This document shows, piece by piece, positions 1 through 39,240 of a DNA stretch of 39,240 nt. This DNA is from Actinomycetes bacterium (GTDB lineage Bacteria; Actinomycetota; Actinomycetes; Jiangellales; Jiangellaceae). The stretch covers positions 1-39,240 of the forward strand of contig JAJYTA010000021.1 in assembly GCA_021793295.1 (NCBI GenBank), given 5' to 3'. How positions within the stretch are numbered: the first letter of the stretch is position 1; every line of letters starts with the position of its first letter. Under the pieces are notes generated by a model. It had not been told where the DNA came from. It searched no databases and was given only the letters and a program-made list of their open reading frames with translations. Both the position numbers and the translations under genes were made by a program.

Positions 1-945
1 GGACACCGAACCGGTGGCCGGTTTACGGGCGCCGTAGATCGCCTCGAGGATCTCCGATCGGCCCGAGCCGACCAGGCCCGCCAGCCCGACGATCTCACCG
101 CGCCGGACCTGCAGGTTCACGTCGGAGAACGCCCCGGGAAGGCTGAGCTCGCGCACGTCGAGCATGACCTCGGCGTCGTCGGGCACTGGTGTGCGCTCGG
201 GAAAGGCGTATTCGACGTTGCGCCCGGTCATCCGGCGGATGAGCTCGGCCGTGGGGGTCTCGCGCGCGTCCAGCCCGGTGGCGACGGTGCGCCCGTCCTT
301 GAGCACCGTGACTCGATGCCCGATCTGACGGATCTCCTCGAGTCGGTGCGAGATGTACACGACGGCGACGCCCTGGTCGACGAGGTCGCGGATGACCGCG
401 AACAGCTGGCCCACTTCTTCCTGGTCGAGCACCGCGGACGGCTCGTCCATGACGATGAGCTTGACGTCGTGGGACAGCGCGCGGGCCATGCTCACGATCT
501 GCTTGCCCGCAGCCGACATGGTGCCGACCTCGGTACGCGGCGAGATCTCCGGATGACCGAGTCGGGCCAGCAGGTCCGCGGCCGCGCGTTCGGTGTCGCC
601 GCGCTTGGCGAAACCGGCCGTGGCGTGTTCGTGGCCCAGGTAGATGTTCTCGGCCACGCTCAGCCCGTCGACCAGGTCGAGCTCCTGGTAGATCGTCGCG
701 ATGCCCTGGTGTAGCGCCGCCAACGGGTTGGGCAGGCGGATCTGCTCGCCCTGCCAGGTGATGACGCCCTCGTCGGGCTGGTGCGCCCCGGCCAGCACCT
801 TGATCAGCGTGGACTTGCCGGCACCGTTCTGCCCGAGCAGGCAGTGCACCTCGCCGGCCTGCACCTCGAGATCGACGCCGTCGAGCGCTCGCACGCCCGG
901 GAACACCTTCACGATGCCCTTCATCTCGAGCAGTGGCTGCCTCAC
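1..945 (-). CDS. Sugar ABC transporter ATP-binding protein (RbsA/MglA type), partial
   Basis: This is the ATPase of a ribose/xylose-type (CUT2) sugar importer; it would hydrolyse ATP at the inner face of the membrane. The N-terminal ABC domain shows Walker A GQNGAGKST, an atypical signature MSAAGKQIVSMARALS, Walker B LIVMDEPSAVL and the H-loop YISHR. The second ABC domain begins near the left edge with GLVGSGRSE, the degenerate Walker A usual for the C-terminal half of this family. The gene runs off the window at its 3' end; about 315 codons are present of a usual ~500. The GTG start at 945 overlaps the TGA of the upstream ROK gene by 4 bases (GTGA), indicating translational coupling; an ATG at 924 is an alternative start. 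The partner permease and binding protein are not in this window and are probably to the left. It is distinct from the second CUT2 ATPase at 21345. Confidence 0.93.
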   Translation of the reverse strand, partial: MRQPLLEMKGIVKVFPGVRALDGVDLEVQAGEVHCLLGQNGAGKSTLIKVLAGAHQPDEGVITWQGEQIRLPNPLAALHQGIATIYQELDLVDGLSVAENIYLGHEHATAGFAKRGDTERAAADLLARLGHPEISPRTEVGTMSAAGKQIVSMARALSHDVKLIVMDEPSAVLDQEEVGQLFAVIRDLVDQGVAVVYISHRLEEIRQIGHRVTVLKDGRTVATGLDARETPTAELIRRMTGRNVEYAFPERTPVPDDAEVMLDVRELSLPGAFSDVNLQVRRGEIVGLAGLVGSGRSEILEAIYGARKPATGSVS

Positions 946-2309
946 GCCACACCTCCGGTGAGCTCGTCGACGGCGTCAGCCGATGCGGGTGCGCCCGGCG
1001 TGGCGGCGACCGACGCCGGATCGGTGAGGACGGCTTCCAGCGCGACGTGGGCACCACCGCGGCACGCGGCCTTGAACCCGAGCGAGGACAGCTCGATCCG
1101 GCATCCGCCCCGGCCTGGCAACACCGCACGCTGGTCCAGTTCGGCCTCCATCGCGGGCAGGATGTACTCACCCAGCACCGCGAAGTAGCCGCCGAGGGCG
1201 ATCACCCGCGGATTGAGCAGGTCGACCAGGATCGCCGCGCCCAGCCCCAGCGACGTACCGATCGCTTCGAGCCCGCGCAGCGTGCGCCCGTCACCCACTT
1301 GGGCGCGGCGGCGGATCTCGTGCAGGCGGACCTCGAGGTCGACCGACGGGTCGGTGATCGTGTCGGCGGGGTTGGCGACCTCGCGCAACAGCGCGGACAA
1401 CCCGACGGAGGTCTCCCAGCAGCCGAATCGTCCGCAGCCGCACGGCTGGTTGGGATCGCCGATGGGCATGTGGCCGATCTCGCCGCCGAAGCCGTGGTTG
1501 CCGCGCAGCAGGGTGCCGTCGGCGATCACACCGCCGCCGACGCCGGTCTCTCCGGTCAGGTGGACGAGGTCGGGCACCCCGGCCGAGCTGCCCATGACGT
1601 ACTCGGCCAGCGCGCTGAGGTTGGCGTCGTTGTCCACCCGGATCGGGATCCGGATCGGCTCGAGGCTTCCCGCGCCGTCCGGGCTGTCTGGGCTGTCCGG
1701 GCTGTCCGGGCCGTCGAGGCTGGCCGGTTCGGCCAGCCGGGCCGAAAGCCCGTCGGCCACGCCGATGTCGCGCCACCCGACGTTCGGCGCGTGCCGCAGC
1801 ACCCCCGGTGCGGTCTCGACCATGCCGGGCAGCGCCACGGTGACCCCGGCGACGTACCGTCCTGCGGTGCGGGCGTCGGCCACCGTCGACCGGATGGCGC
1901 GCGCGAGCTCGTCCAGGGTGCGCTGAGCACCGAGACTGGGTACATCGACCGGGATGCGCCGGTAGAACACCTCGTCCCCGCGCAGGTCGAGCACCAGTAC
2001 GGCGATGTAGTCGACGTTCACCTCGGCCCCGAGACCACAGACCCGGCCGTCGACCTCGACGGTCTGCCCCGGCCTTCCGACGCCGCCGGCGCGTTCGACG
2101 TCACCGTCGCGGACGAGACCCAGCTCGCTCAACTCGGCGACCAGGCTCGACACGGTCGCCTTGTTCAGGCCGGTGTCGGTGGCGATCCGGGCGCGTGACC
2201 GGGGACCGCCGTCGCGCAGCTTGCCCAGCACCACGGCGAGGTTGTGCCGCCGCAACGACACGTGGTCGAAGGGGGCGGCCAGGCGGTCGGGAAGGTGTCC
2301 GTCGTCCAT
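942..2309 (-). CDS. ROK-family transcriptional regulator (ROK1)
   Basis: A 455-residue repressor/activator of the ROK (repressor, ORF, kinase) family. A winged helix-turn-helix lies at about residues 20-75, followed by a sugar-kinase-like domain. The ROK zinc motif is present as H280 with C290, C292 and C297 (CGCGRFGCWE), and the kinase-type Asp in VDNDAN (about 226-230) is retained, so sugar phosphorylation cannot be excluded. An unusual Pro-Asp-Ser linker (about 200-212, encoded by a 9-base tandem repeat) is inserted before the VDND motif. The ATG at 2309 has a good ribosome site (GGGAAGGGG) upstream. The gene is followed, with a 4-base overlap, by a sugar ABC ATPase, so it probably controls that operon in response to the imported sugar. 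A candidate promoter and palindrome lie 60-110 bases upstream. Family assignment is secure; the ligand is unknown. Confidence 0.93.
   Translation of the reverse strand: MDDGHLPDRLAAPFDHVSLRRHNLAVVLGKLRDGGPRSRARIATDTGLNKATVSSLVAELSELGLVRDGDVERAGGVGRPGQTVEVDGRVCGLGAEVNVDYIAVLVLDLRGDEVFYRRIPVDVPSLGAQRTLDELARAIRSTVADARTAGRYVAGVTVALPGMVETAPGVLRHAPNVGWRDIGVADGLSARLAEPASLDGPDSPDSPDSPDGAGSLEPIRIPIRVDNDANLSALAEYVMGSSAGVPDLVHLTGETGVGGGVIADGTLLRGNHGFGGEIGHMPIGDPNQPCGCGRFGCWETSVGLSALLREVANPADTITDPSVDLEVRLHEIRRRAQVGDGRTLRGLEAIGTSLGLGAAILVDLLNPRVIALGGYFAVLGEYILPAMEAELDQRAVLPGRGGCRIELSSLGFKAACRGGAHVALEAVLTDPASVAATPGAPASADAVDELTGGVA
1675..1714. repeat. 9-base tandem repeat inside ROK1
   Basis: About four copies of a nonamer close to tccgggctg, in frame, encode the PDSPDSPDSPD linker of the ROK1 regulator. 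Such an array can change length by slippage without a frameshift. Confidence 0.7.
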
Positions 2310-2369
2310 GCCGAACCCCTTCCCACTCGATCACGCCGGTTGGGCGACGAGGTGAGCCAGCTCACTCTC

Positions 2370-2403
2370 GTTCGTCGGATGAACAAACAAACTAGGAACG
2401 AAC
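2370..2403. promoter_or_regulatory. Candidate ROK1 operator
   Basis: An inverted repeat GTTCGT...ACGAAC (arms 2370-2375 and 2398-2403, 22-base gap) surrounds and overlaps the -10 element of the predicted ROK1 promoter; a second, shorter one GTTC-N7-GAAC occupies 2370-2384. The A/T-rich AACAAAC core resembles known ROK operators. Autoregulation is the likely role; this is inference from position and symmetry. Confidence 0.45.
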
Positions 2404-2417
2404 CACTGCCCGGTCAA
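2389..2417 (-). promoter_or_regulatory. Predicted sigma-70 type promoter of ROK1-ABC operon
   Basis: On the minus strand TTGACC (2412-2417) is followed after 17 bases by TAGTTT (2389-2394). Predicted transcription start is near 2382, leaving a leader of about 70 bases before the ATG at 2309. Confidence 0.5.
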
Positions 2418-2700
2418 GAGCTGTTCGGGACTTTCTTTTCGGCCGCGCGGCGCACCTCCGGACGGCCGAGGCCGGACGTGTATCGCACCCGAGCTCGCCG
2501 CCTGACGCCGCAACCTGCAGTGATTCTCTAGACCAGGCCGCTGCACCCGAGCGTGAGCAGGCTGTCTCCACCGTCGGCTCACTCGGTGTGCCGCGCGTAA
2601 CAGTTCAGCCACGCCACGGGCAGAAACCTAGATCCGGCGGACGATCAGTTCGCAAAGGCCGTCCGACTTACGCAGACTCGTGGACAAAGTAGAGCCGCAA
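2418..2700. other. Intergenic stretch without recognised features
   Basis: Between the ROK1 promoter and the terminator of the dehydrogenase-PKD gene I see no convincing reading frame, RNA gene or repeat. The reading frames here lack the codon bias of their neighbours. Confidence 0.5.
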
Positions 2701-2769
2701 CTCGCGGCGACCGTCGGCGCGCCGTGGGGCCCGATGGCCCTTGACAGTGCGCCGACGATCACCGCGAGC
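2701..2769 (-). terminator. Large stem-loop terminator after dehydrogenase-PKD gene
   Basis: Arms 2701-2722 and 2748-2769 pair over 22 positions with three mismatches, at least two of them G-U compatible. The loop holds a small internal GGGCC/GGCCC hairpin. It begins 12 bases after the TGA of the 2781-4898 gene. No U-run follows, as is common in actinobacteria. Confidence 0.7.
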
Positions 2770-2780
2770 TGGGCCGGCCG

Positions 2781-4898
2781 TCAGTCCTCGGGGACGAGGA
2801 CCACCTGGGCGCTGCCGGTCAGCTCCGGCAGGTCACCCTCTCCGGAATCGGTGTAGCTGGCGTTGAACACGCCGCGCATCTCGTCGTGCTCCGGATCGTG
2901 CCCGCCCGGGACGGTCGTCACGAACGATCCGGTGCAGCCGTACGCCGTGGACTGCGAATGGCCGTGGTCGTCGTGTCCGACGACGTAATTCACCGTCACG
3001 CGCGAGCAATCGACCGGCTGGTCGTCGGTGACCTGAACCTCGTACTCGACCGTGTCGCCGAACGAGAACGTGTCGCCTTCGGTCGGCGTGACGAACTCGA
3101 CCACGGGACGGTCGTTGCCCACGACCACCTCGACGTCTGCAGATGCCGACTTACGCCGGTCGCGTCCGCCGATGTCGATCACCTGCAGCGTCGCTCTGTA
3201 CGCGCCGTTGTTCTCATAGGTGAACGACGGGTTCTCCTTGGTCGAGTCGACGCGTCCGTCACCGTCGAAGTCCCACCGGTACAGCAGCTTGTCGCCGTCG
3301 GCGTCCGCAGTGCCCGCGCTGGAGAACTGCACGGTCAACGGGGCCTTGCCGGCCGACGGCTCCGCGGCGATCTGGGGTTCGGGAGCATGGTTGCCGCCGG
3401 GGCCGATGTAGTCGATGCGCGACAGCTGGGCCGTCTCGTTCTCGGCGAAGTACCCGTCGCCGTACTCCAGCACGTACAACGCGCCGTTCGGGCCGAACTC
3501 CATGTCCATCGGGTTGTCGAAGACCAAGGACGGCAGGACGTCCTCGATGGTGGTCGGAGCTCCGGGGCCGTCGAGGTGGAACGCCTTCACGTAGTCACGG
3601 GTCCACTCGTAGAACAGTGCCACGCCGTCGTAGTACTCCGGCCAGGCGACCGGCGCGCGCCCGCGGGTGTTGCGGACGTCGAAGTCGTAGGCCGGTCCGC
3701 CCATCGGGCCGATGCCGCCCTCACCGAGCTCGGGGAACTCCGCGGACTCGCCGTACTGGTACCAGACGTCCGGCGGCGTCACCGGCGGCAACTGGGTCAG
3801 GCCGGTGTTGTGCGGCGAATCGTTGACCGGCGCCGCACAGTCGAATTCGGCTCCGGACTCCCCCGTCTCGAAGTCGTAGTCCACGTAGGGCGAGTCCGCC
3901 GTCGCGCAGTAGGGCCAGCCGAAGTTGCCCGCCTCGGTCACCGCGGCCCACTTGCCCGTGCCGGCAGGCCCGCGTTCGGGATCCGCCGTGGCGGCGTCGG
4001 GTGAGTAGTCGCCGACGTACAGCGTGTCCGTCTTGGGGTCGATCTCGATCCGGAACGGATTGCGCCAGCCCATCGTGTAGATCTCCGGACGGGTCTTCTC
4101 CGTACCCGGCTCGAACAGGTTGCCCTCGGGGATCGTGTAGGAGCCGTCCGCCTCGACGTGGATGCGCAAGACCTTGCCGCGCAGGTCGTTGGTGTTGCCC
4201 GAACTGCGCTGCGCGTCGAACGCCGGGTTGCGGTCGGCCCGTTCGTCGATGGGCGTGTACCCGTCGGACTCGAACGGATTGGTGTCGTCACCGGTGGACA
4301 GATAGAGGTTCCCGGCTCTGTCGAAAACGATGTCACCACCGACGTGACAGCAGATCCCGCGATCGACCGGCACATCGAGGATCTGTTGTTCGCTGGACAG
4401 ATCCAGATCGTCGCCGTCGAGTTCGAACCGCGACAGCCGGATGACGCCCTCGAACGGCTCGAAGTCTTCCGGCGTACCGAAGAACGGCGCGTCGCCTTCG
4501 TTGACGTCCGGCGTCGACGGGTCGTCGACCGGGGTGTCCAGCGGCGGCGAGTAATACAGGTACACCCAACGGTTGTCTTTTCCGTTGAATCCTGGATCGA
4601 CCGCGATGCTCTGCAGGCCTTCTTCGTCGTGCTGATACACGTCGATGGTCGCGGCCAGGCTGTTCACGCCGGTGTCGGGGTCGTGCAGCCAGACGTCGCC
4701 GGCCCGGGTGGTGTGCAGGACGCGTTCGTCCGGCAGGACCGCCAAGTCCATTGGTTCGCCCGGCCGGTCGTTGAGGGTGACCTTCTGGAACTGCGAGTCC
4801 GGTGGTGGAGTGACCTGCTGCTGCGCCGTGGCAGCAGGAGTCGCGACGAGCGCCGGGGCGATGAGAGCCCCGCCTACCATCCCTACGACTCTGCGCAT
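2781..4898 (-). CDS. Secreted PQQ-type sugar dehydrogenase with PKD domain
   Basis: A 705-residue exported protein. Residues 1-26 form a signal peptide ending near PAATAQ. Residues 35-500 match the glucose/sorbosone dehydrogenase (soluble PQQ-GDH) beta-propeller: the catalytic-type His is seen as H185 in CCHVGGD, followed by LRGKVLRIH (239-247), MGWRNPFR (276-283) and AGNFGWP (323-329). A PKD domain (507-593, WDFDGDG core) follows, then an Ig-like domain (594-705) containing GHDDHGH (641-647) that also occurs in the two larger paralogues. Unlike them it has no ThuA domain and no C-terminal binding modules. It would oxidise a sugar outside the cell; substrate and cofactor use are inferred. The ATG at 4898 has ribosome site GGAGGC. 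The gene has its own promoter upstream and a strong terminator downstream, so it is a single-gene unit. Confidence 0.88.
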   Translation of the reverse strand: MRRVVGMVGGALIAPALVATPAATAQQQVTPPPDSQFQKVTLNDRPGEPMDLAVLPDERVLHTTRAGDVWLHDPDTGVNSLAATIDVYQHDEEGLQSIAVDPGFNGKDNRWVYLYYSPPLDTPVDDPSTPDVNEGDAPFFGTPEDFEPFEGVIRLSRFELDGDDLDLSSEQQILDVPVDRGICCHVGGDIVFDRAGNLYLSTGDDTNPFESDGYTPIDERADRNPAFDAQRSSGNTNDLRGKVLRIHVEADGSYTIPEGNLFEPGTEKTRPEIYTMGWRNPFRIEIDPKTDTLYVGDYSPDAATADPERGPAGTGKWAAVTEAGNFGWPYCATADSPYVDYDFETGESGAEFDCAAPVNDSPHNTGLTQLPPVTPPDVWYQYGESAEFPELGEGGIGPMGGPAYDFDVRNTRGRAPVAWPEYYDGVALFYEWTRDYVKAFHLDGPGAPTTIEDVLPSLVFDNPMDMEFGPNGALYVLEYGDGYFAENETAQLSRIDYIGPGGNHAPEPQIAAEPSAGKAPLTVQFSSAGTADADGDKLLYRWDFDGDGRVDSTKENPSFTYENNGAYRATLQVIDIGGRDRRKSASADVEVVVGNDRPVVEFVTPTEGDTFSFGDTVEYEVQVTDDQPVDCSRVTVNYVVGHDDHGHSQSTAYGCTGSFVTTVPGGHDPEHDEMRGVFNASYTDSGEGDLPELTGSAQVVLVPED

Positions 4899-4931
4899 GT
4901 TGCCTCCGATCGCTGGGTTCGGCTGCCCCTC

Positions 4932-4960
4932 AGATAAACCTCACCTTTCGGAAGTGTCAA
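4932..4960 (-). promoter_or_regulatory. Promoter of dehydrogenase-PKD gene
   Basis: On the minus strand a perfect TTGACA (4955-4960) is followed after 17 bases by TTATCT (4932-4937), 30-60 bases upstream of the ATG at 4898. This is one of the best sigma-70-like promoters in the window. Confidence 0.65.
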
Positions 4961-4964
4961 GACT

Positions 4965-4981
4965 GTTGAAAATGTTTCGAC
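4965..4981. promoter_or_regulatory. Candidate operator upstream of -35
   Basis: The near-palindrome GTTGAAA-ATG-TTTCGAC (one mismatch between arms) lies immediately upstream of the -35 box. Its TTTCGAC half also makes up the 27-base palindrome before ROK2 (6323-6349), though there the halves are in the opposite order. This hints that ROK2, encoded just upstream, controls the gene. Confidence 0.4.
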
Positions 4982-5082
4982 ACAAGGCGGGCAAAGAGCG
5001 CGTAGCGAACGGGAAGAGTTGCCGCGGCAGAGCGCACGGCGGCATGGTGAGGGGCGCGCGAGACGACGCTCGGTGTGGCGAG

Positions 5083-5126
5083 GGTGTGGCTAGGGCGCGG
5101 CGAGGGTATGGCTAGGGCGCGGCGAA
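5083..5126. repeat. 22-base tandem duplication over the ROK2 stop codon
   Basis: Two near-identical 22-base units (5083-5104 and 5105-5126, about two differences) follow a partial third (5072-5082). The TAG stop of ROK2 (5112-5114) lies in the second unit. Confidence 0.6.
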
Positions 5127-6305
5127 GATGGCGTCGCTGATCAGGGCGGCCGCACCGACGACGCCGCCGTCGTCACCCATCTCGCTGAGCACCACCGGCA
5201 GATTTCCGGTCGCCAGCGGCAGCGATCGCCGGTAGACCACGCCGCGGATCTCTGCGAGCAGCGGGTGTCCCAGCCGGGCCACCCGGCCCCCGATGACGAT
5301 CAGCCCGGGGTTGAAGAACGACACCAGGCTGGCCAGCACCCAACCCACCCGGTGACCGCCGTCGCGGATCAGCTGCACCGCGTGTGCGTCGCCTTGGGCC
5401 ACCGCCGTCGCGACGTCCGCGGCGGTCAGCTCACCCTTCTCCGCAGCCAAGGCGGCCAGTGCCGGCGAGCGCCCGGCCCGGGCTGCCGCGATCGCGTCGC
5501 GAGCCAGGGCAGCCCCGCCGAAGAACGCCTCGAGGCACCCGGTGTTGCCGCAGGCGCACGTCGGGCCGAACTCCTCGATACGGATGTGCCCGATGTCGCC
5601 CGCACATCCGTCGACGCCCCGGTAGAGCTGGCCGTCGACGACGATGCCGCAGCCGATGCCCGTGCCGATCTTGACGAACAGGAAGTCGCGGGCGGTCTTG
5701 GCCACCCCGGAATGCTGCTCACCCAGCGCCATGACGTTGACGTCGTTGTCGAGCAGGACCGGGCAGCCCAGCTCGCGGGCCATCGCGTCCCGGACCGGGT
5801 AGCCGTCCCAGCCCGGCATGATCGGCGGCGACACCGGCACGCCGCCGTGGAAGTCGACCGGACCGGGAACGCCGATGCCCACGCCCGACGGACGTTCGAT
5901 ACCACGCTCGGCCAGCACTTTCCTGGTCAGCTCGAGCGCGTGGGCCAGCACGTGCTCCGGGCCCTGCCGCACGTCCATGTCGACGTAGCGTTGCCCCAGC
6001 ACCGTGAGCCGGCCATCGGTCAGGGCCACCGACATCGCCGTGGCACCGATGGCGATACCGACGAAGCGCACGTCGGCCGACAGATCGACCATCGTCGAGC
6101 GCCGCCCGCCGCGCGAAGCGGCCGGGCCGGCCGGTTCGGCCAGGCCGAGCTCGGTCAACCGCCCGACTTCGCTGGCCATCGTCGTACGCGAGACACCCAA
6201 CCGGTCAGCGAGCTCGACCCGCGACAGCGGACCCTCGTCACGCAGGAGCTTGAGGACCTTCGCCTGGGTCGCGTTCTCGGGTCGCCCGGCGAGCGAATGC
6301 GTCAT
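5112..6305 (-). CDS. ROK-family transcriptional regulator (ROK2)
   Basis: A 397-residue ROK protein with a winged helix-turn-helix at residues 14-60 (AKVLKLLRDEGPLSRVELA...) and a kinase-like domain. LDNDVNVMALGE (185-196) keeps the kinase-type Asp, GTGIGCG gives a nucleotide-binding glycine stretch, and H230 with C240, C242 and C247 form the zinc site. It is clearly paralogous to ROK3 (24134), sharing PPIMPGWDGY and YRRSLPLAT. I chose the ATG at 6305 (MTHSLAG); 6314 is possible, but the longer frame up to 6500 runs through a 27-base palindrome and an intergenic repeat and lacks protein character. No clear ribosome site is present. It lies between two secreted dehydrogenase genes and probably regulates one or both. 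Confidence 0.9.
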   Translation of the reverse strand: MTHSLAGRPENATQAKVLKLLRDEGPLSRVELADRLGVSRTTMASEVGRLTELGLAEPAGPAASRGGRRSTMVDLSADVRFVGIAIGATAMSVALTDGRLTVLGQRYVDMDVRQGPEHVLAHALELTRKVLAERGIERPSGVGIGVPGPVDFHGGVPVSPPIMPGWDGYPVRDAMARELGCPVLLDNDVNVMALGEQHSGVAKTARDFLFVKIGTGIGCGIVVDGQLYRGVDGCAGDIGHIRIEEFGPTCACGNTGCLEAFFGGAALARDAIAAARAGRSPALAALAAEKGELTAADVATAVAQGDAHAVQLIRDGGHRVGWVLASLVSFFNPGLIVIGGRVARLGHPLLAEIRGVVYRRSLPLATGNLPVVLSEMGDDGGVVGAAALISDAIFAAP

Positions 6306-6322
6306 GCAACCCATCGTGCCAC

Positions 6323-6349
6323 GGCTTTCGACGCGCGACGTCGAAAGCC
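6323..6349. promoter_or_regulatory. 27-base palindrome, probable ROK2 operator
   Basis: GGCTTTCGACG-N5-CGTCGAAAGCC is a perfect 11-base inverted repeat (6323-6333 and 6339-6349) located 9-18 bases upstream of the possible ROK2 starts. Its position over the expected promoter or transcription start suggests autorepression. Confidence 0.6.
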
Positions 6350-6352
6350 CCA

Positions 6353-6400
6353 CGACACCCCGGCCGAAGCCGACACCCGGCCGAAGCCGACACCCCGGCC
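6353..6400. repeat. 17-18 base tandem repeat upstream of ROK2
   Basis: Two full units of cgacacccCGGCCGAAGC type (6353-6370, 6371-6387) and a third partial unit (6388-6400). It is non-coding in the chosen model and lies in the 328-base gap before ROK2. Confidence 0.6.
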
Positions 6401-6465
6401 ATCTCAGCCGGTGCGTTTCACCCCGCCTCGCCTCGCCTGGCACGCCCTCCGCACCCAACCGCCTG

Positions 6466-6557
6466 GCGTGGCACGCTGAAATGCTCCACCAACGCGACAT
6501 TTCAGGCGCGCTTGGTCACCTTCACCGTGCCACGCGGTCGCTTTCGGCGTGTTACGT
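6466..6557. repeat. Family-1 palindromic repeat, copy A
   Basis: The ends GCGTGGCACG (6466-6475) and CGTGCCACGC (6526-6535) are perfect inverted repeats that extend to 14 of 15 bases (…CTGAA/TTCAC…). Inside it follows copies B and C (…gctccacc…catttcaggc…) but the first right-end module is missing; a degenerate second module continues to about 6557. It is intergenic, between ROK2 and the 1557-aa enzyme gene. Confidence 0.75.
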
Positions 6558-6586
6558 CAGCCCGTGGTTGCAGGGGTACTCGGCCA

Positions 6587-6623
6587 GTGCGCCGGGGCCG
6601 GGCCCTCCCCGGTCCCGGCGCAC
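6587..6623 (-). terminator. GC-rich stem-loop after the 1557-aa enzyme gene
   Basis: GTGCGCCGGGGCCGG (6587-6601) pairs with CCGGTCCCGGCGCAC (6609-6623), 14 of 15 positions with the remaining pair G-U compatible, loop of 7 bases. It starts 10 bases after the stop codon at 6634. No U-tract follows. Confidence 0.65.
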
Positions 6624-6633
6624 CTATGAATCA

Positions 6634-9600
6634 CTATTGAACTCGCAGCGCCTCCCCCATCGCCAGCAACGCCGCGCGGACCTGTTCGTCCGCGACCTCG
6701 CTGGCGACCGCGGCGTAGCGGTCCAGCGACTCGGCGGCCTGCTCGGCCAATCCCTCGCCGAACAACCGCTCGGCCACCGCCAGATGCTGCGTCATCTTCC
6801 GTTCCTGCGCCCGGTTGATGTCGCCGCGCTCGTAGTAGTCGGCGACCAGGGCCCTGGCGTTGTCGAACGTGTACTCCTGGATGCGGATGTCGCGGAAGTA
6901 CACCTCGTCCCCGCCGCCATGGTTCTGGATCCCGATGAAGCTCGGCGGATTCATCCGCGCCGGGTCCGTGTCGGTGTAGTCGTTGATCTTCACACCGTTC
7001 AGGAACACCTGGATCCGATCACCTTGGACGACGAGCTCGTAGGCGTTCCACTCCCCTGGCGGGTTCAGCGCCTCGTCGCGGGCTTCCTCGTCGGCACCCT
7101 GGAAGCCGTAGACGGCGCCGGTCGTGCGGTCCGGCTCGTCCGTGGCGTCGATCTGGATCTCGTGCCCCTGGTCGACGGCCGCCCACGGGTCGTCGCCGGG
7201 ATCCGGGAAGCCGACGAACACACCGGAGTTGTCGTCACCGGGCATCATCCAGTCCAGCTTCAACGAGTACGACTCGAACGCCTCGTCGTACCAGTACAGA
7301 CCCATGCCGCCGTACGACAGCAGCTCACAGCCGATGTGGTGGAAGCCGCCGGGTCCGGCCATCCGCCAGTTCGCCAGGCTCGCCTCGGTCCCGTCGAACA
7401 GGCTGCGGTAGCCGGGTTCGGGCTCGGTCGGCTCACACGGCTGCGGCGGCGGGCCGTCGGAGACGTGGAAGTACTCGAACGTCGCCGGCTGCCCCTCACC
7501 GTTGAACGCCGCCAGGCCGATCCGCGGGTTCGTCATCGTCGACATCGGGCGCGGCCGGCCGAACTGGGTCCATTCCTCGCCGTCGGCGGACCAGTACGCC
7601 GTCAGCGTGTGACCGTCGCTGACGACCTTGACGTGAGCGTTCTCGGCGATGCCCGCGGGGAGCTCACCGGAGCGGTCCAGGTCGGGATCGAACACCGCCG
7701 AGCCGGCCACGTCCTGACCGAACTCGAACCGCCAACCGACGTCGGGAATGTTGATCAGGACCGCCTTGGCGAAGTTCTGGTCACCGGCGTGGACCATGAT
7801 CCCGGCCTGCTCGTAGTCCCCTCCGGCGGGGATCGCGAGCTGGGTGCTCACCTCGAACCCAGCCTCGGGCTCGTCGACGTCCTGCAGGATGACGTTGGCC
7901 GCGCTGGTGTTGCCGTTGTGCATGTCACCCTCGAGCGCGTCGATCTGCAACTGCCCGTCGGCGAGCCGGTAGTGCTCGGCGTCCGGGCGCAGGATCGTCG
8001 ACCAGCGGCACTGGTCGAGCTCGGTGCCGTCGAACTCGTCGTTCGGGTCGACCTCGGCGTCGGGATCCGGGCAGGCCGCCTCGTCGGAGCTGAACATCAT
8101 CGCGTCGATGTCCATCAGCCCACCGCCGTCACCACGGAACACCAGGAACAGCTCGTCGGTACCGCCCGGGTCGGTCACCGCGACCGGGGAGACCTGGACG
8201 TAGTTGTCCGGGCTTCCGGTGTGCGGCACCGGCACGGTCGCCGCCAATTCGCCGTCCGGCGCACCCATGCGTAGCTCCACGGTTCCACCGGGGCCGCCGG
8301 CGGACACTCGCATGCTCACCGACTTGATGCCCGCCAGGTTCCACGGTTCGAACGAGATCCAGTCGCCGTCGTCGATGTAGCCGACGCGGGCGCCGCCCTC
8401 GGCATCACCGTGGCTGACGACCTGCACGCCGCTCTGCGCCGAGAAGTGCTCGGCTTGGCGGTGCTTCGGCTGCAGGATGAGTTGCGCCGTACCCGTCGCC
8501 GGACCGGTGTCGGAGTTCGGCGGGGTGTCGGTGTACTCGGCCAACAGCAGCCCGAAGATGTTGTCGTCGGTGCCGTGTGCGGCATCGGACCCGGTCGGCA
8601 CCGTGCCCGAACAGCCGTAGACGGTGTCGCCGCCGTGCGTGTGCTGATCGTGCCCGAGCGCGAAGGTGACCGCGACGTCGGCACAGTCGACCGGCTGGCC
8701 GTCCGGGTCGGTCACCGACAGCTCGTAGGCCACGTCGTCACCGAACGAGAACATCGAACCGTTGGCCGGCTCGACGAACTCGACCACCGGTGCGGTGTTG
8801 CCGACCACGATGTGCACCGTGGCCACACCTTGGTGGCCGTCCTGGTCGGTGACCGTCAACGTAGCGGTGTACTCGCCGTTCTCGGTGTAGGTGTGCGACG
8901 GGTCGGGCTCGGTGGAGTCCGTGGTGCCGTCACCGTCGAAGTCCCACGCGTAGGTGATGGTGTCGCCCGGATCCGGGTCGTTGGAGCCTTCGGAGCTGAA
9001 CTGCACCGTCAGCGGGGCGATCCCGGATGTCGGGTCACCGCTGGCGACCGCCTCCGGCGACCGGGTGCCCTTGACGTAGTCGATGCGGTACAGCGCCGAG
9101 TTCTCGTCACCGTTGAAGAATCCGGTGCCGTAGTCGAGCACGTACAGCGAACCCTCCGGCCCGAACTCCAGATCCATCAACTGCGTGTTGTCGACGAAGG
9201 GGAAGGACTCGATGCGTCCCGGCGAGCCGTCCTCGTTGACGTTGATCGGTTTGATCCATTGCCGGCCGAACTCGTAGGCGAAGAACTTGCCGTCGTAGTA
9301 CTGCGGGAACTTCGTCTCCGAGTCCAGATCCGGGTCGAAGTGATACACCGGCCCGCCCATCGGGGACTCGCTGCCGGAGCCGAACTCCGGCACCGACCCG
9401 CCGTCGTAGGCGATCCACGCCGGCTGGGCGGGCGGCACGGTCTCGAGGCCGGTGTTGAGCACGGAGTCGTTCACCGGCCCGTTGGCGCAGTCGAACTTCT
9501 CCCCGATCGGGTCGTTGAGGCCGTCGTTCGGGTCCGGCTCGCCGGTGTTCGGGTCCTCGCCGTAGTAGGCGGTGAAGTCCCGATCGACGTAGGTCTCCTC

Positions 9601-11307
9601 CGGGGTGTTCATGCCGGTGCAGTAGGGCCAGCCGAAGTTGCCCGGCTCGGCGACCCGGTTGAACTCGACCTGTCCCGCGGGGCCGTACTGGTTGGCGCTA
9701 CCGGAGTCGGGACCGTAGTCGCCGACCCACACGACACCGGTCTGCTGGTCGACGCTGATCCGGAACGGGTTGCGGAAGCCCATCGCGTAGATCTCCGGGC
9801 GCGTCTTCTCCGTTCCCGGCTCGAACAGGTTGCCCTCGGGGACGGTGTACGAGCCGTCGTCCTCGACGTGGATACGCAGGATCTTGCCGCGCAGATCGTT
9901 GGTGTTGCCCGAGGTACGGCGGGCGTCGAACTGCGGAGCGCGGTCCGCGCGGTCGTCGATCGGCGAGTAGCCGTTGGACTCGAACGGGTCGGTGTCGTCA
10001 CCCGTGGACAGGTACAGGTTGCCGTCGGCGTCGAAGTCGATGTCGCCGCCGTGGTGACAACAGTTGCCGCGGTCCTGGGGCACCTGCAGGATCACCTGCT
10101 CGGAGTCGAGATCGAGCTGCCCGTCGGCGAACTTGAACCGAGACAGGTTGTTGTGGCCCTCGTAGGCCTCCCACACGCTGGGATCGAGGCTACTGTGCAC
10201 CACTTCGCCGTCGGGTGTGTCCAGGACCGGCGAGTAGTAGAGGTAGACCCAGCCGTTCTCCTCGAAGTTCGGGTCCAGGGCGATGCCCTGCATGCCGTCT
10301 TCGCGGAAGCCGTAGACCGGGACCTGCGCAGCCAGCGAGGTCTGTCCCGCCGCTGCGGTGTAGTAGACCGCACCGGAGCGGGAGGTGTGCAGCGCGCTTC
10401 CGTCCGGGAGGACGGCCACCCCCATCGGCTCGCCCATCTCCTCCGGCCCCTTGGCCAGGGTGATCTGGTCGAAGTTCGCTTCGACGCTGGCGCCGCAGTC
10501 GGCGTCGGCCTGCCCTGCGGCAGTCTGGATGCCGCCGAGCAGGTGCTGGACGAACTCGGGGTCGGTGAAGGACTCCGAGGTGTGCCCGCCGCCGGTGTAC
10601 CACGCCCGGCCGCCGTCGTAGTCGTGGCACCACGCGATCGGGTGGTCCGCGCCCATGCCGCCGCCGTCGTACGTCTCCTCGTCCAGCGCGGCCAGCACGT
10701 GCACGTCGCCGCGCGGATTGTCCTGGAAGTTGTACCACTCGTCGGTGCGGACCCACTCCTGCGGCAGATGCGCCGTCGACGGATGCGCGTGGTCCTCGAC
10801 CTCGACGGTCGCCTCCTGGATGGCCGGGTGGCTGTCGAAGTACGCGCCGACCAAATCGCCGTACCAGGGCCAGTCGTACTCGGTGTCGCTGGCCGCGTGG
10901 ATGCCCGCGTAGCCGCCGCCGTCCTGGATGTAGGCCTCGAACGCCGCCTGCTGCTCGTCGTTCAGCACGTCGCCGGTGGTGGACAGGAACACGACCGCCT
11001 CGTACTGGGCGAGGTTGTCCTCGGTGAAGGCCGTGGCATCCTCGGTCGCGGTCACGGCGAAGCCGTTCTCGGCTCCGAGCTGCTCGATCGCCGCGATGCC
11101 GTCCGGGATGGAGTCGTGCCGGAATGCGGCGGTCTTGCTGAACACCAGCACGTCGAACTCGGCCTGCGCCGGTGCCGTCGGCTCCGGCTGGTCGGTAGCC
11201 ACGGCCGCACTGCTCAGGCTCATCGGAACGGCGACGGCGAAGCCCACTGCGGTGGCGGCTGCGCGTCTGAATGACCTGCCTCGTCGTCTCGTCGGATCGT
11301 CTCTCAC
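6634..11307 (-). CDS. Giant secreted ThuA-PQQ dehydrogenase-PKD-CBM-DUF1080 enzyme
   Basis: A 1557-residue exported protein. Order of domains: signal peptide (1-38, after an RRGRSFRRAA basic start); ThuA domain (about 50-265; GGGYAGIHAASD, DEWYNF, HPIAW); glucose/sorbosone dehydrogenase propeller (275-745; CCHHGGD, LRGKILRIH, GNFGWP); PKD (751-835); Ig-like domain with GHDQHTH (836-948); CBM6-like domain (949-1072); DUF1349-like concanavalin fold (1088-1283); DUF1080, the Pfam 3-keto-disaccharide hydrolase family (1299-1478); and an alpha-helical C-terminus (1480-1557) shared with the 1840-aa paralogue. The chosen start is GTG at 11307, preceded by GAGGAGG at 5 bases; the longer frame to 11412 runs through a stem-loop. 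It would oxidise a glycoside and hydrolyse the keto product outside the cell (inference). It is downstream of the 1840-aa gene, separated by a stem-loop. Confidence 0.9.
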   Translation of the reverse strand: MRDDPTRRRGRSFRRAAATAVGFAVAVPMSLSSAAVATDQPEPTAPAQAEFDVLVFSKTAAFRHDSIPDGIAAIEQLGAENGFAVTATEDATAFTEDNLAQYEAVVFLSTTGDVLNDEQQAAFEAYIQDGGGYAGIHAASDTEYDWPWYGDLVGAYFDSHPAIQEATVEVEDHAHPSTAHLPQEWVRTDEWYNFQDNPRGDVHVLAALDEETYDGGGMGADHPIAWCHDYDGGRAWYTGGGHTSESFTDPEFVQHLLGGIQTAAGQADADCGASVEANFDQITLAKGPEEMGEPMGVAVLPDGSALHTSRSGAVYYTAAAGQTSLAAQVPVYGFREDGMQGIALDPNFEENGWVYLYYSPVLDTPDGEVVHSSLDPSVWEAYEGHNNLSRFKFADGQLDLDSEQVILQVPQDRGNCCHHGGDIDFDADGNLYLSTGDDTDPFESNGYSPIDDRADRAPQFDARRTSGNTNDLRGKILRIHVEDDGSYTVPEGNLFEPGTEKTRPEIYAMGFRNPFRISVDQQTGVVWVGDYGPDSGSANQYGPAGQVEFNRVAEPGNFGWPYCTGMNTPEETYVDRDFTAYYGEDPNTGEPDPNDGLNDPIGEKFDCANGPVNDSVLNTGLETVPPAQPAWIAYDGGSVPEFGSGSESPMGGPVYHFDPDLDSETKFPQYYDGKFFAYEFGRQWIKPINVNEDGSPGRIESFPFVDNTQLMDLEFGPEGSLYVLDYGTGFFNGDENSALYRIDYVKGTRSPEAVASGDPTSGIAPLTVQFSSEGSNDPDPGDTITYAWDFDGDGTTDSTEPDPSHTYTENGEYTATLTVTDQDGHQGVATVHIVVGNTAPVVEFVEPANGSMFSFGDDVAYELSVTDPDGQPVDCADVAVTFALGHDQHTHGGDTVYGCSGTVPTGSDAAHGTDDNIFGLLLAEYTDTPPNSDTGPATGTAQLILQPKHRQAEHFSAQSGVQVVSHGDAEGGARVGYIDDGDWISFEPWNLAGIKSVSMRVSAGGPGGTVELRMGAPDGELAATVPVPHTGSPDNYVQVSPVAVTDPGGTDELFLVFRGDGGGLMDIDAMMFSSDEAACPDPDAEVDPNDEFDGTELDQCRWSTILRPDAEHYRLADGQLQIDALEGDMHNGNTSAANVILQDVDEPEAGFEVSTQLAIPAGGDYEQAGIMVHAGDQNFAKAVLINIPDVGWRFEFGQDVAGSAVFDPDLDRSGELPAGIAENAHVKVVSDGHTLTAYWSADGEEWTQFGRPRPMSTMTNPRIGLAAFNGEGQPATFEYFHVSDGPPPQPCEPTEPEPGYRSLFDGTEASLANWRMAGPGGFHHIGCELLSYGGMGLYWYDEAFESYSLKLDWMMPGDDNSGVFVGFPDPGDDPWAAVDQGHEIQIDATDEPDRTTGAVYGFQGADEEARDEALNPPGEWNAYELVVQGDRIQVFLNGVKINDYTDTDPARMNPPSFIGIQNHGGGDEVYFRDIRIQEYTFDNARALVADYYERGDINRAQERKMTQHLAVAERLFGEGLAEQAAESLDRYAAVASEVADEQVRAALLAMGEALRVQ

Positions 11308-11370
11308 AACGCCCTCCTCGTGTGCGGTACTGGCGCGCTCCTGTAGCCCTCGGCCCGGGCGTGGTCGTTC

Positions 11371-11406
11371 GGCGAGGGGTATCGCGCCAGCGCGACACCC
11401 CTCGCC
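11371..11406 (-). terminator. Stem-loop between the two giant enzyme genes
   Basis: GGCGAGGGGT (11371-11380) pairs perfectly with ACCCCTCGCC (11397-11406), and TCGCGC/GCGCGA continues the stem after one mismatch. It starts about 10 bases after the stop of the upstream 1840-aa gene and ends 64 bases before the start of the next gene. It may terminate, attenuate, or stabilise the upstream message. A perfect 12-base palindrome GATCACGTGATC (11407-11418) adjoins it and overlaps the stop codon. Confidence 0.6.
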
Positions 11407-11416
11407 GATCACGTGA

Positions 11417-14400
11417 TCACAGCTGTGCTCGCAGTCCTTCGGCGATGGCGTGCAGGCCGGCTCTCACCTCCTCGTCCGCGACGCCGTCGGCGACGGCGAC
11501 GAACCGGTCGAGTGCAGCTTCGGCCTGCCGGACCAGGCCTTGCTCGCTCGTGTGCTCCGCGGCATCCAGATGTCCCAGCAGCCGGTTCGCCTGCGCGACA
11601 CTGATCAACGCGTCGGCGCGGTACTGCTGGACCTGCTCTCGAGCGGCGGGATAGTCGACCGGCGCGTCAGGCACGAAGCGGAAGTGATCGAACGCGACCT
11701 GGACGGGCTCCTGCTGCTCCGGCCCGATGGCCATCAGCCCGATGGAATCCAGGACGGCGTCGTTGGTCACCGGCTCGCCCAGCGACGTCCACTCCTGCCC
11801 GTCCGCACTGATCTGGGCCGAATAAGTGGTACCGGATCTGCTCAGCCGCAGGTGATACCAGCCACCGTCCGGTTGGCCGGTGAGGTCGATCTGCCGGTTG
11901 CCACCGCTGCCGAAAGCACCACCTTGTTCGGCCACCAGCTCCGCGCCCAGAGCGGTCGCGGTCCCGGGCTGATTGCGGGCGACGACGTCGAACTTCACGT
12001 AGTTGTCGTCGTCGCCGTAGACGATCAAGCCGGCCAGCTGCCACCGGTGGACCATGGTGGGCGTCAGGGCGGTCTCGACCGTCCAGTCGCCGTCGGGCAA
12101 GCCCTGCAGGATGAAGTTTCGCGGGTCGTCGTTGGCCTCGCCGTTGATGTCACCGGGCTGGGTCTGAATCGTCAGCTGCCCGTCTGCAACCGCCACGGTC
12201 GACGCGTCGTAGCGCACCACCGAGTCCCAGCGGCAGCCATCGAGCGTGTCGCCGTCGAAGGTGTCCGACGGTTCCCGTACGCCGTCGTCGTCGGAGTCCG
12301 GCGTGACGGTGAAGTGTCCGAACACCGCGTCGACCTCGGGCGTGCCGGTGTCGCCGGCTGCCATGACGCCGACGGTGGCGCCGTCGATGACGTGACCTGC
12401 CCCGGCCATGTCGACCCATGTCTCGCCGTCGACGGAGTAGGCCGCGGTGAGCTGTGCGCCGTCACTGGCCAGGCGCAGGTGCGCCGTCGTCGGGAAGTCC
12501 GCGGGGACGGTCAGGTTGTCGTGCCACGTCCGGCTGCCGCCGGCCTCGGTCTGGAATTCCAACAACCGGCCGCCGGAGGCGTCGCGGGTGAAGGCCAGCT
12601 TGACGTAGTTGTCGTCGTCGCCGTGCATCAGCAGTCCGGCGTGCTGCCACTCGCGGGTGTGCTCGATCGTCACCGAGGTCTCGACCGTCCACTCGCCCGC
12701 ACGGGCCGGCTGACCGACGTAGCTGATCGGGCCGGCGGCGTCTTCGTTGATGTCGCCGGCGGTCACCGGCAGCCGCAACGCGCCGTCCGCGACGGTCACC
12801 GGCGTCTGCTCGGCCGAGCGCACCGTGGTCCACCGGGTGGTGTTCAGGGCGTCGCCGTCGAAGTCGTCGGACTGGGCGATGGAGCACACCGGGCCCGGGT
12901 CGGGATCCGGGTCCGGCTCGGGCTGCCACACCTCGTCGGCCAACGTGAACCCGGCGAACTGGGCCCGGTTGGTCTCGGTGGAGCTGTGCGCCGTGACGGC
13001 GACGCCGATGTCCTGTGTCGCGGCCGCGCCGGGCAACACGACCGGCTCCCCGATGGCGGTGAAGTCCTCGCCGTCCTTGCTCCAGTACGCCGTGTACTGG
13101 TCGCCGTCGCGAACCAGGCGCACCCAGGCCGGGTAACTGGTCGAGCCGGCGCCGTCGCTGGCGTCGAGTTCACCGTTGCCGTCGGTGTCGCGCAGCCACT
13201 CGAACCCGAGACCGGCCCGCATGACCAGCGCGGCGTAGCCGGGCGATGCACCCGGCTGCGTGACGTCGTTGCGGACGATCAGCCCGGCCTTGGCCGAGTC
13301 CGCCGAGGCATCCTGCTGATCGATGCGCACCGTCGCCGTCCACTGCTCACCTGCGGCGGCGGGCAGGTAGGCCGCACCGTATTCGTCGGTCCCCTGCCAC
13401 ATGTTGGCCCCACCGGAGTCGATGACCCATGTGTCGGTGTCCGGCCGGTCGAACGACGCTTCGACGTTGCTGAACGTCTGCCAGTCGCCGTAGAGGTCGC
13501 CGACCTCCACCCGCACGATCCGCGACGTCCGGCTGGCGCCGTTGTCGTTGGTCGCCACGGCCGTCAGGTTGTACCGGCGCTGCTCGGTCGCGTCCCAGGT
13601 AACGGCGTACGGTGCGGTCTCGTCGACGCCCAGGGACACGCCGTCGGCGAAGAACTCCACCTGGGTGACGGTGTTCTCCGCGTCACGGGCCTCCGCGGTG
13701 ATCTCGATCGGGCCTGGCTCGAGGTCGTCGTCGGCTGCCGGAGCAGTGATGGCCACCTCCGGTTTGGTGGTCGTCGCCGCACCCTTGCCGTGGGCCTCGA
13801 TGAAGTTGAGCGTGCGCGCGCCGGCGCCGGGGAACACCACGTACAGCGTGAACGAATCAGCCGCGTCCGCGCCCGCACCGGGCACGGCGACGGTGGCGTC
13901 GACGTACCCCGTCGGCCCGGTCGGCGGGATCTCCGCGGTGCCCAGCACGTCGCCGTCCTTAGCATCGCGGCGCAGCTCGATCACCCCACCCTCCGGTGCG
14001 GCCGCGCGCAGCGTCAGGGCGTCGACGTTGTACAGGCTCATCGGCTCGTACGACGCCCACGCGCCGTCCGCGCCGGTGATGGCATCGCCGTGGCCCTCGA
14101 TGTCGCGCGACCCGGCCGTGGTGATGCCTTCGGATTCGTCGAAGAACTCCGCTTCGCGCTGCCTCGGGAACAGCAGCGACGTGTCCTCACCGGTCAGCGG
14201 CGGGACACCACTGGCGCCACCGCTGTCGGTGTAGCGGCCGTTGAGGATGTAGAAGACGTTCATGTCCTCGCTGTGTCCGCCGCCCAGCTGGGTGATCACC
14301 GAGCCGGTGCGCCCGGACAACGGGTCGGCCGGATGCGGATGATCGTCGTGCCCGAGCGCCGGCTGGATGACGATGTCGTCGTCGGCGATGTCCTCGTCCT

Positions 14401-16939
14401 CGGCATCGGTCACCGTGACGTCCCACGCCACCTCGTCCCCGAACTCGAAGAACGAGCCGTTCGGCGGCAGGGTGAACTCGACCTCCGGCCTGGTGTTGCC
14501 GACCGTGATCGGCGCCGTGGTGGTGCCGGTCTTGCCGTGCGGGTCGGTGACGGTCAGGCGCGCGTCATAGACGCCGTCCTCGGCGTAGGTGTGGTTGGCC
14601 GTCGGCCCGGTCGCGTCGATGGTTCCGTCGCTGGTGAAGTCCCACTCGTAGGTGAGCTCCTCGCCTTCGGGGTCGGTGCTCGTGGTGCCGTCGAAGGTGA
14701 CCTCGAGCGGGCCCGGCCCGGAATCCGGCGTCGCGACGATGTGCGCCTCCGGCGAGCGTGAACCCGATACGTAGTCGACGCGGTACAGCCCTGAATCCGG
14801 GTTGTCGCGGCCGAAGCCGCCGCCCCAGTCGAGGACGTACATGGAGCCGTCAGGCCCGAACTTCGAGTCGATGGGCGCGAGGAACTCCTCCTGCGGCAGG
14901 AACCGGTTCACCTTCTCCAGCTGCGTGGTGTCACCGTCGGGGATCAGGGTGTACATCGCGTTGCGCGACCACTCGTAGAAGAACGCTTTGCCGTCGTAGG
15001 ACGACGGGAACTTCGTGTCCGACTCCAGCTCCGGGTCGAAGTGGTAGAACGGCCCGCCCATGGGGGCCAGTCCCCCGCCCTGCGCGATCACCTCGGGCAC
15101 CGACGAGCGCTGGTAGCCGTACCACAACTGCGGCGCCTGGACCGGTGGCAGCTCGGTCAGCCCGGTGTTGCGCACGGAGTCGTTGATCGGGTTGTCGCAG
15201 TCGAAGTACTCGCCGACCGTGACCGGGTCGGTGGTGTAGTCGACGTCGCGGAACGGCTCGTTGTCGCCCATGCACAGTGGCCAGCCGTAGTTGCCGGGTC
15301 CGGTGATGAGGTTCCACTCCGCGATACCCGCCGGGCCGCGGTTCGGGTTGTCCGCGCTGTTGTCCGGCGAGTAGTCGGCCAGGCTGATGTGTCCGGTCTC
15401 CGGGTCGACGGAGAACCGGAACGGGTTGCGAAAGCCCATCGCATAGATCTCTGGGCGGGTCTTGTCCTCGGTGTCCTCGGACTCCGGGAACAGGTTGCCC
15501 TCGGGGATGCTGTACGTGCCGTCGGGCTCGGGGTGGATGCGCAGCAGCTTGCCGCGCAGATCGTTCGTGTTGGCCGACGTGGCGCGGGCGTCGTGGAACG
15601 TTCCCTCGCGCTCGGACAGGGGGGCGTAGCCGCCGGACGGCTCGGAGTGCGGGTTCACGTCGTCGCCCACGCTGAGGTAGAGGTTGCCGTCGGCGTCGAA
15701 GTCGAGACCGCCGCCGGTGTGCCCCGGCTCGTCAGGCAGCCTGCGGGCCGGGACTTCCAGGAGTACCGCCTCGGTGGCCGGATCGATCTGGGAGTTCTCG
15801 CCGACAGTGAACCTCGACAGCCGGTTGACGAAGTTCGCCGGGTCGGTGTCGTCGTCACTGGCCGGCGAGTAGTAGACGTACAGGTGCCCGTTGGCACTGA
15901 AATCCGGGTCGAGCGCGATGCCCAGCAGGCCGTCCTCACCGCCGGAGTACACCGGGATCGTCACCGCGGTCGAGGTCGTCTGTGTCTGCGGGTCGTACAC
16001 CCGGATCTGACCCCGGACCAGTTCGGTGAAGAACACTCGACCGTCCGGGGCGATGTCGATCGCGAACGGCGCACTGGTGTTCTGGTCGAGCGGCACCCGT
16101 TCGAACTGGTCCCACATGGTGCCGCCGCAGTCGCCCTCGGCGAGCCCGGCGGCCCACTGGACACCGCCGACGATGTGCTGCACGAAGTCGGGTTCGTCGG
16201 TGTAGTGGGCGCCGAAATGGCCCATGGCCGTCACCCACGCGCGGCCGCCGTCGTACGGCTTGCACCACGAGATCGGGTGGTCGTAGCCCATGGCGTTCTC
16301 GCCCGGGTCGTACGTCGTCTCGTCCATGGTGGCCAGGACGTGGGCGTCTCCGCGCACGTTGTGCGAGAAGTTGTACCACTCGTCGGCGCGGTCCCACCGC
16401 TGCGGAAGGTGCTCGGTGGACGGGTGTGAGTCGTCCTCGATCTGGACCGTGCCGGGCTGGCCCGGGCTGGTGCCGGTCGCCGCATGCCCCGGCATCAGCG
16501 AACCGACCAGTTCGTCCCACCACTGGTAGTTGCCGCGCATGTCGGCGGCGTTGTGGATGGCGACGATGCCGCCGCCGGCCTGCTGGTAGCGCTCCATGGC
16601 GGCCTTCTCGTCATCCGTCCAGGGATCGCCGGAGGCCTGGAACATGATCAGCGCGTCGAAGCGGGCGAGGTCGTCGTCGTTGAAGATCGACGAGTCCTCG
16701 GTGTGCTCGGAGGTGATGCCGGCATCGGCGAACGCCGACTCCAGAACGGGCACGCCCTGCTCGATCGCCTCGGTGTGCCGATACGCGGCAGTCTCGGTGA
16801 AGATCAGCACGTGCGCGTCACCTGGCGGTGGTTCGTCCTGGGCCGGTGCCGGTGCGGCGCTGAGCAGGGCCAGCGCCAGCGCCGCGGCCAGAGCCACGAC
16901 CAGGAGTCTTCCCCAACGCTGACGTAGTGCGACGTTCAT
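11417..16939 (-). CDS. Giant secreted ThuA-PQQ dehydrogenase with three concanavalin-like domains
   Basis: A 1840-residue exported protein, paralogous to the 1557-aa enzyme. Domains: signal peptide (1-33, ending APAPAQ); ThuA (about 40-270; GGGIVAIHNAAD, DEWYNF, HPISW); glucose/sorbosone dehydrogenase propeller (275-725; PGHTGGGLDFD carries the catalytic-type His, LRGKLLRIH, GNYGWP); PKD (730-813); Ig-like with GHDDHPH (814-925); CBM6-like (926-1052); a bacterial Ig-like domain (1058-1147); three DUF1349/GH43-C2-like domains (1149-1337, 1355-1547, 1557-1757); helical C-terminus (1760-1840). DUF1080 is absent; the extra concanavalin-like domains replace it. Start ATG at 16939 with GGGAGGAAG ribosome site; an upstream in-frame codon at 16969 has none. 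It follows the epimerase by 94 bases on the same strand. Polysaccharide binding plus sugar oxidation is inferred. Confidence 0.9.
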   Translation of the reverse strand: MNVALRQRWGRLLVVALAAALALALLSAAPAPAQDEPPPGDAHVLIFTETAAYRHTEAIEQGVPVLESAFADAGITSEHTEDSSIFNDDDLARFDALIMFQASGDPWTDDEKAAMERYQQAGGGIVAIHNAADMRGNYQWWDELVGSLMPGHAATGTSPGQPGTVQIEDDSHPSTEHLPQRWDRADEWYNFSHNVRGDAHVLATMDETTYDPGENAMGYDHPISWCKPYDGGRAWVTAMGHFGAHYTDEPDFVQHIVGGVQWAAGLAEGDCGGTMWDQFERVPLDQNTSAPFAIDIAPDGRVFFTELVRGQIRVYDPQTQTTSTAVTIPVYSGGEDGLLGIALDPDFSANGHLYVYYSPASDDDTDPANFVNRLSRFTVGENSQIDPATEAVLLEVPARRLPDEPGHTGGGLDFDADGNLYLSVGDDVNPHSEPSGGYAPLSEREGTFHDARATSANTNDLRGKLLRIHPEPDGTYSIPEGNLFPESEDTEDKTRPEIYAMGFRNPFRFSVDPETGHISLADYSPDNSADNPNRGPAGIAEWNLITGPGNYGWPLCMGDNEPFRDVDYTTDPVTVGEYFDCDNPINDSVRNTGLTELPPVQAPQLWYGYQRSSVPEVIAQGGGLAPMGGPFYHFDPELESDTKFPSSYDGKAFFYEWSRNAMYTLIPDGDTTQLEKVNRFLPQEEFLAPIDSKFGPDGSMYVLDWGGGFGRDNPDSGLYRVDYVSGSRSPEAHIVATPDSGPGPLEVTFDGTTSTDPEGEELTYEWDFTSDGTIDATGPTANHTYAEDGVYDARLTVTDPHGKTGTTTAPITVGNTRPEVEFTLPPNGSFFEFGDEVAWDVTVTDAEDEDIADDDIVIQPALGHDDHPHPADPLSGRTGSVITQLGGGHSEDMNVFYILNGRYTDSGGASGVPPLTGEDTSLLFPRQREAEFFDESEGITTAGSRDIEGHGDAITGADGAWASYEPMSLYNVDALTLRAAAPEGGVIELRRDAKDGDVLGTAEIPPTGPTGYVDATVAVPGAGADAADSFTLYVVFPGAGARTLNFIEAHGKGAATTTKPEVAITAPAADDDLEPGPIEITAEARDAENTVTQVEFFADGVSLGVDETAPYAVTWDATEQRRYNLTAVATNDNGASRTSRIVRVEVGDLYGDWQTFSNVEASFDRPDTDTWVIDSGGANMWQGTDEYGAAYLPAAAGEQWTATVRIDQQDASADSAKAGLIVRNDVTQPGASPGYAALVMRAGLGFEWLRDTDGNGELDASDGAGSTSYPAWVRLVRDGDQYTAYWSKDGEDFTAIGEPVVLPGAAATQDIGVAVTAHSSTETNRAQFAGFTLADEVWQPEPDPDPDPGPVCSIAQSDDFDGDALNTTRWTTVRSAEQTPVTVADGALRLPVTAGDINEDAAGPISYVGQPARAGEWTVETSVTIEHTREWQHAGLLMHGDDDNYVKLAFTRDASGGRLLEFQTEAGGSRTWHDNLTVPADFPTTAHLRLASDGAQLTAAYSVDGETWVDMAGAGHVIDGATVGVMAAGDTGTPEVDAVFGHFTVTPDSDDDGVREPSDTFDGDTLDGCRWDSVVRYDASTVAVADGQLTIQTQPGDINGEANDDPRNFILQGLPDGDWTVETALTPTMVHRWQLAGLIVYGDDDNYVKFDVVARNQPGTATALGAELVAEQGGAFGSGGNRQIDLTGQPDGGWYHLRLSRSGTTYSAQISADGQEWTSLGEPVTNDAVLDSIGLMAIGPEQQEPVQVAFDHFRFVPDAPVDYPAAREQVQQYRADALISVAQANRLLGHLDAAEHTSEQGLVRQAEAALDRFVAVADGVADEEVRAGLHAIAEGLRAQL

Positions 16940-17033
16940 CTTCGACTTCCTCCCGGGGCGAGTGAGCATGAGCGTCTGGGCAGACCCCGCGGCATGCGGG
17001 ACCGACGCGGAGGCGAACCGTGTGAGCGGCGCG

Positions 17034-17888
17034 TCACCCCCTCAGGCCCGTCAGGAACGCCAGGCCATCGACGGCCAGGGCGTCCTGCGTCGCGGCCAGC
17101 GGCCGCCAGATCGACGCCGCCGTCGCGATGGTGGCGTTGTCGGCGGTGAACGACTCGATGACCAGCGGGCCGTGGTAGCGCGCTTCGTCGAGTGCCGAAG
17201 CCATGCCGGCCCAGTCCAGGTGATCCGCCCCTGGAGCGCCCCGGTCGTTGGCGCTGACCTGCACGTGGGCGATCCGGCCGGCAGCGCGGCGAATCGCTGC
17301 GGGAACGTCGCGCTCCTCGATGTTCATGTGATAGACGTCCAACGCCAGCGCGCAGGCGTCCGGCGGTAGCCCGTCCAGGGCCTCCAGAGCCTGGTCAACG
17401 GTGTTGAGCAGGCTCGTTTCGTACCGGTTGAGCGGTTCGACGGCGAGGCACACCCCGGCTTGCGCGGCATGGTCCACCACCGGGCCGAGACTCTCGCGCA
17501 GCTGGGCGTACCGAGTACGTCGCTCGGCAGCGTCCATCCGCCATGTGCGACCGACCGAGGCGTAGGCCGGCCCGGCGATCGTCGGCGAGCCGACTACCTG
17601 CGCCACGTCGACGACGTGACGCAGGTAGTCGCGGGTGGTGGCGACCGTTCCCCGGTCGGTCGCCACCAATTCGCGGCCCGCGCCCATGACGAGCACGACG
17701 CTCGCCGCGAGGCCCAGCGAGTCGAGCAGCTTCGCCGCCCGGCCCGGATCCCAGTCGCCGGGGTTCTCGACCGGCAGCTCGATCACGTCGAAGCCCCAGT
17801 CGGCGATCCGCGGCGCGAGCTCGGCCAGGCTCGTGTCGGTGAGGGGCGAGGTCCACACCCAGGTGTTGACTCCCAGCGCCCGGTTCAT
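17034..17888 (-). CDS. Sugar isomerase/epimerase, D-tagatose/psicose 3-epimerase-like
   Basis: A 284-residue TIM-barrel protein of the xylose-isomerase-like/AP-endonuclease-2 superfamily, which interconverts ketoses at C3 or, in some members, processes 3-keto-glycosides. The family stretch VEPLNRYET (150-158) supplies metal ligand E151; D184 in ALDVYHMNIEE and E245 in VIESF match the other ligands. At the fourth ligand position the DTE/psicose epimerase His is a Gln here (Q210 in AHVQVSANDRG), as in hydroxypyruvate isomerase-like members, so the substrate may differ. The ATG at 17888 has GAGGAG 9 bases upstream; a TTG at 17897 is too close to it. It lies directly downstream of the binding-protein gene and upstream of the secreted enzymes, pointing to a role on the imported sugar. 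Confidence 0.85.
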   Translation of the reverse strand: MNRALGVNTWVWTSPLTDTSLAELAPRIADWGFDVIELPVENPGDWDPGRAAKLLDSLGLAASVVLVMGAGRELVATDRGTVATTRDYLRHVVDVAQVVGSPTIAGPAYASVGRTWRMDAAERRTRYAQLRESLGPVVDHAAQAGVCLAVEPLNRYETSLLNTVDQALEALDGLPPDACALALDVYHMNIEERDVPAAIRRAAGRIAHVQVSANDRGAPGADHLDWAGMASALDEARYHGPLVIESFTADNATIATAASIWRPLAATQDALAVDGLAFLTGLRG

Positions 17889-17924
17889 CGACGTCAACTC
17901 CTCGTGTTCTCGAACGGTCGTGGC

Positions 17925-19163
17925 TCAGCGGTCCTGCCATGCCTCGGGGTAGCCGGGCAGGTTCTCGCCACCGAACTTGGCGTAGTGCAGGCTCGGCATG
18001 TCCGCGTTGCGCTGCAGGTATTCATCGCGGTCGGCTTCGGTGACCGGCGCTTGCGGCAGCACCCACTCCGACGGCACTTGCTCGCCGTTCCAGATCTGCA
18101 CGGCGGCCTCGATCGGGGTGCGCCACTGGAAGTTGGAGTAGACCGGGGCGATCGCCGTCATGCCGGTCTCCTGCCACTTGCGCATGAAGCTCAGCTCGTC
18201 CTCGCCGACCATCACGGGGTAGTCGTTGCCGGTGTCCTCGAACGCCTCGACCGCCGCGACGGCGCCGTCACCGGCGTCCATCCAGATGCCGTCGACGTCA
18301 CCGCGCTGCAGGTACTGCGTGACGATGTCCTTGATCGCCGCACCGTCGCCCTCGGTGAATTCGTCTCCGAGGATCTCCAGGTCGCTGTCGGCGAAGATCT
18401 CCTGCGCCGCCGCCCACCGGTGTTCGAGCACGTCCACGCCGGGCAGGATCCGCAGCGCCAGGACGGTCGACCCCGGTTCGAGGTTCTCGACCAGGAACTC
18501 CGCGCCGTCGGCTCCGTAGGCGTAGCCGCCGATCGGGTGGATGAACGTCACCATGCAGTCGGTGTTGACGCCGCGGTCGAACACGATCACCGGAACGCCG
18601 CTCTCGCAGGCCGCCTCCACCGCCGGGGTGAGGGTGGCGGTGGTGGACGGTGAGATGATGATCGCGTTGCAGTCGCCGGCGTCGACGAATGCCTGGATGT
18701 CGGAGATCTGCTTGTTGTCGTCGTCGCCCGCGTCGGACACCCGGAACTCACCGATGTCGCCGCTGTCCTTGTAGACCTGAACCTGCTGCTGCATCGTGAT
18801 CCAGCCGGTCACCCGCCACGGATTGCTCACCGAGGCGTTGGAGAAGCACAGCGTGTTGCCGTCCTGCGCGTATTCGGCGGTGTCGACGTACTCGGGCTCG
18901 ATGGCCTGCAGCCATGGCTGGTCGGCAGGGCCTTCGGGCTCGATGTCGCGCTGGGCGAGCTGGCGCTCGTACTCGGACTGGACGAACCACTCGTCGGCAT
19001 CGGATTCCTCGGCCTCCTCTTCGGAGTCGGCCTCATCACCGGCCTCGTCGTCGACCACCTGGTCGACCTCGTCGGTCGAGTCCGCTGGGTCGTCAGTGGT
19101 GCACGCCCCGACCGCCAACGCCGCGGCGACCGCCACGACGGATAGAACGCGGGTCTTCCGCAT
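17925..19163 (-). CDS. Sugar ABC transporter substrate-binding lipoprotein
   Basis: A 412-residue periplasmic-binding-protein type I (ribose/galactose-type) protein. The signal ends in a lipobox AVGAC with lipidated C21. Residues 22-57 are a strikingly acidic tether (runs of D and E), after which the binding fold begins near GNTLCFSNASVSNPWR. GVPVIVFDRGVNTD and GIWMDAGDGAVAAVEAF are typical segments of this class. It would capture a sugar at the cell surface and deliver it to the two permeases encoded upstream. The ATG at 19163 has a GAGGAGG ribosome site. The acidic tether is longer and more charged than usual, which suggests a thick or salty cell envelope environment; the ligand cannot be told from sequence. 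Confidence 0.92.
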   Translation of the reverse strand: MRKTRVLSVVAVAAALAVGACTTDDPADSTDEVDQVVDDEAGDEADSEEEAEESDADEWFVQSEYERQLAQRDIEPEGPADQPWLQAIEPEYVDTAEYAQDGNTLCFSNASVSNPWRVTGWITMQQQVQVYKDSGDIGEFRVSDAGDDDNKQISDIQAFVDAGDCNAIIISPSTTATLTPAVEAACESGVPVIVFDRGVNTDCMVTFIHPIGGYAYGADGAEFLVENLEPGSTVLALRILPGVDVLEHRWAAAQEIFADSDLEILGDEFTEGDGAAIKDIVTQYLQRGDVDGIWMDAGDGAVAAVEAFEDTGNDYPVMVGEDELSFMRKWQETGMTAIAPVYSNFQWRTPIEAAVQIWNGEQVPSEWVLPQAPVTEADRDEYLQRNADMPSLHYAKFGGENLPGYPEAWQDR

Positions 19164-19186
19164 CGTCTTGTCCTCCTCGGTTCATG

Positions 19187-20230
19187 TCACGAACGTGCTG
19201 GTTCCGGACGTGCATCGTCGACGGGTGGCGCGGGCTGCGAACGCTCCCGGGCCGCATAGGCGACCGCGGCGATGATGATCAAGCCCTGTGCGGCAGGCCT
19301 GATGGTCGACGGCAGACTGAGCTGGTTGAACAGGGTGAACAGGGCTTCGACGGTCAAGGCGCCGGCCATCGCGGCGATCACCGTTCCCCGGCCGCCACCC
19401 AGCACCACACCGCCGAGGACGACCGCCGTGATGGCTGCGAACTCCAGCCCCTCCCCGACCTGCGCGGTCACCCCCGCATAGCCGCCGATGAGCACGGCCG
19501 CGAGCGTCGCCATGACACTGGACAGCACGAACGCCGCGGTCCGCACCTGCCAGACCCGCACGCCGGAGAACGCGGCGGCCTGTTCGTTGTCACCCACCGC
19601 GATGAGCACGCGGCCGTACGGGCGCCGCATCACCACCACCGCGGCGATCACGACCGCGACCAGGATGAGTAGCGACCACGGCAGCAGCCGGACCACCGGC
19701 ATCTCGACGCCGCCTCGACCGGGCTGGCGGAACGCCTCGGACAGTGCGCCGGTGGGGGCGCCTCCGGTCCACAGCCGGTTCGCGCCATAGAGCACCAGCA
19801 TCATGCCCAGCGTGGTGATCAGCGAATGCACCTTGAGCACGGTGGTGATCAGCCCGTTGACCAGCCCGACCAGGACACCGAACACCAGCATCAGCAGCAG
19901 GACCGGACCCGTGCGGCTCTCTTCGCCGTCGATCAGCGCTGCGGCGATGACCACTTGCGTGCCCACCAGCGATCCGACCGAGAGATCGAGCTCGCCGGCG
20001 ACGATCACGAAGTACTGGCCGATGGCCAGGACCACCAGCGGTGCGGCGTTCTTGATGAACGCCATCAGCGACGGCGGCTCCATGAAGCTCGGGTTCATCG
20101 CGAAGATGCCCGCGAAGATCACGATGAGCAGGGCGAACACGGTGGCGCTGCCGCCGCCGAACAGCGCGCTGGCCACGCCGGCGACCCTGGAGGCGCCGGA
20201 GCTGCGGTGTGCGGGACGCGGGGCGGTCAT
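19187..20230 (-). CDS. Sugar ABC transporter permease (RbsC type) 2
   Basis: A 347-residue integral membrane protein of the branched-chain/ribose permease family. About ten hydrophobic segments are visible, starting at FALLIVIFAGIFAM. The motif GQYFVIVAGELDLSVGS is the conserved CUT2 permease segment, and AITAVVLGGVVLGGGRGT is the conserved cytoplasmic loop region that contacts the ATPase. The ATG start overlaps the stop of the upstream permease by 4 bases (ATGA), and the binding protein follows after 23 bases. With the other permease (20227) it would form a heterodimeric channel. Confidence 0.93.
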   Translation of the reverse strand: MTAPRPAHRSSGASRVAGVASALFGGGSATVFALLIVIFAGIFAMNPSFMEPPSLMAFIKNAAPLVVLAIGQYFVIVAGELDLSVGSLVGTQVVIAAALIDGEESRTGPVLLLMLVFGVLVGLVNGLITTVLKVHSLITTLGMMLVLYGANRLWTGGAPTGALSEAFRQPGRGGVEMPVVRLLPWSLLILVAVVIAAVVVMRRPYGRVLIAVGDNEQAAAFSGVRVWQVRTAAFVLSSVMATLAAVLIGGYAGVTAQVGEGLEFAAITAVVLGGVVLGGGRGTVIAAMAGALTVEALFTLFNQLSLPSTIRPAAQGLIIIAAVAYAARERSQPAPPVDDARPEPARS

Positions 20231-21348
20231 CGGTCACCTCCGTGCCCGGCCACGACCTGGTCGCCGTCGGCGCCGCCGGCCGTGGAATCCGGCGGGCGGT
20301 CCGGGGCCCGACCCGGCCCAGTGCCGCCGTCGTCGCCGTCGCCGCCGAAGCGTGCCCGAGTGGCACGCCGCTCGACCTGCCTGCGGGCATAGATGGCCAC
20401 CGCGGCGATGATGACCACGCCCCGCAGGACCTCCTTGAAGAAGGGGTCGACCTGCAAGACGTTGAACACGGTGTCGAGCTCGGCCAGGATGAGCACTCCG
20501 GCGAGCGTCCCGGCGACCCCGCCCCGCCCGCCCATCAGGAACGTCCCGCCCAACACCACCGCGGCGATCGAGTCGAGCTCGTAGCCGGAGCTGTACACCA
20601 AAGCGCTGCCCGTGCCGAACCGGGCCGCGATGAGCAGTCCAGCCACGCCAGCGGCGATGGAGCACAACACATGCGCGGTGATCATCACCCGGCCCGTCCG
20701 GATGCCCGACAGCCGGGCCACGTCCTCGCTGCCGCCCACGGCGTACATGTGGTAACCGGTCCGGCTCGTGCGCAGATAGGCGATGCCCGCGGCCATGGCG
20801 AGCAACATCACCGCGGCCGACAGCGGCACGAAGCCGATCCGGGTGTAACCGAACTGCCGGAACGCTTCAGGCACGGCGCCGGCCGGGCCCTTGTACCGGG
20901 TGTCCAGGTAGCCCTTGATGATCAGGCCCATCCCCAGCGTCGTGATGAACGGATTCACCTTCAACACGGCGATGATCAGCCCATTCGCTAGCCCGATACC
21001 GCCGGCCACCAGCACCACGGCAGCGATACCGAGCGGGATCCGTGCAGGGTCGCCGGCCATCGTGGTCGCGCCGATGAGGCTGGACAACGCCATGACGTAA
21101 CCGACCGACAGGTCGAGCGAACGGCACAGGATGACGAACGTCTGGCCGAGCGCCACGAACCCCAGCAGGCTGGATCGCGACAGCATCTCGACCGTGTTCG
21201 CGGTGCTGAGCAGATTCCCACCACTGATCGCGACGATCACCGCACCGATCACGACCACGCCGAGCAGGGCCATGTACACCAGCTCGGTGGTGCCGAGACG
21301 GCGTCGCCGCGACGGCATCGCGGTGGCGGTATCAACCGTTGTGCTCAT
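20227..21348 (-). CDS. Sugar ABC transporter permease (RbsC type) 1
   Basis: A 373-residue membrane permease of the CUT2 family. GQTFVILCRSLDLSVGY matches the conserved segment after the third helix, and SIAAVVLGGTFLMGGRGG matches the ATPase-contact loop. A long Gly/Asp-rich polar tail follows the last helix (ARFGGDGDDGGTGPGR...), about 45 residues longer than in the sister permease. ATGA overlaps connect it to the ATPase gene upstream and the second permease downstream, so all three are probably translated together. The pairing of two different permeases suggests a heterodimer. Confidence 0.92.
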   Translation of the reverse strand: MSTTVDTATAMPSRRRRLGTTELVYMALLGVVVIGAVIVAISGGNLLSTANTVEMLSRSSLLGFVALGQTFVILCRSLDLSVGYVMALSSLIGATTMAGDPARIPLGIAAVVLVAGGIGLANGLIIAVLKVNPFITTLGMGLIIKGYLDTRYKGPAGAVPEAFRQFGYTRIGFVPLSAAVMLLAMAAGIAYLRTSRTGYHMYAVGGSEDVARLSGIRTGRVMITAHVLCSIAAGVAGLLIAARFGTGSALVYSSGYELDSIAAVVLGGTFLMGGRGGVAGTLAGVLILAELDTVFNVLQVDPFFKEVLRGVVIIAAVAIYARRQVERRATRARFGGDGDDGGTGPGRAPDRPPDSTAGGADGDQVVAGHGGDR

Positions 21349-22883
21349 GACATCGGCCCTCCGGGCACCTGCCCCGTGGCCAGCGCCATCACGGCCTCCT
21401 CGGTGGTGCCGCCGGGCAGTTCACCGGCGATGCGCCCGTCGCGGAGCACGATCACGCGATCAGCCATCCCGATGACCTCGGGCAGCTCCGAGGACACCAT
21501 GAGGATCGCCACGCCGTCGGCGGCCAGCTCACGCATCAAGGTGTAGACGCGATGCTTGGCTCCGACGTCGATACCGCGGGTCGGTTCGTCCAGGACGATG
21601 ACCGACGGTTCGGTGGCCAGCCACTTCGCCAGGACGACCTTCTGCTGGTTACCGCCGGAGAGAAACCGCACCTCCTGGTCGGGGCCTCGTGCCACGAGGT
21701 CCAGCGAGGAGAGGAGGCCGGGGATCCGCCGCGCCCGAGCGGCGGCCCGGCGCGGGTCGACGGCGTCGAGCACCAGCCGGGCGTTGGCCGCCACGGACTG
21801 GTTCAGCGCCAGACCCTCGGCTTTGCGGTCCTCGGTGACCAGCGCCAACCCGGTACGCACCGCCTGCCGGGGCGAACGCAGCCGCACGGTGCGCCCGTCG
21901 ACCTGGACCGTGCCACGGGTGAATCGGGCGATGCCGAACAGGGCATGGGCGATCTCGGTACGGCCACTGCCCTGCAGTCCGGCCAGGCAAGTGATCTCTC
22001 CGGCGCGCACCTCGAGGTCGATACCGTCGAGCTGGTCGTTGCCACCGCCGGTGACCCGAAGCCGCACGTCGCCGGGGGCGGTTCCGGGAAGTTTGTCGGG
22101 AAAGAACGACGAGATGGGCCGGCCCACCATCATCCGCACCAGCTCGTCCGGGCGAAGCGTCGCCGTGTCGACGGTGTCGACCAGCGCACCGTCCTTGAGC
22201 ACGGTCACCCGGTCACAGAGGTCGAAGATCTCCTTGAGCCGGTGCGAGACGTACAGGATCGCCACCCCGCGCTCGCGCAGCCGGGCGATGAGGCGGTAGA
22301 GCAGGTCGACTTCTTCGTCGGCCAGCGCGGCCGTGGGTTCGTCCATCGAGATGATGCGGGCGTCGTACGACAGCGCCTTGACGATCTCCACGATCTGCTG
22401 GCCCGCGACCGACAGCGACCGTACGGGTGCCTGCGGGGTGAGCCAGGTCAGGCCGAGATCAGCGAGCAGCTGAGCGGTGTCGGCGTTCATTCGGCGCGCG
22501 TCCACCATCCCGCGCGTGCGCGGTTCGCGCCCGAGGAAGACGTTCTCGGCGACGGTGCGATCCGGCAGCAGGTTGAACTCCTGGAACACCGTGGACACGC
22601 GGGCCTGCTGCGCCTGCAGGGGGTGCTCGAACGCGACCGCGGCGCCGTCGAGCTCCACCGTCCCCGAATCGGCCTGGTGCACTCCGGCCAGAATCTTCAT
22701 CAAGGTGGACTTGCCGGCGCCGTTCTCCCCGACCAGGGCGTGCACTTCGCCCGCGCGCAGATCGAGATCCACACCATGCAGGACACGCACACCGAGGAAG
22801 GACTTCGAGATCCCCCGCATCCGCAGGAGGTGAGTGCTCACGGCCGCGCCCCCGCCGGCCGCCTCCGGCGTGCTCGCCGTCAT
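21345..22883 (-). CDS. Sugar ABC transporter ATP-binding protein (RbsA/XylG type)
   Basis: A 512-residue double ABC ATPase. First half: Walker A GENGAGKST (52-60), signature LSVAGQQIVEIVKALS, Walker B IISMDEPTAAL, H-loop YVSHR. Second half: degenerate Walker A GLQGSGRTE, canonical signature LSGGNQQK and Walker B VIVLDEPTRGID. This is the usual layout of CUT2 importers for ribose, xylose or galactose. The ATG at 22883 (ribosome site GGAGGTGG) overlaps the TGA of the oxidoreductase gene; the in-frame upstream codon at 22901 is inside that gene and has no ribosome site. It is the energiser for the permeases at 20227 and 19187. Confidence 0.95.
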   Translation of the reverse strand: MTASTPEAAGGGAAVSTHLLRMRGISKSFLGVRVLHGVDLDLRAGEVHALVGENGAGKSTLMKILAGVHQADSGTVELDGAAVAFEHPLQAQQARVSTVFQEFNLLPDRTVAENVFLGREPRTRGMVDARRMNADTAQLLADLGLTWLTPQAPVRSLSVAGQQIVEIVKALSYDARIISMDEPTAALADEEVDLLYRLIARLRERGVAILYVSHRLKEIFDLCDRVTVLKDGALVDTVDTATLRPDELVRMMVGRPISSFFPDKLPGTAPGDVRLRVTGGGNDQLDGIDLEVRAGEITCLAGLQGSGRTEIAHALFGIARFTRGTVQVDGRTVRLRSPRQAVRTGLALVTEDRKAEGLALNQSVAANARLVLDAVDPRRAAARARRIPGLLSSLDLVARGPDQEVRFLSGGNQQKVVLAKWLATEPSVIVLDEPTRGIDVGAKHRVYTLMRELAADGVAILMVSSELPEVIGMADRVIVLRDGRIAGELPGGTTEEAVMALATGQVPGGPMS

Positions 22884-24022
22884 CCGCCCACCTCCACCCA
22901 CGAGCCGTCGACAGCCGAGGTCACGACCGCCGTCGCGATCCGCGTGGCGCGCAGCCCGTCAGCGAAGGTGGGCAATCCGTCGGGAGATTCGCCCCGTACG
23001 GCCGCGGCGGTGTCGGCGGCGAAGGCGTTGAAGCAGTCCTGGTAACCCTGCGGGTGCCCGGCCGGGACGAGTGCGTAGCGCGCCGCGGGAGCGCTGAGCG
23101 TGTCCGGGTCACGGACGAGCACGGCGCTGTTCTCCCGCCCGCCCCACCACAGAGTCTCTGGGTTCTCCTGGTCGAAGCTGAGCGTGGCCTGCGCGCCCGA
23201 CACCTCGAGCAGCAAGCGGTTCTTCCGGCCCGGCGACACCTGGCTGACCACGACCGAGCCAAGAGCACCTCCGGCCGTGGTGAACTGCATGGTCACGACG
23301 TCCTCGGTGGCGACGGCGCGGGGTTGCGGATCACCGCGGCGCTGGTTCACCGTCGCCGTGCGCGCACAGACCGCGTCGATGCGATCACCGGTGACGAACT
23401 CCAGCAGGTCGCACCAGTGCGAGCCGATGTCGCCGAACGCGCGTGTGGGCCCGCCTAGCCCGGGATCAACGCGCCAGTTGTCGTCGCTCGGATACAGCAG
23501 CCAGTCCTGCAGGTAGCTGCCGTGCGCCAGCGAGATCTGGCCAAGATCGCCGCGACGGACCCGCTCACGCGCCTCGCGCACCACGGGATGAAACCGGTAG
23601 ACGAACGGCACGGTGGCCACCCGCCCGGCGCTGCTGGCGGCCTCGGTCATGGCGGTGGCCGCCGCCACGTCGAGCGCCAGCGGCTTCTCGCACACCACGT
23701 GCTTCCCCGCCGCCAACGCGACCTGGACCACCGGCTCGTGCAGGTGGTTCGGCGTGCACACGTGCACGGTGTCGACGTCGACGGAATCGATCAGCTCGGG
23801 CAACGTGGCGAAGGCCTGATCAGCGCCGAGGTGGGCGCGGGCCAGTTCAGCGCGCTCGCGGCTGGACCCCACGATGCCGACGACTCGGCCGCCTGCTGCT
23901 CGCACGGCGTTCGCGTGCACGCGGCCCATGAATCCGGTGCCGACGATCGCCGCTCGCTGCCCGCCGGCGGCAGGCTGATGTTGGTGGTCTGGGGTCTGCG
24001 TTGTGACGGGGGCCACTCCCAT
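22880..24022 (-). CDS. Gfo/Idh/MocA-family NAD(P)-dependent oxidoreductase
   Basis: A 380-residue cytoplasmic dehydrogenase. Rossmann motif GTGFMG (28-33), the family EKP signature in CEKPLALD (E112-P114) and the catalytic-region GDIGSHWCDLL are all present. Members oxidise or reduce sugars, inositols and glycosides, often at C3; ThuB of trehalose catabolism belongs here. I place the start at ATG 24022: an earlier in-frame codon at 24085 lies upstream of the promoter. No ribosome site precedes 24022 and the predicted transcription start is only about 2 bases upstream, so the message is probably leaderless. It is the first gene of the importer operon and is divergent from ROK3. Confidence 0.92.
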   Translation of the reverse strand: MGVAPVTTQTPDHQHQPAAGGQRAAIVGTGFMGRVHANAVRAAGGRVVGIVGSSRERAELARAHLGADQAFATLPELIDSVDVDTVHVCTPNHLHEPVVQVALAAGKHVVCEKPLALDVAAATAMTEAASSAGRVATVPFVYRFHPVVREARERVRRGDLGQISLAHGSYLQDWLLYPSDDNWRVDPGLGGPTRAFGDIGSHWCDLLEFVTGDRIDAVCARTATVNQRRGDPQPRAVATEDVVTMQFTTAGGALGSVVVSQVSPGRKNRLLLEVSGAQATLSFDQENPETLWWGGRENSAVLVRDPDTLSAPAARYALVPAGHPQGYQDCFNAFAADTAAAVRGESPDGLPTFADGLRATRIATAVVTSAVDGSWVEVGG

Positions 24023-24030
24023 GGCCGATG

Positions 24031-24060
24031 AACCTAGCGGTGACTTTTGTCGCGTGTCAA
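24031..24060 (-). promoter_or_regulatory. Promoter of the importer/catabolic operon
   Basis: On the minus strand TTGACA (24055-24060) is followed after 18 bases by TAGGTT (24031-24036). The start codon at 24022 lies 9 bases beyond the -10 box, so transcription would begin at or next to the ATG. Confidence 0.6.
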
Positions 24061-24068
24061 TCAAAAGT
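24043..24068. promoter_or_regulatory. Candidate ROK3 operator between divergent genes
   Basis: A perfect inverted repeat ACTTTTG-N12-CAAAAGT (arms 24043-24049 and 24062-24068) covers the -35 box and spacer of the importer operon promoter. It lies 66 bases upstream of ROK3. This is the expected place for ROK3 to repress the operon and possibly itself. Confidence 0.6.
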
Positions 24069-24133
24069 TGCGGGCTTGTTGCCAATCTATGGCGTGACGG
24101 GCAGACGCAAGACGGATGTGTTTCACTTACTAG

Positions 24134-25384
24134 ATGCTCGAAGATTCAGTCGGTGGCGGCGCCAGCCTGCCGGCTCCACCTCCTGACCTGCTGGCCGATC
24201 CGGCAACGGGCGCGACCGTCGCAGGTGCCGGTGGGCTGCTGTGGCTGATGCGTGACGGCATGCCGCGTACCAGGTCCGAACTGGCTGCGGTCACCGGCCT
24301 GGCGCGCTCGACCATCGCGCAACGTGTCGACGCCTTGATGGCCGCCGGGTTCATCGGTCCGGCCGGCGAAGCCACGTCCACCGGCGGGCGCCCGCCGACC
24401 AGGTTCGCCTTCAACCCCTCCGCCCGGGTCACCGTGGCCGCCGACATCGGCGCCACGCACGGCCGCGTGGCCATCACCGACCTCGCCGGCGACGTCCTGG
24501 CCGAGCGGCGCGACGAACTCGACGTCGCCGTCGGGCCCGACCACGTGTTGGACTGGGTGGTGCGCAACTCCTACAGCCTGCTCGACGACATCGGCCGCAG
24601 CCCCAGCGACCTGCTCGGTGTCGGCATCGGCCTACCCGGCCCGGTGGAGCACTCCACCGGTCGCCCGGTGAATCCGCCGATCATGCCCGGCTGGGACGGC
24701 TACGACGTCGAGGGCTACCTGCGCGAGCGGCTGGGCGTGGCCGCTCTGGTGGACAACGACGTCAACATCATGGCGCTGGGTGAGCATTTCACCCAGTGGC
24801 GCGGCTTTCCGCACATGATGTTCGTCAAGGTCGCCACCGGTATCGGCAGCGGCCTGATCAGCGACGGTCGGCTGCACCGCGGCGCGCAAGGCGCCGCCGG
24901 CGACATGGGGCATCTGCAGCTGCCGCACAGCGACGACGTCGTGTGCCGCTGCGGCAACACCGGCTGCCTCGAGGCGGTCGCCAGCGGGGCGGCGATCGCC
25001 GCCGCCCTCACCGCGGCCGGCATCCCGGCCAGATCCAGCCGCGACGTCGTCGAACTCGCCCGCGGCGGCTCGGTCGAGGCGCTGCGTCTCGTCCGACAGG
25101 CCGGTCGCGACATCGGCGAGGTGCTCGCCGCCGCCGTCAGCCTGTTCAACCCGTCGGTCATCGTCATCGGCGGCTCGCTCTCCCATGCCGGCGAGCACCT
25201 CATCGCCGGTGTCCGCGAGATCGTCTACCGCCGCTCCCTGCCGTTGGCCACCCAGCACCTGCGCATCGTGCAGTCACGTACCGGCGACCGAGCCGGCATC
25301 ATCGGCGCGGCGGTGATGGTCATCGACCACGCACTCGCGCCGGCCCAACTCGACACGCTGCTGACGGCGCCGAACGACAGCTAA
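24134..25384 (+). CDS. ROK-family transcriptional regulator (ROK3)
   Basis: A 416-residue ROK regulator, divergent from the importer operon. A proline-rich N-terminus (1-32) precedes the winged helix-turn-helix (34-80; RSELAAVTGLARSTIAQRV). The kinase-like domain shows DIGATHGRVAI, VDNDVNIMALGE with the kinase-type Asp, ATGIGSG, and the zinc site H250, C261, C263, C268. It resembles ROK2 closely. The ATG at 24134 has no clear ribosome site. It most likely senses the imported sugar or a keto derivative and represses transcription from the promoter at 24031. Function as a regulator is secure; the effector is unknown. Confidence 0.93.
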   Translation: MLEDSVGGGASLPAPPPDLLADPATGATVAGAGGLLWLMRDGMPRTRSELAAVTGLARSTIAQRVDALMAAGFIGPAGEATSTGGRPPTRFAFNPSARVTVAADIGATHGRVAITDLAGDVLAERRDELDVAVGPDHVLDWVVRNSYSLLDDIGRSPSDLLGVGIGLPGPVEHSTGRPVNPPIMPGWDGYDVEGYLRERLGVAALVDNDVNIMALGEHFTQWRGFPHMMFVKVATGIGSGLISDGRLHRGAQGAAGDMGHLQLPHSDDVVCRCGNTGCLEAVASGAAIAAALTAAGIPARSSRDVVELARGGSVEALRLVRQAGRDIGEVLAAAVSLFNPSVIVIGGSLSHAGEHLIAGVREIVYRRSLPLATQHLRIVQSRTGDRAGIIGAAVMVIDHALAPAQLDTLLTAPNDS

Positions 25385-25434
25385 CAGCGCTGAAGCCCGG
25401 TGGCGATTCGCCTCGTGGCGGCCGGTGTTGCTGG

Positions 25435-25482
25435 GATCATGAGCCACCACCGGCGCTCCAACGCCGCAGGCGACTCATGAGC
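25435..25482. repeat. Family-2 palindromic repeat, copy 1
   Basis: A 48-base imperfect palindrome (GATCATGAG...CTCATGAGC) between the convergent ROK3 and xylB genes. Similarity to copy 2 (25658-25705) extends leftwards to about 25403. It can fold as a hairpin and may act as a terminator. Confidence 0.7.
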
Positions 25483-25529
25483 GCGATCGACACCAACCCC
25501 GAGCCCCGCGGGCGCGGTGCGCCGCACCC

Positions 25530-25600
25530 ACGTGGCACGCTGAATGTGACCTGACGCGCCCGCTTTGCCCTGGTTTGTGGAACGCTTCAACGTGCCACGC
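25530..25600. repeat. Family-1 palindromic repeat, copy D (inverted)
   Basis: On the minus strand this begins GCGTGGCACG TTGAAGCGTT like copies B and C and ends TTCAGCGTGCCACG; it has only one right-end module. The middle has diverged. It sits between the two family-2 copies. Confidence 0.75.
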
Positions 25601-25657
25601 AGCAGCCTCAGGCCCATCACCACGACAATTCGCCTCGCGACGGCCTGTGCCGCTGGA

Positions 25658-25705
25658 GATCATGAGCCACCACCGGCCCTCCAACGCCGCAGGCGACTCA
25701 TGATC
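25658..25705. repeat. Family-2 palindromic repeat, copy 2
   Basis: The second 48-base copy, in the same orientation as the first, with symmetrical ends GATCATGAG...CTCATGATC (9 perfect bases). The inner core differs from copy 1 by about one base. It ends 54 bases before the xylB stop and could terminate transcription from either side. Confidence 0.72.
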
Positions 25706-25759
25706 GCACTCAGCGCGCCTGCGCACCGCCCGCTGTCAGTGCTACGAGCAACAGGTAGC

Positions 25760-27154
25760 TCAGCCGTGCAGGCGAGCGCGTACCTCGGCGTACGGCTCCC
25801 GGATCTGGGCCGAGTCGGCCTCGGGCTCGACGGTCGTGTCGACCTCCAACGGCCATTCCGGCGGCGTCTCGGTACCGGCCAGCGCCCACGCCGCCTGCCG
25901 GGCGGCTCCGCGGGCGACGTACTCGGCGGCGGCCGGGACGACGACGGGCACCCCGAAGACGTCGGCCGCCACGGTCCGCACGGCCGCCGACTGGGCTGCG
26001 CCGCCGACCAGCACGATGCGCTCGACTGCCACGTCATGGGCCCGCAAGGCGTCCACGCCGTCGGCCAATCCGCACAGCATGCCCTCGATCGCAGCGCGCG
26101 CCAGCATCGGCTGCGTCATGTTCGCCCGCGTCAGGCCGGTCAGTGTTCCGGTGGCATCCGGCAGATCCGGTGTTCGTTCACCGTCGAGGTAGGGCAGGAA
26201 CACCAACCCGCCCGAACCCGGCGGCGCCTGCATCGCCAGCCGATCGAGCCCGGCCAGGTCGGTCCCCAGCATCGTCGCCGTCGCCGACAACACCCGGGCC
26301 GCGTTGAGCGTGGCCACGAGGGGCAGGTGCCGCCCGGTGGCGTCGGCGAAACCGGCGACGATGCCGGTCACGTCGGTCACCGGCCAGTCGGAGACGGCGA
26401 ACACCGTGCCACTCGTACCCAGCGACACGACGACGTCGCCGGGTTCGAGCGTCAATCCCAGCGCCGCGCCCATGTTGTCGCCCGTACCGGGCGCGACCAC
26501 CGCGTCCGACGGCGTCACGCCGACGATCTCGGCCGGCGAAGCGACGCGCGGCACGTCGAGACTCCGACCGAAGGCGAGCTCGAGCAGATCGGGCCGGTAC
26601 GACTCCGTGGCCGCGGACCAGTAGCCGGTGCCGGACGCGTCGCCGCGGTCGGTGGTGGCTTGCGTCGGGCGCCCGGTCAGCTGCCAGGTCAGGTAGTCGT
26701 GCGGGAGCATGACCCGCTCGACACGGGCGGCGTTGGCAGGCTCGTTCGTCGCCAGCCAGCGCAGCTTCGTCACGGTGAAGCTGGCGACGAGCACGAGCCC
26801 GACGGCGTCAGCCCAGGCCTGCGGCCCGCCGAGTTCGTGGGTGAGCTCGCGCGCGGCACCGGCCGAGCGGGTGTCGTTCCACAGCAACGCGGGCCGCACG
26901 ACCTCGTCGTCAGCGTCGAGCACGACCATGCCGTGTTGCTGCCCGCCGACGGCGACAGCGTCGGCGCGGTCGAGCAGCCCGTCGCCCGCCTTCTGCAGCG
27001 CCTCCCACCAGGCCCGCGGATCGACTTCGGTGCCGTCGGGGTGATCGGCGCGACCGGTGCCGACGACGGCGCCGGACTCGGCATCGGCGAGCACGACTTT
27101 GCACGACTGTGTGGACGAGTCGATTCCTGCCACCAGAGTCATGCGGGTCATCAT
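25760..27154 (-). CDS. xylB: Xylulokinase
   Basis: A 464-residue FGGY-family kinase that phosphorylates D-xylulose to xylulose 5-phosphate with ATP. Landmarks are [13 protein letters not shown] (10-22), [27 protein letters not shown] with the catalytic-type Asp, and [13 protein letters not shown] in the FGGY C-terminal domain. Length fits XylB. Three in-frame ATG codons (27154, 27151, 27142) compete; none has a strong ribosome site, and 27142 (MTLVAGID) is a good alternative. It is 38 bases downstream of the DsbA-like gene. It could receive a pentulose from the DTE-like epimerase pathway of the neighbouring locus, but no direct operon link exists. Confidence 0.9.
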
Positions 27155-27192
27155 GCCTGGTTCGTACCGCGTCGCGGGAGTGGGGCAGGCGG

Positions 27193-27840
27193 CTAGTTCG
27201 CTGGCGCGGCCGCCCGGCTGTAGGCCTCGCGTAACGCACCGAGGAACGTCTCCACCGGCTGTGCACCGGCGACGCCGTGCGTGCGGCCCAGCACGAAGAA
27301 CGGCACGCCGTTGGCGCCCAGCTGGGCGGCTTCACGGATCTCGGCCCGGACGTCGTCGGCGAACTCGTCGGAAGCCAGCACCCGGCGGGACTCGTCGGCC
27401 GGAACGCCGACGTCGCCGGCCAGCCGCACGAGAGTGTCGTGCTCGCCCAGGTTCTCACCCTCGACCAGGTGCGCGGACATCAGGCGTTCGTGCAGGGCCG
27501 GCCCCGCGCCGTGACGACGGGCCAGGTGGGCGAGGCGATGCGCGTCGAAGGTGTTGGCGACCTTCGCGCGGTCGAGGTGATACTCGAGCCCGTCGCCAGC
27601 CGCCACCGCTGTGACGTGGTCGGTCATCGCCCGTACCCGCTCGGCGTCGCCGAACTTGCGGCGCAGGTATTCGTGCATGTCGCCCGTGGCGCCTGGAGCA
27701 ACCGAAGGATCCAGCTGGTAGCTGCGCCAGATGATGTCGACGTCATCGGCGTGCTCGAACTGCTTCAGCGCCGCCTCGAGACGCCGCTTGCCGATGTAGC
27801 ACCACGGACAGACGAAGTCGGACCAGATCTCGATCAGCAC
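27193..27840 (-). CDS. DsbA-family oxidoreductase (FrnE-like)
   Basis: A 215-residue cytoplasmic thioredoxin-fold protein with active site CPWC in [17 protein letters not shown] near the N-terminus and the family's [11 protein letters not shown] stretch with the cis-Pro loop near residue 170. FrnE-like proteins act as thiol-disulfide isomerases or oxidoreductases in stress response. No signal peptide is seen. The GTG at 27840 is preferred because GGAAGG lies 8 bases upstream and the protein begins [14 protein letters not shown] as in relatives; the frame remains open to 27897. A possible small gene (27842) ends immediately upstream. Confidence 0.9.
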
Positions 27841-27841
27841 G

Positions 27842-28057
27842 TCACTGCCCTTCCGGTGACTCGGCCGAGGGCGCGATGGCGCACGAGCCGTCGGCACACC
27901 ACGCCGATCCGGAGTCGGACGAACTGTCGATCAGGATCAGGCCGGCGCCGATGGCGGCCGAGGCGTTCTCGTCCGGACCGGTCCGCTCGACCGGGACTCT
28001 GTGTTCGACCAACCTGACCTCCAGAGGCGCGACGTGTGTGCTCACCGAGATCAGCAT
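27842..28057 (-). CDS. Small hypothetical protein upstream of DsbA-like gene
   Basis: A 71-codon frame starting MLISVSTHVAPLEV and ending at a TGA that precedes the GTG of the DsbA-like gene by one base, which suggests coupling. An in-frame ATG at 28117 would make it 91 residues but lies in the vapB palindrome. The C-terminus is Ser/Gly/Asp rich with two Cys (WCADGSCA). I recognise no family. An overlapping plus-strand frame (27876-28133) shares the same third-codon positions, so codon bias cannot decide between them; the coupling to the next gene favours the minus strand. Confidence 0.38.
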   Translation of the reverse strand: MLISVSTHVAPLEVRLVEHRVPVERTGPDENASAAIGAGLILIDSSSDSGSAWCADGSCAIAPSAESPEGQ

Positions 28058-28103
28058 CGCCGCGTGCTCGGCTATTCCGCCGCCAGTCAGTACGGTGATG
28101 CTG

Positions 28104-28119
28104 ATATGCTTAGGCATAT
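28104..28119. promoter_or_regulatory. Palindrome and leaderless -10 at vapB start
   Basis: ATATGC-TTAG-GCATAT is a perfect inverted repeat ending inside the vapB start codon. It contains a -10-like TATGCT (28105-28110) seven bases before the ATG at 28118, which would give a leaderless message. Binding of VapB here would block transcription start, the normal autoregulation of TA operons. Confidence 0.5.
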
Positions 28120-28360
28120 GCGCACGACGGTGAATCTCCCGGACGAGCTCTATCGCGCGGTCCGGGTCAAGGCAGCCGAGGAGGGCCGCACCGTTACCTC
28201 CATCCTCGAGGAGGCGCTACGCAAGGTCCTCGCCGAGGCAGCAGACGAGCGGTCTGCTTACCGGGTGCGTCCGCTGAAAGGCGACACGACGGCAGCCGAC
28301 GATCTACCCCTCGACGACAACGCGGCCATGCGCGACCTCATGGAAGACGACGACGCGTGA
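28118..28360 (+). CDS. vapB: VapB-type antitoxin, ribbon-helix-helix
   Basis: An 80-residue protein. MRTTVNLPDELYRAVRVKAA is the ribbon-helix-helix DNA-binding fold seen in CopG/VapB antitoxins; the acidic C-terminus (DDLPLDDNAAMRDLMEDDDA) would wrap the toxin. The ATG at 28118 is chosen because the fold starts there; there is no ribosome site, consistent with a leaderless transcript. The stop overlaps the toxin's GTG by 3 bases (GTGA). It neutralises VapC and represses the operon through the palindrome at its start. Confidence 0.85.
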   Translation: MRTTVNLPDELYRAVRVKAAEEGRTVTSILEEALRKVLAEAADERSAYRVRPLKGDTTAADDLPLDDNAAMRDLMEDDDA

Positions 28361-28782
28361 TCATCCCTGACGTCAATGTGCTCGTGCACGCGTGGTGGGC
28401 GGATTCACCCGAACACGAGCGCGCTCGTCGGTGGCTCGAGAACGCCGTGGCCGCACCCGACGTCGTCGGCGTGTCGGAACTCATCTTGAGTGGAGCAGTC
28501 CGCGTACTCACTCACCCGCGCATCGCCGGCGGGGCTTTCACCAGCGCCGACGTAGTGGAACGCGCAGACGACCTCCGGCGGGCCAAGGGCGTCGTTCCCG
28601 TCCGCCCCGCGGGCCGGCACTGGGACATATTCCGCTCGTTATGCATGCGGCTCGGTGCGACCGGCGACGTCGTGCCGGACTGCTACCACGCCGCGCTGGC
28701 GCTGGAGAACGACGCGACGTTCGTCAGCACGGACCGGTTCTTCAAGCGTGTCGACGGCCTCGACTGGCAGCCACCGTGGTGA
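28357..28782 (+). CDS. vapC: VapC-type PIN-domain toxin ribonuclease
   Basis: A 141-residue PIN-domain protein, which cleaves RNA using Mg2+. Acidic active-site residues are visible: D5 in IPDVNVLVHAWW, E41 in GVSELILSGAVRV, D108 (or D104) in ATGDVVPDCYHAALA, and D126 in FVSTDRFFKRV. The TGD..PD.YHAALA pattern is typical of the VapC subgroup of mycobacteria and relatives. It begins with GTG inside the vapB stop region, so translation is coupled to the antitoxin. The beta-galactosidase gene converges on it 18 bases downstream. Confidence 0.88.
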   Translation: MIIPDVNVLVHAWWADSPEHERARRWLENAVAAPDVVGVSELILSGAVRVLTHPRIAGGAFTSADVVERADDLRRAKGVVPVRPAGRHWDIFRSLCMRLGATGDVVPDCYHAALALENDATFVSTDRFFKRVDGLDWQPPW

Positions 28783-28800
28783 CCGTGCGCCGTCGGCAGC

Positions 28801-31767
<2,967 letters not shown>

Positions 31768-31769
31768 TC

Positions 31770-32381
31770 ATGTCCGGAGACGTTCCCCATGTAGCGGGTG
31801 ATGCCGTGAGCGCTGAGCCGCTGCCCGACTGGTTGCGCCCGCCGCCCGGTGGATTCACCGCTGACGATCTCGATCGGCTCCCCGACCTGCCACCACACAC
31901 CGAGCTGATCGACGGGAGTCTCGTCTTCGAGAGCCCGCAGACCGCGTTTCATTCGATTGCCGTTGATTTCCTGACCGGTAAGCTGCGCCGTTCGGCTCCG
32001 GCGTCGCTGCGGGTACGACGCGAGATGACGATCACGCTCGGCCCACGGCAGCGACCAGAACCCGACATTGTCGTCGTCGACGCCGCAGCGAGCGGCATGG
32101 ATCGAACGACTTACGAGCCCGAAGACGTCGTACTCGCTGTCGAGGTCGTCGCCGCCGAGTCGCAGGAACGCGACCGCAAGCGCAAGCCGCAGCTTTACGC
32201 CGAAGCTGGCATCCGGCACTTCTGGCGAGTCGAGAACATCGACGGTCGGCTCACCGTCTACGTCCACGAACTCGATCCCGCCACACGCACCTACACCGTC
32301 ACCGGAATCCATCACGACCAGCTCAAGCTCACTGTGCCGTTCGGCATCGACATCGACCTCACCGAGATCGACCAGCTCTGA
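31770..32381 (+). CDS. Uma2-family (DUF820) endonuclease-like protein
   Basis: A 203-residue protein of the restriction-endonuclease-like Uma2 family, common in cyanobacteria and actinobacteria and of unknown biological role. The nuclease-type core is visible as ELIDGSLVFESP (E..DG), RPEPDIVVVDA (P-D) and DVVLAVEVVAAES (E-V-V) with RKRKPQLYAEAGIRHFWRV following. The ATG at 31770 has no ribosome site; a CATACT -10-like sequence ending 5 bases upstream suggests a leaderless message. An alternative GTG start lies at about 31806. Neighbours are divergent lacZ and convergent dnaG, which give no hint of function. Confidence 0.85.
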   Translation: MSGDVPHVAGDAVSAEPLPDWLRPPPGGFTADDLDRLPDLPPHTELIDGSLVFESPQTAFHSIAVDFLTGKLRRSAPASLRVRREMTITLGPRQRPEPDIVVVDAAASGMDRTTYEPEDVVLAVEVVAAESQERDRKRKPQLYAEAGIRHFWRVENIDGRLTVYVHELDPATRTYTVTGIHHDQLKLTVPFGIDIDLTEIDQL

Positions 32382-32415
32382 GTTCTCGCCCGCGCCGCGA
32401 CCGGTACAAGGGGCC

Positions 32416-34311
32416 TCAGGTCACGCCGAGGCCACGTTCACGTAGGTCGCGACGGTGCTTCTCCAGGGCCATCAGTTCACCGAACAGCCGGTTGTACACC
32501 TCGACCTGGGCCGATGGGTCGGTACGCTGCAACTTCGCCTTGAGCGCGACCAGCTGCCGAGACACCCACACCTCGTGCAGGCGGAGGATCACCGACTCGA
32601 CGTAGCGCGGCAGCGCCACGTCGTCGGCGGGGACGGCCTCGACGGCGAGCTCGGTCAGCACCTGCCTGATGGCGTCGTCGGGAGCGCGACTCAGCAGGTC
32701 GTCGACCCACTCCCGGCCGCCGGCCTGGGTGGCACACCCGCCGGCGGCGCTCACGGCCTCGCGCACCGCGCGGTAGACCGGTGAGAGGAACGCCTCGGCT
32801 TCGATCTCGTCGAACGTCGGCCCCGCCAGCGCCGGGCGCTGCACCACCACCCGTAGCACCTCACGCTCCAGCGCGAGCGTCTGCGGGTCGACGTTGCCGT
32901 GCACCGGGATGCCCAGAGCCTGCTGGCCCTCCAGCGGCGGCGGTGCCGGTCGCGTCGACGTCCGCTGCGGGGTGCCGGACAAGCCACGGACCCGGCGCAC
33001 CACCGACATCTCGTCCGGTGCACCCACCCAGCCGGCGAGCCGGCGAGCGTACTCGTCACGCAGTGCCCGGTCGCGGATCCGCGCCACCAGCGGCACCGCC
33101 CGCTCCAGTGCTTGCGTTCGCCCTTCGGCGTAGTCGAGATCGAACTCCTCGACGATGGTGCGGATGGCGAACTCGAACAGCGGGCGTTGCCGCGCGACCA
33201 GCTCACGCACGGCGGCATCCCCCGAGCGCTGGCGCAGCTCACAGGGGTCGAGCCCGTCCGGATCGATGGCGACGTAGGTCTGCCCGACGAAGCGCTGGTC
33301 ACCCTCGAACGCGCGCATCGCCGCCTTCTGCCCCGCTGCGTCACCGTCGAAGGTGAAGATCACCTGTCCCCGGTACTCGTCCTGGTCGCGGAGCAGCCGC
33401 CGCAACACCCGGGCGTGGTCCTCCCCGAAAGCGGTGCCGCACGTGGCCACCGCCGTGGTCACCCCGGCCAGGTGGCAGGCCATCACGTCGGTGTACCCCT
33501 CGACGACGACGGCCTGCGACGTCCGAGCGATCTCCTTCTTCGCCAGGTCGACGCCGTAGAGCAGGTGACTCTTCTTGTAGATGGGTGTCTCGGGGGTGTT
33601 CAGGTACTTCGCGTCGATGCGGTCGTCGTCGAACAGTCGCCGCGCGCCGAAGCCGACCACGTCGCCGAGCAGGTCGCGGATCGGCCAGATCAGCCGGCCG
33701 CGGAAGCGGTCGTAGGGAGCGTTGCGGCCTTGGGCCACGAGCCCGGCCATGATCAGCTCTTCGTCGGTGAAGCCCTTCTGCCGCAGGTGCCGGCGCAGGA
33801 CCTCGCCACCTTTGGGGGCGTAGCCAACGCTGAACGTTTCAGCGGCGCTCTTGTCGAACCCGCGCTCGTCGAGGAACTGCCGGCCGGCCACCGCCTCGGG
33901 AGAGCTCGCCAACGCGTCAGCATAGAACTCCGCCGCGATTCGGTGCGCCTCGACGAGGCGGGTGCGTTGTTCACGGTTCTGCCGCGGCGCGCTGCCACCC
34001 GTGGACTCCTCGTAACGCAGCTGCAGACCGACCTTGTCGGCGAGGCGCTCGACGGCCTCGGTGAACGACAGTTGGTCGTACTTCTGCACGAAGGTGATGA
34101 CGTCGCCACCCTCGCCGCAGCCGAAGCAGTACCACATGCCTCGCTGGGGGGTGACGTGGAACGACGGCGTCTTCTCGTCGTGAAAGGGGCACAGTCCCTT
34201 CAGCGACCCACCGCCGGCGTTACGCAGAGCGACGTACTCGCCGAGGATCGCGTCGACCCGAGCCCGTTCGCGCACCGTCGCGATGTCTTCGTCCCGGATG
34301 CGTCCCGCCAC
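32416..34311 (-). CDS. dnaG: DNA primase DnaG
   Basis: A 631-residue primase that makes RNA primers at the replication fork. N-terminal zinc finger CPFH...CFGC (C41, H44, C62, C65), then the RNA-polymerase core with RGRLIWPIRD, the TOPRIM domain with VVVEGYTDV and FTFDGDAAG, and the C-terminal helicase-interaction region. I take GTG 34311 (VAGRIRDED) as start because actinobacterial DnaG proteins begin with this segment; the frame stays open to 34410, but those codons lie in repeat copy B. There is only a weak ribosome site. Together with dgt downstream on the same strand this is a typical actinobacterial neighbourhood. Confidence 0.95.
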   Translation of the reverse strand: MAGRIRDEDIATVRERARVDAILGEYVALRNAGGGSLKGLCPFHDEKTPSFHVTPQRGMWYCFGCGEGGDVITFVQKYDQLSFTEAVERLADKVGLQLRYEESTGGSAPRQNREQRTRLVEAHRIAAEFYADALASSPEAVAGRQFLDERGFDKSAAETFSVGYAPKGGEVLRRHLRQKGFTDEELIMAGLVAQGRNAPYDRFRGRLIWPIRDLLGDVVGFGARRLFDDDRIDAKYLNTPETPIYKKSHLLYGVDLAKKEIARTSQAVVVEGYTDVMACHLAGVTTAVATCGTAFGEDHARVLRRLLRDQDEYRGQVIFTFDGDAAGQKAAMRAFEGDQRFVGQTYVAIDPDGLDPCELRQRSGDAAVRELVARQRPLFEFAIRTIVEEFDLDYAEGRTQALERAVPLVARIRDRALRDEYARRLAGWVGAPDEMSVVRRVRGLSGTPQRTSTRPAPPPLEGQQALGIPVHGNVDPQTLALEREVLRVVVQRPALAGPTFDEIEAEAFLSPVYRAVREAVSAAGGCATQAGGREWVDDLLSRAPDDAIRQVLTELAVEAVPADDVALPRYVESVILRLHEVWVSRQLVALKAKLQRTDPSAQVEVYNRLFGELMALEKHRRDLRERGLGVT

Positions 34312-34356
34312 GCGGCTGAGTCTACGTCCGTCGCGCGGTCGATACGCCACGGCTGC

Positions 34357-34448
34357 GCGTGGCACGCTGAAGCGTTCCACAAACCCGGCATTTCGGGCAC
34401 GTTTACTCACATTCAGCGTGCCATGGGGTCACCTTCACCGTGCCACGC
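34357..34448. repeat. Family-1 palindromic repeat, copy B
   Basis: A 92-base element with ends GCGTGGCACG and CGTGCCACGC and a nested 12-base inverted repeat TGGCACGCTGAA (34360-34371) / TTCAGCGTGCCA (34412-34423). It is about 95 percent identical to copy C (5 differences). Two right-end modules of about 22 bases lie in tandem. It covers the 3' end of the AbiEi-like gene. Confidence 0.85.
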
Positions 34449-35404
34449 GCCGGAATCGTCAACGCAGGCACGCCGGGCCGATCCGCCGCGAGAGCGGCGT
34501 GGCGAATTATGCGGTCGAGCACCACGTCCGGGTGATACATCGCTTCGGCTCCCGTCCACCGCACGACCACGAAGCCGGCCTCCTCGAGGCGTAGCTGTCG
34601 CTGCTTCTCCTCCACCAGGACCCGCTCGGCCGGCCGCCAGGCTTGGTCGGTGTATTTGATGCGACCATCGACCTCACCGACCAGCCGGAACCGGCGCCAG
34701 AGAAAGTCGACCCGGACGCCCCCGGCGCCGGAGCCGAGCACCCACGCATTGCACTCCGGGAGCGCAATGCCGGCCTGGACGAATGCCGCGTACGACAACG
34801 ACTCCGCCGGAGACTCCCGAGCGCCGTTCGCCCACGCGCCGACCAGGCATGCCTGCCGCCCGCCGCTCCAGCGCGCCATCCGCGCGGCGATGCCGGACAG
34901 CTCACCAGGACCGACGGCGCCGCGGCGCAGACCTGCGTCGGCGACGGCCAACCCTGCGGCGAAGCCGAACTCCCGCGCCACGTCCAGCGCCGCACGCGCC
35001 GGACGCGCGGCGGGTACCGCGCGCAGCACCGTCACGTCGGTCGGCTCGACCGAGGCGGTACGCAATCGGAGGCCGGGCAGCGCACGACGGCCGTGCCAGC
35101 GCCGCGGCAGCGTGAAGACCACGTCGCCCGGTTGTCCGGCAGGGACGGGAAGGTCAGCGAGTAACGCCGCGGAGTAGCCGGCCGCCCACCCTCGTTCACC
35201 GAGGGCATGCCACGCCGCACAGACCTCGATGGCATGCCGGGCAGCCGCCCGGCCCTCGGATTCTCGCCACAGTTCCGCGTCGCAATACACGCCGCGACGA
35301 AGCCGCACGAGCGAGCCGGTGGCGACCGCGTGCCGCAGCGCTCCTGGCGACATGCCGCGCGCGGCGAGCGCCTTCGTGGTGTGAACTCCGCGGATCCCGA
35401 TCAT
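34403..35404 (-). CDS. AbiEi-like antitoxin-domain / DUF559 protein
   Basis: A 333-residue protein. The N-terminus (GIRGVHTTKALAARGMSPGALRHAV, then LVRLRRGVYC) is the winged-helix domain of AbiEi-type antitoxins; the C-terminal third (VRVDFLWRRFRLVGEVDGRIKY ... RQLRLEEAGFVVVRWTG) is a DUF559/Vsr-like nuclease fold with a D...E-V-D pattern. No partner toxin (AbiEii) is adjacent, so a free-standing role is likely. The ATG at 35404 (MIGIRG) is chosen; upstream codons to 35509 lie in repeat copy C. The last 14 or so codons and the TAA stop lie within repeat copy B, so the C-terminus RGTVKVTPWHAECE is repeat-derived. Confidence 0.75.
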   Translation of the reverse strand: MIGIRGVHTTKALAARGMSPGALRHAVATGSLVRLRRGVYCDAELWRESEGRAAARHAIEVCAAWHALGERGWAAGYSAALLADLPVPAGQPGDVVFTLPRRWHGRRALPGLRLRTASVEPTDVTVLRAVPAARPARAALDVAREFGFAAGLAVADAGLRRGAVGPGELSGIAARMARWSGGRQACLVGAWANGARESPAESLSYAAFVQAGIALPECNAWVLGSGAGGVRVDFLWRRFRLVGEVDGRIKYTDQAWRPAERVLVEEKQRQLRLEEAGFVVVRWTGAEAMYHPDVVLDRIIRHAALAADRPGVPALTIPARGTVKVTPWHAECE

Positions 35405-35474
35405 GGTGAGCCAGCATGCCGAAGCGGGACCCGACGGCGCAGATCGCTGTCCACAGGCTCGTGGCGCCGCTGTC

Positions 35475-35566
35475 GCGTGGCACGCTGAAGCGTTCCACAA
35501 ACCCGGCATTTCAGGCCCGTTTACTCACATTCGGCGTGCCACGTGGTCACCTTCACCGTGCCACGC
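35475..35566. repeat. Family-1 palindromic repeat, copy C
   Basis: A 92-base element with perfect ends GCGTGGCACG (35475-35484) and CGTGCCACGC (35557-35566). Two tandem right-end modules occupy 35524-35546 and 35547-35568. It lies between the divergent AbiEi-like and Fpg/Nei genes. Confidence 0.85.
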
Positions 35567-35598
35567 ACGCATCGACGGGCGCTGGGTACGTCTCCCCC

Positions 35599-36429
35599 AT
35601 GCCGGAGCTCCCCGACGTCGAAGGGTTCCGCCGGACGCTGCGACGCGCCGCGGGCCGCACGCTCGAACGGGTCGACGTCCTGGACGGCGGCGTGCTGCGC
35701 GACGTCAGCGCCGCCGAACTTCGCGCCCGGCTGGACGGCGCCGTGCTGGCCACACCCCGGCGCCACGGCAAACACCTCGTCGCGCCGTTGCGCGCGCCGG
35801 GCCGACGCCACCGGTCCACCGAGCCCAGCATCCTGTTCCACTTCGGCATGACCGGTGCGCTGACCTGGGTCACCGACGACTCAGCGCGGCACCGGCACGA
35901 CCGCGTCGTCTTCGTGACCGACGGCGGTGAGTTGCGTTATCGCGACATGCGCAAGCTGCAGGGCATCCGACTCGCCGGCGACGATTCCGCCGTCGACCGT
36001 GTGTTGGCGCGGACAGGTCCCGATGCCGCTTCGGTGACGGTGGAGGAGTTCACCGAACGCCTGGCCCCGACCCGCCGTCAACTCAAAGCGGCCCTCATGG
36101 ACCAGGCCGTTCTCGCCGGCCTGGGCAACCTCCTGGTCGACGAGATCCTCTGGCGCGCTCGTCTGCACCCGAGAACCACGACGGCAGATCTGGGCGACAC
36201 CGACTACCGGCGCCTGCACGCCCGGATGATGACGACGTTGCGCCAAGCGTCGCCGACGGGGCGAGTACCGGACCATGCCGGGTGGCTCACCGGGCGCCGC
36301 GACCAGCCCGGCGGTTCGTGCCCGCGCTGTGGCGCGTCGTTGGCTCGCGGTCGCGTCGCCGGTCGCGCGACCGTGTGGTGCCCGCGCTGCCAGCCGGCTC
36401 AACCGACGAGCCGGGCGTGCAGCGTGTAG
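35599..36429 (+). CDS. Fpg/Nei-family DNA glycosylase-AP lyase
   Basis: A 276-residue base-excision repair enzyme that removes oxidised bases and nicks the strand. The N-terminus [11 protein letters not shown] supplies the catalytic P2 and E3; K58 in [10 protein letters not shown] is the conserved lysine; [18 protein letters not shown] is the helix-two-turn-helix; the zinc finger is C241, C244, C261, C264. The ATG at 35599 must be the start because catalysis needs Pro2. Its 3' end overlaps the convergent dgt gene by 31 bases. Which oxidised base it prefers (Fpg or Nei type) cannot be decided here. Confidence 0.93.
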
Positions 36430-37628
36430 GCCGACCCGTCGGTCAGCGAAGCCACTTGATCGACGATCACCCGCAACCGGTGCGCGTCGTCGCCCGCGGC
36501 CTGCCACGCTTCTCTAAAGCTGGGTTCCAGCCCTTCCGGCGCCCGCAGGCGCAACGTCGCCACCAGCTCCTCCACCAGTTCGCGTTGGCGGCGGTACACC
36601 GGCGCCCGGTCCTCGGCGGTCATGACATAGACCGCCGCGAGGCCCTTGAGTACGGCCACCTCGACGCGAGTGTCGCGCGGCACCTCGAGGTCGGCGGCGT
36701 AGCGAGTCAGTTGGCCGCTGCCGTGGCGGGCATGGGTGGCGTGCTCGGCGGCGTCGCAGAACCGGCCGATCAGCTGGCTGGTCATGTCCTTCAGCGCCGC
36801 CAGCGCCCGCAACCGACCGTCGTATTCGCCGACCCAGTACGGCAGCGCGCGTAGTCGGTCCAGCCCGGCGAGGATCTCGTCGGAGTCCGCGTCGTCCAGG
36901 TACCACTGCCGGGTCAGCTCCGCCACGCGCGCGCGTTGCTCCGCGTCGCCCAGCCGGGCACCAAGGTCGATCCGGCCGGCGACCACGGCGTCCTCCACGT
37001 CGTGCACGCTGTAGGCGACGTCGTCGGCGAAGTCCATGACCTGCGCTTCCAGGCACCGTCGGCGGCCGTTCGAACCACTGCGCAGCCACTCGAACACTTC
37101 GGCGTCGTCGTCGTAGACGCCGAACTTCGGGCCGTCGGCGGCCGCACGCCGCCACGGGTACTTGGTCGCGGCGTCGAGACCGGCCCGGGTGAGGTTGAGC
37201 CCGGCCGAGCGACCGTCCGGGTGCGCTGCTTTCGCCTCCAGCCTGGTCAGTAGGCGCAGCGTCTGGGCGTTGCCTTCGAACCCGCCGATGTTCGCCGCGA
37301 TCTCGTCGAGCACCTCTTCGCCGTTGTGCCCGAACGGCGGATGCCCGAGATCGTGGGCGAGGCAGGCGGCATCGACGACGTCGGGGTCGCACCCCAGCGC
37401 CTTGCCGAGCTCGCGGCCGACCTGCGCTACCTCGAGCGAATGCGTGAGTCGGTTGCGCACGAAGTCGTCGCTGCCAGGTGCGACGACCTGGGTCTTCGCC
37501 GCGAGCCGGCGTAGTGACGCCGAATGCAGCACCCGCGCGCGATCACGTTCGAACGCGGTGCGCCGAGCGCGCTTGGGCGGCTCAGGAGCCCATCGTTCAC
37601 GATCGGCCTCGTCATACCCGGTAGTCAC
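36399..37628 (-). CDS. dgt: Deoxyguanosinetriphosphate triphosphohydrolase
   Basis: A 409-residue HD-domain enzyme that hydrolyses dGTP (or other dNTPs) to the nucleoside and triphosphate. [30 protein letters not shown] (H of the HD motif) and [17 protein letters not shown] (HD plus second His) are visible, and [14 protein letters not shown] carries the distal Asp. GTG at 37628 gives the N-terminus [13 protein letters not shown]. The 3' end overlaps the Fpg/Nei gene by 31 bases, and lhgO is divergent with 24 bases between starts. Confidence 0.93.
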
Positions 37629-37652
37629 GGCTGCGAGGTTACGCTCTGCACC

Positions 37653-38858
37653 ATGTCCTCATCGCTGCGGTACGTCGTCGTCGGCGGCGGGATCGTCGGC
37701 GCGGCCATCGCCCGGGCACTCACCCAGACCGACGAACGCGCGAGCGTCACGGTGCTGGAGAAGGAGCCGGCACCTGCGATGCACCAGACGAGCCGGAACA
37801 GTGGCGTCGTCCATGCCGGGCTCTACTACACGCCGGGCTCGGCCAAGGCGCGGTTCTCTCGCCGCGGGGTCGAGCTGCTGCGAACGTACTGCGAGCAGAA
37901 GGGGCTCACCTACGACGCGTGCGGCAAACTCCTCGTGGCGCTCGATGAGCGTGAACGGCAGCGGATGGACGACATTCACGCGCGCGCGACGGCCAACGGT
38001 GTGCCGGGAGTACGACTGCTGACCGGGCCGGAATTGGCCGAGGTGGAGCCGCATGTCCGCGGGATAGCCGGGTTGCATTCGCCGACGACGGCGATCGTCG
38101 ACTTCGCCGAGATCGCGACGACGATGCTCGCCGACGCCATCGCCGCTGGGGCTGAGGTGCGCACCGGGTTCGAGGTGTGCGGATTCGATCAGTCCGCGAC
38201 CGAGGTCGTGGTGCATGCGCGCCGTGGCGACGCGCTCGCCGCTGATCACGTGGTCGTCGCTGCGGGCCTGCAATCCGACCGCCTCGCTCGCCTGGCCGGC
38301 GCCGACGAGTTCCCGCGGATCGTGCCGTTTCGCGGCGAGTTCGCGCTGCTACGGCCCGAGCGTCGGGCTCTGGTGCGCGGGCTGGTGTATCCGGTGCCCG
38401 ACCCCCGCTATCCGTTCCTCGGTGTGCACCTGACCCGCCGCGTCGACGGCGAGGTGATGGTCGGCCCGAACGCCGTCCTGGCGCTGGCTCGCGAGGGGTA
38501 CCGGCGCCGTGACATCGACGTCGGCGAAATCCGCAGGCTGATCGGCTGGGGCGCGTTCCGCCGGTTCGCCTGGCAGAACCGCCGCACGGCGATCCGGGAG
38601 ATGTACAGCTCACTGAACCCGCGGGCCTTCGCTGCCGCGGCGCGGCGCTACCTTCCCCAACTCGACGCCGGGGACTTGGTGCCGGCCCGGTCAGGTATCC
38701 GGGCGCAGGCGATGGATGCCGACGGCACCTTGGTCGACGACTTCCGGGTCAGCCGTCGCGGCCGCATCATGTGCATTCGTAATGCTCCCTCGCCGGCGGC
38801 GACCGCCAGCCTGGCCATCGCCGACGACGTCGTCGCCGAGTTGCGCGGCGGTGCCTGA
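37653..38858 (+). CDS. lhgO: L-2-hydroxyglutarate oxidase
   Basis: A 401-residue FAD-dependent oxidase of the DAO family that converts L-2-hydroxyglutarate to 2-oxoglutarate at the membrane. FAD site [16 protein letters not shown] (8-23), [20 protein letters not shown] (family hallmark), [32 protein letters not shown] and [10 protein letters not shown] near the C-terminus are present. Length is that of LhgO. The ATG at 37653 starts the conserved domain; codons upstream to 37524 lie in dgt. There is no close ribosome site, and TACGCT (37640-37645) is placed for a leaderless message. Confidence 0.92.
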
Positions 38859-38900
38859 CACCCGGAGATGCCGCGCCGCCACCCGGTCCGAGCAGCCGAA

Positions 38901-38950
38901 AGCCCGCCGGCAGCTGTCACGACGAACGTCGCGTGAGCTGCCGACGGGCT
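38901..38950. terminator. Bidirectional terminator between lhgO and LPxTG gene
   Basis: AGCCCGCCGGCAGCT (38901-38915) pairs with AGCTGCCGACGGGCT (38936-38950) with one mismatch, and CACG/CGTG extends the stem after a 2-base bulge. It lies 42 bases after the lhgO stop and 27 bases after the stop of the convergent gene, so it can serve both. Confidence 0.72.
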
Positions 38951-38977
38951 GGGCCGATCAGCGGGTTTCTCGGTGGA

Positions 38978-39240
38978 TTACGACTGAGCGCCCGTCCGCC
39001 GCAATCGCAGGATCGCGAGCGCACCGCCCACGAGTGCCAGGCCGACCATCAGCAGCAGTGCTGGCGAGGTGCCGGTGTCCGGCAGGTCAGGCTCGTCGGT
39101 TTCGGTGGGACTCGGTGTCGGAGTCTCCGTCGGAGTCGCGCTCGGCGTCTCTGTCTCGGTCGGAGTCTCGGTGGGAGTCTCCGTCGGAGTCTCGGTCGGG
39201 GTCTCCGTCGGAGTCTCGGTCGGGGTCTCCGTCGGAGTCT
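38978..39240 (-). CDS. LPxTG cell-wall anchored protein, C-terminal fragment
   Basis: The last 87 or so codons of a protein that enters from the right. A Thr/Pro/Glu stalk of ETPT repeats is followed by the sortase motif LPDTG, a hydrophobic segment (SPALLLMVGLALVGGALAIL) and a basic tail RLRRTGAQS ending in TAA (38978-38980). This is a complete cell-wall sorting signal; a sortase would cleave between T and G and attach the protein to peptidoglycan. The functional domain lies outside the window, so the protein's role is unknown. A terminator follows. Confidence 0.88.
   Translation of the reverse strand, partial: TPTETPTETPTETPTETPTETPTETPTETETPSATPTETPTPSPTETDEPDLPDTGTSPALLLMVGLALVGGALAILRLRRTGAQS
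39110..39240. repeat. 12/24-base tandem repeat encoding ETPT stalk
   Basis: Repeating gtctccgtcgga/gtctcggtcggg units (period 12, higher-order period 24) encode (ETPT)n in the wall-spanning stalk and continue past the right edge. Confidence 0.85.

What the first reader, a model, noticed from the sequence alone, without database searches (positions are those of the whole stretch)
2958..2978. Conserved GHDxHxH motif in an unnamed Ig-like domain
After the PKD domain all three secreted proteins carry a ~110-residue domain with GHDDHGH (here), GHDQHTH (8635-8655) and GHDDHPH (14333-14353), followed by a second Gly-His or Ala-His element and YTD. Clustered His/Asp in an otherwise divergent domain suggests metal binding or catalysis.
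Basis: seen in the sequence. Interest (0 to 1): 0.55.

Follow-up and report, generated by a model that had tools for sequence, protein, structure and literature searches.

The report
Histidine-clustered Ig domain on sugar dehydrogenases
A small, unnamed immunoglobulin-like domain that follows a sugar-dehydrogenase and a PKD domain in secreted proteins of bacteria and archaea keeps three histidines with few exceptions, which suggests an undescribed metal-binding site attached to these enzymes.

Summary
GHDxHxH lies at the three stated places (3 hits, 0.02 expected), each in a ~110-residue domain ("X") directly after GSDH-PKD. No Pfam or NCBIfam model covers X above cut-off. X or its distant relatives occur in 75 of 296 class genomes. 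Sampling by GSDH-PKD, 70 of 72 evaluable proteins have H-x(2-9)-H-x-H in the next domain, against 2.4 in shuffles and 0 of 72 in their PKD domains. Leaving out the 19 query rows it is 51 of 53; among 8 proteins missed by the X profile it is 6. The three His also hold in Paenibacillus, Alphaproteobacteria and Haloferax, at 30% median identity. A fourth site in the E-F loop is His in 56 of 67; the other 11 have Asp/Glu in that loop. AlphaFold2 (pLDDT 91) gives an Ig/PKD-type sandwich with the three His around a two-residue hairpin turn. I read X as a metal-binding Ig domain serving GSDH enzymes. The metal and its job are untested. YTD is probably a generic Ig feature. Novelty: new variant of bacterial Ig domain.

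The parts
2781..4898 (-). P0001, 705 aa secreted GSDH-PKD-X protein; X is the C-terminus
   Evidence: most orthologous frames in L080-L159 also end within a few residues after X
2784..3119 (-). X domain of P0001 (residues 594-705), Ig-like fold
   Evidence: AlphaFold2 pLDDT 91.1; no Pfam model over cut-off
2958..2978 (-). GHDDHGH (residues 641-647): H642, H645, H647 = three-His hairpin
   Evidence: invariant His
2898..2900 (-). H667, fourth His in the E-F loop (proposed fourth ligand); another His, 671, lies 4 residues on in P0001
   Evidence: 98% His in 60 X domains; His in 56 of 67 wider homologues
2847..2855 (-). YTD (residues 682-684), probably a generic Ig/PKD feature, not the His site
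   Evidence: end of strand 81-90 in the X model
3129..3392 (-). PKD domain of P0001 (residues 503-590)
   Evidence: PF18911 59 bits
3405..4811 (-). GSDH beta-propeller of P0001 (residues 30-498)
   Evidence: PF07995 106.6 bits; Foldseek 2ism E 2.2e-16
6634..11412 (-). P0002: ThuA-GSDH-PKD-X-CBM6-GH43_C2-3keto-disac_hyd-FIMAH
8473..8802 (-). X domain of P0002 (residues 871-980)
8635..8655 (-). GHDQHTH of P0002 (residues 920-926)
8575..8577 (-). H946, fourth His of P0002 (Ala-His)
11417..16969 (-). P0003: ThuA-GSDH-PKD-X-CBM6-Big_7-GH43_C2/DUF1349 repeats-FIMAH
14171..14500 (-). X domain of P0003 (residues 824-933); lacks the Cys pair
14333..14353 (-). GHDDHPH of P0003 (residues 873-879)
14273..14275 (-). 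H899, fourth His of P0003

Best explanation
X is a metal-binding immunoglobulin-like domain that forms the third module of a secreted GSDH-PKD-X enzyme core. Three His from a tight hairpin (H-x2-H-x-H; H49, H52, H54 of the P0001 domain) and a fourth His or acidic residue from the E-F loop (H74) most likely hold one transition-metal ion (Zn2+ or Cu2+ class) at one end of the sandwich. In most window-type copies a disulfide probably staples the domain. Most likely the metal serves the dehydrogenase, by fixing X against the propeller or substrate or by acting as an accessory redox/Lewis-acid centre, in an oxidative sugar-breakdown system. Shown: conservation, linkage to GSDH-PKD, predicted fold and hairpin position. 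Inferred: metal binding, ligand set and any coupling to GSDH.
For: Sampling by the GSDH end plus PKD: 70 of 72 evaluable proteins carry H-x(2-9)-H-x-H in the next domain; own-residue shuffles give a mean of 2.42 and a maximum of 8; the PKD domains of the same 72 give 0. Without the 19 query rows it is 51 of 53 (count). In a joint set of 68 domains under 80% identity (mean 34%, median 30%) 67 have all three His, while the flanking G and D vary. A fourth E-F-loop His is in 56 of 67; the other 11 have Asp/Glu in that loop, a metal-ligand-like exchange. In L285, which lost the cluster, all four positions changed together, which suggests one unit (n=1). Reach: Haloferax, Skermanella, Leisingera, Salipiger, Paenibacillus. 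In the X model H49 ends one strand, D50-D51 form the turn, and H52 and H54 lie two apart on the next strand, so the three should share a face. In the first set all 75 main hits have PKD adjacent and GSDH upstream. Cys pair: 47 of 60 both, 13 neither, 0 mixed.
Against: No metal was observed and no coordinates were available, so ligand distances were not measured. In the GSDH-PKD-X model the block holding the motif has pLDDT 63; the block with H74 has 75 in the X-only model. Eleven of 67 domains lack the fourth His. The GSDH-PKD sample is not wholly independent: its profile was built from proteins found through X, and of the 8 evaluable proteins that the X profile had missed only 6 have the three His. 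L285 keeps the aligned GSDH His and Arg-Asn but has lost the X histidines, so these are not strictly needed wherever that GSDH site survives. Three own-genome GSDH proteins have no X after them (C223, C278, C43). In PMC4562250 the isolated ThuA-GSDH-PKD-CBM6 subunit was not activated by any metal tried, and only the whole complex by Ca2+ (passages); a tightly bound metal would not show up that way, and X in that protein is inferred. Fold matches to CopC and DUF4198 are no better than to many other Ig-like domains.
Confidence: 0.7

Rival explanations
1. Structural site only: the His cluster (with or without Zn2+) merely stabilises the hairpin and the domain, as disulfides and Ca2+ do in other Ig/PKD domains, with no role in the enzyme reaction.
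For: Four protein ligands would saturate a metal. A Cys pair in 47 of 60 X domains and Cys within the hairpin loop of one distant group suggest the region needs stapling. L285 lost the His with aligned GSDH residues kept.
Against: The site survives from Bacteria to Archaea while the rest diverges to about 30%, nearly always beside GSDH in the hits examined. The fourth ligand varies, which is less usual for a purely structural site.
Confidence: 0.4
2. Catalytic or electron-relay centre: the metal in X takes part in the reaction, for example by accepting electrons from the GSDH cofactor or acting as Lewis acid on the oxidised sugar.
For: Steady pairing with GSDH. GSDH keeps residues aligned with sGDH H144 and the R-N pair at 228-229. 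A ThuA-GSDH-PKD-CBM6-PKD protein is reported as a xylosidase/glucosidase whose catalytic domain is unknown (PMC4562250). Genes beside the window proteins fit 3-keto-sugar chemistry.
Against: No PqqE over cut-off in the genome, so cofactor use is unproven. GSDH proteins without X exist. No invariant Cys/Met ligand of the kind used in fast copper electron transfer. L285 is a counter-example.
Confidence: 0.2
3. Ligand-binding patch: the His bind sugar, polymer or cell-wall groups and X is a carbohydrate-binding Ig domain without metal.
For: X sits between PKD and CBM6 in the large proteins; Ig domains in such enzymes can bind polysaccharide (general knowledge).
Against: Sugar sites usually rely on aromatic residues and vary (general knowledge); here three His are near-invariant, and where the fourth is absent the loop holds an acid.
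Confidence: 0.12
4. Sampling or alignment effect: closely related or motif-selected sequences make an ordinary His-rich hairpin look conserved.
For: The genome-contig scan selected for the motif, so its 88 of 88 is not independent; the GSDH-PKD profile came from domain-bearing proteins.
Against: 70 of 72 (51 of 53 without query rows) against 2.4 in shuffles and 0 in the PKD control, with minimum pairwise identity 12%.
Confidence: 0.04

Closest known systems
Big_7, bacterial Ig domain (PF17957), with solved relative 9KVU (B1 domain of CelAly)
   Same: Big_7 matches 21 of 36 X domains at E<=1; in P0001 X it covers positions 1-52 of 70. 9KVU is the best sequence hit (E 2.3e-6) and the best Foldseek hit (E 4e-4)
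   Different: 9KVU shows no His hairpin in the alignment. X is longer, has the His site, and P0001 X scores 23.7 bits against a cut-off of 24.1
PKD domains (PF18911/PF00801), e.g. ColG PKD
   Same: Same sandwich fold (VIA-align Z 10.2-10.4, 84 residues, 1.9-2.1 A)
   Different: The PKD domains of the same proteins lack the His pattern (0 of 72)
DUF4625 (PF15418)
   Same: Weak match to X (11 of 36 at E<=1, best 5.5e-4). I recall a His-rich hairpin in DUF4625; no call showed it
   Different: 20.6 bits against a cut-off of 27; no DUF4625 sequence was compared directly
CopC and DUF4198 metal-binding Ig-like proteins
   Same: Similar sandwich (5icu Z 8.5 over 89 residues; 9gcb Foldseek E 0.036)
   Different: Neither is among the Pfam hits of X; ranks are among generic Ig matches
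Cellulosimicrobium cellulans M768_06655 (PMC4562250, section 11 and passages)
   Same: Reported order ThuA-GSDH-PKD-CBM6-PKD resembles X-bearing proteins here
   Different: X is not named in what I saw of that paper and I did not have its sequence; its catalytic domain is stated to be unclear

Membership tests
Big_7 (PF17957) | score over Pfam gathering cut-off 24.1 bits | tested here: not met
   P0001 X alone 23.7 bits, in full protein 20.4. Some distant relatives pass (L180 32.6, L182 27.8, L183 27.4, L294 28.5, L296 25.3, L297 26.1), matching only positions 1-33 of 70
DUF4625 (PF15418) | score over gathering cut-off 27 bits | tested here: not met
   20.6 bits for P0001 X
PKD domain (PF18911) | score over gathering cut-off for X itself | tested here: not met
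   No PKD family for P0001 X or among the 12 families of the 36 X domains; some distant relatives match below cut-off; the preceding domain passes
Ig-like beta-sandwich fold | sandwich matching solved Ig/PKD domains | tested here: met
   Seven strands of 3 or more residues, pLDDT 91.1; Z 9-10.7 to PKD, Ig-like and macroglobulin domains
Metal-binding domain | conserved cluster of possible ligands at one place in the fold | tested here: inconclusive
   Conservation met; closeness inferred from secondary structure only
Metal-binding domain | bound metal | not testable with these tools
   needs purified protein
CopC (5icu) | CopC sequence family and copper ligands | tested here: inconclusive
   No CopC model among Pfam hits at E<=1; fold Z 8.5 only
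GSDH (PF07995), upstream domain | gathering cut-off 25 bits | tested here: met
   106.6, 123.1 and 107.6 bits
PQQ-dependent sugar dehydrogenase | active-site residues aligned with sGDH H144, R228, N229 (roles recalled) | tested here: met
   H156, R250, N251 invariant in A11; H156 and the RNP motif align to 1c9u
PQQ-dependent sugar dehydrogenase | PQQ cofactor use | not testable with these tools
   No PqqE over cut-off in the genome; PQQ could be taken up

The most novel reading that the evidence does not exclude
X is a built-in redox or catalytic metal centre: GSDH oxidises the sugar and the His-bound copper (or Mn/Zn) of X takes the electrons or activates the 3-keto product, so that GSDH-PKD-X with ThuA and 3-keto-disaccharide hydrolase modules forms one secreted oxidise-and-cleave machine. 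This would explain a ThuA-GSDH-PKD-CBM6-PKD protein that acts as a glycosidase without a glycoside-hydrolase domain.
Probability: 0.13. Interest if true: 0.75.

Novelty: new variant of a known kind. Interest (0 to 1): 0.5.

Why it matters
GSDH-PKD proteins are found in many microbes, and the annotated ones seen here are called only 'PQQ-dependent sugar dehydrogenase', 'PKD domain-containing' or 'ThuA domain-containing protein'. A well-conserved, unnamed His-site domain next to the dehydrogenase gives a precise place to look for a missing cofactor and for the unexplained glycosidase activity of one such protein. It also allows a new domain model to be built that reaches from Bacteria to Archaea.

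Tried and rejected
A profile of 36 diverse X domains was too diverse for the search for related loci; a narrower 9-row alignment worked, but its pattern contains GHDxHGH, so those loci were not used as evidence for motif conservation. The viral scan had 14 pattern hits and no relatives. Alignment A6 held one frame-shifted row by my error and was replaced by A7. A first count of the fourth His (58 of 67) took in two His outside the loop; the recount is 56 of 67. YTD as part of the site was rejected: it lies at the far end of the F strand. Electron transfer as the main reading was set back by the lack of PqqE and by L285. Fold search of the three-domain model was dominated by propellers. I first read the stretch after PKD in L286 as FIMAH; Pfam gives no hit there. 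Literature searches listed no paper that I recognised as describing X; only PMC4562250 (section 11 and passages) and PMC10628242 (passages) were opened. Bacteroidota could not be sampled; that their GSDH-PKD proteins end in cytochrome c is recalled, not tested.

Full report
Observation. The three GHDxHxH motifs are real, in frame and at the stated places. The degenerate pattern has three matches in the window, against 0.02 expected. Each lies in a domain of about 110 residues right after a PKD domain. Architectures: P0001 is GSDH-PKD-X; P0002 is ThuA-GSDH-PKD-X-CBM6-GH43_C2-3keto-disac_hyd-FIMAH; P0003 is ThuA-GSDH-PKD-X-CBM6-Big_7-GH43_C2/DUF1349 repeats-FIMAH. No Pfam or NCBIfam model covers X over its cut-off; the nearest are Big_7 and DUF4625. 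A fourth copy is in the same genome.

Spread. With a profile of the three copies, 75 of 296 genomes of the class have a match at E<=0.001; with a 36-row profile, 38 of 396 genomes of the phylum. Both counts include weak hits to the distant relatives described below. In 60 X domains below 90% identity (from 75 hits), G, H, H and H of the motif are 100%, D 98%, the later His 98% and Asp of YTD 100%. All 75 main hits have PKD adjacent and GSDH upstream; two weak second hits also lie in GSDH proteins.

Test by GSDH-PKD. I searched 396 phylum genomes with a profile of the end of GSDH plus PKD (A9, at most 8 candidates scored per genome) and looked at what follows. The 74 hits of 110 bits or more were examined (66 read loci or from earlier loci); weaker hits, mostly PKD alone, were dropped. 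Two could not be judged: L277 runs into a contig end, and in L281 the frame breaks within PKD. One search shows the domain with its His in the next frame in the latter case; it was not counted. Of the other 72, 70 have H-x(2-9)-H-x-H in the next domain; shuffling each domain's residues gives 2.42 on average and 8 at most in 500 rounds. The PKD domains of the same 72 give none. Limits of this test: the 19 rows of the profile came from proteins found through X. Without them the count is 51 of 53. Nine of the 74 places were not in the X-profile list; 8 of these are evaluable and 6 have the three His. The exceptions are L285, where all four His positions have changed, and L286, an own-genome ThuA-GSDH-PKD-3keto-disac_hyd protein with no Pfam domain directly after PKD.

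Distant relatives read HHADHIHP, FHDNHTHP or HHC(3-5)CHxHP instead of GHDxHxHP. In an alignment of 6 X domains and 11 distant ones only P5, G21, D32, H49, H52, H54 and D91 are invariant. A reciprocal search with the distant group (A10) recovers X at E values down to about 1e-20. Of the X-profile hits outside the 74, two checked ones (L311, L312) also lie in GSDH proteins and have the His; one (L313) is a plain Ig domain without His or GSDH; one (L184/L316) follows PKD in a short frame without GSDH; L179 is a broken fragment. Plasmid records added Haloferax, Skermanella, Leisingera, Salipiger and Paenibacillus with the same three His after GSDH-PKD. A joint set was made of the 70 positives, L285 and five plasmid-borne copies (L286 left out): 68 sequences below 80% identity remain (mean identity 34%, median 30%, minimum 12%), and 67 have all three His. 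Because it contains the positives, this set shows divergence around the His, not their frequency. Of the 67, 56 have another His 14-25 residues on, in the E-F loop; the other 11 have Asp/Glu in that loop.

Structure. AlphaFold2 on X alone with 49 sequences: pLDDT 91.1, pTM 0.82, seven strands. H49 ends strand 41-49, D50-D51 form the turn, H52 and H54 lie on strand 52-60. In a two-residue hairpin the residues flanking the turn face the same side, and so do residues two apart; so the three His should share a face. H74 is in the loop 68-80, which in an Ig sandwich should lie at the same end. Y89-T90-D91 closes strand 81-90 at the other end. The GSDH-PKD-X model has pLDDT 84.8 and pTM 0.86, but only 63 around the motif. 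Fold matches are ordinary Ig/PKD-type domains, with CopC and a Ni-bound DUF4198 protein among many others.

Enzyme context. The GSDH domain matches solved sugar dehydrogenases; H156, R250 and N251 are invariant in A11, and H156 aligns with residue 144 of soluble glucose dehydrogenase. The role of these residues in PQQ binding is recalled. No PqqE passes its cut-off in the genome. Of nine GSDH places in the genome, four carry X, C223, C278 and C43 do not, C137 ends with its contig and C155 is a 292-aa frame not followed further. The neighbourhood holds three ROK regulators, a xylose-isomerase-like TIM barrel, a sugar-type ABC importer, a Gfo/Idh/MocA oxidoreductase and a beta-galactosidase. A published Agrobacterium operon for 3-keto-glycoside breakdown also combines a dehydrogenase, sugar isomerase-like enzymes and a Gfo oxidoreductase (PMC10628242, passages). 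A Cellulosimicrobium protein with ThuA-GSDH-PKD-CBM6-PKD is reported as the essential subunit for xylosidase/glucosidase activity, with its catalytic domain unknown; added metals did not activate the isolated subunit, and Ca2+ raised the whole complex to 127% (PMC4562250, section 11 and passages). X is not mentioned in what I saw of that paper.

Conclusion. X is an Ig-like domain, not described in any paper I found, with a near-invariant three-His hairpin plus a fourth His or acidic position, nearly always beside GSDH-PKD in the hits examined. Metal binding is the best explanation (0.7). A structural role for that metal (rival, 0.4) and a redox or catalytic role (rival, 0.2) are sub-readings of the same claim, so the figures overlap. 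None of this has been measured.

Noticed in passing
window 2784-3119, 8473-8802; homologues: A Cys pair in X is all-or-none: 47 of 60 have both, 13 neither, none one; P0003 has neither. Likely a disulfide.
   Followed up: partly
L285 / L287 (G542 contig C116): A GSDH-PKD-Ig protein that lost all four His positions at once but kept a Cys pair and the aligned GSDH His and Arg-Asn.
   Followed up: partly
L288 (own genome C223): ThuA-F5_F8-GSDH-PKD-3keto-disac_hyd protein with no X; its RNPFR motif reads RNIST, so the GSDH may be degenerate.
   Followed up: partly
window 17034-24085 (-): Xylose-isomerase-like TIM barrel, sugar-type ABC importer and Gfo/Idh/MocA oxidoreductase beside the GSDH proteins, resembling a published 3-keto-glycoside operon.
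   Followed up: partly
L113:9667-12270: GSDH-PKD-X followed by a CBM6-like and a second PKD-like stretch (read by eye in the alignment), an order like the Cellulosimicrobium xylosidase subunit of PMC4562250, so X may lie in that protein between PKD and CBM6.
   Followed up: partly
L314 (G550 contig C21): A GSDH-PKD-Ig gene whose frame breaks between PKD and the His domain: a pseudogene or a sequencing error.
   Followed up: no
window 27193-27897 (-): DsbA-like thioredoxin protein, possibly of use to the Cys-bearing secreted proteins; the distance makes a link uncertain.
   Followed up: no
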